This document shows, in pieces, positions 1 through 64,000 of a stretch of 64,000 nucleotides of DNA. Below the pieces are notes generated by a model. It saw only the letters and a program-made list of their open reading frames with translations. It did no database searches and was not told the origin of the DNA. Source of the stretch: Chamaelirium japonicum (lineage: Eukaryota > Streptophyta > Magnoliopsida > Liliales > Melanthiaceae); NCBI GenBank assembly GCA_947650365.1, contig OX393557.1, positions 48,143,979 to 48,207,978 on the forward strand. The letters run 5' to 3'. The position numbers were made by a program, and so were the translations under genes. Numbering within the stretch: position 1 is the stretch's first letter; each line of letters opens with the position of its first letter.

Positions 1-3000
1 CGATCAGGTGTATGCGCAGCCAGTTTCCGCAGCCCGGCAGAAAAACCCTAGAAAAGCGATAATTGGTCGATAGTTGTAGCTGTTTTGTTTCTTATAAGAG
101 ATCGAGTGATCAGATCGTAACGAAACAGGATACGTTAGATGGGGCTCTGATAGAGCCTTCCAAATGAGCCTGAGTTTGGGTTGATCCGACACCCGGGTGA
201 TTAGTTATTGCTATTTTAAGTTTTGGAGTCTTTCCTTCTTTTTGGGAGATCCAGAGGTCAGAAAATTATGTACTAAGCGCTAACGCGTTTGCGTTGATGA
301 GACCTTTCCAACGAATCCTTTCGGGCCCTATTCCGACTTCCGGTTTGATAGTTACAGGTGATTATTCTTTTCAGCCCGGTTGACGGACGAATCGCACCCG
401 GATTCCAACCGAGCCCGGTTCAGGACTCGGGACCGAGCCCGACTAGCCCTAGAGCCTACCTCCCGATCTCCTAGCATAATTTAAGGTCTCTTGACCTCCC
501 TCCCCATTTATTTAGAATTCGGAATTCGGATGGTAATTATCGGGTAAGATTTCGGGATGACAATCCATATCTTTTAGCCCTTGTCCCTATCTTTATTAAC
601 CAACCCTATCCCCAACCCATATCCACAACAACCCCCCTTTATATAGAGATAGAGAGAGAACGAGAGGAGAGAGAGAGAGAGAGAACGGGAGAAATAGAGA
701 GAGAGAACGGGAGAGAAAGAAGAGAGAGAACGTGAGAGAAAGAGAGAGGGAGAGAGAGAGAGAGAGCGGGATGCAGAGAGAGAGAGCAAGACAGAGAGAG
801 GGAACGAGAAGAGATCGAGAAAGATGGGCGCACCCCGACCCGCCCCTCGCCGGAGCCCCGGCGGGCACGCCGGCACCCCCAGGTCAGCCCCCCTCTCATC
901 TTCTCATCCCCTCCGCGACCCAAACCCGCGACCCCCGGCCCTTCCTCCTCCCTTGCCGCGGCCCACACGGGCGGGCAGTGATCGCCGCCGCACCGAACCC
1001 CTCCCCGGCGCACCACCACCGACCTCCAAACTCCATGCGAACCCCCTCCTCCGGCCGAGCTTCGGGCTCCGACGGCCGCTCCGGCCGCCTCCCACCGCGC
1101 CTCCTCCGTGGGGGTGGTGCGGGAGAGGCCGGCCGAGCGCTCGCCGGCGCTCCAGGCCGCCCCTCCCGTCGGCCGCCGGCGCACAGGAACCAGGCCCTCG
1201 GGCTGGTCTCGTGGAGAAGAAGGAGAGGGGGGGGGGTAGTTTTGTATTTTCCCATGTTTTAATTAACTGCAGACCCGACCCGACTGCACTGCAACCCGAC
1301 CCGCTTAAGTGCACAGCAGACCCGGCCCAACAGTGAACCGGTCTGGTTCACCCGAACCAGACCCGTGAACCAGTCAAATTTGGTTCGACCGCCATTTCTC
1401 CGTCCGAACTCGGAATTGGACGAAACCAGCGCCATTTCGACCGGCTCGGAAAATACTACCTGTTGGCCATAGTCTAGAATAGTAATTATACTGTTTAATA
1501 CCCTATTTTATCCTTGGACCGAATCTTATCGCGGTACCGTGGTTTGACCGTCGTTTCATCGTCCGAACTCGGATTCGGACGAAACTAGCGGCATTGTGCT
1601 CAGAATATTGAGTCCCACCAATTAAACCTAGAAGATAACCCTAGAACCCCTTCTACCCTATTGAACCGATCGTAGACCGGTTTTCACCGGTTTGACCCGA
1701 GACCATCCGACCGAAGTCGGATTCCAGCAAAACCGGAACCATCGGAAAGGGTTCTTTGAGCCCGATTCGATGAGTAGGTTTAGCTTCTGTTTACTTGTTT
1801 GACCTAGTATTGTTTAGGTTCGACTTCTTCAGTCGCACGGATTTACATGCTGTCGACTCAATGTTGGTCCCCTATCGAGGGTGCCCGACTATCCTTGGCA
1901 TAGAACCCTCATCGTAGATTCTTTTGTTTTAATCGATAGAGTTGTGATACGGAGCTGTGGTTGTTATCAGACTGTGATCGCGATGATCCAACGGAGGCGG
2001 ATCAGAGGCAACTAGCAAGCCGGAGTCGTGTGCGACCGACAACCAGGTGACATCTACTACCCTTGCGTGGTCTTTAATAGTGGGAAATGAGAATGACTAA
2101 GGGTAGGTGTCCATGACACTGCATGCGGGACCCGCCGGGCATCGTCGCATGTGGTCAAGTGGACCCCGCCTTGCATGCGGAGTCGTGAGTCCGGCGACGC
2201 ATGCTTAAAATATTAATAAAATATTAATAATGATTGCTTTTGATTGTATGGACACCGTAATTAGGATTCCCTTAAATTAAATAATAAATTGAATAACTAA
2301 TAATTATCGGGACCCACCCTCCTGAGAGGAGTATGGCAACCCTAGCACACGGGTCATTGGGATGAGTGTCTTACTTTATTTATTTATTATGTCGCATGGG
2401 TTGCGAGAGCAGTACGAGACCAGGGGTAAATTGTTGGAAATTGTTAAGCATTAAATATACCTTTTGTAGCTTCAGTAAATATGTTGAAAGATGTTATGTG
2501 TGAATCTACCTGATTAGAGGGTAGGGACCCCGTGCGCGCAAGGCCCGTGAACCACCCTGCGCGTACAGCCGAAGTTAAGTAGGTTAGGGGTCACGGGCAA
2601 GGGTTGTGGTAAAGCCAATAGGAGGTGCCCTCGAGTAGGGATTGGCCTAGCAGCCCTGTCCCGGGGAGTTGAAGTCCCCATAGTAAAGCAAGTTGGGCGG
2701 TAGAGCTCCACCGTGAAAGACGGGAAACCCCTTATGATCATCTGGGTGATTTGTGCATGATGTTGGTGGATGCACGGCGAGAGAGTTGGCCCTCTACATC
2801 GAAATAAAAGGCCCTATAGTAATACCCGACCGGGGGCAGGATGAACAAAATATCCGGGGTTCACATTTTGATAGAGTGTGTTTTATCTGTATATGAATTT
2901 AGAATTGAGTGACTGTTTACATGATGACTTCGTGACTTTATCTGAACATCTTATTTAATTTGTTCTTTAATGCTGTAGAACATTGAATGGACTCCATGTT

Positions 3001-3919
3001 AGATAACCTAGTGACAGTAGGAATTGCATGCGAATATAGACTACTGATAGGTTTAGGTATCATTCTGCAAACTTTGATCCTACTAGAATTGATAGATTAT
3101 ATCTTAATTTATTACGATTGGTCGTCTCATATTATTATAGACTATTAGGATGTCACTAGCCATTAATTTGGCTAATCTCCCAATTTCCTATTGGGGGCTA
3201 CTATTTCCCACGAGTAGGCTCAGTGCAGGTTCAGAGGCTCAGGAGTAGCAGTAGGAGTCCAGAGGCGGAGTTGGAGTTGCAGCTTTACCTTTCTGTTTAG
3301 TATGTCCGTCTTGTAGTCTTTTCTCTTCAGACATGGTAATTTTATTGGAATAAGAGTTCTTATTAGTTAGTTGTATTCTATGGTTGTAGTTGCAATGATT
3401 CCAGCTGAATTCTTTTGGGTAGGCCTCTCCTCAAGGCCCCAAGCCTAGGATAGATCATGATGAAAATATAAATACATATAAATGACTAAATTGATTAACC
3501 TTGTAGATAGGAACCCTAGATTGGTGCACCTGAGTGTTAGGGCGTGGATGAGACCACTTGGCTAGCCGTAGGAGGCTTGAGCTTCGTGCTCCCTCAGATA
3601 GACCCCTGTCGGTATGTAGTGGCACCGACTGGTCACACATACTGAGAGGATATGACTTTTGAAGGTCGAGCTGATTAGATAATGTCTTATCTCTATTGAT
3701 ATTTCTCTTCTTTCCTTTTTAATAAAAATGTTTTCCGAGAAATCAAATTTAAAAGATTTCCCTCTTGTTTCTCCCTCCTCCTTGTTTTTCATATTAGAGA
3801 GCGTAGAAGAAGCCATGTGAGAACCCAAATTGGTGTAATCAATTGACCAAACCCAAAACCCTCTTCCTTTTCCCACCTCACACCCCAGGGATCGGTCTTC
3901 AGATTTCTGGGGCGTGACA
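1..3919 (+). mobile_element. Long LTR-like block, probably Ty3/gypsy (Del/Tekay-like), left end outside window
   Basis: No convincing coding frame occurs here. The right edge at 3919 is the string GGGGCGTGACA, the inverted form of the TGTCACGCCCC start that I associate with Del/Tekay-type plant LTRs. Inside there is a TATA-like TTTATATAG near 638, followed at once by a GA tract and a GC-rich stretch, which resembles an LTR promoter and leader in + orientation. A motif around CGTCCGAACTCGGA is repeated near 1400 and 1561. No primer-binding site follows 3919, so this would be a solo or 3' LTR. The left end is missing, so this is an inference from terminal sequence and texture only. Confidence 0.38.
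647..825. repeat. GA-rich microsatellite tract
   Basis: Interrupted (GA)n directly downstream of a TATA-like string. It yields spurious Arg/Glu-rich frames on + and Ser/Leu-rich frames on -, none of which looks like a protein. Confidence 0.85.
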
Positions 3920-3921
3920 GA

Positions 3922-4150
3922 TATATAACTTTCTCTCTCTAAAAACATGGTATCCATAGCTTTACCTTTCTAAAAACTAGATATCCATAGCTTACTCTTT
4001 CTAAAAACTAGGTATCCATAACTTTCTCTCGCTAAAAACTGGCTAACCATAGATTTCTCTCTCTAAAAATTAGATATTTATAGCTATCTCTCTCTAAAAA
4101 CTGGGTATCCATAGCTTTCTCTTTAAAACTAGACATCCATAACTTTTTAC
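3922..4150. repeat. Minisatellite, about 31-bp unit, about 7 copies
   Basis: A unit resembling TTCTCTCTCTAAAAACTAGG followed by TATCCATAGC recurs about seven times with point differences. It starts right after the LTR-like edge at 3919. Confidence 0.8.
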
Positions 4151-4595
4151 CTCTAAGAATTATTTATATATTATTTTAATGTTTGAGTCATCTAGCCTAA
4201 TCACAACCACATACAACCAATTACATCGAACCAAACTAAGGAGTTGTAACTATACAATTTGAACTACATCGAACCAAATCATGGAGTTGCGACTAAGCCA
4301 TTCGAACTACCTGCAACCAAATAGCTTACTTCCCAACTGCAACTTCACACCATCCAACTACGCACACATTGAATCTACACCCTATAATTGGAATTACATC
4401 GAACCAAACTTGATGTTAATATTGCATCTACAAGTACTTTAGAGTCGCGTTCAATCTCAATTCTTTGAGAACCCCATTGTCGACTAATGGCCTACATTTC
4501 GCCATTAGGTTAGAACTAACCTCGTAGTAACGGGAGAAAGCAAAGATAAAGGTGCTAGGCCCCAAACACCTAGTATACTTGGGGATACATCTGAT
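4151..4595. other. No gene seen; weak repeats
   Basis: AT-rich sequence in which phrases such as ACATCGAACCAAA recur at irregular spacing (4200-4420). No coding potential and no recognised element. Confidence 0.5.
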
Positions 4596-4604
4596 ATTTC
4601 TTTA

Positions 4605-5715
4605 GGGAAATTTTATTCATACCCCAAAAATCTGTAATTAGCCCCCGTATCCCTATCGTTTCTCAATAACTTACTCAACAATTCTTTAATACCAACAATG
4701 TCCTTTTTTTTGTACCCCAAACCCCCTGCTCAGCGTCTTTTGTACCCGAACCCAACCCAATGTTCGTTTAAACTTAGCCCCGCCCAACCCGTCGGGTTGT
4801 GCGGGGTGGGTTCGGGTTAACCCGCCCAAAGTCGGGTTGGGTTCGGGTTGGCCCGCCCAAGTTGCAGCTAGGGGTGGCAATGAGTCGTGTCGTGTCGGGT
4901 TCGTGTGGTGTCTAGTTTCGTGTCGTGTCCAAAACCCCTAGACCCGGACCCGACCCGTTTAACTAATCGTGTCTAGATCCTAAACCCGTACCCGACTCGC
5001 TAATAAACAGGTAGACACGATAAGACCCGATAAGACCCGTTTACCACCCGGATCTATTCAGTTGACCCGATCCGACCCAATCCGACTTGACCCGACCTGA
5101 CCCGAAAGACCCACTGGTTTTATATATTATAGTATCGGATTGTTGGTAGACCCGACCCGACCCGACCCGACATGACCTATTGAATACTAAACGGGTCTTC
5201 CTGGGTCTACCGTGTCCAGACCCTAAACCCGGATCCGACCCGTTTAATAAACGGGTCTATCGTGTCGACCCGTTTACGACCCGAACCCGTTTAGCCTTGA
5301 CCCAGACCCGCTAACTTCGTGTTGGGTCGAGGAGAAATGATTCGGGTTGGGCTCGGATTAGCCCGCCCAAATTCGGGTTGGGTTCGGGTTGGACTCGGGT
5401 TGGGTTCAGGTTGGCCCGCCCAAGTTGCAGCTCTACTTGTGCCTTCAAGTATCAGCCAACTGCATGGGGTTTATTTAAGAGTGGGGTGTATTCAAGAGTG
5501 CATATAATTGGGGTATATTTAAGGGGGTATGTGTTTGATTGGGGTATAATCAAGTTGGGGCGGGCCATTTAACTGGGGTGTATTGAAGGTGGGGTGTAAG
5601 GGGGAAGGGTATTTTTGGGATAAGAATGGGGTATGAAAAAAAAAAATGGGGTGTATTCAAGTTTCTTGGAAATGGGGGCTAATTACAGATTTATGGGGTA
5701 TGATTAATATTTCTC
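4605..5715. mobile_element. Mutator-type MITE with 9-bp TSD
   Basis: Terminal inverted repeats of about 45 bp pair the left end (GGGAAATTTTATTCATACCC onward) with the reverse complement of the right end (GAGAAATATTAATCATACCC onward). Both arms carry TCTGTAATTAGCCCCC. The flanks are an exact 9-bp duplication, ATTTCTTTA, at 4596-4604 and 5716-5724, the usual Mutator-superfamily size. No transposase frame is present, so it is non-autonomous. It ends about 10 bp before the presumed OBERON promoter region. A second repeat (4870-5331) sits inside. Confidence 0.85.
4870..5331 (+). repeat. ACGGGT-rich repeat family, copy 1 (nested in the Mutator-type MITE)
   Basis: Begins TAGGGGTGGCAATGAG, a typical hAT-like MITE start, and continues with dense ACCCGACCCG and TAAACGGGTC modules. 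The same text occurs in opposite orientation at 21778-22200 and as a fragment at 16757-16898. The right end is truncated relative to the copy near 22 kb. Confidence 0.65.
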
Positions 5716-5724
5716 ATTTCTTTA

Positions 5725-6281
5725 TTTGTTAAGTTGGGGGCAGTAATTTGTTGGGGGTGACGACCCCAAAAAAATCGCTCTCTAGCTGTTTCCGCGTACG
5801 ACAGGTCAACTCGGTCAGCCACCGGTCGCGCCGGTCATCTTCCGACCCGTTTTTCCACCATCCGGTGGTGGACTGAAGGTTCTCTCTGCTGTCGTCTCCT
5901 GCGGTCTCCCTTTCCGAAGGGAGAAAGGAGGGACCGAAACCCTAATCCTCTACCCTCTCAGCTGAGTTTCGGTTCCCTCAATCCTTGCTCTCAGGTACGA
6001 GATCCTGCCTCGAATTGTTTGATGTATTTCCTTTCTTCAATCTTTGACTCAACTGTCTTCTAGGATTTGCAGTGTTTTGAAATCATTTCGAAATTTGCGT
6101 TTGAATTGTAAATTAGGGTTTGGAGGACCAACTGGCCTTTGATTTCTTGTAGATTTCCGTAATGGGTTTGTCTCTCGTTGCAATATAATGAATAAAGTTA
6201 TGATTTTTAGATTGCCCGGTTAGTTTTTATCGGAGAAGATTAAGCTTGGGATCTTCCAGTTGAATCCTTTGTTGGTGACAG
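5725..6281 (+). promoter_or_regulatory. Presumed promoter, 5'UTR exon and 5'UTR intron of the OBERON-like gene
   Basis: Pyrimidine-rich leader sequence ends at 5994, followed by a good donor (CTCTCAG then GTACGAG). The next acceptor candidates are TTCCAG at 6254-6259 and TGACAG ending at 6281, both just upstream of the start codon at 6307. A non-coding first exon with an intron in the leader is therefore likely. The transcription start cannot be placed from sequence. Confidence 0.5.
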
Positions 6282-6306
6282 TTGATTGGTTGGGGATCCG
6301 GCTTGC

Positions 6307-7432
6307 ATGTGCACCTCGTCGGGCGGCGCAGACTTCCGCCAGAAGATGCTGCCGCCGCGCCAGCACCCTCGAGCTTCCGGGCTGCAGACCTCCCTGTCCC
6401 TAGCCTCATCGGACGCTGGCCGGTCGCCGGACATCCAAGAGCCCGGATCCCACTTCGACCCGGCTCACGACTCCCCCTCCGAGAGCGCCAGCTCCCGTGA
6501 GACCTGGCCCATCGAGACCAACAAGAAAGCGGAGAAGGAGAAGGATGAGGGGGGGAAAGAATGCCCGGAGCCGCAGGTCATTCGCCGGGTCGCCACCTCC
6601 GATAGGTTGTCACTCCGTGAAGTTGCTCGAGAAAGAGTGGAAGTGATCTCCGATAGGATGGTGGTTATGCCGGACGAGCTTCTGGAAGAGATTAAAGGTG
6701 AGCTCCGCGTGATTCTTGAAGGTACAGGGGGGACTCAGCACAGAGAGGAATTCTTGCATCTGCAGAAGCTTGTGCATGGTAGGCCTGACCTGACGGCGAA
6801 AACGCTGGTCAGGGCTCATCGAGTGCAGTTGGAGATTCTCGTCGCAATAAACACAGGGATTCAGGCGTTCCTGCACCCGAACATCAGCCTTCCGCAGAGC
6901 CGCCTCATTGAGGTTTTCCTATACAAGAGGTGCAGAAACATCGCATGCCAAAATGCTCTCCCTGCTGATGACTGCAGCTGTGAGATATGTACTAATAGGA
7001 ATGGCTTCTGCAATCTCTGCATGTGTGTGATTTGCAATAAGTTTGATTTCGAGGTCAACACTTGCCGATGGATTGGGTGTGATTTGTGCTCACATTGGAC
7101 TCACACGGATTGTGCGATTAGGTTCGGTCAGATTGGCACATGGCCATCTGTGAAGGGCGGTGCGGGGCATGCTGAGATGCTTTTCAGGTGCCAGGCTTGT
7201 AACAGGACATCTGAATTGTTAGGGTGGGTTAAAGATGTGTTTCAGCACTGTGCTCCTGCATGGGACCGGGAGGCTCTGATGCGAGAACTTGAATTTGTTA
7301 GTAGGATCTTTCGTGTGAGTGAAGACTCTAAAGGAAGGAAATTGTACTGGAAGTGCGGGGATCTCATAGAAAAGATGAAGAATGGTGCTACAGAGTCAAT
7401 GGCTTGCAGAATGCTGTTGTTATTTTTTCAAG
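6307..7432 (+). CDS. OBE1: OBERON1/2-like PHD-finger protein, coding exon 1
   Basis: Encodes residues 1-375 of a 588-residue protein. OBERON proteins are nuclear PHD-finger regulators of embryonic root and shoot meristem establishment; the same Arabidopsis proteins were also named PVIP for binding potyviral VPg. The start at 6307 is the first in-frame ATG and gives MCTSSGG, matching the family's MGTSSG start; the frame extends upstream only through a TTG. A serine-rich N-terminus carries the motif QKMLPPRQ (12-19). The conserved region near 165-215 includes LVRAHRVQLE and NTGIQAFLHPN. The Cys/His PHD finger spans about 223-300 (CEIC, CNLC, CNKF, CDLCSHWTH, CQAC). The segment TSELLGWVKDVFQHCAP (301-317) is a family signature. 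The exon ends in phase 1 after FFQ, before GTATGG. Family assignment is secure; OBE1 versus OBE2 is not resolved. Confidence 0.95.
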
Positions 7433-8959
7433 GTATGGTCATGATTTTTGTTCTCAACATATAAATAATGGCATTGCTTTTACTTCCAATTGCATTTATC
7501 ACTTCACACCAAGCAGGATCTTATGTAAGAAAAGCCTCAAATCATAACCAACCTTGATTTCAGTTATGTTTTTGTAAATAATGAACATTCATGTCCTCAT
7601 TCTAAGGAGAATTTTCATTTTTGGCCTTTTGGTGTTTTTGTTGTTTGCACTGCAAGAGATAACCATGGTTTAAAATGCTGACCATAATGAATCTTTTCAG
7701 TCCAAATGTACTTGATTTTTGGATGGCACAAAAAGAAATATACTCTGAAACTAACTTGGGCCAATTTAAGGGATGTTTCGACTGGTATGGATTGAATTTT
7801 TTTATTATGAAAACAGTTATTCGGGGTTTTGTGTCAACTTGTTTCTGAAGTTAATTTTTAAATTTTGAAATCATTTTGAAGTTTTTCGAAAGTTATAGAC
7901 TTGTTTTGGGTAGTTTTAATGGTTTGGTAAAAGAAATGTTTCCAAGTATATGGCTAGCTGCAGTTGTTTTTACTTATTTTCATATTTTGGATAGTTGCGG
8001 TCGAAATGTTTTGATTTTGGCCATTTCGTTCAGTTCCTAGACAGCCGATTGCGTTTGAAATCGAAGTTCTACACCTTGGGGATAGGTCCAGACAAAGTTC
8101 TCTATGGAAAAACATGCATAGTTATGGGAGAATAATGCATCACATACCTAGTTTGTCAGAAGAAGAGAGTAATGAGGAGCAACCAGCAGCTTGTCGAAGC
8201 TCACCTGGCCAGGGATAGAGAGCAACCAACTATCTAAAGAGGCCCAAGGCACTTGTATTTATAGGAATCAAGAGTTTCTTTTGGTGCTCCAATTCATGTG
8301 AAATTTGATTTAAGAGGTTAATTTCAAATGAAACTTTTAAACTGCACAGTAGTTTAATTTCAAAATCAATCCAACCTAAATCCCAAGTAAAGTGAAATAG
8401 GAAAATTGAACTCTTAGACTCGATGAGTAGGTGGGCATTAGTAGTGCTGTTCTCACTTGTATAAGAATTCCAATCCACGTGATTTTTATAGGAATATGAG
8501 GGGGCGGTGGGTCCTATCATGTTCTATATAAAGGAGACCTTGACCACCATATTGAATCGACCAAGTTATGAGTTTCCTCTTTCTTATTTCCTCAATTTCC
8601 TACTGCAACTTCCTTTGTGTGATGCAATGAGAGAGGTGGTTTTCATGTTGTTATCAATTGCTTAACGACTTCTTGAGCTACATAGTTTGCCTAGAAGTTC
8701 TTTAGTACTTGGAATATCCGTATTATGTAATTTTAGTCATTTAACAATGGTGTTCTGCAAAGTGGTTTGACACATTAGTTTATTTTATATTTACACCAAC
8801 AAATCTCATAATTTGGATGTTTTGTGAGATAACATGGTGTAAAAGTTCCAGCAAAATAGAGAGCTTTCGGCCAAAACATACCAGATTTTTGGCTGGCATG
8901 AAATGAAATGTACCCTCGAATAGGCTAATTTTGGGATTGTTCTGGCCATTAACGGTTAC

Positions 8960-10383
8960 CTGGGATACACCGATACTTCAAAACAGGTGCCGTACCCGTA
9001 TCGGTTACTTTCCGATACTCCGATACGGCCTGATACAGTGGGATACGCATCCGATACGGCTACAAAGTATCGAAATTTAAAAAAAAAAAAAATCCGATAC
9101 GTCGGGGATACGGGGGCGATACGTCGGGGATACGGCCCGATACGTCGGGGATACGTATTGGGTCTAAATATATAATATTATACATATATATTATATATGG
9201 TAAATTACATATAGACCCCCTGTATTATGACCGATGATCACTTACACCCCTTATAGTTTGAAAACCCAAAACAGAACCAGGAGGGGGTGCAAATGGTGTG
9301 TTTTTCAAAATAAAGCGGGGGATTTGTAGGCTTTTAAACATGAGGGGGTGTAAGTGATAATGGACCAAAGCCATCTGGTAAATCGCACTAATTGGATGTC
9401 ACGTCAACTGGTGTAATGGACGACTGTGATTTTTTTTAGGTTATAACTTAACCTCAGATCGCTCAAACTGAGATCCCGTGGCCGACCTTGTTGGAGAGCG
9501 AGAGAGGGGGAGCGATCAGGCGACAATGAGGCGGCGACCACACCAAGCAGGTGACGATGACGAGGCGGTGACCACACCGACCAGGCGACCACACCAACCA
9601 GGCGACGACGACCAGTGCTCAGGTTTTTTTTTTCCTTCTCCTCTTCTCCTTTTCTTATTTTTTGCTGGACGGACTGAGTTTCGCTCGGATTGTTAGGGTT
9701 TCGGCCGCCGAACCTTGCCGATTTTGGCCGAAACCCACCTTTTCGGTCTTCTGCTGGACGGTTTGAAGGGCAAAGTTGTTTTTCTGTTTTTTTTTTTTCA
9801 AATCACATTATTGAAGGCATGATTGAAGTTTTTTTTTAAATCCAAAGCCTCGAGTGAGTTTCGCTCGGATTGTTAGGGTTTCGGCCGCTGAAACCTTGCC
9901 GGTTTCGGCCGCTGAAACCTTGCCGGTTTCGGCCGAAACACTAACAATCAGGCTGAAACCCACCTTGTCGGTCTTCTGCTGGACGGACTGAAGGCACAGT
10001 TATTTTTTTTGTTTTTTTTTTTTCAAATCACATGATTGAAGGCATGATCGAAGGGTTTTTTTAAAAATCCAAAGCCTCGAGTGAGATTCGCTCGGATCGT
10101 TAGGGTTTCAGCCGCCGAAACCTTGACGGTTTCGGCCGAAACCCTAACAATCTGGCTGAAATCCACATTGTTGTTCTTCTGCTGGACGGATTGAAGGTAC
10201 AATTGTTTTCAAATTATTTACTATTCATATTCTAGCACAAAAATTATTATATTTAATTATTAATATTATATATATATATATATTAAATTACAAACGTATC
10301 CCCGTCGTACCGCGTATCCTAGTTTTTTAAAAATTCACGTATCCCCGTATCCGTATCCCCGTATCTCTATCGGTGCTTCCTAG
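8960..10383. mobile_element. hAT-type non-autonomous element with 8-bp TSD
   Basis: Ends CTGGGATACACCGATAC and (reverse complement of right end) CTAGGAAGCACCGATAG form short terminal inverted repeats. Flanks are ACGGTTAC (8952-8959) and CCGGTTAC (10384-10391), an 8-bp duplication with one mismatch. Subterminal regions are packed with variants of GATACGGG/CCCGTATC. The centre (about 9676-10200) holds about three units of 120-230 bp containing GCTCGGATTGTTAGGGTTTC and a poly-T block. No transposase frame. The TIR resembles that of the element at 36212-36811. Confidence 0.8.
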
Positions 10384-10590
10384 CCGGTTACTAATGAGTA
10401 ATGAAGCACAACCGTTTAGGGGTTCATCTGGTTATTGAAGTCTTTTTTTTTAGTTCAAAATTATTTTGAAGTGTCTGGAAGTTTTAGATCAGTTTCTTTT
10501 GTTTTATCGTTCTTTTTTCAAGTAGCTTCGGTCAGAATATTTTGAATTTGGCCTTGTTGTTTATATTCCCAGCTACAGAAATCGTGCAAG

Positions 10591-11292
10591 CTATGCTATC
10601 AAAGTCGGGACTAGTCGGCGACTAGTTCCTTGGCGGCATTTTGCCGACCAATTAATTTCGATTCCGTCATTGCTGGGCGGAATCCCGACTAGTCCCCGAC
10701 TAGACTCGACTAGTCCCCGACTAACGACTGCCGACTAGTCCCCGGGCAGCATTCTGCAAGCAAATTTTTTTTTGAAATGAGTCTTTGCAAGCAATTTTGT
10801 TTGGATTTTTTTACATTGGCTCAAAGCCTTGAGTCGCAAGACTCACAACTATGGCTCTTCCCTGTAATTATCTGTTGAGCACCTGAGAATCTCAGATAAA
10901 AACATAGACAAATAATTAGTTTATTTGTTGATATCCATATAACCCTATAATCAAAATTGGGGTTGCTCACTGATTAAACATCATCAAACAAATATTGTGA
11001 TGAATTCTTAGTTCTGAGTCTTTTGACATGGGCATGAAGCCAATACAACTATGTTCTGTTAGACTGTTACTTATGTATTTATACCCATGCTGTGAAGTAT
11101 GATGGTATGTATTGTTATTAACCGAGTAATATCATATACTTATTGACATTTATGCTAGTTCATATATCATATATGTTTAGGGTGGGGGGGAGGGGTTAGA
11201 ATAAGTTTTGGCCGACTAGTCCCAAATTAGTCCCGACTAGTCCTAGTCGGCCCTTGGCCGACTAGGGCCAACTACCGACTTTGACTGCATAG
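10591..11292. mobile_element. hAT-type MITE with exact 8-bp TSD
   Basis: Terminal inverted repeats CTATGCTATCAAAGTCGG (left) and CTATGCAGTCAAAGTCGG (reverse complement of right), flanked by an exact 8-bp duplication CGTGCAAG at 10583-10590 and 11293-11300. Subterminal regions are arrays of CGACTAGTCC/GGACTAGTCG palindromic modules. No coding capacity. Confidence 0.88.
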
Positions 11293-12270
11293 CGTGCAAG
11301 AAATCTAAATTTAAAGCCTTGGAGTTGGCAATACAATCTCTACGTCAAGTCCGGCATAGTTATGGGAATATCCTTCCAATATTTTGAGACTGAGAGGTTG
11401 GAAGGGGTGGATGTTGATCTCTTATTGGTTTTGTTCATTGATTCTATCTTGATTCATAGTTCATTTGCTACTCAATCAGTCACTAAGTTACTTGATAATT
11501 CTTTCATCTGGCCTTAGTTCTATGTTTACAATTTTTTTTTTTCAGGATTTTAATTTTCTTAAATTTAAGGTAGTGATTATAAATCACATCCTTTCTATAA
11601 ATAACTTTTAACCATTGAATTAGACCCATCACTACCTTTCATAAAAAATTGGGATTTAATTGAGTTCTTTTAAAGGTTTACTGGAGTTATAGACAACTAA
11701 CTTGGGATTGTAATGAAATTATTGTTGGTTTTGATTGGCTTCATGTTATTCTTTCTCCGCATGTGGACTCCTATTATCTTTTTTTTTTCCCTCACTTTTG
11801 ACCTCTTTCATCTCCTACTTTTATATCCTGTTTTAACTTTCTGCTTCATATGACATCTGATGTTTTAACCAATCAGCCTCTATTACTCTCAAGCATAGTC
11901 ACAAAGTTCGGGTTCGACAATAAGTCAGCGAGTGAAAAACTCGGAAAAGTTCGGCGAAAATCGAAAAATTCGGGAAAAAATGGTAAAAGTCGGGGAAAAA
12001 AATGAGTTCGAGTTTTAATCGGCGAGGGAGAAATTTGAAAAAAATCGGAAAGTTTGAGGCTTCAAAATTCAAGTTTTGATGATTAAATTCATAGAAGGAA
12101 TATAAATAATATCAGTGTTCAAAAGCTCGTACTCGGACTCGAGTCTAAAGTTAGCTGAGTCAAATAACTCGGTCTGACTCAGCTAGGTTTTATCCCAATT
12201 CGCTCTAACTCAAACGGATAAGTCATCTCAAAATCTGGCCAAGTCGAGTCTGACTCGGTTAACATAATTA

Positions 12271-12588
12271 CAAGGAATCTTCCCCCAAGTCGATCAATCA
12301 TAGCTTCCACCCGACCATTATCTCATCCCTACATCCAAATTTCTTCCACTGTGTATTGCTTCTATTATAATTAGAATCGGTCAAGAACTTCCGCTACTTG
12401 AATAAATCTCCTAATCCTTGCCTACCATTTATTTCAAGCAAATGCTAAGTTTGCGATATACTTCTGAAGATCTTGACCGATTTTAATTATAATAGAAATA
12501 ATACACATAGTGGAGAAAATTTGGAAGTAGGGATGAGAGAATGATAGGGTGGGAGCAATGACAGAAACTTGAGGGAAAGATTCCTTAT
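12271..12588. repeat. Fold-back: about 115-bp imperfect inverted repeat with 86-bp loop
   Basis: Arm 12271-12385 is the imperfect reverse complement of arm 12472-12588. Both include TCATCCCTAC, CCAAATTT and TCTATTATAATT.AAATCGGTCAAG in the appropriate orientation. It lies in the OBERON intron in transcribed orientation, so the pre-mRNA could form a long hairpin. A direct repeat (12412-12454 versus 12587-12631) overlaps its right side. Confidence 0.75.
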
Positions 12589-13837
12589 CCTTGTCTGCCA
12601 TTAATTTCAATCAAATTCTAAGTTTGTGGTTAACTCAAGACTTGTCAAAACCTCGATTAGGGTGCTGAGGGCACTGATAAAAAAGGTGGCATCTTTTCAT
12701 CGAGTTGTATACAATAATATGATGAATGACTGCGATTATTAGGGTTCATTGTATTCTTTTTAGAAAATCACTTGAAGTTATAAATATTATAACTAGCTAA
12801 AGAGAAGGTTGATTTCTTGTGGGGTTTCATGATAAAGAGAAAGGGTTTAGTCACTTGTTCCCTTTCATACATTTTAACTCAAATCAGCTTCTCTGAACAG
12901 AGACTGATTATTGGGGTAATTTGCAAAACTAATGACATAATCAGCGTTTGTCAAGAACTTTATATAAATATGGATTTTTTTTTCATAGTTCAGATGCAGA
13001 ATTTCTTTTTTTGGGGTGCATGTATGATGTATCTATAACCCTAAACATAATTATGCCCCAATACCCTGTGTATTGGATAAACCAAACATATTTTGCCCCA
13101 AAAACTTAGAACGTATTGTGTCAACTTTATTCCAAAATGTGAAATATTATGCGAGAAACTCTTCATTTTAGACATTCTTAAACTATGGCTGCCTTAGATA
13201 GACCCTTTTGAGAGATTGGAGGTTGCTTATGTTGATATTGTGTGTTAGAAAACTATACGCTTGAGGAACCTATGCTCCACAATGGGGTTGAATCTCGGTT
13301 ACCTTTCTAGATTTGAACCTCTTGCATCATCTGTGATTCATCAAGCAACCCCAAGTGATTCATTCAGGTCTATCAATTACATTTTGCAAGTCAAATGCAC
13401 ACCTAATATCCCCTTGTTTAATATCTTTGTCAATCAATCTCCCAAATCTGTTTAATTATTCTCTCACCTCTATCCAAACATCTCGTTCTCAAATGATGTC
13501 CCACAAAGCAATGTGATGGGGGCCAGGCCCAACGACTACTTCACCTCTACCTGCGCTTGGCTCAAAAGGTCCATTTATATTTTTTATTGCTTTATTTAAT
13601 CATTTTCGTCCTAATTAATTATGAAAATATTAGGCTTGTTGCACAAGTTTGTTTTAGTTTTTTTTAAATCTCACATCGCTTGTGGGAACTCATGCATGTA
13701 ACTCCGCCTGTTATATAAAGGTATAGGGTATTTGTTTCATGATTACAAATGATTGAGATGATTAAAATTAAAGTTGTTTACGAGTATCGATATGGTTTCC
13801 TGGATTGGAATCCATCATCAGTGGATTCCAGATCTCT

Positions 13838-13856
13838 CCCCCCCCCCCCCCCCCCC
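13838..13856. repeat. Poly-C run of 19
   Basis: A 19-base homopolymer inside the OBERON intron, followed by pyrimidine-rich sequence. Confidence 0.9.
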
Positions 13857-13973
13857 TCCATTTCCTTCTTTTCTCCCTCCATTTCTCTTGCAAACTCTAA
13901 TTCCATTGTGTGAGCATCATCGACGATGACGTAGATCTTGTTATTTCCCCGCAAAGAACAAGTGCAGGGGACG

Positions 13974-14152
13974 AAGCAAGAAACAAAGAAGAAAGAGAAA
14001 GAAGAAGTGCAGAGCAAGGGAAGAAGAAAGAAGAAGACAAAGCAAGAAACAAATAAGAAAGAGAAAGAAGAAGCGCAGAGCAAGGGAAGAAGACGAAGCA
14101 AGAAACAAAGAAGAAAGAGAGAAGAAGCACAGAGCAAGGGAAGAGGAAGCAT
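13974..14152. repeat. Purine-rich tandem repeat, about 3 units
   Basis: A unit of about 45-70 bp containing GAAGCAAGAAACAAAGAAGAAAG and GCAGAGCAAGGGAAGA is repeated about three times. The Lys/Glu-rich and Leu/Phe-rich frames across it are low-complexity artefacts within the OBERON intron. Confidence 0.75.
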
Positions 14153-14607
14153 CTTATTTGTTTCTTTCCTTCTCCCTCGTTTTCTCTTCCTGTCCGTGGA
14201 AGAAGACTAGCCGGCCTCCCCTCCCTGATTTCTGTCCGCTTGAAACTAAAGGACCCCGGCCTTCCTTGGACGCATGAAGTCATGGGAAAAGCTTCCCATT
14301 TTCCTCTGATATCAAAGGGCACCCCCAATTTAAAGATCCACGGCCATTATTTTATCCAGGCACCTAGGAAAACTGAGTTTTGAGTTTAATGTGCAAATAC
14401 CGCACGAAATAGGCCCAACTGTCCAGATTTTTCACTGTGGGCACCCCCAGCCGCAGCCCATATATTAGTATTACTGAGGGCACGCCCAATTTCTCTGAAA
14501 TCAGATTCTTGTTTTTTGGGGCTGATTGGAAGACCTGTTTGACTGATTTAAAGCGTTTTTGAGCAAATTTCTTCTATAATTCGCTGACCTGCATGAAGTA
14601 AAATCAT

Positions 14608-14678
14608 GTGACATTATTCCTGCATCAGTTGGTAGGTGACATTATTCCTGCATCAGTTGGTAGGTGACATTCTTCAGG
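14608..14678. repeat. 28-bp tandem duplication
   Basis: The 28-bp unit starting GTGACATTATTCCTGCATCA is present twice (14608-14635, 14636-14663) with a partial third copy, about 180 bp upstream of the acceptor of OBERON exon 2. Confidence 0.85.
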
Positions 14679-14857
14679 GGATTTGGAATTAAGTTTTATA
14701 TAGTGGTTTTGAAAATTGTCCAAGTGGTGGGCAAATATTAGAGTTGATAGGTGTCGTGTTTCACACCACCACTGATTCACACCCATGCACAAAAATGATC
14801 AGTTATGATATTGTCATATTATTTTGTTCTGAAATTCTTTATTCTGTCCCTCTATAG

Positions 14858-15498
14858 AGCTTGAAATAGATTCTGCAAAGAACCATGAACCCGAAGAAGC
14901 CGGCCGCCTGCTTGCACCGCAGGAGGCCTGCAGTCGAATCGCAGAGGTGGTCCAGGAAGCTGTAAGAAAGATGGAAATGGTGGCAGAGGAGAAAATGCGT
15001 ATGCTTAAACGAGCTCGCCTAGCTGTCGAGGCCTGCGACCGCGAGCTGGAGGACAAAGCTCGAGAAGTCTCGGAACTCAAGATGGAGAGGCAGAGGAAGA
15101 AACAGCAGGTGGAGGAGCTGGAGAGCATCGTGAGGCTGAAGCAGGCCGAGGCCGAGATGTTCCAGCTGAAGGCAACCGAGGCGAGGCAGGAGGCCGAGAG
15201 GCTTCAGAGCATCGCACTCGCCAAATCGGAGAAGGCCGAGCAGGATTACGCGAGCATGTACCTGAAGCGTCGGTTGGACGAAGCGGAAGCTGAGAAGCAG
15301 TATCTTTTCGAGAAGATAAAGCTTCAGGAGAGCCAGCGGGCCCAGCAGGGGAGCAGCAGCAGCGGTGGTGGTGGTGGCGACTCCCAGATGCTGATGCTGA
15401 GCAAAATCCAGGACTTGCTGAAGAATGTGTACAATGTGGCTCCCAAGTCTGAAGGAGGGCAATCGAACGAACACCGCCCCCATAGCTCAGTGCCGTGA
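14858..15498 (+). CDS. OBE1: OBERON1/2-like protein, coding exon 2 (coiled-coil C-terminus)
   Basis: Encodes residues 376-588, ending at TGA 15496-15498. The first two bases complete the Glu codon begun in exon 1, so the family motif FFQE is restored. Conserved blocks follow: APQEACSRIAEVVQE, RKMEMVAEEKMRM, ERIVRLKQAEAEMFQLKA-like (here ESIVRLKQAE) and EAEKQYLFEKIKLQE. These form the long coiled coil (about residues 395-530) used for dimerisation with OBERON/TITANIA partners. A Ser/Gly-rich linker (about 534-545) precedes the last conserved helix, MLMLSKIQDLLKNVYN. Total length of 588 residues is close to the Arabidopsis proteins (about 570). Nothing is truncated, so the gene looks functional. 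Confidence 0.95.
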
Positions 15499-16200
15499 AG
15501 GAAGAGACTGGTATGTATGTGTTTTATGTTGAAATGCATGAAACAAGACTGTTCCATAGTTGTGCCGCGTGTTGTTCCAAACGTTGGTTCCGCTGTTTCT
15601 TCGAACTCGTAACTTCATCTCCCCTCAAATATGCGCCATGTATTTCATATCACGATTGAATGACAATATTTAAGGTGTTTCCAACGATCTTTTGATACGC
15701 AGTTGAATCGATAGTTTGTGACCGTCCGTTTGGTGCTCGCTTTGTATCTTGTATGCAGTCTCATTTCATCTCTTGATGTTGTTTTCGTTTCTGGTCTTTC
15801 AATGTCGAGCATCCACGCCTTTTAGGCTTCTTGGTATGAGCCCTCACTGCCATGTTACGATGGTCAGGCCTTCGGCACCGGTCCTAGAGGTCTGAGCTGG
15901 TCGCAGAAAGCTCTTGTCAACCTTCCATATAGTCTCCGACTCCGTGATGGGATTAGACTCTGGATGATTCCAATGATGGCAGTGAAAGGCCTGGCAAAAT
16001 CAAATTTTGTAAAACAATTATGGTCTCATTAAGAATTTGCATGGATTGGATCATTAAGAGTATATCATGCATGACTTTGAATCCTCTCTTATGTGTTTGA
16101 ATTCTCTTTCTGTCTTTCTCTCTCTAGATCTTGATCGAGATGTCGGATTTATCTCGAATGTTTTTGTTGATGAGAAGATTTTAAAAATAGCAGGCTCGTA
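15499..16200. other. 3' flank of the OBERON-like gene; nothing else recognised
   Basis: Contains the presumed 3'UTR. No canonical AATAAA hexamer stands out close to the stop. No further coding sequence or mobile element was seen. Confidence 0.5.
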
Positions 16201-16660
16201 ATTATCGCGACTAGACGTAACATGTTATATAGACTAGTGTATGTTCATGCCTGTTGGCACTGCAGCGGGCCGCCTTCGTCGGCAACACACCTGTCAGCAA
16301 TGCAGCGGGCCGTCTTTGGCGGCAAAGCACCCCCCGGGCATCACCACCCCCACCGTCGTATGCGACGACAACACACTTGACCGCCTTCGGCATGCTCGTG
16401 CCGATTGGCACGAAGCGGAAGCCTTCGGTGCGACCAACCAACCCCCACCTCCCCTACCCGGAGAGAGAGAGAGAGCAGGGCCGTCTCGATACAAACTGAG
16501 GCTTAAGACGAAAATTCTAAATGAAGTATTTTTATATTATTTTTTTCATAGTGGGCCGGGCCTAAATGGTGGGTATGGTGGTTGTGGGCTAAGAGGCTGT
16601 CAGCCGTGAGCGAGGTAACCAAATCGCCGGGCCATTTTGGTAGCCATTTAGCGTGGACAC
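16201..16660. other. GC-richer intergenic block with a short direct repeat
   Basis: Two diverged copies of a roughly 40-bp phrase containing TGCAGCGGGCCG (about 16256 and 16298) and several short open frames with no family resemblance. No gene call. Confidence 0.4.
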
Positions 16661-16672
16661 AAACATAGACAC

Positions 16673-16673
<1 letters not shown>

Positions 16674-16749
<76 letters not shown>
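16674..16749. repeat. (GA)n microsatellite
   Basis: Nearly perfect GA dinucleotide run of about 76 bases. Confidence 0.95.
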
Positions 16750-16753
<4 letters not shown>

Positions 16754-16756
16754 TTT

Positions 16757-16898
16757 AGCTAATCGTGTCATGGCTAGTTTCGGGTCATGTCCAAAACCCC
16801 TAGACCCAGACCCGACTCGTTTAACTAATCGTGTCTAGATCCTAAACCCGTACCCGAACTGCTTATAAACGAGTAGACCCGATAAGACCCGTTTAAAA
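16757..16898 (+). repeat. ACGGGT-rich repeat family, fragment
   Basis: Matches part of the repeat at 4870-5331 phrase by phrase (TCATGTCCAAAACCCCTAGA, ACTAATCGTGTCTAGATCCT). Both ends are missing; the left side abuts the GA tract. Confidence 0.7.
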
Positions 16899-17829
16899 GA
16901 AATGATCAGACATGAACCCTAGATCCCACCAATCATTTTCTCTTTTCTTTCTTTTTCTTTTCCTCTTATACTAATCGTCCACAACCGTCCACTTTCTCAA
17001 ACGTCTATCCAAATCCCTCACAAACATCCCCCTTATCTCCACAGCAATGCATGCATGCATACACCTACGTCCAAACTCATACAACCTCATGATCTCAACC
17101 GCTCGAGACCCTAACGCACATGTCACTCTGTCATGCATGCACAACATACACCCTCCCTCGTTCTTACCCATTCACATCCAAAAACCCATGCATTACACCC
17201 AATAATTCACGATCACATGAAAAGCCATGCATATGCAGCCCTCATGCTCATTCAAGTCCCTTTAATTCCATAATTCCATCTAACCCGATCAAGCCATCCC
17301 CCGTCAGGTCCCGATCCAAACTTGACCCGATCGTAGCCGTCGATCGATACTCTCAAACCTACTCGAATCCCATTGCATCTAATCAAAATCGCAAGCATGC
17401 ATGCATGAAATCCATAAATGCATGAACCAAACTCTCCCTTTTTACTCCTGTTCCATATTTCCCCCCTCTCTTTAATCCCGTTTTCTTTCTCTCCTTCTTT
17501 CCTAATTGACATCGAAATCACAACCGTCCAAAACCCATGTTGGCCTCAGCAGCCGTCCGTTTTCTCTCTCAAACCGAACGTCTCTCTCCCCTTCTTTTTC
17601 TACGAACTCTTCTCTCTCTCACCTGATCGCAGCAGCCCTATCAGCCCCCATATCTATCATTCTCTCTAAAATCTTCTCTCATCCGATTCTCTCTCTACCC
17701 GTGGCTCATCCCAGCCATCCCTTCCTTCCTCAGCTCTCTCTCTCTCCCTACTTTCCCGGTGATCACTCTCTCTCTCTCTCCCGGACTTCTCTCTCTCTTG
17801 CGATCGTCTCTCTCTCCTCTACAGCTGTC
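16899..17829. other. CT-rich intergenic sequence without a gene
   Basis: Strong pyrimidine bias with many TCTCTC runs and ATGCATGC stretches. Long Ser/Leu/Pro-rich frames are by-products of the bias. Confidence 0.6.
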
Positions 17830-18396
17830 CGCATGCACCTCTCTTTCCATATCTCTCATTCTCTCTCTAAATCTCTCTATAACCAACTCTTTCTCTTTTT
17901 CCTAAATCGAAGCCCAAGCCCTCTCTCTTCATCCGAAATCCTCTCTCTCTCTCTAAAATTGATTGCAGCCATCCATTTCCTACCATCTCGAGCCAGCATG
18001 GGGAGAGAGAGACAGATCCGGAAAGAGAGAGAGAGATACGGAGAGAGAGGAGAGAGAGAGAGCCGGGGAGAGAGAGAAAGAGAGAAATATGGGGGGAGAG
18101 AGAGAAAGAGAGATCGGGGGAAGAAGAGAGGATGAACGATCTCTTTTCTTCTGATCGTCTCTCTCTCCTCTCTCTTTCCACATCTCTCATTATCTCTCTA
18201 AATCTCTCTATAACCGACTCTTTCTCTTTCCTAAACCGAAGCCCAAGTCCTCTCTTTTCATCCGAAACCCTCTCTCTCTCTCTCTAAAACTGATCATAGC
18301 CATCCATTTCCTACCATCTCGAGCCCGCATGGGGAGAGAGAGACAGATCTGGAAAGAGAGAGAGAGATACGGAGAGAGAGGAGAGAGAGAGCCGGG

Positions 18397-18429
<33 letters not shown>

Positions 18430-18480
18430 GAAGAGAGAGAGAAAGAGAGATCGGGGAAAAAAAGAGAGGATGAACGGCTG
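17830..18480. repeat. Tandem duplication of a 330-bp CT-then-GA module
   Basis: Two copies in direct orientation with period about 330 bp; the marker CATGGGGAGAGAGAGACAGA occurs near 17998 and 18328. Each copy has a CT-rich left half, the phrase CCATTTCCTACCATCTCGAG, then a GA-rich right half ending near GAGAGGATGAACG. Each unit could therefore also fold back on itself. Confidence 0.85.
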
Positions 18481-18737
18481 TGATCCCTGTTCCTTTTTAT
18501 ATAGTCAGCATTTGGTTCCATTTTGTCCTAGTCAGCACAAAACCGCCGTGCTATGTTATATAGATTGTTGGCCCTCTCGTTGAGTTTTCAAAGAACATGT
18601 TTGCTCATATTTGCAGTTTTTATTCTTTTGGGGTGCTTCTATATCAAGGGATATCTGCAAGTGCATTCTACGCCTGCACTGTATCTCATCGTGTTAGGGG
18701 TTGAGGCCATACGGAAGAAGACAAAGGTTTCTTTTAG

Positions 18738-18910
18738 GTTTTTTTTTTTACTTGCAACCCCAATTTTATGTTAAAATTTGAGTTACACCCTCACTTTTTA
18801 AAAATTTGACTTTACCCCGTAATACGATAGTTGACCGTGAGCTACCGGTTAAAAGTGGGGGTGTTACTCAGATTTTGACATAAAATTGGGGTATAAGTAA
18901 AAAAAAACCC
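18738..18910. mobile_element. Small MITE with about 58-bp inverted repeats
   Basis: The left arm (T-run, ACTTGCAACCCCAATTTTATG, GAGTTACACCC) is mirrored by the right arm (GGGTGTTACTCAG, CATAAAATTGGGGTATAAGT, A-run). About 170 bp in total. No clean target duplication could be read. Confidence 0.6.
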
Positions 18911-19053
18911 CACTTTTAAAGGGTTGCTCAAAGTCAAGCATCCAAACCAAGCCAAATGGATCGGTTTTGACACAATGGATCCGATTGGATTTTGTAAAAA
19001 CCGACATGATTGGATTGGTTGATGGATTTATAAATTTGAAACTGAATTGAACT

Positions 19054-19055
<2 letters not shown>

Positions 19056-19109
<54 letters not shown>
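19056..19109. repeat. (AT)n microsatellite
   Basis: AT dinucleotide run of about 54 bases. Confidence 0.95.
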
Positions 19110-19112
<3 letters not shown>

Positions 19113-19237
19113 ATTTATTAAATATATCATATGTCCTCATATACCCTTTCTACCAAGAACCTTTGTAATATTGTAGGATGACTCAAAATCAGTTAAAAAT
19201 TTTATTAAATCCCACCAAAGGTCGTTACTTAAGTTAA

Positions 19238-19982
19238 AGGATACAAGTTGTTAGGATATTAGCTAAAGTCCCTCCCGAATGACACGTTTGTACAGCAACT
19301 CCCTAATCGAAAATATTAACTTTTTATATCCTTTAAATTACAAAATTACCCCTCCAGTAAGAGTATCCATTCGTTTCCAGTAAGAGTATCAATTCGTCTT
19401 TGGCATGAGTATCCATTCGCCGATTAACACTATACATGTATCGATTGCTACAATGATTTCACTATAACTATTACAGTGAAAACACTGTAGCAAGAGTATA
19501 TATTCGTCACCGGAAAGAGTATCCATTCGCCAACTATAATATTACCTATTCAGTGGGTGACACTGTGCATGCTGTGGTTGCTACAGTGATTTCACTATAG
19601 CAAGAGTATCCATTCATCTTCAGAAAGAGTATCCATTCGATTAATTGATACACTTGCTACAGTAAAATCATTGTAGAAGCTACATTGAAATCATTGTACC
19701 AGCTACAGTGAAATTAATGTAGCAACGAACAATTCGCTAAATTGATACTCTTACCAAATCGAATTGATACTCTTGCTACAGTGATTTCACTATAGCAACT
19801 ACAGTGAAATCATTGTAGCAACTATAACGAAATAACTGTAGCAACCGCTAAATGCACAGTGTCAACCAGCGAATGGATACTCTTTTTCTAGCACGTGAGG
19901 GGTAAATAAGGACGAGAGACTTGCTGTAGCATACAATGTTTGGGAGGGACTTAATGTAATATTGAAATGTAGCCTGTCCTTT
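19238..19982. mobile_element. MITE with internal palindromic CTACAGTGA/TCACTGTAG modules
   Basis: The left end (AAAGGATACA ... AAGTCCCTCCC) pairs with the reverse complement of the right end (AAAGGACAGG ... AAGTCCCTCCC). The interior alternates AGAGTATCCATTCG with imperfect palindromes of the form TGCTACAGTGATTTCACTGTAGCA. A related element lies at 32395-33050. A target duplication was not clear. Confidence 0.6.
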
Positions 19983-20149
19983 GGCTAATATAGCATCTGC
20001 TAAAAGAACTTAAGGCTAAGTCTCTCTTATTTTTAATACCTATCGTAACCATTACCATCCATCTGGGTAGTAGAGAGAGGACTTAAGCTAGGAACGTGCT
20101 AAATCTGCATGCTTGATTTGGGTTAAGTTTGGACTTCACAAGAAAGTTT

Positions 20150-20934
20150 TGGGTCACGACATCTAATTGTGGCCTCGACCATATGCCGACAAGCTTGGGT
20201 CCAGGTTGGTCTAGGGGTACGGTGGTCCGACCTGAGCTCGAGCCCTCCATTCACAGTCAAGATAGGGCACTAGAGCAAGGACTCAATTCAAAAAGGTCCA
20301 AAGATCAAAACGGGGAGGCAGCCACTACTATTTATTAATTCTTTAATCCCATGAACATGACATCAACAATGGATTCGCATTCGCAAACAAGTTAGGCACA
20401 ACCATAATTACCAAGTCGGAAAACGAAAAAAAATACGACAAGAGAAAAAATCGAAAAGATACGATGAAAACGAAAAAAAAAAAAACATAAAAAAAACAAA
20501 AAAAATCTTAAAAATTATACTAAGTATGTATATATGTCATTTTCCAACATTAAGTAATCAAAAGTTCAAAACATATGCCATATACGTTTATTAAGCACGA
20601 ACAAAATAAAACCCGAACCCAATTTAAACCCGGACCAAACCCGACGCGTTTTATACGCGTTTTAAACCCGTATAAAGCACGTATAGATGTTTTTTTTTAA
20701 AAAAAATGAGTTTTTTTCTTGTTTGCTATGACTTCGGATCGATACGCGTTTTATATGTGTTTTTTTTCAAAAAAAAAACGCCCGATTTGGTAACTATGGG
20801 CACAACGATTTTGAAGTAAAATTCACTCCAGGGTGTCTATACCGGGAGTCGAACAAATAACCTCTCCAACATGGGAGAGAGAGAGAGAGAGAGGAAGTAC
20901 CACAAGGGAAAGCTTGAACAAAGGACAAGTTTGC

Positions 20935-20940
<6 letters not shown>
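20150..20940 (-). repeat. SINE-like repeat, copy 1 (split by an hAT-type MITE)
   Basis: Read on the minus strand, it starts with a tRNA-like head (GTGGTACTTCC, then GTTGGAGAGG, then a B-box-like GTTCGACTCCC near 20850) and continues into a body shared with 33090-33330. Shared phrases include CTCATGAACATAACATCAAC-like and CAAAAAGGTCC-like text. The MITE at 20403-20798 interrupts it. A second A/B-box-like pair on the + strand (TGGTCTAGGGGTA, GAGCTCGAGCCC near 20210-20245) lies in its tail. Polymerase III origin is inferred from these boxes. Confidence 0.5.
20403..20798. mobile_element. hAT-type MITE with exact 8-bp TSD
   Basis: Terminal inverted repeats CATAATTACCAAGTCGG and CATAGTTACCAAATCGG (reverse complement of right end), flanked by the exact duplication GGCACAAC at 20395-20402 and 20799-20806. 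The interior is A/T-rich with modules around ACGCGTTTTATACGCGTTTT. No coding capacity. Inserted into the SINE-like repeat. Confidence 0.88.

Positions 20941-20969
<29 letters not shown>
20935..20969. repeat. (GA)n microsatellite
   Basis: GA run; a (CT)n run at about 21185-21218 lies nearby in opposite orientation. Confidence 0.9.
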
Positions 20970-20971
<2 letters not shown>

Positions 20972-21180
20972 CCTGTTAAACTTATTTTTATGAAACATAA
21001 GACAAATCTCCTATAGTTTAATTTAAACGAGGAGAGACATTATCTAGCTTTAGTCCTTGGAATTATCATCACTAGATATTGACCCCATTGCCCGGAACAT
21101 GGGAGGCACCGACTCCCGTGTGGTCCAATGACGTCTGACGACTCCTTTTTCCCAACACCTCTGTTCAAATGGATCAGTAG

Positions 21181-21218
<38 letters not shown>

Positions 21219-21777
21219 AAAAAAAACAGAGAACGTACGGTCAACCAATCTCTATTGCCCTAAGTTCCTGCAAGCTAAGCTTCTAGACTATAGACATAGG
21301 GCGGCTATGGTTGCCCCCCTAACCCCCAATGATACAGTGGGTGACTCAGCTAAACCATTACCTATATGAATGTCGTATCATGCGCCGTCCCTAACCTTAG
21401 GTGGCCCAACTATGAGTTGGCTATACTGTTTTAATTTCCTTTATCTCACATCAGGGGGCCCAATACTGTTTTGGGCCATTCCAATCATTGCCGGAGTCCA
21501 TTTGCCTTCAAGTTGGATGTGGGGGAGCAATTTTTCTGATCCGAATTCGAAATCGGGTCGGGTTGTCGCAACCCATCGAGGGTCCGTGCCGGATTAGGTT
21601 AATAATGCAAACTACGGTCCGTGTGCGGTCTATTGTTGCTTTTCGCCTGGTGGCGGACTTTATCTCTGTTTGTGCCGGCATGTGGCGTCTCCTGATGGTC
21701 TGATTGTTCTTTCACTTTTAATGGACCAAAAAAAGAAAAAAAAGGAGTCTATTGAGATTGATAATAGTCAATGCATT

Positions 21778-22200
21778 TAGGATTGGCAATTTACCCGACA
21801 CGAAGTTAGCGGGTCTGGGTCAGGGCTAAAACGGCTCGGGTCATAAACGGGTTGACACGATAAACCCGTTTAATAAAGGGGTCGGGTCCGGGTTTAGGGT
21901 CTGGACACGGTAGACCCGGGAAGACCCGTTTCGGGTCGGGTCTACTCGCAATCCGATACTGTATTATATAGTACTAGTGGGTCTATCGGGTCAGGTCAGG
22001 TCGAGTCAGATTGGGTCAACTGAATAGACCCGTGTGGTAAACGGATCTTGCCGGGTCTTATTGGGTCTACCTGTTTATTAGCGGGTCGGGTATGGGTTAG
22101 GATTTAGACACGATTAGTTAAACGGGTCGGTTCCAGGTCTAGGGGTTTTGGACACGACGCGAACCCGACACAACACGACCCGACCCGTTGACACCCCTAA
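21778..22200 (-). repeat. ACGGGT-rich repeat family, most complete copy
   Basis: In reverse orientation it begins TTAGGGGTGTCAACGGGTCG and ends near the complement of AGGATTGGCAATTTACCC. It is the mirror of the copy at 4870-5331 and is longer at the 3' side. The ends resemble hAT MITE termini (AGGGGTG.CAA), but the flanking bases do not give a clean target duplication. Confidence 0.65.
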
Positions 22201-22665
22201 TCGCATTGTCCTGGTTAGGTCATAAAACTAGGTTGCAACTCTTTTCGGGTCTTGGCGGGTAGGTCAGTTGATCAATTGGGCCTGGCAAAAAAAAGCCTAA
22301 GTTTTGAGGCGAAAAAACAGTTTTTTAGATATTTTCAAAATCTAAAATATTTTCTCTCTAAAACATTCTCTCTTTGACATTGGCATACGCTCTCTACGAC
22401 ATTAAGTGGAACAGGTTTTAACCCAATATCAGACGTCCAAAACCAATCATCCTAAGATCAACTAAGCCAAATCAGGGCCGAGTCAGTTAGATTGGGTCAG
22501 GCTAGGCTCGATCTAGATGGATTATGTTGCGGTACTTCGACACTAGCCCCATATCGGATGTCAAAAATCCTAATAAGCAATAAGTAGGGATATTCCTTCA
22601 CGAGTCACCAATTATGCAAGCCAAGCGACTAAATCAAGGAAAAAAAATAATTATCTCCTTACAAG

Positions 22666-23001
22666 CAGGGCTGGCCTTGAGCATGGGCATCGTGGGTGGC
22701 CTCCCCGGGCCTCTCAATCATGGGGTCCCCAAATTTTTTTTTTTTAATCTATACTCTAGGACATATTGAGCATCTAGCACCAGGGGCTGAGAAAATGATT
22801 CAAAGCAGTCCCGCTCTACTTGGGAAGAAGGTCCGCAATATCTCGACATTTGATTTGTATTTGGGCCCAAAACTCAAGCAAACAGTTGTAGGCTTTCCAC
22901 GGGGCCCAGCGTGCAACAAAAATCTACTTGATACCCATTAAAACTGCTCATTCTTGAAATGGTGAAATGCTAGCGCCAAAAATCTGCACGGTCACAAAAC
23001 T

Positions 23002-23059
<58 letters not shown>

Positions 23060-23261
23060 TGTCGTCCTTGACTCCCTGAGTCCTCTCGCCGGTGTTCTCC
23101 CTCTCCCTCTCGCCATCACACAGTATGACAACCCACGGGCACCAATCGTATGGTAGCCCCATAGCCACAGGCGACAACCTCTGTGTGTGTATGTGTGTGT
23201 GTGTGTACGTGTTTGTGATCGGCGAGTAATGACAGCTTACGATTGGTAGCTCTGCAGCAGT

Positions 23262-23326
<65 letters not shown>

Positions 23327-23720
23327 CATGCATGCGTGCACCTGGACGTTCTCACTCGCTCTCCGTGTGTGTGTTTGTGACTGGCGACCGCTCACGAATG
23401 TAAACTCTGCATCAGCAGGCTTCTCTCTTACTCGCTTTTCATGTGTCTGTTTGTGATAGGGTCGTCTCAAATCAGACTTTGATAATTGATTCACTAATCG
23501 TTATTCACTCGAGTCCAAGATAATTTGTTTTATTTTTTTCTATAATTTTGTTGTCTAAAATTTTTAATTAGGTTAGTTTTAATTCAACAAGGTATATAAA
23601 GTAATACTTTGGTTCTATTATTTTTTTACTTCTATGTTTATTTTATATCTATTAATATGTATAAAATGGCCCTGTTTTCAATCTTCGCCCTAGGCCCCCA
23701 AAACCTCACGACCGACCTTG
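22666..23720. mobile_element. hAT-type element with exact 8-bp TSD, carrying CT microsatellites
   Basis: Ends CAGGGCTGGCCTTGAG and CAAGGTCGGTCGTGAG (reverse complement of right), flanked by the exact duplication CTTACAAG at 22658-22665 and 23721-23728. CAGGG-type ends with an 8-bp duplication are typical of hAT. The interior holds (CT)n runs at about 23004-23055 and 23273-23322 and a GT run near 23190. No transposase frame; the Arg/Glu-rich minus frames are microsatellite artefacts. Confidence 0.85.
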
Positions 23721-23728
23721 CTTACAAG

Positions 23729-26721
23729 CATACTCATGATCGATTAAATTCATGAGCTGGCGGATTGAACGGTGCAATTGTTGCCCACGGCAACGACGTG
23801 GGGTCCACTGGTGGACCAAATAGCAAAGATGCTTCCTTATCTTAATAACATCATATGATATGATCAAGTATATATTATTTATGTAGTGGTTCCATACTTT
23901 AGGTTGGTGCACCCATAATCTCATTAATTAATCCACCCATAATCTCATTAACTAATCCAAGGTTTTGTCCAAATTGGATCTCTACAACACAAGACACATT
24001 CTTTAACAAAAAGGAGGTTGACATCACCTTTGATGGTACTTGTTCTTCCCATATGGTTCCTACTTGGCTGGGTTAGAGTCAAAGACCATAAAAAGAATAG
24101 CATGCCATGCCAGAGGACATGGGTTGTGTTCTCATATATGGTTGACTGCTGCCTCTCACATGCACCCACAATTAAGAAGTGGGATTAGGCATTAAGTAGG
24201 TGAGGAGAATGATTAACAAGTAATAATGTCAGCATTGAAGGCCATTAGAGGTTAAAATATTTGAAGTGGTTGTTGTTGGGCATGGGGATTTGTAGATGAG
24301 GATTATGGTATCCAAATCCAAGGGAAAAATATTATGGTAATCTTGGAAAACTCAAACATGTGTTAAGTAGGTATTAAAATCAATGAGTGATACTTTATTT
24401 CTAAAATTCATTTATGTGGCTGAAAATATAATTATCTAATTCTTTCAGTTAATTAAAAAAAATAGATTCTCAGTGAATCAGAACTACACAATGTGGATGG
24501 TTGCTTTTTTTTCGAGGGGGGGGGGGGGGCTTGAGAGGGTGTCCTACATGGCAACCCCCTCCACCTTATTTTTTAAGGGAAGAGACCACCATAGTGGTCA
24601 GTATATCACATGCTAGTGCACCGACACATAATAGGCCAAGGATCAAACCGCACCATAAGAGCAAGAGAAATGCTCCGACTTTTTTAAAGAGGAAAGCTTG
24701 GCATTGAAGCGAGATGGAGGCCTGCAACTACAGAGCTAGAGGAAATATGTTATAGCGGTTATTTGAAACCTTGACCAAGGCCACAAACAACCCCCTCCAC
24801 CTAGATAACTATACAAGTGTCCTTTTATTTTATTTTATAATATAGCATCGATTTTTTCGGATTCGGTACTAAATGGCATAAGAGTTGTCCGAGAAAGGCA
24901 TATTTGGGTCTAGTGCAATTCACCTATAGGGTGACTATCATTGGATTTGATATCTTCCAACCTTGAATCTGAGAAACTCGCGACTATTCGGTGTGTCCGT
25001 TCTCGAGCGTTGCTCTGAATCAACTCCTTTTTCGGCCTATCCTTATATAGTCACGATGAACATGATTTCAACCACTAAGAGTAAAGTTTGAACATTTATC
25101 GAAGTTGTGAAAATTGTCAATAAATGGGTTGGATTGCTTCAACAATGTTTGTCGATGAAATGTGGTTCATTGAAAAACCTCAACGAGTGCTTACTCTTTG
25201 GTTAGTTATACATAATGTTGTATATGGTCATAATTATCTTCATAAAGTTTGATCGTTTTAGTCGATGATGAAGATGCTTCGTCAGGCCAAAATCATCAAA
25301 ATTCAGTAATTATTAATTATTGTTATGTTTTACTGCGTGTTCACGAAAATAAATGTATCATTATAATATCTTGTCATAATCACTATAATTCAAAATTCAA
25401 ACTCGGCATTGAAAGCTCTATAAGTGTCAACCAGCCTATGACCCATTGTTGTCATACTTGCACATCAAACCTTTCTTTTTCCTCTTTTAAATTTGATTTG
25501 AATTTTAGCAAAAAATGAAAGATCGGGAATCTCCTTCTTGTTTATTGTGCCTCACAATAGAAGAGATAATGCCCGTGTTTACTGCGCTTTGAGAATGTTG
25601 TGCCTGAGATGCCCTACATAAAAGAGCTATGTAGTTCTTAGGTTAGCAAGAATGCACCTCAACCACATGTCAATCTTTTACTTCTACTTAACGCTTATTT
25701 CTTTGTATGCTTTTAACTTCACCGAGTTTTTCAAATGTCATTGCTATTTCTTAATTTAATTATTTAGAATGCAATTATATCCACTATTTTTAATTATTTA
25801 AATAATCAAAATTTTATTTTACTTTAATATTTAAATATAATTATAGGTGGATAAATTTAATTTTGTTTAAATATAATTATAGTTATTACCGTTATGGCCC
25901 TAAGTCGGATACCATAAGCCTAACACACGTAGATAGAAAAATTTTAAGACATGAAAAACCTAGATGTAATACAAGCTTACCACCTTAGGTCAGTCTATGT
26001 CATCTTGGATAATCTTCCAATAAAGAATCTAGGATCCCTATTTCTTCACTTCAAATCATAAATCAAGTAGGAACTTTGCAACCCTCGAGATATTTTTGAG
26101 AAGAGATTACTAACTAGAAACATAAGCCCATAAGAAAATATATTACCATTGTCACAAACAAATAACCTAATCACTTTGGAAAATTATACATATTATTTTT
26201 TTGCATACCAAGGGTGTAAAAGAACTCTGAGATGCTTTGAAAGCCAATTATGGATTAGATGATGCCAGAGTTGATAGATCTAATGGGTTGTCTTAATTTC
26301 CACTACTTTATAGTTATAGATAAAAAATACATGAACCCTCATATAAGCTGATTCCGAGAATTTATAGAGAGGTTCATTGAATAGATATCGTATATTATAA
26401 AAATTATAAAATCTCATATTTGTTTGGTAAATTATGTCCATCCTGATTTTATTTTATAAATATTATTAGGAGCCAACAAATCAAATTATCATTGAGTAAG
26501 GTTCTAAACCCTCTTGCAATAAAAAAATAAAATCGATCCGATGATAATAGGCCAAAGGACTTTGCTCCTAAGATTAGCCTTACCATGATTCAATCAAAAT
26601 AAGAAAAATAATTCAATTATAACTACTTGAATTAGAATTTATTTTTTTGCTCTTAGTTGATAATTATTCTAGAGCTAATGTATAACCTCTCTTTTAATCA
26701 CGGCTCAAGTGATCGAAGAGG
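23729..26721. other. 3-kb intergenic stretch, nothing recognised
   Basis: AT-rich, with a poly-G run at about 24518-24530. No gene, LTR pair or inverted-repeat element could be supported. Confidence 0.5.
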
Positions 26722-26724
26722 ATA

Positions 26725-29204
26725 CACTACACCAAAACATGAAAATATGACATAAATAAACGATGATCGTAGACCGTAGTATAATAAACGACGGTCTTAG
26801 TATTAAACGATGGTCTGTAATATATTTTTTGGCCTTGCCGCCTTGGAACTCCCCTCCTTAATACATTAGGTCCGAATACCGTTTTTAAAACTTTATGTTT
26901 TTGGTTAATATTTAAAATAGGACACATATAGCCCTAAATAGAAATAAATGGCGAAGAACAATTCATAAAACCGACCCCAAATAGATGGGACATGGCTTTG
27001 ATGGTTATGGTTAATACTTAAGTTCAGATTAGGAAACAAAAACTAGAAAAATATTATATTTTCCCTTAAATTGTTCCAGAAAAGTAATCTCAGTATGCCC
27101 TCAAATTATAATCACACTGACCAAAAAAAAGGATAGAATAGTCAAAGACACTATTCAGGCAAACAAAAGAAACACTAGAAGGCAAAGGCAGTAATGAACA
27201 CATCCAACACCTTTTTTTAATCATAGGAATAAAATTCCATTGCTCTCAGATTGTCAGCCATTAAATAACAAGAACCCTATCAAATAAGTTAAAATAATGT
27301 CAATAAATGATTACAAAACAAGTCGGGTCTATTCAGACTGCTTAACAGATACCTGAATAGGGTGACTTGTTGATGACTCTGACTAAATATGCCCACTTTA
27401 AGATTTTTTTTTAAAAAAAGGGTCAGGACGCAACTTGCAGCCTTTTGCCAATGAAGAACTAAAATATCCCAAACTGTCATTTTAAAATTCAAGCAAGCTA
27501 AACGATCAAATCTCATTCTAATACATTGCTCCACATTGTCAAAGAGTTTTATACATGTATGTCCTTCCATCTACTAATATATTGTAACATCCCCCCCCAA
27601 ACACACAAGATATTGTCCGCTTTGCCTGTGCCAGTACGAGAACTTCCCAGGGAGGTCACCCATCCTGGTACTACTCTCGCCCGAGCACGCTTAACTACGG
27701 AGTTCTTACGAAATCCGTAGCGGCGCACAGTTTTAAAACGCGTCTTTTATGTTTGGGAGGGGAAATTATATAAGTAGCTCAGGATCTCCTTCTCTCCAGG
27801 CGATGTGGGGCTAACTCATGGCCTTGTACACCTCACCTCACCTCACCTCACCTCATCCATCTTGGCATTCCCGCCTCAGGAGTCTTGGCTCTTGGCTATT
27901 GGCCTATTGGATCTTGGTCGTCACATATATGTTCCTAGCTGAAATTTTTATGATTATGACCAACTACAAAGAAGGAAAAGCCATACAAGACCCATAAACT
28001 AAACCTAGGTTTAAAGTGGCATAAACATTTATGAGACTGCAATGTGATTATCGCATGCGAACGATAATTTAAAATAGGTACTAATGAATGCTTTAAGATA
28101 GTACTACAAGTAGTAATATTGGTAATCAAAACTACAATGATCATAATGCAGGTAAGGGCAAGGGTGGATCCATGCCTGGTATGATAACATAGAAAAGAAT
28201 GATGTGGCTGATGCATGGCAAAAGTTAAATGGATAGGTTAGATGTTGAGAGTGGACAAATATTTGTGAGGGAGGATAAGTGGCTAGGTCTAAAAATACTC
28301 GATATAATAAGAAAAAAAAAGTTGTAGATTCAATTTTCAACTGGGTGTGCTTATTTAAGAAGTGGTGATCTATAGAGAAACAGTGGTCAGATATTGAACT
28401 AGAATGGGCATACACTAGATATGAAAGATAGAAAAGATATGAAAAGTATGATTGCAAGCAAACACCTTCAAATAAATAATAGAATAGGCAATAATTAGCA
28501 ATTGGCATCACAGCGGGACAAAAATATCTAAAAATGTGTCATGCAAATAAATATTGAAAAATGGATTTATAGAGTGGTAATGCGATAAAATATAGGAAGC
28601 TGGATATATGAAGTGGTTTCATATGATCATGTAAAGAAAAATAATTAAGGACATGAAAAGGTGTATGGAGTCTAAAACTTACCGTAAATCGATGGAACGA
28701 CATGAATAGGTAAAATACATATTGCTCTACTAAGATCTATCATTAAGGATATCGAGGATGTTGCAAGAACTCCTCCTATTGCTTTGGGGACTAATCAAAC
28801 TAGTGTTGTTAATCCTGGAGGAGGACATCCACAGATTGTTGAGGAGGTGTGTTTCTTTCTAATGTATGTATGTGAACTGCTGATTTTTTTTTAAAAAAAA
28901 TATATACAGATAAAAGACGATCTTAGACCGTCATTTATCTAAGATCTAGGTTTTTTATAAAAAAACATATAGATAAATGACGGTCTTGGACCGTCGTTTA
29001 TTCCAAAATCTGACCGCCTTGATTGACCGTAGAACGACGGACTTAAGAGACGATCTATGCCTGTCGTAAAATGCGATGATTTATGACCATCGTTTATTAA
29101 AAATGACAGTCATAAACGACGTACGTGGCGACGGTCTAGGACCGTCGTTAATTTAGATAAACAACGGTCTTGGACCATCATTTATAGCCAGTTTTGGCGT
29201 AGTG
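26725..29204. mobile_element. CACTA (En/Spm) element, non-autonomous, TSD ATA
   Basis: Left end CACTACACCAAAACATG and right end (reverse complement) CACTACGCCAAAACTGG are classic CACTA termini, flanked by the 3-bp duplication ATA (26722-26724, 29205-29207). Subterminal repeats around ACGGTCTTGGACCGTCGTTTA occur at the left (26760-26825) and many times at the right (28915-29185). No transposase frame survives. A short exon-like open stretch ending in a donor-like GTGTGTTTC lies near 28780-28850. A solo Cassandra LTR is nested at 27583-27925. Confidence 0.9.
27583..27925 (-). mobile_element. Solo LTR of a Cassandra TRIM element (5S rRNA-derived)
   Basis: On the + strand it begins TGTAACATCC and ends GGTCGTCACA, flanked by TATAT on both sides (27578-27582, 27926-27930), a 5-bp duplication. 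On the minus strand it contains the 5S rRNA-like core (AGTTAAGCGTGCTCGGGCGA, GAGTAGTACCAGGATGGGTG, CTGGGAAGTTCTCG). The same LTR occurs twice in the complete element at 51697-52450. It is a retrotransposon LTR, not a 5S gene. Nested in the CACTA element. Confidence 0.9.
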
Positions 29205-29207
29205 ATA

Positions 29208-32200
29208 TAATCTTTAGGAATGATACGACAATACAAGTATTAAGAAATATACATGTGAACCTAAGAATGAATCCAGGAAGTTAATCTTACGCAAAATATT
29301 TCTCATGCATGACGTGAGGAGAAATGAAAATGAATCTTTATTGGTCCAAAGAGTTTATAAGATTAAATTAAATTTTAATAAAGTTAGAATAAGTAACCAT
29401 TATTTATTTATTAGAAGATATTTGTTTTATAGAATTATTCAAACTTAATGTGATTTTTATGAATTTAATAAAATTTCTCCTCTATTATTATCAATATTGT
29501 TTCTACCAATGTATTACATTGTAGATTAAAATATTCTTATTTGATCAAGCTAAACATACAATGAGTTCAAATTTAATTCTAAACTTATATGTAGATCACA
29601 AATCTAGATATGAAATTTATACACAAGCCAAGCATACTTGAAAACTTTCAGAACTCTAATATGAACTTAAATATTCTTGGACTTGCTCATAGTGACATTA
29701 TTTCACATTCATATTAGATATAAGTCAATTAGCAGACATTAAAAAAAAAAATATCACTTATATTTGTTAGACTTAAAATATATTAAATTGATAATTTGAT
29801 CAAATATATTTCTACAAAACTAATCCTAGATTCATCAAGGAGCATGTGTCTTAGTCCCATAAAAGAGTCACCAATATCGAAAATCCAATATATTTTTTAT
29901 TGAAGACCACTTTAAAATATTTTAATGCGTATCACAGAGTTGATTGATATGGCACTGTGATGAGTACAATTGACAGGAGTACAACTCTTTTTCATGTTTA
30001 TATGATAATAATCCTTCAAGTGTTGTTCATATCACTTATTAGCTTAATATTGCAAAAGGAATGAATTTTGCATTAGATAAATAAGAGTCGCTGTGAGGCC
30101 CTAACTATAAGAAAAACTTTAGTGGAGATAGTGGAACATCCATTTCTCCCCCATCGATTCTCCCATAAAGTCGAGTCCGAATGCAATGCAAAGGCTGGGG
30201 CCGACTACCAAAGCGCATGTCCCACTAAAGCTGCAAGTCCCTCGATTATGGGATCTGTGTTGATCCCCATCAATTCTCATAAAAATCAAGGTACAATCAC
30301 ATTGCTATTAATAGTGGTCACATGTTTTAAAAGTTCGATATCGACCCATACATTATATTCGACTTTTAATCAAATGTGCTAGTACAAAATCTTAAGTCAT
30401 TATGGCTCATTCAGTTTGACCCAATCAATACAAATGTAGGTTTGAGTCTGAAAGATACCTATATCCATCGCACAACATAAAATTTCTTAGAATTTTTTTT
30501 AAGATTTAAAATTTAAAATTTTACACTTTTTAGGGGATCATTGAAATTATTTCTAGGATTTTATTTATTAAAAACTGAAAGTTCTATGTTATTTATTTTT
30601 ATTATGAACATAATGAGAAAAGAATCAGCACAAGAAACGAGGCAACAACCTAGCATGCATAAAAATTACAATAGAAAAAATCAGATAAAGAGTGGGATTA
30701 TACTCGGATCCGAGCCTGAGTGGCATGTGATCAAGCACATATCGAAGATGGCCTTGGATCGGGTAGACCTCATAGATTCCACATGTAAAATGACCCTTGA
30801 TCACAAAGATCATACAGGAACAAGCATACCAATGCTCAAGTCACATATATGATCCTCAAAATATGAAAATATGCATAAAAAGAAAACATGATTGTCTTCA
30901 TCCTCCTGGCTTTAATGCCGAACTAGCGAAGGTCACACCCTAGATCCGTGATCAACAGAGTTGTGGAACCTCTTTAGGTTGACCCAAGATGGCTTTGATT
31001 TTGGCTTCGAGTGAGATCAACCTTGCGCACTGCAAATTGGATAGTGATAGGATCGCCTGGACAAGGTTTTAGATTAGGAGAGGATCAATTAGTTTAGCTG
31101 AGTACCCTCATGCCTCAACTCACGCCTCAGAATCTCAGATGATCACTCATTAGATAGGTCGATCATGATTAGATGGACACGATCTCACATGGAGATCGGA
31201 GAACAATAACATATTACAATCGAGATCTTGCAATGACTAGAGGACAATGCAACCCTGAGCTAAAATCACGATGGCAACAATAGGGGATGACAGAGACAAC
31301 TTTGACACGATGTAAATATGGAAAGAAAATCCCTAAAAGGTTGCATTGTAATAGGGCTCACGATCAAAATACATATATACAATATATAAATTGTGTATGT
31401 AAATATGATGAGAAAACTCTCTTGTTCAACGAGGGATTCTCCCCACCATGGCATATCCGCAGTAATATTATGGAATGCAAGAGAATTATGAAATTGTTCA
31501 CCTACGTTCAGCCTCAATATTTTTTTTCGAAAAGTGAATGTCGTAGCCCACTTGATTGCTGCTCATTCCCTTAACCGAAATCCAAACTTCACTCCTTGAA
31601 CTATTCCAGATTTTATTGTGAAGATTGCACTATGGATGCTAGTGTTTGTTGTACCGAGAAAGAGTTTTTCTTAAACTCTTTAAACTAAGAATCTATCTAG
31701 TGTAATCAAACTCTTTCTATTAGGCATGGGGCGCCATGAATATAACCCCCTTGGTTTCTCAAAAAAAAAAAAAAAGGGGAAAGAAATGAAATTTTGCAAA
31801 ATAAATTGGTTTTGGTCTCCATTGAAATGATAAATATTGTGATACATCACAAAATACCATGAATTATCTCAAAAAATCTAATAATGTCAAAATCAAAATT
31901 TTGATCATTGCTTACCGTTAAAAGTACCACACAAAGAAAAATAAATCTAAAGGTAATTATCACTCGAGTTGGTGACATGCATGCATATGGAACCATCTTT
32001 TTCCTTTAGGGCATGATACCCACTGCTATGGTTTAATCATGCTTCAAGTATAGATCAAGGCGGTGTCAGTGCACTGGTCCCCAGGATAAGCAGTGTATAT
32101 CGATTGGTTGTTTGGCCCAGCGATGCAATAACTCACTGTTGGTTTACCCAGCCGAAGTCTACTTGAGAAGGAAAAAGCCTCTGGGTTATAATACTAAGTT

Positions 32201-32394
32201 TTATGACAAACTTTTTTTTCTTATTCTTTCTTGTAACGCAAACATTTCTTTTTTCTCTTTTTGACTTCTACTTTGAACTTTGGAAAGAACGTAAGATAGA
32301 CTTAACTTCTCCCTAGTAATTGTTCCTCATGAAAGGACTCGAGCGATGCTAGCAGATATTGTACCCTTTTTTTTTGGGTCCTGGTAAGAGGTGG
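29208..32394. other. 3.2-kb intergenic stretch, nothing recognised
   Basis: AT-rich sequence with short open frames only and an A-run near 31760. No gene or delimited element could be supported. Confidence 0.5.
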
Positions 32395-33050
32395 AAAAAT
32401 GATAGACAACAAGATGGTTTTGCACCAGGTCCCTCTCGAAAAAGACACAGTTAGAGCAAGTCCCTCCGATGACTTTATCTCTATTTAAATAACAAAAATG
32501 CCCCTTTAGAGTAAGTCCCCCCGTCCTTATCGCTATAGTAATTTGTAGATTTTTGCTCTAGTGATTTCACTATAGCAAAAGAGTAATAACTTGCGCAGAT
32601 TGTTGCTCCACAAAGATTGTTGCTCAATCTGCAAAGAATGTTACTCAATCCGATTTCACTGTAGCAAAATTTTTTTCAGCAAGATTTTTTTTTTTTAAAA
32701 TCTACAATGATTCCATTGTAGCAAAAGAGTAACAAATCTGCACATATTGTTGCTCCAAAAATATTGTTACTCAATATACAAAGATTGTTACTTTTTGCAA
32801 CAATGATTTCATTTTAGGATTTTTTTTTTTGGTAAGATTTCTAAAAAAAAAATGCTGTAGTGATTTTGCTGTAGTAGAAAGAGTAACACTCTGAACAGAT
32901 TGTTACTCTTTTTGCTACAATGATTTATGTCAAAATCAGATTGTTGATTCCCTGCACAATAGCACATAGGTGTAAAATGGACATTTTCCAAGCTGGAGGA
33001 TCTAACACTAAAGCATCTTGTCGTCTAGTTTTTATTGCTAGATACGATCT
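32395..33050. mobile_element. MITE related to 19238-19982
   Basis: Left text AGACAACAAGATGG...GGTCCCTCTCG is mirrored at the right (reverse complement AGACGACAAGATGC...GATCCTCC). The interior repeats CAATGATTTCA, GTGATTTCACTATAGCAAAA and AGATTGTTGCTC. It shares the edge phrase GTCCCTC.CGAA and the palindromic CACTGTAG modules with the element at 19238. No target duplication was read. Confidence 0.5.
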
Positions 33051-33089
33051 GTTACAAGGACTTATCACTAATTTACCATTTTTTTAGCT

Positions 33090-33330
33090 GGATCGGCTAG
33101 ACGATCAGAAGACATGGTGCTAGAGCATGAGCTCAAAAAGATCCGAAAATCAAAACAAGGGAGACAGTAACTAATATTTATTAATTTCATAATCTCATGA
33201 ACATAACATCAACGGTCAGGATTCACACTGCTTGTGAAAAAATTTGTTGCTAATGTGTACATAGGGAGAGTCATACAGAAAACCTCTCCAACATAAGAGG
33301 GAGGAAGTACCACCAGGCCAAGGTAATGGA
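33090..33330 (-). repeat. SINE-like repeat, copy 2
   Basis: On the minus strand: GGTGGTACTTCCTCC, then GTTGGAGAGG and a decayed B-box, then a body shared with 20150-20940, including GTTGATGTTATGTTCATGAG and TTGATTTTCGGATCTTTTTG. About 240 bp. Confidence 0.5.
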
Positions 33331-33599
33331 CAGTTGTGTTCTCCCTCTCACCAACATGCAACGGCCCCATAGGCTCTGTCCAGCCCCCCAAGCCTCATTT
33401 ACTGCACCCTACATCACCTTTTTCGTCTGCTCACTGAAAAAAAAAAAAAAGGAGAGAGAGACCACAGTGTGTGGGTCCCACCTCTGGCTGCCCATCGCCT
33501 CTCTCTCCTCCTTTTCCTTTTCATTTTCCATCCCACAATTTATGCTGCACACACATTTTCAATATTGTCTGTGGTGGAGTCCCTTTCAAACCCAGCAAA

Positions 33600-33604
<5 letters not shown>

Positions 33605-33640
<36 letters not shown>
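33605..33640. repeat. (GA)n microsatellite
   Basis: GA run; another lies at about 34073-34113, upstream of the receptor leader. Confidence 0.9.
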
Positions 33641-33643
<3 letters not shown>

Positions 33644-34067
33644 CATCTTTCTCGTCTGGATATGCCCTTTCCACCTCCTGCACCCTGTGAAGGGTTTCTC
33701 TGCATTGTTTTCCTCCTCAACTTATTTATTTTCTGCTAACTTCATTTTTTTTTGGGGTGGCAGCTCTCTCTCTCTAAAAGAATAAGTCTTCTTATATAAA
33801 ATAAAGGGTGTTTCTACCAAATTAAAAAAAGGTGAAAATATAAATTTTGTCATATTTCTCTGTTTTCTTATTGTTGGCATTTTGGGTGTTATCCACTTTT
33901 AATTTTTTTTTTCTTTTTTAGCTCTTACTCCTATTCCCTCACCATCACCTACTAGCCCCCACCGGATGATGAGATAATGATGTATCCAACATCCAATAAC
34001 CAATGCTCCAGACCAACTTACATCTAGAAAGAGGAAAACAGAGCTGTAGGGGAAAAGAACAAAGCAC

Positions 34068-34118
<51 letters not shown>

Positions 34119-34149
34119 TCTTATAATATGTTATCTCTGAATTTTTTTT

Positions 34150-34661
34150 TTTTCATCCGTGATCAATGATTCCAGTCCGGATGGAGAAAGAAACAACTGG
34201 GCTTCTCTGGGATTTCTCTTATTATTGGACTTTTCTGTAGTGGGGGTTTTGAAAGGTATAATCTTGGTGGGGTTTTAGGGTCTCTTCAGAGGTGAGGAGG
34301 AGGGTGGAGGGAAGAAGAAAGAGTGATGCATGTAAAGTTACAGGGAGTCCATCCTTTCCTCTGTCCCCACCCTGATGCGGTTTCTGGGTTTCTCTCAAGT
34401 GGGTTCTCTAAAAGGAGTGGTCTTGATGGGTTCTTGGGCTGCAGGCAGTGGAGAGAAGTGGAGAGCAGCAGCAACGTGAAGCTCCCATCTTGATGACGGA
34501 CTCCAGCCTAGGCCGGTGAAAATGCCATCTGGGTCTCTCTCACCAACTCTTCCAGCTGCTCCTCTGAAGTGGGTTTCTTGAGTTTTTGATGAGTTCATTG
34601 GGGATCGCCGGGCTACCTTTCGCGGCTCCTTCTGAAGCTCCCGTGCTGGTTTCGGGTTAGG
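34150..34661 (+). promoter_or_regulatory. Presumed leader of the AHK2-type receptor, with four small upstream ORFs
   Basis: The main frame is closed upstream by TGA at about 34632, so 34662 is the first in-frame ATG. Four upstream ORFs precede it: 34326-34493 (55 codons plus stop), 34493-34519 (start overlapping the first stop as TGATG), 34522-34581, and 34589-34660. The last ends one base before the main ATG (TAG-G-ATG). If the region is transcribed unspliced, this layout would tend to lower initiation at the receptor start. The transcription start is unknown. Confidence 0.45.
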
Positions 34662-34946
34662 ATGGCAAGGGATCAGGGCTCGGGTTTCAATGGCGGGGGC
34701 GGGGCGGAGGAATCCGGTGGTGGTTGTGGGAGGTGCAGGGGTAGGCTTCTGGTTCTGTTGGTTTTGAGTGGTGTTATTGGCTCCGCGTGGTTGTTCGGCG
34801 GCGCCGTCGAAGACTTGGGCCTCTGGAGGGGGAGGGAGAAGGTTAAGGCCCTGTTGGAAGAGAAAGCCGAGGCTCTGCGGGAGCGGTTCAACCTCAGCCA
34901 GAGCCAGCTTCAAGCCCTGGCTTTGCTGTTCTCCTCATCGGGTCAG
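34662..34946 (+). CDS. AHK2: AHK2-type cytokinin receptor histidine kinase, exon 1
   Basis: Encodes residues 1-95, ending in phase 0 at SSGQ before GTATTG. The product belongs to the CHASE-domain sensor kinases that bind cytokinin at the endoplasmic reticulum/plasma membrane and start the AHP-ARR phosphorelay. A Gly-rich start is followed by a membrane segment at about 29-45 (LLVLLVLSGVIGSAWLF) and an amphipathic stretch REKVKALLEEKAEALRERFN. The exon aligns with exon 3 of the same gene: arginine-rich boundary, membrane segment ending WLF, R.K...L....A..L...FN.S, ALA.L, terminal Gln. It therefore looks like a diverged copy of the membrane-plus-CHASE-start module. AHK2 orthologues carry an extra N-terminal membrane region, which supports the subfamily call. 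Confidence 0.85.
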
Positions 34947-36211
34947 GTATTGCTTCCTTTTCGGAGCTCTGTTCGAGTATCGAGTTGGGTTGTTTGTTGA
35001 TTTGTGGCTGCGGCCGATGATATCAAAAGGTTTTGGTCCGTGCTCAAGATTTCTTGGAGTTTATGAGAATAAATTTTCTTTAAGAAAGGAAGACTGTGTT
35101 TTGTTTTTCGTTTTTTTTTTTCCTTTCTTCCCCCCCCCCCCCCCCCCCCCATCTCTTTTTTTATTTCAGTTGAGGGCAAGGGATCTATTTTTGGTCTGAT
35201 TTGATTGCAAACTTCAGTTATTGAAAGCCATGATCACTTGATTTTTCCTTGAATTGTTATCCCTAAGGTATATTAATAGCGAAAAGTCGAGATTTAGATC
35301 TTTGTTGGAATCTGAACTCATGAACAAAGTGGCACCCAAGACTGGCTTGAGCATGCCATGATTAACTCCTGCACATAGTGGGAGAGCTCGGGGAGAAGCT
35401 TTAGAATCCAACAAGAGGGGTTGATCATGAAATCAATGAACTCCCCGAGTTGCGTCCGTGGGTCTAAATATGATAGAATATAGCAACTTAGGAGGTAAGG
35501 GAAAACAAATTTGCAATTTAGCAATTGCCAGTAGAGTCAAAGCTCTCACCATCAAATAATAAAGCATTAAATTATACAACCAAAGCCATCATCTTGTATT
35601 TCCTAAATCCAGAGATGAAACCGCGAAGGATCAAGGATTTCACTTGCACAATCTACCACGGGCTCAAAAGAGTTTTCGGCTCCAATGAACTTCATTGCAC
35701 ATAATAATAAGCTTTTTCGGCAACTGAGAGTGAGGAAGAAGTTCTGAATTCTCTCTTTACTAAATTAGCTTTTGGCATTTAAGCTTGAGTGTTAGTGCTG
35801 TTGAAGTATGGAGCCTTAGTTCGAGGAGCCACATGAAGCCCAGCATGACCAAGGAGGAAGGAGCAAGAAGGTGGAAGGGACTCCAGTTATGAAACCTAGA
35901 GCAACAGGTGATGAGAACAAAATTGAATTGGTTGTGCACAACAGTGGGGATTTTGTGTGCACAATTTGGGCAGCAACAGAGCAGCAAGAAGCAGAGCGTG
36001 CGCATGCCCTGGGCACATCGTGCACACGGTTTTCGCACCGTGCGCATGCTTTGGACATCACATCACTTCAGCGGTTTTCTCGCATCAGAAAGACTGTGCG
36101 CATGCTTTCCCCAGCGTGCACGCGCTTCCTTCAGGCAAAATTATGTTTCTTTGCAACTCGACCTGCGTGGTGGAGTTGTACGATGTTTCTTTAGGAGATC
36201 CTACATAAGGA

Positions 36212-36676
36212 CTATGAAGCACCGACACTCTCGGGACCTCAACGTGTCCGTGTCCGACACGTGTCGGACACCGACACTCGTCCGACACTCTCCGACACGT
36301 GTCGGACACACCAGAAAACGTGTCTTCTATGAAGAAAGATTGTCCGACACGTGTCGGAGCGTATCGGATGCGTGTTAGAGCGTGTCGGATATTACCGGAG
36401 AGGTTTTTTTCTCATTTGAAAATGTTGGGGTTCTTGAGATTGCGAATCTTTCCATCAATGAACCGGATATGGAGGCCGTGGTCTTCACGTCGATGGTGAT
36501 GATGTGGTAACACTTGACGTTGGCCTTGATGGATGATGATTTTATGCGTGTTCTATTTGTTTTTTGTGTTTTGAAAGTTTGAAACTATACACTTGAATCA
36601 TTTATGATGTTTGTTGGAGACTTTTTTAGTTAACTATTAGCATTATGTTTGATTATAAATCATGATATAAGACTTG

Positions 36677-36716
<40 letters not shown>

Positions 36717-36811
36717 CAGCGTGTCCCCTAACGTGTCCGTGTCCTGGTTTTTTTGAAAAATATCGTGTCGGCGTGTCCGTGTCGTGTCGTGTCCGTGTCT
36801 GTGCTTCTTAG
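36212..36811. mobile_element. hAT-type MITE with exact 8-bp TSD
   Basis: Ends CTATGAAGCACCGACAC and (reverse complement) CTAAGAAGCACAGACAC, flanked by the exact duplication CATAAGGA at 36204-36211 and 36812-36819. The left side is an array of GACACGTGTC palindromes and CGTGTCCG units. An (AT)n run lies at about 36677-36711. The TIR consensus resembles that of 8960-10383. No coding capacity. Confidence 0.9.
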
Positions 36812-37804
36812 CATAAGGATTGCTAGGGTTTCCTTGGGGGATGAGATCGTGAAACTGTTTTCCTAAACACATGTACGAGTTTGTGAGATCTTAATCTGTT
36901 TTGCTCGTGGAACCCGTGGAAGCCCAACCCGTGCTTGTCTGTTCGGGTTGTTCGGGTCGCCCAATTTGCAAAATTATGGGCAGGTTGGGCGGGTTTCCCA
37001 ATTAGAAATACTTGTGAAATATATATAGATGGAAAAAAGTAACAAAATTAAGAAATTAAAACCATTTGATTGAAAATGAAGCATACTAAGTTAAGAAGTC
37101 AATGTGAAGCAGTCAGTGCACCGGGTGGGGATGCGCACAATTGTGCCGGTCGGAGGGGATGTAATCAGTAAACAATAATGTATGCACAAATGGGAAAAAG
37201 GGGAAGGGCCTCCATCGGGGTGCTCGACGTCTGCAATCAACGGAAAGTAGTCGACGATGCTTGTTGCGCACCGAGAGGAGAGGAATGGCCAAGTTGAGAG
37301 GGGAGAGACGATGGAAGATCTGATGTTGTAGGACGAAGGTTCCACAGACAACATCGGTTGTCATGGAAAGGACGCTTCATTGCTCTGCATCATCGGAGAG
37401 AGACGAGCGAGGGGCTAAGATCAGAACAGAGGGTGTTGGCCGTGTTGAGTTAGGGCTTCTCTTTGGCTATTGTGAATTTGTGATTATATTGATTATTGGA
37501 TTTGTCGAGCACTCGAGCGGGTATGACTGTGAGTCATGTGACTTTGTGTGGCCACTAATTGTTGTACCACTGTAGTGCAATGAGATTAGATTAGTGGATC
37601 CACTGTAGTGAGATGCAAGTATGCTGCTGTACTTGGGTTCCTCGGGTTGGGTAAGATCGGTGCCCAAACCAGTCCAAATTGAAGTCGAATTGATATTTTT
37701 TTGTCCAAACCTGTCCAAGTTTTTAACCAGCATTGGCCATGCTCGTGCATTATTCGGGTTGGGTTCGGGATGGGCGGATCGGACCCGCCCAAGTCCCACC
37801 CCTA

Positions 37805-39650
37805 TCACCAGCCACTCCTCTCGCAGACTCTCCTCCCCATGTAATTACTTATGCTCCATTGCTACTCCTTGATACTTTTGCGACTCTTGGTCCACTTACA
37901 CCTACGATTGCTCCATTCTTCTTGCACGTGGATCCTTACACTCGCCACTCTGAGCACCCTCGCCGCGTGTCTGATCGATAAAGGGACTATCCCGATTGCT
38001 ATGCATTCTTTGGAGTTGCCTCATATATACCTAGTTTTGGCTTTTCTTGCAGTTGTCCATGCTCACAAGGAGCCCCATTCATACAGTTTGTCTAGTTTCT
38101 ATAGTGACAATAGACAATTGACTGAGAAGCTCGATGCCTTTTACCAGACTCCCTGCATGGATCTCCCCAATCAGCTGTAAGTTGATTTTCAAGATTAAGA
38201 CTCGATCAGATAGCTCCATTGAGCGATACAAAGCTCGTCTCGTTGCGAGAGACTTTACTAAAGAGAATGGGGTTTACAGTTGACTATGACGAGACATTTG
38301 CTCCAGTTGTCCGGATGACCATCGTTTGTACACTACTCGCTGTGGTCGCTATTCGTGGATGACACTTCATCAGATGGACATGAATGATGCTTTTCTTCAT
38401 GGTGCTCTCTTTGAGGAGGTCTATATGGTGCCTCCTCTTGGACTCTCTGCTCTTCTCGGGCATATTTGTCGTCTATGCAGAGCCCTCTATGGGCTAAAGC
38501 AAACTCCTTGCACCGGTTTGAGTGATTTCACAGTGTTGTACTTGCTGCTGGCTTGGTCGAATGTCATACTGACTACGCCATATTCACCCACTCCTCACCT
38601 CAAGGTCTGGCAATATCACTACTCTATGTTGATGACATGATCATCACTAGCAATGATAGTGCCACCATTGTCTCACTTCAGTACCATCGTAAGAGTCAAT
38701 TTGAGATAAAGGATCTAGGCCCCTCTTCACTACTTTCTCGGTCTGGAGATTGTCCACTCAGTTTGAGGAATTCTCCTTTCCCAGAAGAAATACACTTGTG
38801 AGATACTGGCAGAGGTTGCTTTTACTTGTAGTCGCTTCGCCGACACTTCTTTCGAGTAGAATTTGCACCTTTCTGCTACGATGGTGAGTCACTACACAAT
38901 GCCTCCAGATATCGTTGACTCATCTGGATGCTTGTCTACCTCACTATCACTAGAACCGACATCGCTTATGCTGTTGACTCGTTCCTTATTTATGTCTTCC
39001 ACCTCTCCGCTAGTTCTACACGCCTACTCCGACCCAGATTATGGGGGGATGTTGACACTCGTCGTTCCACGAATGATTTCTTCGTGTTTTTTTTATGATT
39101 CACTCATCTTTTGGCATAGCAAGAAACATGACAGTTTCCAGGTCCATCGCTATGTCCGGATATCATGCCATGCTAACTACTACTGTGGAGATCGTATGAA
39201 TGCGATGCTTGGTGATGTCCTCTCCACACTGTTTTCGTTATACCGCGACAACAAAAGCACCGTTCAGATTGTCGGCAATTCAGTCTGCCAAGAACGCATG
39301 AAGCATATAGAAACTGATTGCCACTATACTCGCAAAGAATATATTGCTCTCACGATCTTTTTACCTTTCATCTCCTCCAAGGAACAGACTGCAAATTTTC
39401 TCTCAAATGCTTTTCCTGCTGTTACTTTTCAGTATTGTGTTCGCAAATTCTCGATGTTCGACCCACCTTGAGTTTGAGGCGGGGTGTTACTTGTAGTTCT
39501 ATATACATTGTATAGGATGTTTTGTCCCACATCGGATACTCAGTTCCGTCTCCTCATGTACTTTTATATATACATGGGCATAGCCCCCAATGAGAAGCAA
39601 CCCATTTGACTCTCCAAATCTGTGTCTGACAACAGCAAACAAATTCTGCA
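37805..39650 (+). pseudogene. 5'-truncated Ty1/copia pol remnant with a 3' LTR
   Basis: Broken reverse transcriptase and RNase H of the copia type in + orientation, across several frames. Visible pieces are LHQMDM.DAFLHG (38370-38405), the active-site YVDDMIIT (near 38622-38648), a decayed YSDPDYGG and CDN-like RNase H region (39030-39260), and ERMKHIE (39290). Gag, protease and integrase are absent; the 5' edge abuts a GC-rich repeat near 37800. A polypurine-like GAGGCGGGG precedes an LTR start TGTTACTTG at 39485, which ends near 39634-39650. Many stops and frameshifts mark it as old. The young copia element inserted 25-40 bp past its end. Confidence 0.75.
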
Positions 39651-39675
39651 TGTTACCTGCTTGATGCTTATTGAC

Positions 39676-39804
39676 TGTTAGGAGACGACGGCTAGGGTTT
39701 GGAGAGGAACAGAATGATTCCATTGAGGGACTCAAGCCCAATATATGTACAGTAAACCCGACCCGACTATACAGTAAACCCGACCCATTATATTTACATT
39801 AACA
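39676..39804 (-). repeat. 3' LTR of copia A1
   Basis: 129 bp, TGTTAGGAGACGACGGCTAG to ATTTACATTAACA as written on the + strand; no difference from the partner LTR was seen by eye. Confidence 0.95.
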
Positions 39805-39817
39805 CTCCCCCTCAAAC

Positions 39818-41893
39818 TCACGGTGGATCATGAACCGAGAGTTTGCCTAGAAAATGTCTGAAGCGAGCAGTCGTCAGTGGCTTCGTCAGAAAATCAGCAG
39901 TCTGCTCCGATGAGGGAATGAAAGGCAGGGAGATGATGTGTTCGATAAACGCCTGGCGAACATAATGGTAGTCAACTTCAATATGCTTTGTTCGCTCATG
40001 GAAGACCGGATTGCTAGCAATCTGAATAGCACTCCGGTTGTCACAGAAGAGAGGGGTCGGCCCGGATATCACCACTCCCAAGTCAAGCAGAAGACGTCGA
40101 AGCCAGACAATCTCGGCGGTGGTGGAAGCCATAGCCCTGTATTCGGCTTCGGTGCTGGAGCGAGCAACAGACTCCTGCTTCTTGCTGCGCCATGAAATCA
40201 GTGAGTCACCCAGAAACACACAGTATCCTGTAGTAGATCGACGAGTGTCTGCATCTCCTGCCCAATCTGCATCTGAGTAGGCGCGCAGTACCAACGGAGA
40301 GGTGGAGGGAAACAGGAGTGAACGGGTGATGATGCCCCGGAGGTAGCGGATAATCCGAAGAACAGCTGCATAGTGTACTGACCGGGGAGCCTGAACAAAC
40401 TGACTGACAATGCCAACAGCATGGGCAATGTCTGGCCGGGTCATGGTGAGATAGACAAGCATCCCAACCAACCTCTGGTAGCGGGAGACATCCTGGAGCG
40501 GCTCACCATCGGTAGCGAGAAGCTTCAAATTGAGCTCCATGGGTGTATCAGCAGTACGTGTGTCAGTAAGGGCAGTATCAGTAAGAATGTCGGAGATGTA
40601 CTTCTGCTGGGAGACCAACAGACCACGAGCTGACCTGGCAATCTCAAGGCCCAGAAAGTAGCGAAGAGAGCCCAGGTCTTTCATCTCAAACTGACTCTGG
40701 AGGTGCCGCTGGAGAGAGGCGATAGTGGCACTGTCATCCCCAGTGATGATCATATCATCCACATATAGGAGAAGGACTGCAATGCCCTGACTGGAGGAGC
40801 GAGTGAACAAGGCATAGTCGGAGTGACGCTCAACAAACCCGGCGGCCAGAACTGCACTGCGAAAGCGCTCAAACCAGGCACGAGGAGCCTGCTTGAGCCC
40901 ATAGATGGCCCGGCGCAACCGACACACGTGTCCTGGAGGAACTGAAGTGCCCGGAGGAGGAGCCATGTAGACTTCCTCGGAGAGATCACCGTGAAGAAAT
41001 GCATTGGTGACATCCATCTGATGGAGAGGCCACCCTCGAGCAGCTGCCACAGCTAAGAGGGTGCGCACAGTAGTCATCCGAGCAACTGGAGCAAACGTCT
41101 CCTCGTAGTCAATCCCATACTCCTGGGAGAAGCCACGAGCAACGAGGCGAGCCTTGTGCCGCTCAATGGATCCGTCAGGTCGAGTCTTGACCTTGAAGAT
41201 CCACTTGCAGCTAACAGGCACCACCCCGGGGGGACAAGGCACCAACTCCCAGGTCTGGGTCCGCTGAAAAGCCTCAAGCTCAACTGACATGGCCTGCCGC
41301 CACTCTGGATGTAATGCTGCCTCACGGTACGATTGGGGCTCCCGATGAGTGTGAAGAGCAGTAAGAAAGGCCTGAAAGGATGGTGAATAGGAGACACTGG
41401 CAGAGAAGCCAGAAGAGTCAGGAGAGTCAGTGGGAAAAGCAGAGTAACCAAACCTGTCAGGAGAGTAGTCGTATCTGGCAGGAGGGTGATGTTCGCGCGC
41501 TGGGTAACGCCGAACAGGAGCAGGATCCACGACCGGGGAGGAGGGAGCAGCAGCATCAGGCGAGGGAGTACCAGGGAGAACCGACTCTGGAGGGGGAGCT
41601 GCAGACCGACGTACATAGACACGAGTAATGGGTGGTGGTGGAGGTGGCGTGGGGGACGGAGGAGGTGGTGGTGGTGGTGGCGATGGATACTGAGGAGGTG
41701 GTGGTGGTGGTGTAGTAGGCGTGGATGGGGCAACAGAAACTGGGGGTAGAACAGGGATGTGGAGATGTGAGGAGGGCGAGGAGGATGACGAAGTAGGCAA
41801 GGAAAGATCCCGAGACTCAGGTGCAAAATACGGGACATCCTCAACAAAGGAGACGTGACGGGAGACACGGATCCGACGAGCTAAGGGATCATA
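39818..41893 (-). CDS. Copia A1 pol, reverse transcriptase-RNase H part
   Basis: Open frame downstream of the TGA at 41894-41896; the first ATG in it is at 41800, giving 660 residues. From that ATG: Pro-rich linker (about 20-60), reverse transcriptase from about 180 (W.LVPCPPG, CKWIFKVK, HQMDVTNAFLHG at 260-271, YGLKQAPRAWF, YVDD at 346-349), then RNase H with AYSDADWAG (Asp510), EAEYRA (about 551), CDNRSAI (Asp587) and HERTKHIEVD. It ends just before the polypurine tract. All catalytic residues look intact. In an intact element this part would be cleaved from a Gag-Pol polyprotein; here it is cut off by the upstream stop. Confidence 0.9.
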   Translation of the reverse strand, partial: YDPLARRIRVSRHVSFVEDVPYFAPESRDLSLPTSSSSSPSSHLHIPVLPPVSVAPSTPTTPPPPPPQYPSPPPPPPPPSPTPPPPPPITRVYVRRSAAPPPESVLPGTPSPDAAAPSSPVVDPAPVRRYPAREHHPPARYDYSPDRFGYSAFPTDSPDSSGFSASVSYSPSFQAFLTALHTHREPQSYREAALHPEWRQAMSVELEAFQRTQTWELVPCPPGVVPVSCKWIFKVKTRPDGSIERHKARLVARGFSQEYGIDYEETFAPVARMTTVRTLLAVAAARGWPLHQMDVTNAFLHGDLSEEVYMAPPPGTSVPPGHVCRLRRAIYGLKQAPRAWFERFRSAVLAAGFVERHSDYALFTRSSSQGIAVLLLYVDDMIITGDDSATIASLQRHLQSQFEMKDLGSLRYFLGLEIARSARGLLVSQQKYISDILTDTALTDTRTADTPMELNLKLLATDGEPLQDVSRYQRLVGMLVYLTMTRPDIAHAVGIVSQFVQAPRSVHYAAVLRIIRYLRGIITRSLLFPSTSPLVLRAYSDADWAGDADTRRSTTGYCVFLGDSLISWRSKKQESVARSSTEAEYRAMASTTAEIVWLRRLLLDLGVVISGPTPLFCDNRSAIQIASNPVFHERTKHIEVDYHYVRQAFIEHIISLPFIPSSEQTADFLTKPLTTARFRHFLGKLSVHDPP

Positions 41894-43441
41894 TCAGCGA
41901 TACCCCTTATGCTCACGACTGAGCCCCAAGTGAACACACCTAACAGACCTCGCAGAAAGTTTGGTGCGCTCATGGGGAGGAAGAAGAACGAAGCACGTGC
42001 AGCCAAACGTGCGAAGAAGAGAGTAGTCAGGTGGACTGGAGTGAAGGCGCTCGTGAGGGGTGGCACCGGACAGAGCAGACGACGGAGTGATATTTATGAG
42101 GTGGACAGCCGTCATGACAGCTTCAGCCCAGTAGGAGTGAGGGACAGACGCAGAGAGAAGCAAGGCTCGTGCAGTCTCAAGGACATGACGATGCTTGCGT
42201 TCGGCAACGCCGTTCTGCTCATGGGTGTGGGGACAGGACTGCTGGTGAAGAGTGCCGTGAGACTGAAGAATCTCACGCATCTCAGAGGAGAGATACTCCT
42301 TGGCACAATCAGACCGAAAAGTCTTGATTCGCCGACCAAACTGGGTGTGTATCATATTGGTGAATCGCCTAAAGATGTGAGGAATTTCAGACCGATGACG
42401 CATGAGATAGACCCAGGTGCACCTAGAATAGTCATCGATAAAACAAACATAATACATATAACCAGATAGAGATGCAACAGGAGCAGGACCCCAAATATCC
42501 GAATGAACTAAATCAAATAAAGCATTAGACTGGGAAGTACTAGCAGAAAAAGGAAGAGCTAGATGCTTTGCCAGTCGACAACCCGTACAGACAGATAGGG
42601 GGGAGAAAGACGCTCGACCCAAAGCGCCCGAGCGGAATACGCTTTTGAGTCGATCACTCGATATATGACCTAATCTTCTGTGCCACAGGTCGGCATCAGA
42701 GGTGACAGACATGACAGACGCAACTGAAGACACATGGAGATGGTCCAACTGGTAGAGTCCTCCTGCCCTACGGCCCAGCCCAATCCTCTGACCCGTCCGC
42801 GAATCCTGCACAACACAAACAGAAGGGGTGAAGGTGACAGTCAGGCCAGAGTCGCAAAGAGAACTGATGGAAATCAAATTAATATTAAGACGGGGGGCAT
42901 GATGGACATGGGATAGGGTCAGGCGACCAGAAGGGTCAGAGGTGGTGGTGATGGAGCCACATTGCGGAATAGGGACGAGAGTCCCATCCGCAGTGCGAAC
43001 CTCCTGGTGAGTGGTAGTGGGAGAACAGTCCGTGAGGACAGTGGAGTCAAAAGTAAGGTGACAGGAGGCACCCGAATCGAAGATCCATGGAGCAGTAGTA
43101 CCAGAGGTGGCAGACAAGCCGTGCGCAGTCGCGGAGCCGGTGGAGGCTATGTGGCGAAGAAGGAGCTCCTCGAGGCGCTGAAGGCGGTCCGGCTCAGACG
43201 GAGAAGGTGCTGTGGTAGCAGTGGGGAGCGTCGAGGCCTCTGCAGTAGCTGCTGCACCACCAAAGTGGCGGAAGGAAGACAAACCACGTCCTCGGCCCCG
43301 TCCACCTCGACCGCCGCGTCGATCGTCGCGAGAGGTCGAAGACCAGCGGGGGGATCTCTCATCCGGACCCCAGCGGGGGTTGCGTGGAGGACGTGTAGGG
43401 CACTCGCGCTTCATGTGGCCGGCTCCTTGCAGTAGTGACAA
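41894..43441 (-). pseudogene. Copia A1 pol, protease-integrase part, ending at an in-frame TGA
   Basis: Begins inside the zinc knuckle (GHMKREC) in a different frame from gag. Protease active site DSGAS is at about residues 122-126 of the open frame. Integrase shows the HHCC zinc site (HRRLGH, CTGC) and DDE residues (HSDIWGP, FRSDCAKEY, EQNGVAERK). A TGA at 41894-41896 falls between KGYR and YDPLARR, where the related copy at 60987-64000 has a cysteine codon, so it is a point nonsense change. The frame then continues open into reverse transcriptase. Confidence 0.9.
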
Positions 43442-44220
43442 AAAACAGCCTCATCGGAGAACCCGGCTGCCAGGACAGAGTCGGAGCTAGGAGCAAGTGG
43501 AGGAGGACGAGCGCCCTGAGTCTGAAGGCGGGTCTCCTCGTCGACCAAGGCGAGTAGGGCATCCTCGAGGCGAGGGAGGGGCTCACGGTGCAGGAGCTGG
43601 GCGGCTATGAGAGCAAAGTCTGGTCGAAGTGCTGCCAGGAACTGGTGCAGGTGGCCCTCGTCGAGGTAGCGCTGGAAGTCCCGGGAGCGGGGGCAGTCAC
43701 ACCGCTCCGGAATCAGTGAGTCCAGCTCATGCCAGTAGGCACTCATCTGACTGAAGAAGTCCTGAATGGTACGCTCCCCCTGACGGGCGGACTGCGAGTC
43801 GCAGATGAGCTGATGCCGGCGGGCGCCGCCGCGCGGGAGAAAACGGTCCCGGAGATACTCCCACATCGCGCGCGCAGTCGGAAGGCGGCCGATAGGAGCA
43901 AGGAGCGGACGAGCAACCGAGTCCAGGAGGTACGCCCGGATGGCCTGATCGTGGCGGCGCCACGTAAGAGCAGCAACGGTGACGGCCGTGGTAGCAGTCG
44001 CTGCAGAAGGTGCAGCACTGCTGGTGACAGAGGACGAGCCGGAGTAGTCAGTGGGAGGAGGATCCTCGCCGGTGATGTGACCCCACAGATCACGACTGGA
44101 GAGGGCGGCCTCGACGGTGAGGGACCAGTCAGGCCAGTCGCTGGCCGACGACAACTGAAACGCGACCGCCTTTAGCGGTGGAGAGATCGCAACGACAGAC
44201 GGGACGGCTGGAGAGGCCAT
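43411..44220 (-). pseudogene. Copia A1 gag, ending prematurely in the zinc knuckle
   Basis: ATG at 44220, 269 residues. Copia-type capsid region with DWPDWSLTVEAAL, LWGHI, LTWRRHDQAIRAYLLDSV, MWEYLRDRF and FFSQMSAYWHELDSLIP. The last residues CHYCKEP are the first half of a CX2CX4HX4C zinc knuckle; the frame then stops, while the second half (GHMKREC) is in another frame, consistent with loss of one base. The relative at 46203-51176 keeps both halves in one frame (though with its own stop), so the frame change is private to this copy rather than a family recoding site. Confidence 0.88.
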
Positions 44221-44730
44221 GGAGGATGATGTAGGGTGTCAGGGGGTGTCGGAGGGGGGCTGTAGGGTGGCGGAGGAGGTAGGCGGGGGCTGTAGGGGGC
44301 TCGGGAGGGGGTCGGGAGTGATGGAGGGGGGTTCGGGAGGCCGGCAGGGGCTGTAGGGGGTCGGGGCTGTAGGGGGGGGGCCGGGAGTGCAGTAGATGGG
44401 CGTAGGAGGGGGCGGGGGCTGTAGGTGATCGGTGGAAGGGGGGGCGGGGTTGGTAGAGGGGTCGGGAGAGAGGGTTGCAGCCGACGGTGGTGTAGGTGGG
44501 CGTAGGAGGGGGCGGGGGCTGTAGGTGATCGGTGGAAGGGGGGGGGGGCGTGGTAGGTAGAGGGGTCGGGAGAGGGGGTTGCAGCCGGCGGTGGTGTAGA
44601 GGAGTCGGGAGGGGGGTGCAGCTGGCGGAGGAGGTGCAGCCGGCGGAGGAGGTGCAGCCGGCGGGAAGGATCATCCGGAGGAGATGCAGCCGGCGGGAAG
44701 GAGGGAGACCGGAGGAGGTGCAGCCGTCGC

Positions 44731-44748
44731 CCTAGAGCTCTGATACCA
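44731..44748 (-). other. Primer-binding site of copia A1
   Basis: Directly adjacent to the 5' LTR: TGGTATCAGAGC on the minus strand, complementary to the 3' end of plant initiator tRNA-Met. Confidence 0.92.
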
Positions 44749-44877
44749 TGTTAGGAGACGACGGCTAGGGTTTGGAGAGGAACAGAATGATTCCATTGAG
44801 GGACTCAAGCCCAATATATGTACAGTAAACCCGACCCGACTATACAGTAAACCCGACCCATTATATTTACATTAACA
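44749..44877 (-). repeat. 5' LTR of copia A1
   Basis: 129 bp, identical by eye to 39676-39804. The intervening 44221-44730 is a G-rich (C-rich on the element strand) leader with an internal repeat of about 50 bp around GTAGGAGGGGGCGGGGGCTG (44403 and 44502). Confidence 0.95.
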
Positions 44878-45407
44878 TTGACGATCTATACAGAGAACTT
44901 GTGATTTTATTTTCCTCAGACCTAATGCATCAATCCCCTCTTTATTGTTATATAAATAAGCATTTCTACTGTTTTGGATTGGTATCAATATAATATAAAT
45001 CTTGTTGAGCTGGATATTGTGATTTAGCTACATGCAAGTATGCAACTAGGAACTAGCCAGTGAATATGATATGAAATTATGGAATGGTGCTTTATTTCAA
45101 CTATTTAGTTTATAATTTGTGCCACATAGAAGAATGCAATTCCTAAATCAAATCTGCCTTCTACCTTTTTCGTCTATGGGTATTATATGTGAGTTAACTA
45201 TGTTCTCTCATTGACGAAAGTCAAATACTAAAGTTGTTTGTGAGCACCCTCGAATCAGAGAGAAGAGCCATGTGTTTCTGGATGACTTGAGACTTTATCT
45301 TTTTATGCAATTGCCAATTACTTGTTGAATCTTGTTAGGAGTTTGCAAACGTTTTGATCAAGTGTTAGTTGTCAATCCCAACTTTGAACTTCTCATTCGT
45401 GTTGCAG

Positions 45408-45683
45408 AGAACAATCTCTAAAAGTATGGAGAAATATGCATCTGACAGGCCACTTAGTCATAGCCTTTCCCATGCTCTAGAAGTACTGTGTGTTAAGAGG
45501 GCGCATTCCCAAAGACAACAAGGGGTAGCAGATAAAATGATCTTTCAGGATCAATGCCCAGTTCAACGCCAATACATTTCAGGGAAGTCAAGGCATTCAC
45601 CACTTAAGGATGAACATATGCCAGAGATCTGCCCACAAGATATCATGCCTTCTATGATGAGCAATGATATTATTCTTCTAGAG
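45408..45683 (+). CDS. AHK2: AHK2-type cytokinin receptor, exon 2 (CHASE-like remnant)
   Basis: Encodes residues 96-187, phase 0 at both ends (acceptor GTTGCAG, donor GAG then GTATGT). It starts RTISKSMEKYASDRPLSHSL, which resembles the CHASE continuation found in canonical receptors directly after the equivalent intron (R-T-F-S-x-Y then an E/D-RPL-x-x-G-V-A-Y block). CVKRAHSQRQQG matches the following SER..FERQ.G block, and DQCPVQ the later PV..EY region. The remainder (KDEHMPEICPQDIMPSMMSNDIILLE) is not recognisable. So exons 1 and 2 together look like a diverged, shortened copy of the start of the CHASE module. It probably does not form a full ligand pocket. Confidence 0.75.
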
Positions 45684-45697
45684 GTATGTAACCTGTG

Positions 45698-45885
45698 AAA
45701 AATCTTGTGATTCGTTGCAAAAAGATATGCAATAAAAGCAATGTACCAACTACACCTATTAGAGAGTCTGCCTGCAAAAAGATGCTCGTGGAAATCTTGT
45801 GATTCGTGCAAAAAGATATGCAATAAAAGCAATGCACCAACTACACCTACTAGAGAGTCTACCTGCAAATGGATGCCGAAAAATA
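45698..45885. repeat. 93-bp tandem duplication
   Basis: Two copies of a unit starting AAATCTTGTGATTCG and containing AAAAAGATATGCAATAAAAG, with few differences, 15 bp after the donor of intron 2. Confidence 0.85.
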
Positions 45886-46202
45886 GTCGATAAAATATGC
45901 AATGCAAGGGCTCCCGAGGAGTTCACTTGAAGCTGGACAGCCCAATGGATTTTTTCAGGTATTCAAACCTGACAACATCCAAGGCTTTTGTGAATATGTT
46001 GGCCAACTGAAAATGAGCAACTAAATGCCCATGGACAATGGGTAATATTGTATCATCTGGAACCCAGAATATTGCTTGCAAGTAGTCGTTGTGAAGCTCT
46101 CGCTAGCGCGTACACAACCATTTTGTAAAATATTTTCCTTTTTTGTTTAAGTTTTCCAAAGATTATAAGAAATTAAAATAGGTAGCCAAGGGCAAAAAGT
46201 CC

Positions 46203-46363
46203 TGTTACGAAGAGAGGGAGAGAGCGACTAGGGTTTTGGGGAGAAAACTCCTTGTATTATCTCGTTGTATATCCCATTGCATAAGATTACCTCTCCTTAT
46301 ATAGAGAGAGAACGCACACCATTACATTACCACAACTAAGGTGGGATTAATAGTAACTCTACA
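46203..46363 (-). repeat. Left LTR of the chimeric element (non-family-A)
   Basis: 161 bp, TG...CA ends, followed on the + strand by TCTAATACCCTCCGTCAAAC (polypurine tract of a minus-strand element). Apart from the first bases it does not resemble the right LTR. Confidence 0.75.
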
Positions 46364-46789
46364 TCTAATACCCTCCGTCAAACTGATGTAAGGTATAAAC
46401 CGACATCAGTTTGCTTAATTAAAGAAAGAAAAAAAGGAAACAAAAATTACATTAAATATCCCATTTTTATGCTGTAAAGTAAAAAATAGTGCCAGGGCGA
46501 CCTGCAAGCAAGTCTTCCTGGAAATCCGATTGACCTGCAAGCAGGACAACCGGGGGAACCCGGCCAACCTGTAAGCTGGTCAACTAGGGGAACTGGTAAT
46601 GCTCACTAAGGATCGGAGCGGAGGAAGCCGACGATGATGGAAGCCGACAATAAAGGAGGCCGAAAGGGGAGAGATCGGCTAAGAAAAAAGGTGTTGATGC
46701 GTGAGACCTCATAGGAGGCAAGCACTCGGCCTAAGCAATCACTTCACACCTCCTAGAAGATTTCAATCACCACAAACAAAGAAGAGAAA

Positions 46790-47830
46790 ATAGATAGGGT
46801 CACATGACCAAGGAAAGGGAGAAGATCCGAAAGCCGGCACAAGTGTGCTCGGAAAGAGAGATGATTGGAAGGCCGACACAAGTGTGACCGGAGAGAGGAT
46901 CCAAGAGAAAAATAGAGCCGTACCTCTGATAGGGTTGCACAAGCGGGAATAGATGATCCAAGAGTCGGCACAAGTTTGACTGGATAGAGGAGATCCGAGA
47001 GCCCGTGCGACCAGAGAGAAAGAGGATAAGACGACGGCTAAGGAAAGAGATGCCAGAGGGAGAGAAGCTCGATCAGCAGGAGGGAGAAGATCTCCATCGG
47101 CAAGAGAAGAAGATCGGACGGACCAGTAGAGCGTGAGGGCGTAGATCGGCCGGCAGCGCGCAAAGCGCAGATAGGCCGATAGAGTGTAGGGCGCATGCAA
47201 GCCGATAGAGCGCAAGGCGCAGGCAGACCGGTAAAGTGCAGAGCGCAGGGCACGAGTGCAGGCGCTGGCGGACCGGTAGAGCACAGGGCGTAGGGCATTA
47301 GTGCAGGCGCAGGCAGATCGGTAGAGCGCAAGGTGAACCAGTAAAGTGCAGGGCGCAGGGCACAAGTACAGGCGCAGGCGGACCGGTAGAGCGCAAGGGT
47401 GTAGGTCGGCCAGTAGAGCGCAAAGCGTAGGTAGGTCGAACCGGAAGAGTGCCAACAGAGCGCAAGGCACGAGTGCAGGGGCAGGCGAACCGACAAAGCG
47501 CAAGGGTGTAGGGCGCAAATGCAGGGCGCAGGTGTACGTACAAAGTGCAAGGGCACAGGGCGCGAGTGCAGGATGCAGACGTACCAAAAAAAAGCTCAAG
47601 GGTGCATGGCGCAGTCGAACTGACAAAGTGCAAGGGCGTAAGTGCAGGGTGCAGGCGTACCGACAAGAGCAAGGACGTAGAGCGCGAGTGCAGGGCGCAG
47701 TCGAACCAACAGAGCGCAAGGGCGTAGGGCACGAGTGGAGACGCAGACAGGTTGACAGAGTGCAAGGGCGCAAGCAGGTCGGCAGAGAGCAAGGCATGTA
47801 CAGGCCAACAAGACGCAGGATGACACAAAT
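46790..47830. repeat. Degenerate minisatellites, main unit about 45 bp
   Basis: 47150-47830 repeats variants of a unit built from GACCGGTAGAGCGCAAGG, GCGCAGGGCACGAGTGCAGG and GCGCAGGCG more than ten times. 46790-46990 repeats GGCACAAGTGTG-type units. Cys/Leu/Ala/Pro-rich frames on the minus strand arise from it and are not a protein family. Confidence 0.8.
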
Positions 47831-49180
47831 CCTTAATAAAAGAACCTGCGATTTAGTGGAGAAGAATGGGACATCATTAACAAAAGAGACATGGCGAGAG
47901 ACATAAATCCGGCGAGCCAAGGGATCATAGCATCGATAACCTTTGTGCTTCAAACTGAGGCCCAAGTGAACATACTTGACAGACCTGACATAAAGTTTGT
48001 TATGCTCATGAGGAGGTAGGAGGATGAAATACGTACACCCAAAGGTACGAAGGAGAGAATTGTCGGGTGGACTAGAGTAGATACTTGTTCGGAGTAGTGC
48101 TAAACAGAGCAAAGGACGAAGTGATATTAATGAAGTGAGCAACAGTCATAATAGCTTCAGCCCAGTAAGAGTAAGAAACTGAAGCAGAGAGAAGGAAATA
48201 TCGTGCTGTCTCGAGGACATGATGATGCTTGCGTTCAGCGACTCCGTTTTACTCATGGGTGTGGGGACATGACTGTTGGTGAATAGTGTTGTGAGATTGA
48301 AGGATCTCATGCTCACGCATCTCGGAGGGGAGATTTTCCTTGGCACAATCAGACTGACAGGGTTTGAAATCTTGGTTGATACCGGTACATACCGGTTTTG
48401 TCTAGTTCGAGACCGGTACTACATTCGATCATGATACCTGGCCCATACCGGTACGTATTTATCTATTTAGGCCGGTACCGACCGGTACGGCCATTTCTTA
48501 ATTTTTTTTATATTTTTTTAAAGTTTTTTTCCTCAATCGGTATTGGTTCGTATCGACCGGTATCTGCATACCGGCCGATACATACCGGTTCGAGGCCGAC
48601 CAATACCGTGACTGATATCGTGATTTTAAACCTTGGTCTTGATGCACCGATCGAATTGGATGTGAAGCATAATGGTGAATATTCGATAAATATGTGGGAT
48701 TTTAGACCGGTTACACATATGATAAACCCATGTGCATCTCGAGTAATCATCTATAAAATTAACATGGTACATAAAACTCAAGAGAGAAATAACAGGAGCA
48801 GGACCCCAAATATCGGAATGCACGAACTCAAAAAGGGCGACAGATCGGGAAGCACTAGCAGAAAATGGAAGAGCTAAATGCTTTGCCAATCTACAACCCG
48901 TACAGACAGAGAGGGGGGAAGGACACACGACCCAAAGCGTTCGAATAGAACACTCTTTTGAGTCGATCACTAGACAAATGATATAACCTTTTGTGACACA
49001 GGACGACATCAGAGGTAACTGACATGGCGGACGCAACAGACGAAGGGGAAACATGAAGATGGTCCAGCTGGTAAAGTCTTCCTGCTCTACGGCCCATCCC
49101 AATCCTCTAACCCGTCTGCGAATCTGCACAACACAAGCAGAAGACGTGAGGTAACAGTCAGTCCAGAGTCGCAAAGAGAA
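47830..49180 (-). pseudogene. Family-A integrase remnant, split by an insertion
   Basis: Minus strand, broken frames: LGRRAG.LYQLDHLH, the CTGCRLAKHLALPFSAS block, HSDIWGPAPV, FIDDYSRCTWVY, and after the insertion SSPPDNSLLRTFGCTYF, VHLGLS.KHKGYRCYDPLARR. In A1 the corresponding sequence is continuous. The insertion at 48358-48632 plus several frameshifts inactivate it. Confidence 0.85.
48358..48632. mobile_element. 275-bp inverted-repeat insertion rich in ACCGGTAC
   Basis: Interrupts the integrase remnant relative to A1. The ends GGTTTGAAATC and (reverse complement) GGTTTAAAATC pair. The interior is filled with TACCGGTAC and ATACCGGTTC modules, like the palindrome-filled hAT-type MITEs elsewhere here, but no 8-bp target duplication was readable. 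Confidence 0.6.
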
Positions 49181-49249
49181 TTAACAGAAATTAGATTAAT
49201 GTTTAGGAGAGGGGCATGATGGATAAAGAGGACCAGGCGACCAGTGGGA

Positions 49250-50500
49250 TCTAAGGTACGAGAGTCCCATTCACAGTGCGAACCTTTAGGTGGGTGGGAG
49301 AATGAGTACTGTCGGTGAGAATAGTAATAACAGGTGAGGTAATAGGAGGCACCATAATCGAAGATCCATGTGGCAGTAGTACCAGAGGTAGCAGATAAGC
49401 CATGAGCAGGCGAAGAGCCGGCGGAAGAGAGGTGGCGAAGGAGTTCCTCGAGGCGCTGAAGACGATTCGGCTCAGGCGGAGTCGGTGCAGTGGTAGCGAC
49501 AGGAGATGCCAGAGTCGCTGTAGTAGCAGTTGCAGTGCCACCAAACTGGCGGAAGGGGGGTTGACCACGTCCACGGCCCCGTCTCCCTCGACCTTCTCGT
49601 CGGTCGTTACGAGTAGCAAGAGTCCAACGTGAGTCCCGCTCGTCAGGTCCTTAGCAGGAGTTGCGAGGAGGATGTGTGGGACATTCACGCTTCATGTGAC
49701 CGAACTCCTTGCATTAGTAACAGAAAATAGACCCGTTAGGTGAGTTGACTGCCAGGGCGCTGTCTGGTCCTGGAGTGAGTGGAGGAGGATGAGTATCCCG
49801 AGTCTAAAGACGAGTCTCCATGTCGATCATGGCTAGTAAGGCATCCTCTAGCCGAGGTAGTAGTTCACGGTGAAGGAGCTGAGCAGCAATGAGAGCAAAT
49901 TTCGGCCGAAGCACAACCAAGAACTGGTGGAGGTGGCCCTCGTTGAGGTTGTGCTAGAAGTCCCCGAAACGAGGGCAAGCACATCGCTCGGGGATTATAG
50001 AGTCCAGCTTGTGCCAGTAGGCACTCATCAGACTAAAGAAGTCCTTAATCGTATGCTCCCCCTGATGAGCGGATTGGGAGTCGCAAATCAGCTGATACCA
50101 GCGAGCACCCATGTGAGGGGAATCGGTCCCGGAGATACTCCCACATCGCGCACATCGTAAGGAGGCGACCGATAGATGTAAGAAGTGGATGAACAATAGA
50201 ATCCAGGAGATAGGCTTGGATGGCTTGATCGTGGCGACGCCACGTAAGGGCGGCCGTGACAGCAGCAGCAACAGGCGACACAATGCTAGCAGCGGTGCTA
50301 CTGATGACTGAGGAAGAGCCGGTGGATGCATCTGGAGCTACGTTTTCATCGGTGATGTGATCCCAAAGTTCACGACTGGAGAGGGCGGCCTCAACGATGA
50401 GTGACCAGTTTGGCCAGTTGCTGGTCGAGGTCAACTACAAGGGGACAGCCTTCAGTGGTGGGGAGATCGCGACGACGGAAGGCACAGTAGCAGACGTCAT
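49250..50500 (-). pseudogene. Family-A gag and protease remnant
   Basis: Minus strand. An ATG at 50498-50500 begins a gag related to A1 (SVVAISPPLKAV), closed after about 22 codons by TAG, then NWPNWSLIVEAALSSRELWDHIT, TWRRHDQAIQAYLLDSI, MWEYLRDRFPS and FFSLMSAYWHKLDSIIP in shifting frames. The zinc knuckle region near 49700 is continuous but contains a stop. The Arg/Gly-rich tail and protease region (49250-49690) are frameshifted. Confidence 0.8.
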
Positions 50501-51036
50501 GGAGAAGGATCAAGTGATGGTAGGGAGATGGAGTATGGTGGTCGAGATCGGGGTGAGGTCGGGAGGGGAGGGGTATCGAAGGAGAGGTGGTCAGGATCTG
50601 GGTGGTAAGGGAGTTGATCGGGATCAGGGTGGGGTCTGGAGGAGGGGGGTATCATGGTGGGGTCGGGAGGAGAGGGGTATCGGGGGGGGGGGGGGGGGGG
50701 GATTGTCGGGGTCTGTAGGAGGGGGGTATCGAAGGGGGGTGGTCGGGATCGGGGTGGTGAGGGGGGGTGATCGGGATCAGGTGGGGTCAGGAGGAGGGGG
50801 GTATTGGGGGGAGGGGGGATCGGGGTGGGGTCGGAAGGAGGGGGGTGGGGTCAGAATCGGGGTGGTGAAGGAGGGGGTGGGGTGCCGGATGGGGTGAGGT
50901 CGGGGGATCGGAGAGGGAAACCATAGGGGGGATTGGAGGAGGTGCTGGTGCTAGTGAGGATGATCGGAGGAGGGGGCGAGCAGCCGTCGTCGTCGCCTCG
51001 CGTCGCAGCGGGAAAAATCCTAGATCTCTGACACCA

Positions 51037-51176
51037 TGTTAGGAGATGACGGTTAGGATTTGGAGAGAATGGAATAACTCTTCATTAGGGGACTAAGCCC
51101 AATATATAAGTACAATATTGCATAATGAACCCGACCCAACTATCCATAAAACCCGACCCATCTTTTTACATTAACA
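51037..51176 (-). repeat. Right LTR of the chimeric element (family A)
   Basis: 140 bp, TGTTAGGAGATGACGGTTAG to CATTAACA; clearly homologous to the 129-bp A1 LTR but diverged by substitutions and small indels. 50500-51000, next to it, is a G-rich leader with a poly-G run at about 50682-50700. Confidence 0.9.
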
Positions 51177-51696
51177 AATACAAACATTAGAGTCAAGGCA
51201 AACTACTCTATTATTGATATCTTGGTAATTTTTTTAAGAAATGCTATTTGCTTATGCATGTGCATAGTTATGCAAGCTCCGAGTACTAGTAGTGTAGGCT
51301 ATTATGAAGAATCACCTGAATTAGTAGGATATAAGAAACTTGTCCTAGAGAATTGTGTTTTATTTTCCTTAAAATCTAGTTCAACACGTCTTTAAGTGGG
51401 TTCTTTGCCCCAAGTTTATCCCGCTCAATTTTGAACCTACCAGACTACAGGTAGCTGAAGAATTTTTTGAGACTTTTTTTTTTAGGGGTGTAGAAATGCT
51501 CTAAGCACATAATAGCTGGTATCATACATATTCTCATCAACAAACACATCGTATACATTTTTCTGTCTATCAATTCCAACCCCAGGCTGTTAATAAAGAA
51601 TGTCATGAACTTCTTTCAAATATTCGGAGTTGGTAAAATTCAAGGTAAACAATATAGATTTTACAGTGATTATAGAAGAATCTTCCTCTACCCATC

Positions 51697-52023
51697 TGTG
51701 ACAACCAAGATCCAATAGGCCATTAGCCAAGAGCCAAGAATCCTGAGGCGGGGATGCCAAGATGGATGAGGTGAGGTGTACAAGGCCACGAGTTAGCCCC
51801 ACATCGCTTGGAGAGAAGGAGATCCTGAGCTACTTATATAATTTTCCCTCCTAAACATAGAAGACGCGTTTTAAAACCGTGCGCCGCTACAGATTTCGTA
51901 AGAACTCTGTAGTTAAGCGTGCTCGGACGAGAGTAGTACTAGGATGGGTGGCCACCCTGGGAAGTTCTCGTGCGGGCACGGGCAAAGCGGACAAAATCTT
52001 GTGTGTTTGGGGCGGATGTTACA
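51697..52023 (+). repeat. Cassandra 5' LTR
   Basis: 327 bp. The 5S-like core is at about 51902-51975 (AGTTAAGCGTGCTCGGACGA, GAGTAGTACTAGGATGGGTG, CTGGGAAGTTCTCGTG), covering the polymerase III internal control region (A box, intermediate element, C box). It has two GAGGT units where the 3' LTR has about five. Confidence 0.93.
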
Positions 52024-52103
52024 AAATGGTATCAGAGCCAGTTCTCCTCGCAATGGGGGGGTCTAACCCTACACGAGGACGTGCAGCCCTAAGGGGGGTG
52101 GAT

Positions 52104-52450
52104 TGTGACGACCAAGATCCAATAGGCCAATAGCCAAGAGCCACGACTCCTGAGGCGGGAATGCCAAGATGGATGAGATGAGGTGAGGTGAGGTGAGGTG
52201 AGGTGTACAAGACCATGAGTTAGCCCCACATCGCCTGGAGAGAAGGAGATCCTGAGCTACTTATATAGCTTCCCCTCCCAAACATAGAAGACGCGTTTTA
52301 AAACCGTGCGCCGCTACAGATTTCGTAAGAACTCTGTAGTTAAGCGTGCTCGGACGAGAGTAGTACTAGGATGGGTGACCACCCTGGGAGGTTCTCGTGC
52401 GGGCACAGGCAAAGCGGACAATATCTTGTGTGTTTGGGGCGGATGTTACA
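52104..52450 (+). repeat. Cassandra 3' LTR
   Basis: 347 bp; longer than the 5' LTR because of an expanded GAGGT pentanucleotide run (about 52176-52204). Otherwise close, with scattered substitutions (for example GGTGACC versus GGTGGCC in the C-box region). Confidence 0.93.
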
Positions 52451-52966
52451 CCATCCATCTATTAGCCGTGTCTTTAAAGTTTCCAAAATCCATGTGTTTT
52501 ATAGAAATAACTGTTTCAAAGAAAGTTCACTGATGTTAAACCAAAGATTAAATTGTCTATAATGATGAAGAAGAGTGCTTTTACTTACTAGATTTCCCAT
52601 ATTCATGCCAACGTGGTTGAAATCTGTTATGACTATTTTCTTCTGTATGTACATGTACAAGAAATACTGTTCTGATCTACCTCACAGTTGGTCAATCTGA
52701 CAATCAATGAGATCTGATTGCAATGCCCCAGCTTGACTCTTAAAGACATCTGGCTCCAATTTTTTCATCCATGTTCATGCAGCATGACTCTACACATTAA
52801 TGCAGTATTCTAGGCCAGTACTTTTAAATAGATTTTGATAGTATGATGCTTATTACAAATGCCTTTTGTCGTTTATGTATAGGAGTGTCAAACCGTTTCA
52901 TGCACAAGAGAATCAGTAGGTCTCAAACAAGATTATCTTAAAAGTATTCCTATGATTTTGCCGCAG

Positions 52967-53344
52967 ATAAGTTGGTTGATCATAGTGGGAATAATGGTCT
53001 TCTGTAAAGGTTGTACTCTTCGTGGCAGATTATGGCAGTCCTCAAATCAGCAAGATCAACAGAAGCAACAGCAATACCAAACACTGAATTCAAAGGCTGG
53101 TGGGAGATGGAGGAAGAAATTATTACTTCTGGGGGTCTTACTTGGGCTCTTGGTGTCTGTCTGGTTATTTTTTAGCATGAATGCAAATCTCAATGCAAGG
53201 AGAAAGGATACTCTTGAAAATATGTGTGATGAAAGAGCTCGAATGTTGCAGGATCAGTTCAACGTGAGTATGAACCATGTGAATGCATTGGCCATCCTGG
53301 TCTCTACTTTTCACCATGGGAAGCATCCTTCTGCCATCGATCAA
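52967..53344 (+). CDS. AHK2: AHK2-type cytokinin receptor, exon 3 (membrane segments and CHASE start)
   Basis: Encodes residues 188-313, phase 0 at both ends (acceptor CCGCAG, donor CAA then GTATGT). A first hydrophobic segment, [13 protein letters not shown] (188-200), is followed by a Gln-rich loop, the signature GGRWRKK, a second membrane segment (238-256, [18 protein letters not shown]) and the start of [45 protein letters not shown] and GKHPSAIDQ. The block from MCDERA to SAIDQ is nearly invariant in plant cytokinin receptors. The Gln-rich loop plus GGRWRKK arrangement fits AHK2 rather than AHK3/AHK4. The next exon, expected to start with an RTFxxY motif, is not found before 64000. Confidence 0.93.
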
Positions 53345-53439
53345 GTATGTATACTACTACTAGAGAACAATTTTTCTTATAGTTCTGAGTTCTACTATGT
53401 AGTTTGCTAGGCTATATATAACCTTGTGATCAAGACCAT

Positions 53440-55249
53440 TGGCAACATCCCTTAAAAGTGTACGCTCAGCGAGGGAGGGATGCGTTGGCACTTGGCAGTT
53501 GGCACGTTTTTTATGGTGTAGGACCCACTTGGGAGCTTGTATAATTGGGTTAGCTTTGCGAGGCGACTTCCATGTAGTATCAAATTTTTTTTTTTTATGT
53601 GGGTCTTGTTTTGTTGGTGGGCCGTAGGTTGTTAGGCCTTTGAGTTGGACTTTGTCTAAAGCCTTTGTAGTCCATTCATGCCATTTGGGGTAATGATAAT
53701 GGATGGAACAAAAGAGAATTTCTCTCAAAACCTATAGCTGTGAGGCCTTTGTTCCTTCGAGTGATTCCTAGTGTATCACTAATGTGAGGATAGTGACCCC
53801 CCGCTCCTCCTTCTAATTCCCCCTCTTACAAGCATGCCGCATCGTGCTTCTGCATAACTGGTATCTCAAAGCAAGTGTTTTGCCACAAGATGCTCGTAAG
53901 GCCTGAGGTTCATCCCACTGGTTGAAGCTGCTTAATCCCATGATCATTGCTTTGCCGTCAATAGTTGAGGCACCACCTTGTTCTAGATCTTGGTATCACT
54001 GATTAACGCCTCAAATTAACCCACTACCTCCTCAAACCCAATCCACTGATATCAACCTCAACCCATCTCATCAATCTTAACCCGCCATCATCGTCAGCTT
54101 TATCCCACCACCAGCCTTATTCCACGGTTCCACCACCGACCTCGTTCCACCACCAACCATCAATCCACCACCGACAATAAGGCAATACATGAACCCCAAA
54201 CATCCATCATCATCAACCTCATTCCATCAAACTCTTAACCACCGACCGCATAATCGGCTTTGTGCCATGCCATCACTCGCAGACCCAATCCTCTCTCGGT
54301 GCCCGCAGGGTCTGCCGTTGTATACAGTTCCAAAATCGTTCTCTACCATCACACTTATTCACCTTTCTCTGGTATTCCCCACCCTAAAACCCTAAAAGAA
54401 TCCCTAAGGACCCTAACAGAGATTTATACTTTCGCTCTTTACCCAATTTAGCCAATTGAGTTTGAACCTGTTTCGTGTAAAATCTCAACCAATAATCCAT
54501 TTGACTTCAATCTTCCATCCGATACCAAGTTAACTTGAAACTGACCCACCTTCTTCATTTAAAAGCCCTCATTATTTCTCTGTTACCCCCTTTGCGAGCC
54601 TTCCTGTGACATCCCCACAGTTGCAATCGAGTCCCTATCTATGCTTCATCGGGAGCCAATGTGAGTTCCTCCTACTTCATCACAAAAATCACTGTCACCA
54701 ACCGGTCCACCTAAACGGACATCCGCTACCACCCATTTCGTCGCTCACTGTCGCCTTTGATCGCAACCACGGTTCCGGGAGCCCTCTTCGAACCACCCAT
54801 ATCCTACTGTTGGTGGAGCTACCGGAGCATGGCCTATGTTGTCTACTACTGTTGTTATCACCATTTGTGACTACACACTTACTGTAGCGAGGAGTTTACC
54901 CCTTCTGTAAAGGTCCAACCATCTTTCCTCGTTCGATCCTATAGCCATGTCCATGCGCTAAGGGAGAACCTTTCGATGACGATTGACTGAAGCTCAATTA
55001 GATGAGATGTTTCAGATTATGGAGCAACTGGAGGGATAAATGCTTAACTAAATGACATGGAGACTAGGGTTCTTTCGTCGGTCAATAGTCTACCATCATT
55101 GAGCAAGAAGTTGCGATGGGGAGCAACAACAATGGCGACATAGAGATACCGATCCTCAAATCAACGGCTAAACGAAGGCTGAAAATTGAAACTTGGGGGA
55201 CCTACTATGGTGTTTAGTTGAAGAATGTATTGAAGAATGTATTGCTAGA
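53440..55249 (+). mobile_element. Probable 5' part of a decayed Ty3/gypsy element
   Basis: Sequence ending GCTTCTGCATAAC at 53858 is followed by TGGTATCTCAAAGCAAG, a mutated initiator-tRNA-Met primer site, so 53440-53858 may be an LTR. 54960-55060 has a gag-like phrase (RRRLTEAQLDEMF-type text with errors). The rest (53900-54950) is Pro/Thr-biased non-coding sequence. Left LTR edge not located. Confidence 0.4.
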
Positions 55250-55432
55250 GATCAAATCCTTCACATGGTCGAATTTTCGTACAATACTTTCGTAAGTAGG
55301 ACCATTGTTTGAATCACATTCATATTTTTGACTGGTGCACTTTCTAGGAAAGCCAATTGACTTGGTTCCCCTACCTATCGAGGTGCATCCTTGTGTGAAG
55401 TCGGAGCTTTTGGTAAGCATTTTCATGACATA
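55250..55432 (+). pseudogene. Ty3/gypsy integrase fragment, left of the nested copia
   Basis: Reads as gypsy integrase/C-terminal text (HMVEFSYNT, then after an internal stop RKPIDLVPLPIEVHP). It is interrupted at 55432 by the copia element and resumes at 60731. Removing the copia and one TSD copy joins the two sides in one reading frame. Confidence 0.7.
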
Positions 55433-55580
55433 TATTGGAGATAGTTTGTCTTTATTAGTAATAAGTTTGTCCTTATTAGTAATATGTTCTTCTTTGAGGA
55501 CTTCTTTGTAATTCTGGTATCTCATTATATTATAAAAGGGGTGTTAGGGTTTGTTTAACCCTAACCCGTGTTTTACTACA
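55433..55580 (+). repeat. 5' LTR of copia B
   Basis: 148 bp, with an internal duplication of TTTGTC.TTATTAGTAATA. Differs from the 3' LTR at one base (TTTGTCTTTATT versus TTTGTCCTTATT). Confidence 0.94.
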
Positions 55581-56286
55581 TGGTATCAGAGCCACGAGAT
55601 CCCCCGCCTCTGCCTCTCACCCCAGCGGCCTCCGGCGCCACCGACTCGCCTTCCGGTCGCCCCCGCACCTCCCCTACTGCACCACGAGCCACCCCGCGCC
55701 CTCCCGCGCCTCCCCTGCTGCTCCACCGCGCCTCCCCGCGCCTCCCCTGCAGCTCCACTGCACCACCGCGCCTCCCACTCGCCTTCCGGTCGCCCCCGCG
55801 CCTCCCCTGCTGCACCACGAGCCACCCCGCTGCTCCACTGCTCCACCACGAGCCTTCCGGTCAACCCCGCTGCTCCACTGCACCTCCCCTGCTGCTCCAC
55901 TGCTCCACCGCGCCTCCCCGCACCTCCTCTGCTGCTCCATTGCACCTCCCCTGCTGCTCCACTGCTTCACCGAGCCTCCCCGCACCTCCTCTACTGCTCC
56001 TGCCGCCACTCCCGCGCCACACTGCGCCACTCCCGCGCCACACTGCGCCCCCTCTGCTCCTCTACAGCCCTTTACCGCACCCCCTGCGGCCCTCTACAAC
56101 GCTTCCTGCGCCATCTGTTGCAGCTGTCTGTGTTGGGCATCACCAATGTTGCGTTTGGCGAGTGCTGATGGTTGATTGTTTTTCAGTTTTTTTCCCTTGA
56201 CTGGACTTTTTCTCTTTGGTATTTCCCTTGGGGGTGGTGATTCCGTTACATACATCCATCCTGTTTTTTTTTTTTCATCACTCCCC
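55581..56286 (+). other. Copia B primer site and untranslated leader
   Basis: TGGTATCAGAGCC at 55581-55593 pairs with initiator tRNA-Met. The C-rich leader (55600-56110) is made of short CCTCCCCTGCTGCTCCA-type repeats whose long open frames are artefacts. Confidence 0.75.
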
Positions 56287-56982
56287 ATGGATTCCAAGGT
56301 CGCCCCCCTTGTTGGCTCTCACGACGGTTTTGCCCGTTGCATTACTACCGTTCTCCTGGATGATAAGAACTTTCTTTCCTGGTCCAACTCTGTTCGTGTC
56401 TATCTTGCCGGTCGCGATAAGCTTGCATGGCTTACTGGTGTCTCGAAGCCTACAGAGGCGGCCGAAGTATTAAAGTGGACCACCGAAAATTTTCAGATTC
56501 TTGGTTGGCTTCAATGCTCGATGGAGCCCAAAATCTATGAGCAGTTCATGCGGTATGATTCTGTTTCTGCTTTATGGTCTGCTCTCCAAAGGACTTATGG
56601 TCACACTCGGGTTGATGCTCGGATCTATTCTGTATATCGGGAAATTACTGCCGCTACTCAGGGCGATCGTTCTGTTCAAGAATATTTCTCTTTTCTTCAG
56701 AGTCGTTTTCTCGAGCTATCTGATTTAGAACCGCTGAGTGCTTTCCAGGACCCTACTGATGCTGCGCTTGCTCGGCGCCGACAGGAGAAACGAGAGACGT
56801 ATCAGTTTTTGATGGGACTTCGCTATGAGTTTGAGGCTATTCGTGTTCAGATTATTGGGATGTCCCATCTCCCCGATCTTCTCGATGCCTTTTCTTTGGT
56901 TGCTGATCAGGAGCGTCGCCTCCGTCTTACTAGTGCACAACGGGTGTTTGTTTCTCCTTCCGGTGATCTTCCGACTGAGTAG
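56287..56982 (+). pseudogene. Copia B gag, N-terminal part ending at TAG
   Basis: ATG at 56287 gives MDSKVAPLVGSHDGF, then LDDKNFLSWSNSVRVYLAGR, WLTG, a typical copia capsid start, followed by WSALQRTYGHTRVDARIY, QEYFSFLQSRFLEL and RRRQEKRETYQFLMGL. TAG at 56980-56982 is followed immediately by ATG in the same frame, and the zinc knuckle lies beyond it. The TAG is probably a nonsense change within gag rather than a gag-pol boundary. Confidence 0.88.
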
Positions 56983-58827
56983 ATGGCTCTTGCTTCTGGT
57001 TCTCGTCCTCCGCTCTCGCACGCTCGTGGTCGTGGTGGTCGCTTTCTGTCTGGTGGTCGTGGCACTAGTGGTCCTCCCGGTCCTTGTACCTATTGTGGCA
57101 AGCAGTTTCATGATCACTCCCGATGTTACCAGCTGTACCCACATCTGCGTACTACCCCTCCACCTGCTCCTCGTTCATCGACTGTGGCTGCTGTAGACAT
57201 CTCTAGTTCGTCAACATCTCCTTCTCCGACTCCTGGAGTTTCGGATTTCAGTCAGATGGTCTCCCAGGTGCAACAACTGATGAGTCAGCTTCAGCATCTT
57301 CAGCCTTCGTCTTCTCAGCCCTCCGCGTCCACTGCTTCCTCCTCAGGTACTTCGTTCGCTTTCCAAGCATCCGGGGTTGATCCCAGTTCTTCACCCTGGG
57401 TGATCGACTCTGGTGCTACTGACCACATGACTGGTGAGCTTCGTCTACTTTCCCATATTGAGCCTTATTGTCAGCGAAATGTGCGCCTTGCTGATGGATC
57501 CGTTACACCGATTCTCAGCAAGGGTACTGTTCCTCTTTCTTCTGCTGTTAGTCTTGACTCTGTCTTGCATGTTCCTAAACTGTCCCTTAATTTGCTATCT
57601 GTTAGTCGTTTGACTCATTCGTTGCAGTGTTCTGTGACATTCTTTCCTGGTGGATGTGTTTTTCAGGACCTGACTTCGAGGAGGACTTTTGGCACGGGCC
57701 GTGAGAAGGGTGGACTGTACTTGCTGGATCGACTGCTTGTTCCGCCTGCTGCTGCTGCTGCTGCTGTTCTGCCTGTTGCCCCTTCTGCTTCTCCTGCCCG
57801 CTTCTCTACCTCCACGACTGGTGCTCTGTGGCATGCTCGGTTTGGTCATGCCAGTCCCCTCACTGTGGCTTCTGTCTGTCATGAGTCTTCCTTTAGTTTT
57901 TCTTTTCGTTGTGATGTGTGCGAACTTTGTAAACACACACGTAGTTCTTATTCTCCATCTCTTAGTCGGTCATCTGCTGCTTTTGAGTTAATTCACTATG
58001 ATGTCTGGGGCCCGTCCCCCACGACAACATATGATGGTTTTTGTTACTATGTGATCTTTATTGATGATTATTCTCGTTGTTGTTGGGTTTATCTTCTGAA
58101 ACGCAAGTCTGATGTGTTTTCTATGTACTGTCATTTTTCTGCAATGGTTCAGACTCAGTATGGCGCTCGCATACATGTTCTTCGTTCTGACAATGGTGGT
58201 GAATATACTTCTGGTTCTTTTACTTCTTATCTTGCAGCACAGGGCACTATTCATCAGTTTTCGTGTCCCTATACACCTGAGCAAAATGGTGTGGCGGAGC
58301 GTAAGAATCGTCATCTATTGAATATTGTCCGATGTATTCTTCGCGGGATGTCGGTTCCTAAGTCTTTTTGGAGCTCTGCTCTTCTTACGGCCGCTTATTT
58401 GATCAACCGCACTCCTTCGCGTTCTCTTAATGGTAAAACTCCGTTCCATCTACTTCATCCTACCATGCCCCTTTTTCCCATTCCTTTGCGTGTTTTTGGC
58501 TGTGTGTGTTTTGTCCAAGATCGTCGTCCTTCCCGGTCAAAACTTGATGATAAGTCTATTCGGTGTGTCTTTCTTGGTTACTCCTCTGGGGTCAAAGGTT
58601 ATCGTTGTTTTGACCCCATATCATGTCGGGTTTATCATTCTATGGATGTCACGTTTCATGAGGACGTCTCCTTCTTTCAGGATCGGTCTCCCCCGTTGTC
58701 TGTTCCTGTGCCACCTATGGCTGCTCAGCCTATGCCTGTCTTTCCTATCACCGGTATGTTGCCTCCCCGCCCGCATATTACAGACCTATCACAGGCGGTC
58801 GCACCAAGCTCCAATTGTCCCGTCTAG
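56983..58827 (+). pseudogene. Copia B zinc knuckle, protease and integrase
   Basis: 614 residues in the same frame as gag. CCHC knuckle C35-C38-H43-C48 (CTYCGKQFHDHSRC), protease DSGAT at 142-146 (WVIDSGATDHM), integrase with HHCC (LWHARFGH, CDVCELC), and DDE residues in HYDVWGPSP, LRSDNGGEYTSG and PEQNGVAERKNRH, then the C-terminal GCVCFV and GYSSGVKGYRCFDP. The frame is lost in the linker near 58790 and reverse transcriptase continues in another frame. Confidence 0.9.
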
Positions 58828-59944
58828 CCCTCTCACTGTGCCAGAACCTCTTCCGACGTCAGGTGTCCCTCCTTCCTCTGTCCCTCTTGCTTCTTCTGCT
58901 GACATACCTATTGCTCTTCGCAAGGGTAAGCGTACTTGTGTCACTAATCACCCTTTGGCGAGTGTTGTCTCTTATCAGGGCCTTTCCCATGCATATCATG
59001 CTTATCTAACTGCCACAGACTCTATTCGCATTCCTCGTTCTACTACTGAGGCTCTACGTGATCCTGAATGGGTCAAAGCTATGGATGCTGAGATGTCTGC
59101 CTTGCGCCAGAATGGAACTTGGGCTTTGGTTCCTTTTCCCCCTGGGAAGCGTACGGTTGGCTGCAAGTGGGTCTACACTGTAAAGTATCGTGCTGATGGT
59201 TCTCTTGAACGTTACAAAGCCAGACTTGTAGCTCGAGGTTTTACGCAGACTGCTGCTGAGTTTGGTGCTACCATTGCTCCTGTTGCCAAGTTGACCAGTG
59301 TTCGTTTACTGCTTTCTCTTGCTGCTCGCCACTCTTGGCCTCTTCATCAGCTTGATATCAAGAATGCTTTTCTTTATGGTAATCTGGCTGAGGAGATATA
59401 TATGGACCCCCCTCCAGGGTACCGTCTTCAGGGGGAGTATTCGGGCCGGGTTTGTCGCTTGCTCAAGTCACTTTACGGCTTGAAGCAGTCTCCCAGGGCT
59501 TGGTTTGAGCGTTTTAGTACAGTGATTCTTCGCATCGGCTTTACTCGATGTTATGCTGATCCAACCTGCTTTATTAAGATCACTGCTGAGGGCCGACGTG
59601 CTATTGTTCTGGTATATGTTGATGATATTATTCTTACAGGGGATGATGCAGAAGGGATTACTGCTGTCAAGAATACTCTTCAGGCTGCCTTCGAAGTAAA
59701 GGATCTTGGTCCTCCTCGTTACTTTCTGGGGATTGAAATAGCTCGTTCTCGTCAGGGTATCTCTATCTCTCAGCGAAAGTATACACTTGATCTTCTGCAT
59801 GATACTGGTCTTCTTGGGTGTCGACCGGCTCGTACACCGATGGATGCTAATCATCGTCTACATGCAGAATCCGGCGATCTTCTTTCTGATCCCAGTTCCT
59901 ATCAGCGTCTTGTTGGTCGTTTGATTTATCTAACTCACACTTGA
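58745..59944 (+). pseudogene. Copia B reverse transcriptase, ending at TGA
   Basis: Reading frame shifted relative to integrase. Conserved blocks: W.LVPFPPGKRTVGCKWVY, YKARLVARGF, HQLDIKNAFLYG, YGLKQSPRAWFERF, active site YVDDIILTGDD, FEVKDLGPPRYFLGIE and YQRLVGRLIYLTHT. TGA at 59942-59944 lies directly before PDISFAV, where copia elements normally have Arg, consistent with CGA to TGA. Confidence 0.9.
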
Positions 59945-60577
59945 CCTGATATCAGCTTTGCAGTTAGTGTGGTGAGTCAGTTTATGCATGTTCCCCGCAC
60001 ATCACATATGGCGGCTGCAATTCGGATTCTACGTTATCTTAAGGCTGCTCCTGGCCTTGGACTTTTTTATCGGGTTCAGGATGGATTCGAGTTATCCTGT
60101 TATACTGACTCGGATTATGCGGGTTCCCTTTCCGATCGTCGCTCTACTTCTGGCGTCTGCACATTTTATGGTGAGCATCTTATTTCATGGAAGAGTAAAA
60201 AGCAGCATGTTGTCTCTCGATCTTCTGCTGAGGCTGAGTATCGTGCTATGGCACATGGGACCACCGAGTTGATTTGGTTACATTCTTTCTTATCAGAGCT
60301 TGGATTTCCTACGTCCGGCTGTTCAACTCTTTTCTGTGATAATCAGTCAGCAATTATGCTTGCTTCTGATTCTGTTCTTCATGAGCGGACCAAGCATATT
60401 GAGGTTGATATTCACTTCCTCCGGGATCATGTTCGGTCTGGTACAATTACTCCAGTATTCATTCCATCTGCTGACCAAATTGCTGATGCATTTACCAAGG
60501 CTATTGGACTACTCGTCTTCTTACTACTGTTTCCAAGCTGGGAATGTCTGATGTCTTTGCTCCAGCTTGAGGGGGAG
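59945..60577 (+). pseudogene. Copia B RNase H and polypurine tract
   Basis: Continues the reverse transcriptase frame: SCYTDSDYAGS, SWKSKKQHVVSRSSAEAEYR, FCDNQSAIMLA, HERTKHIEVDIHFLRD and ADAFTKA. A one-base shift after TKA (about 60505) moves the normal ending (KLGMSD-type text) into another frame. Polypurine tract GAGGGGGAG at 60569-60577. Confidence 0.88.
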
Positions 60578-60725
60578 TATTGGAGATAGTTTGTCCTTAT
60601 TAGTAATAAGTTTGTCCTTATTAGTAATATGTTCTTCTTTGAGGACTTCTTTGTAATTCTGGTATCTCATTATATTATAAAAGGGGTGTTAGGGTTTGTT
60701 TAACCCTAACCCGTGTTTTACTACA
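60578..60725 (+). repeat. 3' LTR of copia B
   Basis: 148 bp, one difference from the 5' LTR; followed by the target duplicate ACATA. Confidence 0.94.
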
Positions 60726-60730
60726 ACATA

Positions 60731-60986
60731 TACGATGATGTTCGACGAAAGTTTGTTGTGTATAATGAGAGCTACAAGGCGCATTCTGATTTGATTAGGA
60801 AATTTGCTGAATTTAAAGAACGAAATATGGTTACAGTGCGGACAAGCCCATACCGGTACCCCAAAGGTTTTTTAAGATGCTACATTCAAGTAGTGCGGGT
60901 CCATACAAAGTTCTCAAGAAGATTAGCTCCAATGCATCTATCTTTCATCTATTGGAAGACATGGGCATAAGAAAAGTCTTTCCAAC
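60731..60986 (+). pseudogene. Ty3/gypsy integrase C-terminal fragment, right of the nested copia
   Basis: Continues the gypsy text of 55250-55432: YDDVRRKF, YKAHSDLIRKFAEFKE, RYPKG, then after a frameshift GPYKVLKKISSNA and EDMGI. This is the conserved integrase tail of plant gypsy elements. Cut off at 60986 by insertion of the family-A element. Confidence 0.8.
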
Positions 60987-61128
60987 TGTTAATGTACATA
61001 TAGATGGGTCGGGTTTACTGTACAGTCGGGTCGGATTGTATAGATATACATGTACATATATTGGGCTTGAGTCCCTCAATGGAATGCATTCTATTCCTCT
61101 CCAAAACCCTAGCCGTTATCTCCTAACA
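60987..61128 (+). repeat. 5' LTR of copia A4
   Basis: 142 bp. Shares GGGTCGGGTTTACTGTA, TATATTGGGCTTGAGTCCCT and CCCTAGCCGT with the A1 LTR, differing by indels near its middle. Confidence 0.92.
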
Positions 61129-61189
61129 TGGTATCAGAGCTCTAGGGTTCTCCTTTGCGACGGCGACGACGACGACGACGGTCTCCCCT

Positions 61190-61440
61190 TCCGGCGAGGT
61201 CCTCCCCTCCGGTCTCCCCTCACCCGCTCGGCAGCCCCCCCACCCTTCCTCCTCACCCGCCGGCAGCCCCCCGCCCCTCCTCCTCACCCGCCGGCAGCCC
61301 CCCGCCCCTCCTCCTCACTCGCCGGCAGCCCCCCGCCCCTCCTCACCCGTCGGCAGCCCCTCCCCCCTCCTCCTCATCCGTCGGCAGCCCCCCGCCCCTC
61401 CTCCTCACCCGCCGGCAGCCCCCCGCCCCCTCGCCCCCTC
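61190..61440 (+). repeat. GC-rich tandem repeat, about 28-29 bp, about 7 copies
   Basis: Unit CCTCCTCACCCGCCGGCAGC plus CCCCCGCCC, repeated with small changes where the element's leader/gag should be. Confidence 0.85.
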
Positions 61441-61611
61441 CCTCCACCCCCCCGACCCCCCCATCCTCCACCCTCCCCTGCACCCCCGCTCCCTTCTGCA
61501 CCCCCTGAAGCCCCACCGCCCTCCCTTCTCCTCTGTCCCGAACTGCTCGTCTCCTCTGTACGGACTGCCTTAGACCTTTCTTGTGCCGGCTCGCCCCCGT
61601 ACTTCAGGGGT

Positions 61612-64000
61612 ATGGCTTTCTCCAGCATCTCTCGGCTCCCATACTGCCTGCACACCGTCGCTGATCGTCGAGTCCCTCCGTCTCCTCGTTTTGATGGTAT
61701 TCTCGGGCCACATCCCTCCACCACATCAGTCGACTGTGGACGTCGTCAGGGTCTCCTCCGCCATGATGGCGAGACTGTTGCTGCTGCTGATCTCCTTACT
61801 CCAGCACCGCCTGCCACCACTCCTGCTCCGTCTCGGTCTTACTCCGACCGCCTCCAGCGCTTTGAGGAGTTACTGTTGCGATACCTCGCCTCCACCAGCT
61901 CTTCGACAGATCACGGTCTCTCTGTCACTCCGGGTACTTCTGCTCAGTCTCGGTCTTACTCCGACCGCCTCCAGCGCTTTGAGGAATTACTGCTTCGGTA
62001 CCTCGCCTCCACCAGCTCTTCGACAGCTCACAGTTTCTCTGCCACTCCGGGTACTACTGCTCCATGGATCTTCGACTCGGGTGTCTCCTGTCACCTCACT
62101 TTTGACTCTACTGTCCTTACTGACTGTTCTCCCACTACCACCCACCAGGAGGTTCGCACTGCGGATGGGACTCTCGTCCCTATTCCGCAATGTGGATCCG
62201 TCACTACTACCTCTGACCCTTCTGGTCGCCTGACCCTACCCCATGTCCATCATGCCCCCCGTCTTAACATTAATCTGATCTCTATCAGTTCTCTTTACGA
62301 CTCTGGCCTGACTGTCACCTTCACCCCTTCTGTTTGTGTTGTGCAGGATTCGCGGACGGGTCAGAGGGTTGGGCTGGGCCGTAGAGCAGGAGGACTTTAC
62401 CAGCTGGACCATCTCCATATATCTTCCGTTCCTGTTGCGTCTGTCATGTCTGTTACCTCCGATGCCGACCTGTGGCACAGAAGGTTAGGTCATATATCGA
62501 GTGATCGACTCAAAAGCGTATTCCGTTCGGGCGCTTTGGGTCGAGCGTCCTTCTCCCCTCTCTCTGTTTGTACGGGTTGTAGACTAGCAAAGCATCTAGC
62601 TCTTCCATTCTCTGCTAGTACTTCCCACTCTGATGCTTTATTTGATTTAGTACATTCGGACATTTGGGGTCCTGCACCTGTTGCATCCATTTCGGGTTAC
62701 CTGTACTATGTGTGTTTTATCGATGACTACTCTAGGTGCACCTGGGTTTATCTTATGCGTCATCGGTTTGAAGTCCCTCACATCTTTAGGAGATTCACCA
62801 CTATGATACACACTCAGTTTGGTCGACGCATCAAGACCTTTCGGTCTGATTGTGCCAAGGAGTATCTTTCCTCTGAGATGCGTGAGATTCTTCAATCTCA
62901 CGGCACTCTTCACCAGCAGTCCTGTCCCCACACCCATGAGCAGAACGGCGTGGCCGAACACAAGCATCGTCATGTCCTTGAGACCGCACGAGCCTTGCTT
63001 CTCTCTGCATCTGTTCCTCACTCTTACTGGGCTGAAGCTGTCATGACGGCTGTCCACCTCATCAATATCACTCCGTCATCTGCTCTGTCCGGTGCCACCC
63101 CATATGAGCACCTCCACTCCAGCCCACCTGACTACTCTTTTCTTCGCACGTTTGGCTGCACGTGCTTCGTTCTTCTTCCTCCCCATGAGCGCACCAAACT
63201 CTCTGCGAGATCTGTTCGGTGTGTTCACTTGGGCCTCATTCGGGAGCACAAGGGGTATCGTTGTTACGATCCCTTGGCTCGCCGGATCCGTGTCTCCCGT
63301 CACGTTTCCTTTATTGAGGATGTCTCATACTTTTCCCCTGAGTCTCGGGATATTTCCTTGCCTCCTGCGTCACCCTCCTCGCCTTCATCACCTCTCCACA
63401 TCCCCGTTCTACCCCCGTTTTCTGTTGCCCCACCCACGCCTACTCCACCTCCATCTTCCCCGCCACCTCCACCACCACCACCACCTCCTCAGTCTCCACC
63501 GCCACCTCCTCCACCACCACCACCTCAGTCTCCCTTGCCACCTCCACCACCACCCATTACTCGTGTCTATATACGTCGGTCTGCAGCTCCCCCTCCAGAG
63601 TCGGTTCACACTGGTACTCCCTCGCCTGATGCTACTGCCCCCTCCTCCCCGGTCGTGGATCCTGCTCCTGTTCGGCGCTACCCGGCGCGCGAACATCACC
63701 CTCCTGACAGATATGACTACTCTCCGGACAGGTTTGGCTACTCTGCTTTTCCCTCTGACTCTCCTGACTCTTCTGGCTATTCTGCCAGTGTCTCCTATTC
63801 ACCCTCCTTTCAGGCTTTTCTTACTGCTATCCACACCCATCGGGAGCCCCAATCGTACCGTGAGGCAGCGTTACTTCCAGAGTGGCGGCAGGCCATGTCA
63901 GTTGAGCTTGAGGCTTTTCAGCGGACCCAGACCTGGGAGTTGGTGCCTTATCCCTCCGGAGTGGTGCCTGTTAGTTGCAAGTGGATATTCAAGGTCAAGA
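61612..64000 (+). CDS. Copia A4 protease-integrase-reverse transcriptase, partial (runs off the window)
   Basis: Open from ATG 61612 to the window end without a stop; the frame is in fact open upstream from 60790, through the LTR. A duplicated Leu-rich segment (SYSDRLQRFEELLLRYLAST, twice) precedes the protease motif, which reads DSGVS instead of DSGAS/DSGAT. Integrase follows: HRRLGH, CTGCRLAKHLALPFSAS, HSDIWGP, FIDDYSRCTWVY, FRSDCAKEY and EQNGVAEHKHRH. Then come KGYRCYDPLARR (the Cys codon that is TGA in A1), a long Pro-rich linker and the first reverse transcriptase residues (WELVPYPSG, CKWIFKVK). No zinc knuckle or capsid precedes it, so although open it probably cannot support a complete cycle. 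Confidence 0.85.
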   Translation, partial: MAFSSISRLPYCLHTVADRRVPPSPRFDGILGPHPSTTSVDCGRRQGLLRHDGETVAAADLLTPAPPATTPAPSRSYSDRLQRFEELLLRYLASTSSSTDHGLSVTPGTSAQSRSYSDRLQRFEELLLRYLASTSSSTAHSFSATPGTTAPWIFDSGVSCHLTFDSTVLTDCSPTTTHQEVRTADGTLVPIPQCGSVTTTSDPSGRLTLPHVHHAPRLNINLISISSLYDSGLTVTFTPSVCVVQDSRTGQRVGLGRRAGGLYQLDHLHISSVPVASVMSVTSDADLWHRRLGHISSDRLKSVFRSGALGRASFSPLSVCTGCRLAKHLALPFSASTSHSDALFDLVHSDIWGPAPVASISGYLYYVCFIDDYSRCTWVYLMRHRFEVPHIFRRFTTMIHTQFGRRIKTFRSDCAKEYLSSEMREILQSHGTLHQQSCPHTHEQNGVAEHKHRHVLETARALLLSASVPHSYWAEAVMTAVHLINITPSSALSGATPYEHLHSSPPDYSFLRTFGCTCFVLLPPHERTKLSARSVRCVHLGLIREHKGYRCYDPLARRIRVSRHVSFIEDVSYFSPESRDISLPPASPSSPSSPLHIPVLPPFSVAPPTPTPPPSSPPPPPPPPPPQSPPPPPPPPPPQSPLPPPPPPITRVYIRRSAAPPPESVHTGTPSPDATAPSSPVVDPAPVRRYPAREHHPPDRYDYSPDRFGYSAFPSDSPDSSGYSASVSYSPSFQAFLTAIHTHREPQSYREAALLPEWRQAMSVELEAFQRTQTWELVPYPSGVVPVSCKWIFKVK
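61831..62064 (+). repeat. 117-bp in-frame tandem duplication
   Basis: Copies 61831-61947 and 61948-62064 start TCTCGGTCTTACTCCGACCG and differ at roughly a dozen positions. 117 is a multiple of three, so the frame is kept. A1 has a single equivalent of this segment. Confidence 0.92.

Follow-up and report, generated by a model that had tools for sequence, protein, structure and literature searches.

The AHK2-like cytokinin receptor gene described here very probably carries, ahead of its canonical sensory module, a decayed copy of its own membrane/dimerization and first CHASE exons, which would have arisen by an old in-frame tandem duplication in an AHK2-type gene. The gene opens in a 64,000-nt window of the Chamaelirium japonicum genome (GCA_947650365.1, contig OX393557.1, positions 48,143,979-48,207,978, forward strand); the window is the whole stretch of DNA that was analyzed, and the genome (1.52 Gb) was searched whole with exon 2. 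As judged from sequence, exons 1-3 are the opening of this receptor gene. The features are as follows, in window positions unless a contig is named.

34662..34946, + strand: exon 1, 95 aa, N-terminus, membrane segment and stalk; putatively copied from the latter half of exon 3 (alignment, shuffles, profile)
34746..34802, + strand: core of the predicted first membrane segment, aa 29-47; corresponds to the segment at 53120-53176 (hydropathy, alignment)
34797..34946, + strand: putative copied stalk, aa 46-95, counterpart of the dimerization helix (alignment)
34947..45407, + strand: intron 1, phase 0 after Gln; position and phase match the intron after exon 3, which starts at 53345 (exon ends, alignment)
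45408..45683, + strand: exon 2, 92 aa, phase 0/0; putative copy, now decayed, of the complete first CHASE exon (alignment, genome and profile searches)
45684..52882, + strand: intron 2, phase 0; position and phase match the intron after exon 4 (exon ends, alignment)
52883..53344, + strand: exon 3, 154 aa, extra membrane segment, linker, canonical membrane segment and stalk (ORF, hydropathy, PDB match)
52946..53002, + strand: core of the predicted second membrane segment, aa 209-227 after splicing (hydropathy)
53120..53176, + strand: core of the predicted third membrane segment (the canonical one), aa 267-285 after splicing, just ahead of the sensory stalk (hydropathy)
53168..53344, + strand: canonical stalk, the likely template for the exon 1 copy (PDB match, alignment)
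G000:C9:48210553-48210831, 2.6 kb past the window end: exon 4, 93 aa, first CHASE exon (phase-0 introns on both sides)
C3:6764316-6765937: AHK3-like gene of the same genome
C10:64224275-64225366: AHK4-like gene of the same genome

The identity of the receptor follows from its canonical part. Exon 3 matched 3t4j in the PDB search at 4.6e-18, and 37 of 49 stalk residues (53198-53344) are identical to Arabidopsis AHK4. Together with exons 4-6, which were located downstream, exon 3 accounts for the stalk and CHASE exons of the sensory part in a plant cytokinin receptor, and a provisional AHK4 query found exons for a membrane segment, HisKA (ATVSHEIRTPMNG) and the start of the ATPase domain at C9 ~48220252-48221691, indicating that the histidine kinase part is present after the second flanking membrane segment. 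By hydropathy, three segments are predicted to cross the membrane ahead of the sensory module (aa 29-47, 209-227 and 267-285), and the predicted loop spans ~160 aa.

The initial annotation had aligned exon 1 along its length with the second half of exon 3, and every element it listed is present. The two are identical at 26/70 positions and positive at 46/70, and their raw score of 113 was reached by 0/5000 shuffles; with the membrane segments removed, the score of 68 was likewise reached by none of 5000. Against the three receptor stalk exons compared, exon 1 scored 113 with its own exon 3, 99 with the AHK3-like and 61 with the AHK4-like exon (0/5000 shuffles each), so that among these three its nearest relative appears to lie in the same gene. 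The first half of exon 3 aligned with exon 1 at chance level (825/5000 shuffles reached the observed score), and exon 1 is without the extra membrane segment of exon 3. Stalk spacing is kept over 37 residues that align without a gap, and exon 1 retains the FN(L/V)S sequon; Leu stands at the place of the stalk Cys of canonical receptors, and nine residues are missing ahead of the final Gln relative to exon 3. That Gln directly precedes a phase-0 intron in both exons, as had been noted (exon 1 ends ...SSSGQ and exon 3 ...PSAIDQ, each then gt). Intron 1 has been enlarged by retroelements, and exons 1 and 3 showed no similarity at the DNA level (best E 0.99).

Exon 2 opens with ag then RT and contains DRPL, as first described, and was likened at that stage to the start of a CHASE exon. 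The similarity held and proved wider than that, since the whole first CHASE exon is matched: in a global alignment, exon 2 (92 aa) and exon 4 (93 aa) differ by one 1-residue gap, their ends coincide, and both are flanked on each side by phase-0 introns, although the three C-terminal residues of exon 2 (LLE vs SGK) align by ungapped extension only. The raw score of 120 was reached by 0/5000 shuffles. When the junctions were hidden from the alignment, the last residue of exon 1 still fell on the last of exon 3 and the first of exon 2 on the first of exon 4. A whole-genome search with exon 2 returned itself, followed by the gene's own exon 4 (E 1.8e-6, 33% identity, residues 4-88), by AHK3-like exon 4 matches on C3 and C248 (9.1e-4 each) and finally by chance (1.36), which places its nearest non-self relative in the genome within the same gene. 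At the DNA level a 20-base trace at 90% (E 0.007) lies in register with the protein alignment. Comparisons of exon 2 with the later half of AHK4 CHASE (1432/5000 shuffles), exon 1 (3250/5000) and exons 5+6 (3236/5000) all gave chance scores.

Database-style searches recovered the same two exons. In a blind search of 1586 six-frame window ORFs with a profile of canonical sequences, exon 3 came first by construction, being itself in the profile, followed by exon 2 (6.5e-13), exon 1 (9.3e-8) and a next match at 2.5; the AHK4-like gene of this genome was kept out of both profile and tree because of frame breaks, and the Arabidopsis AHK4 PDB chain was substituted. With AHK4 alone as query, exon 1 was found among window ORFs at 0.089, above the inclusion threshold. 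Joined exons 1+2 ranked the AHK4 sensory domain first and colinear among 177,635 PDB sequences (E 0.014; next 0.59), while exon 2 alone did not retrieve AHK4 at E<=10 and for the exon-1 stalk alone AHK4 ranked third (1.2), in the company of coiled coils and other entries. Searched at E<=10, neither exon 1 nor exon 2 nor the 341-aa joined product matched Pfam CHASE (PF03924); this and the weak single-exon results count against the duplication. Some of those coiled coils are designed proteins, which would fit a resemblance born of chance or of helix and membrane composition. That reading was refuted within the shuffle, search and intron tests and retains a negligible probability: no shuffle reached the scores of exon 1 without its membrane segment or of exon 2, the whole-genome (exon 2) and six-frame (exons 1 and 2) searches picked identical exons, and intron positions agree at both junctions.

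The copies are thus colinear and share both intron positions and phases, which points to internal tandem exon duplication and upholds the original proposal that exons 1-2 are a decayed copy of the exon 3-4 unit. In the ancestor, a head-to-tail duplication within the gene would have taken in the part of one exon that codes for the membrane segment and stalk, together with the entire next CHASE exon. The phase-0 introns at these sites would let the new exons be spliced, with the reading frame kept, to the original exon 3. What was copied amounts to a single membrane pass and a putative lumenal segment; judging from hydropathy, it would fit before the additional membrane segment encoded by exon 3 and leave the receptor uninverted. 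During later decay the membrane segment, stalk spacing and sequon would have been kept and the stalk cysteine lost; the later CHASE exons, which hold most of the hormone pocket, either were never in the copy or were lost. A copy continuing into exon 3 was considered and rejected. The first half of exon 3 has no similarity to exons 5+6 (1659/5000 shuffles reached the score), to the CHASE segment after exon 4, or to the CHASE domains of AHK2 and AHK4 extended through the next membrane segment (1120 and 1640/3000, with partly provisional sequences), and therefore the visible copied unit stops at exon 2.

Colinear exons, phases and nearest relative are predicted equally well if a truncated upstream tandem AHK2/3-type gene had its first two coding exons spliced onto an intact gene, and the window does not separate these histories. 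We consider such a fusion unlikely: it requires one further gene-level step, the AHK4 sensory domain query matched only exons 3 and 2 in the window, and queries for later CHASE exons, the second membrane segment and HisKA gave there a best E of 0.09, off-strand. Intron 2 likewise held no remnant of the remaining CHASE or of a kinase start in six-frame window searches. Relics of a second receptor can be erased by decay. It is far less probable that exons 1-2 are remains of a decayed upstream copy outside the receptor transcript, with the true start elsewhere. Their divergence is strong, with exon 2 matching AHK4 in 22/79 columns and exon 1 sharing the 26/70 identities given above with exon 3, and 81 codons stayed stop-free in 54/1000 neutral simulations at 37% identity (substitutions, without indels), so a stop-free frame is on its own a weak sign of selection. 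Against this, both exons are open, in phase and bounded by GT/AG ends, the full-length cDNA of apple AHK2 predicts a loop of ~140 aa, against ~160 aa predicted here, and potato StHK2 is reported to have as many upstream membrane helices, three, as are predicted here.

The AHK3-like and AHK4-like genes have a homologous stalk exon and first CHASE exon, as in the window gene, and the phase-0 boundaries of the AHK3-like gene are identical to those of the window gene; in the AHK4-like gene, frame breaks in and around these exons make intron phases unreadable there. Across its open frame, the AHK3-like stalk exon would include one extra membrane-like segment. No extra exon copies were found near the AHK3-like (20 kb) or AHK4-like gene (30 kb), where the profile gave canonical exons only. 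At 92 aa, exon 2 resembles exon 4 of AHK2/AHK3 type (93 and 94 aa) and not that of AHK4 (79 aa), and the shared 13-14-residue insert suggests that the copy derived from an AHK2/AHK3-type exon. The insert gives no timing if AHK4 lost it. In the tree for the copy, whose branch is very long (1.66), all three quartets stand (AU 0.23, 0.77 and 0.23), so that the tree neither places nor dates the copy. A six-sequence tree with two provisional rows joined the AHK3-like gene to AHK3 (95) and left the window gene outside, with support of 59 and 40 for its own placement.

Lacking the main pocket residues as well as the stalk cysteine, the copy probably does not bind hormone. With the pocket residues being Asp262, Thr278, Leu284, Thr286 and Tyr250 in AHK4 numbering (PMC3491891), exon 2 ends opposite Glu260, leaving four of the five outside, and Tyr250 faces Ser. 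The initial label of a pseudo-CHASE module is generous: of the CHASE-coding exons the visible copy covers only the first, and Pfam is blind to it. The copy may today serve as an accessory membrane/dimerization element not binding cytokinin, a role we regard as possible though somewhat doubtful. We speculate, with lower expectation, that the AHK2 loop is a relic second sensor of early seed-plant or angiosperm origin, made from the receptor's own membrane/dimerization and CHASE exons and still at work in the lumen as a regulatory or dimerization module that is blind to hormone and distinguishes AHK2 from AHK3 and AHK4.

Tracing the loop to exons 3-4 of its own gene would turn an extra loop into a decayed second sensor, expected to form a membrane-adjacent stalk that possibly pairs with its twin and to be without a hormone pocket. 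The intron-based test of loop origin can be applied to any set of angiosperm genomes, and the duplication may be of use in working out the sequence of events near two splits, AHK4 / AHK2-3 and AHK2 / AHK3, that have been tied to the zeta and epsilon genome duplications (PMC5975490). Arabidopsis AHK2, in a provisional sequence, has an exon-1 equivalent with a weak internal match (3/3000 shuffles reach it) and an exon-2 equivalent without signal (1682/3000), the latter speaking against the duplication. A genome contig collection scanned for plant orthologues gave no match, and two 12-residue matches (L001, L002) in a viral contig scan were taken as chance.

In published accounts, the three cytokinin receptor clades have a common cytoplasmic layout and differ in N-terminal membrane layout. 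In apple, the full-length cDNA of the AHK2 receptor MdCHK2 predicts an extra membrane segment and the lumenal loop, which is reported absent from MdCHK3/4, and the gene has 13 exons vs 10 and 11 for MdCHK3/4; the three upstream helices of StHK2 were reported as an AHK2-clade feature (PMC6054150). The stalk/CHASE/kinase layout, three upstream membrane segments and extra lumenal loop of Arabidopsis AHK2, MdCHK2 and StHK2 recur here, and the copy would today form that loop. The idea is not wholly new, as the available portion of PMC10779265 raises a second sensor in one sentence, as preliminary data; that portion gives no alignment, intron evidence or duplication mechanism, its AlphaFold models did not show the second sensor, and exon-level evidence is added here. 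The MdCHK2 and StHK2 accounts, in their available portions, describe the loop without an origin, whereas the present analysis derives the loop exons from exons 3-4 of the gene itself.

The window carries coding exons 1-3 of a gene for an AHK2-like cytokinin receptor on the + strand, which are separated by phase-0 introns with GT/AG ends and are followed by the first CHASE exon beyond the window:

34662-34946, + strand: exon 1, 95 aa, open frame
45408-45683, + strand: exon 2, 92 aa, open frame
52883-53344, + strand: exon 3, 154 aa, open frame
C9:48210553-48210831, 2.6 kb beyond the window end: exon 4, first CHASE exon, 93 aa, flanked by phase-0 introns on either side

The window was placed at G000:C9:48143979-48207978 in the 1.52-Gb genome. 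The second half of exon 3 contains the membrane segment and stalk (dimerization-helix part) of the sensory module, as judged by its match to AHK4 (PDB 3t4j, E 4.6e-18). Exon 5 starts EDREN, and an approximate AHK4 query located, further downstream, exons that encode the second flanking membrane segment, HisKA and the beginning of the ATPase domain, giving a gene length of ~43 kb from exon 1 to the last located piece.

The initial annotation proposed that exons 1 and 2 look like a decayed copy of the exon 3-4 unit, with exon 1 aligning to the later half of exon 3. Every feature it listed is found in the sequence, and the proposal is supported by shuffles, a genome search and introns. Exon 1 aligns with the second half of exon 3 at 26/70 identical and 46/70 positive residues, with a raw score of 113 that none of 5000 shuffles equaled, and the stalks alone, with membrane segments removed, retain a score of 68 (0/5000). 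Exon 2 is similarly related to AHK4 (score 63; the sequence used is identical to 3t4j_A), to exon 4 of its own gene (120) and to exon 4 of the AHK3-like gene (102), each with 0/5000 shuffles as high. Controls gave no signal: the score was reached by 825/5000 shuffles for exon 1 against the first half of exon 3 and, for exon 2, by 1432/5000 against the later half of the AHK4 CHASE domain, 3250/5000 against exon 1 and 3236/5000 against exons 5 and 6. At the DNA level, exons 2 and 4 have a common 20-base stretch in register (90%, E 0.007); the best value for exons 1 and 3 was E 0.99.

Searches made without reference to the gene model recovered the same exons. The AHK4 sensory domain found exon 3 (2e-19) and exon 2 (0.001) in the whole window by tblastn, followed by a chance match at 1.2. 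An AHK2/3/4 profile, two of whose three rows were approximate sequences, ranked exon 3 (7e-38), exon 2 (1.1e-10) and exon 1 (1.7e-6) first among 1258 window ORFs (next, 1.8), and with AHK4 alone the ranking was unchanged and the values were weak (3e-20, 0.0054, 0.089; next, 1.5). A second profile free of approximate rows, built from the gene's own exons 3-4, the AHK3-like sequence and AHK4 from PDB, returned exon 2 at 6.5e-13 and exon 1 at 9.3e-8 among 1586 ORFs (next, 2.5), exon 3 being found by construction. A genome-wide search with exon 2 gave 5 matches at E<=10 out of 8 scored candidates; the first after exon 2 itself was exon 4 of its own gene (E 1.8e-6, 33%, residues 4-88 of 92), followed by the two occurrences of the AHK3-like exon 4, one on C3 and one on C248 (9.1e-4 each), and then chance (1.36). 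The AHK3-like exons are present twice with equal scores, at C3:6763339-6766620 and C248:288605-291886; C3 is chromosome-size and C248 small, and the latter is probably a second haplotype copy remaining in the assembly. Against 177,635 PDB sequences, joined exons 1 and 2 matched the AHK4 sensory domain best (0.014; next, 0.59), colinearly over residues 55-166; a search with exon 2 by itself gave no AHK4 match at E<=10, and the exon-1 stalk alone ranked AHK4 third (E 1.2). Pfam detected no CHASE domain in exon 1, exon 2 or the joined 341 aa.

Exon form refines the initial annotation, in that exon 2 aligns with the whole first CHASE exon, end to end, with one 1-residue gap. The local alignment begins at residue 1 of both and halts 3 residues short of both ends, so that agreement at the 3′ side depends on an ungapped step across three unlike residues. 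When junctions were ignored, the final residue of exon 1 was matched with that of exon 3, and the opening residue of exon 2 with that of exon 4, with a 9-residue gap in exon 1 immediately before the exon 1/2 junction. The AHK3-like exon 4 (94 aa) has the same boundaries and phase as that of the AHK2-like gene, whereas the AHK4 equivalent is a short form of 79 residues; at 92 residues, exon 2 is thus of the long AHK2/AHK3 form. The comparison of shared phases covers the gene itself and the AHK3-like gene, since frame breaks in this region make the intron phases of the AHK4-like gene unreadable. These breaks affect the end of its stalk exon and its first CHASE exon (G000:C10:64224275-64225108), reflecting sequence errors or a damaged copy, and because of them the gene was left out of the tree and profile. 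A four-sequence tree left the copy unplaced (AU 0.23, 0.77 and 0.23).

At the level of sequence, these comparisons show a duplication, which would have occurred head to tail within an AHK2- or AHK2/3-type gene and taken in the membrane/stalk portion of exon 3 together with the entire exon 4. Because the introns are phase 0, the copied exons could splice in frame. The copied unit would comprise one membrane pass and a lumenal piece, a topology that would fit ahead of the additional membrane segment in exon 3. The AHK3-like stalk exon (C3, stretch L014, ~2110-2612) likewise has an additional membrane-like segment upstream in its open frame, and thus that segment may predate the duplication. Had a receptor gene instead fused with a truncated tandem copy lying upstream, the same sequence trace would be expected. 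Queries for the later CHASE exons, the second membrane segment and the HisKA part revealed no remains of such exons in the window, and we consider a fusion unlikely. Profile searches around the AHK3-like (20 kb) and AHK4-like (30 kb) genes found canonical exons only.

The internally duplicated copy lacks much of what the sensory domain uses to bind hormone. AHK4 pocket residues named in the source include Asp262, Thr278, Leu284, Thr286 and Tyr250 (PMC3491891); exon 2 ends opposite Glu260, placing the first four outside it, and has Ser at the position of Tyr250. The AHK4 disulfide is described as joining the N-terminal helix to a strand near the C-terminus (PMC3491891), and the 265 AHK4 residues contain only two Cys, 142 and 389; the counterpart of Cys142 in exon 1 is Leu, and Cys389 lies in the portion never copied. 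The FN(V/L)S sequon is present in both stalks (Asn77, Asn314). The membrane/stalk half (26/70 against exon 3) is better kept than exon 2 (22/79 aligned columns against AHK4, 33% against its own exon 4), and this difference, although small, would fit a role in accessory dimerization or anchoring without hormone binding.

Intron 1 holds a Copia-type retroelement, the type judged by reading (39676-44877, - strand), whose 129-bp ends are identical (129/129), indicating recent insertion. A decayed relative lies in intron 2 (48104-50510; several blocks 74-87% alike, mostly at ~6.3 kb spacing), as do two direct repeats (51697-52450), each with a 5S rRNA match (51864-51982, 52291-52405), which we take to resemble the Cassandra type of short retroelement; a third 5S match lies at 27635-27736 on the - strand. 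Between exons 3 and 4, another Copia-type element (56983-58824 and ~59306-59395) has integrase and gag-pre-integrase domains and what reads as a piece of its reverse transcriptase. Upstream, reading frames at 6286-15498 with PHD_Oberon (5.8e-43) and Oberon coiled-coil (2.8e-53) matches probably represent an OBERON-like gene with large introns.

The idea of such a copy is already hinted at in a single sentence, based on preliminary data, of a 2023 paper (PMC10779265), and among the matches listed in the open-licence full-text literature no paper demonstrated it; what we add is therefore evidence at the level of exons for an earlier suggestion and not a new kind of receptor. In an approximate Arabidopsis AHK2 sequence, residues 1-160 match exons 1-2 weakly (14/3000 shuffles) and the exon-1 equivalent weakly matches its own stalk (3/3000); the exon-2 equivalent does not match CHASE (1682/3000). 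Hydropathy places three membrane segments ahead of CHASE (aa 29-47, 209-227 and 267-285), the same count as described upstream of CHASE in potato StHK2 (PMC6054150). The predicted lumenal loop of ~160 aa between membrane segments is comparable to the extra loop of ~140 aa that the apple study describes in MdCHK2 and as absent from MdCHK3 and MdCHK4; that study also gives 13 exons for MdCHK2 against 10 and 11 (PMC5611679).
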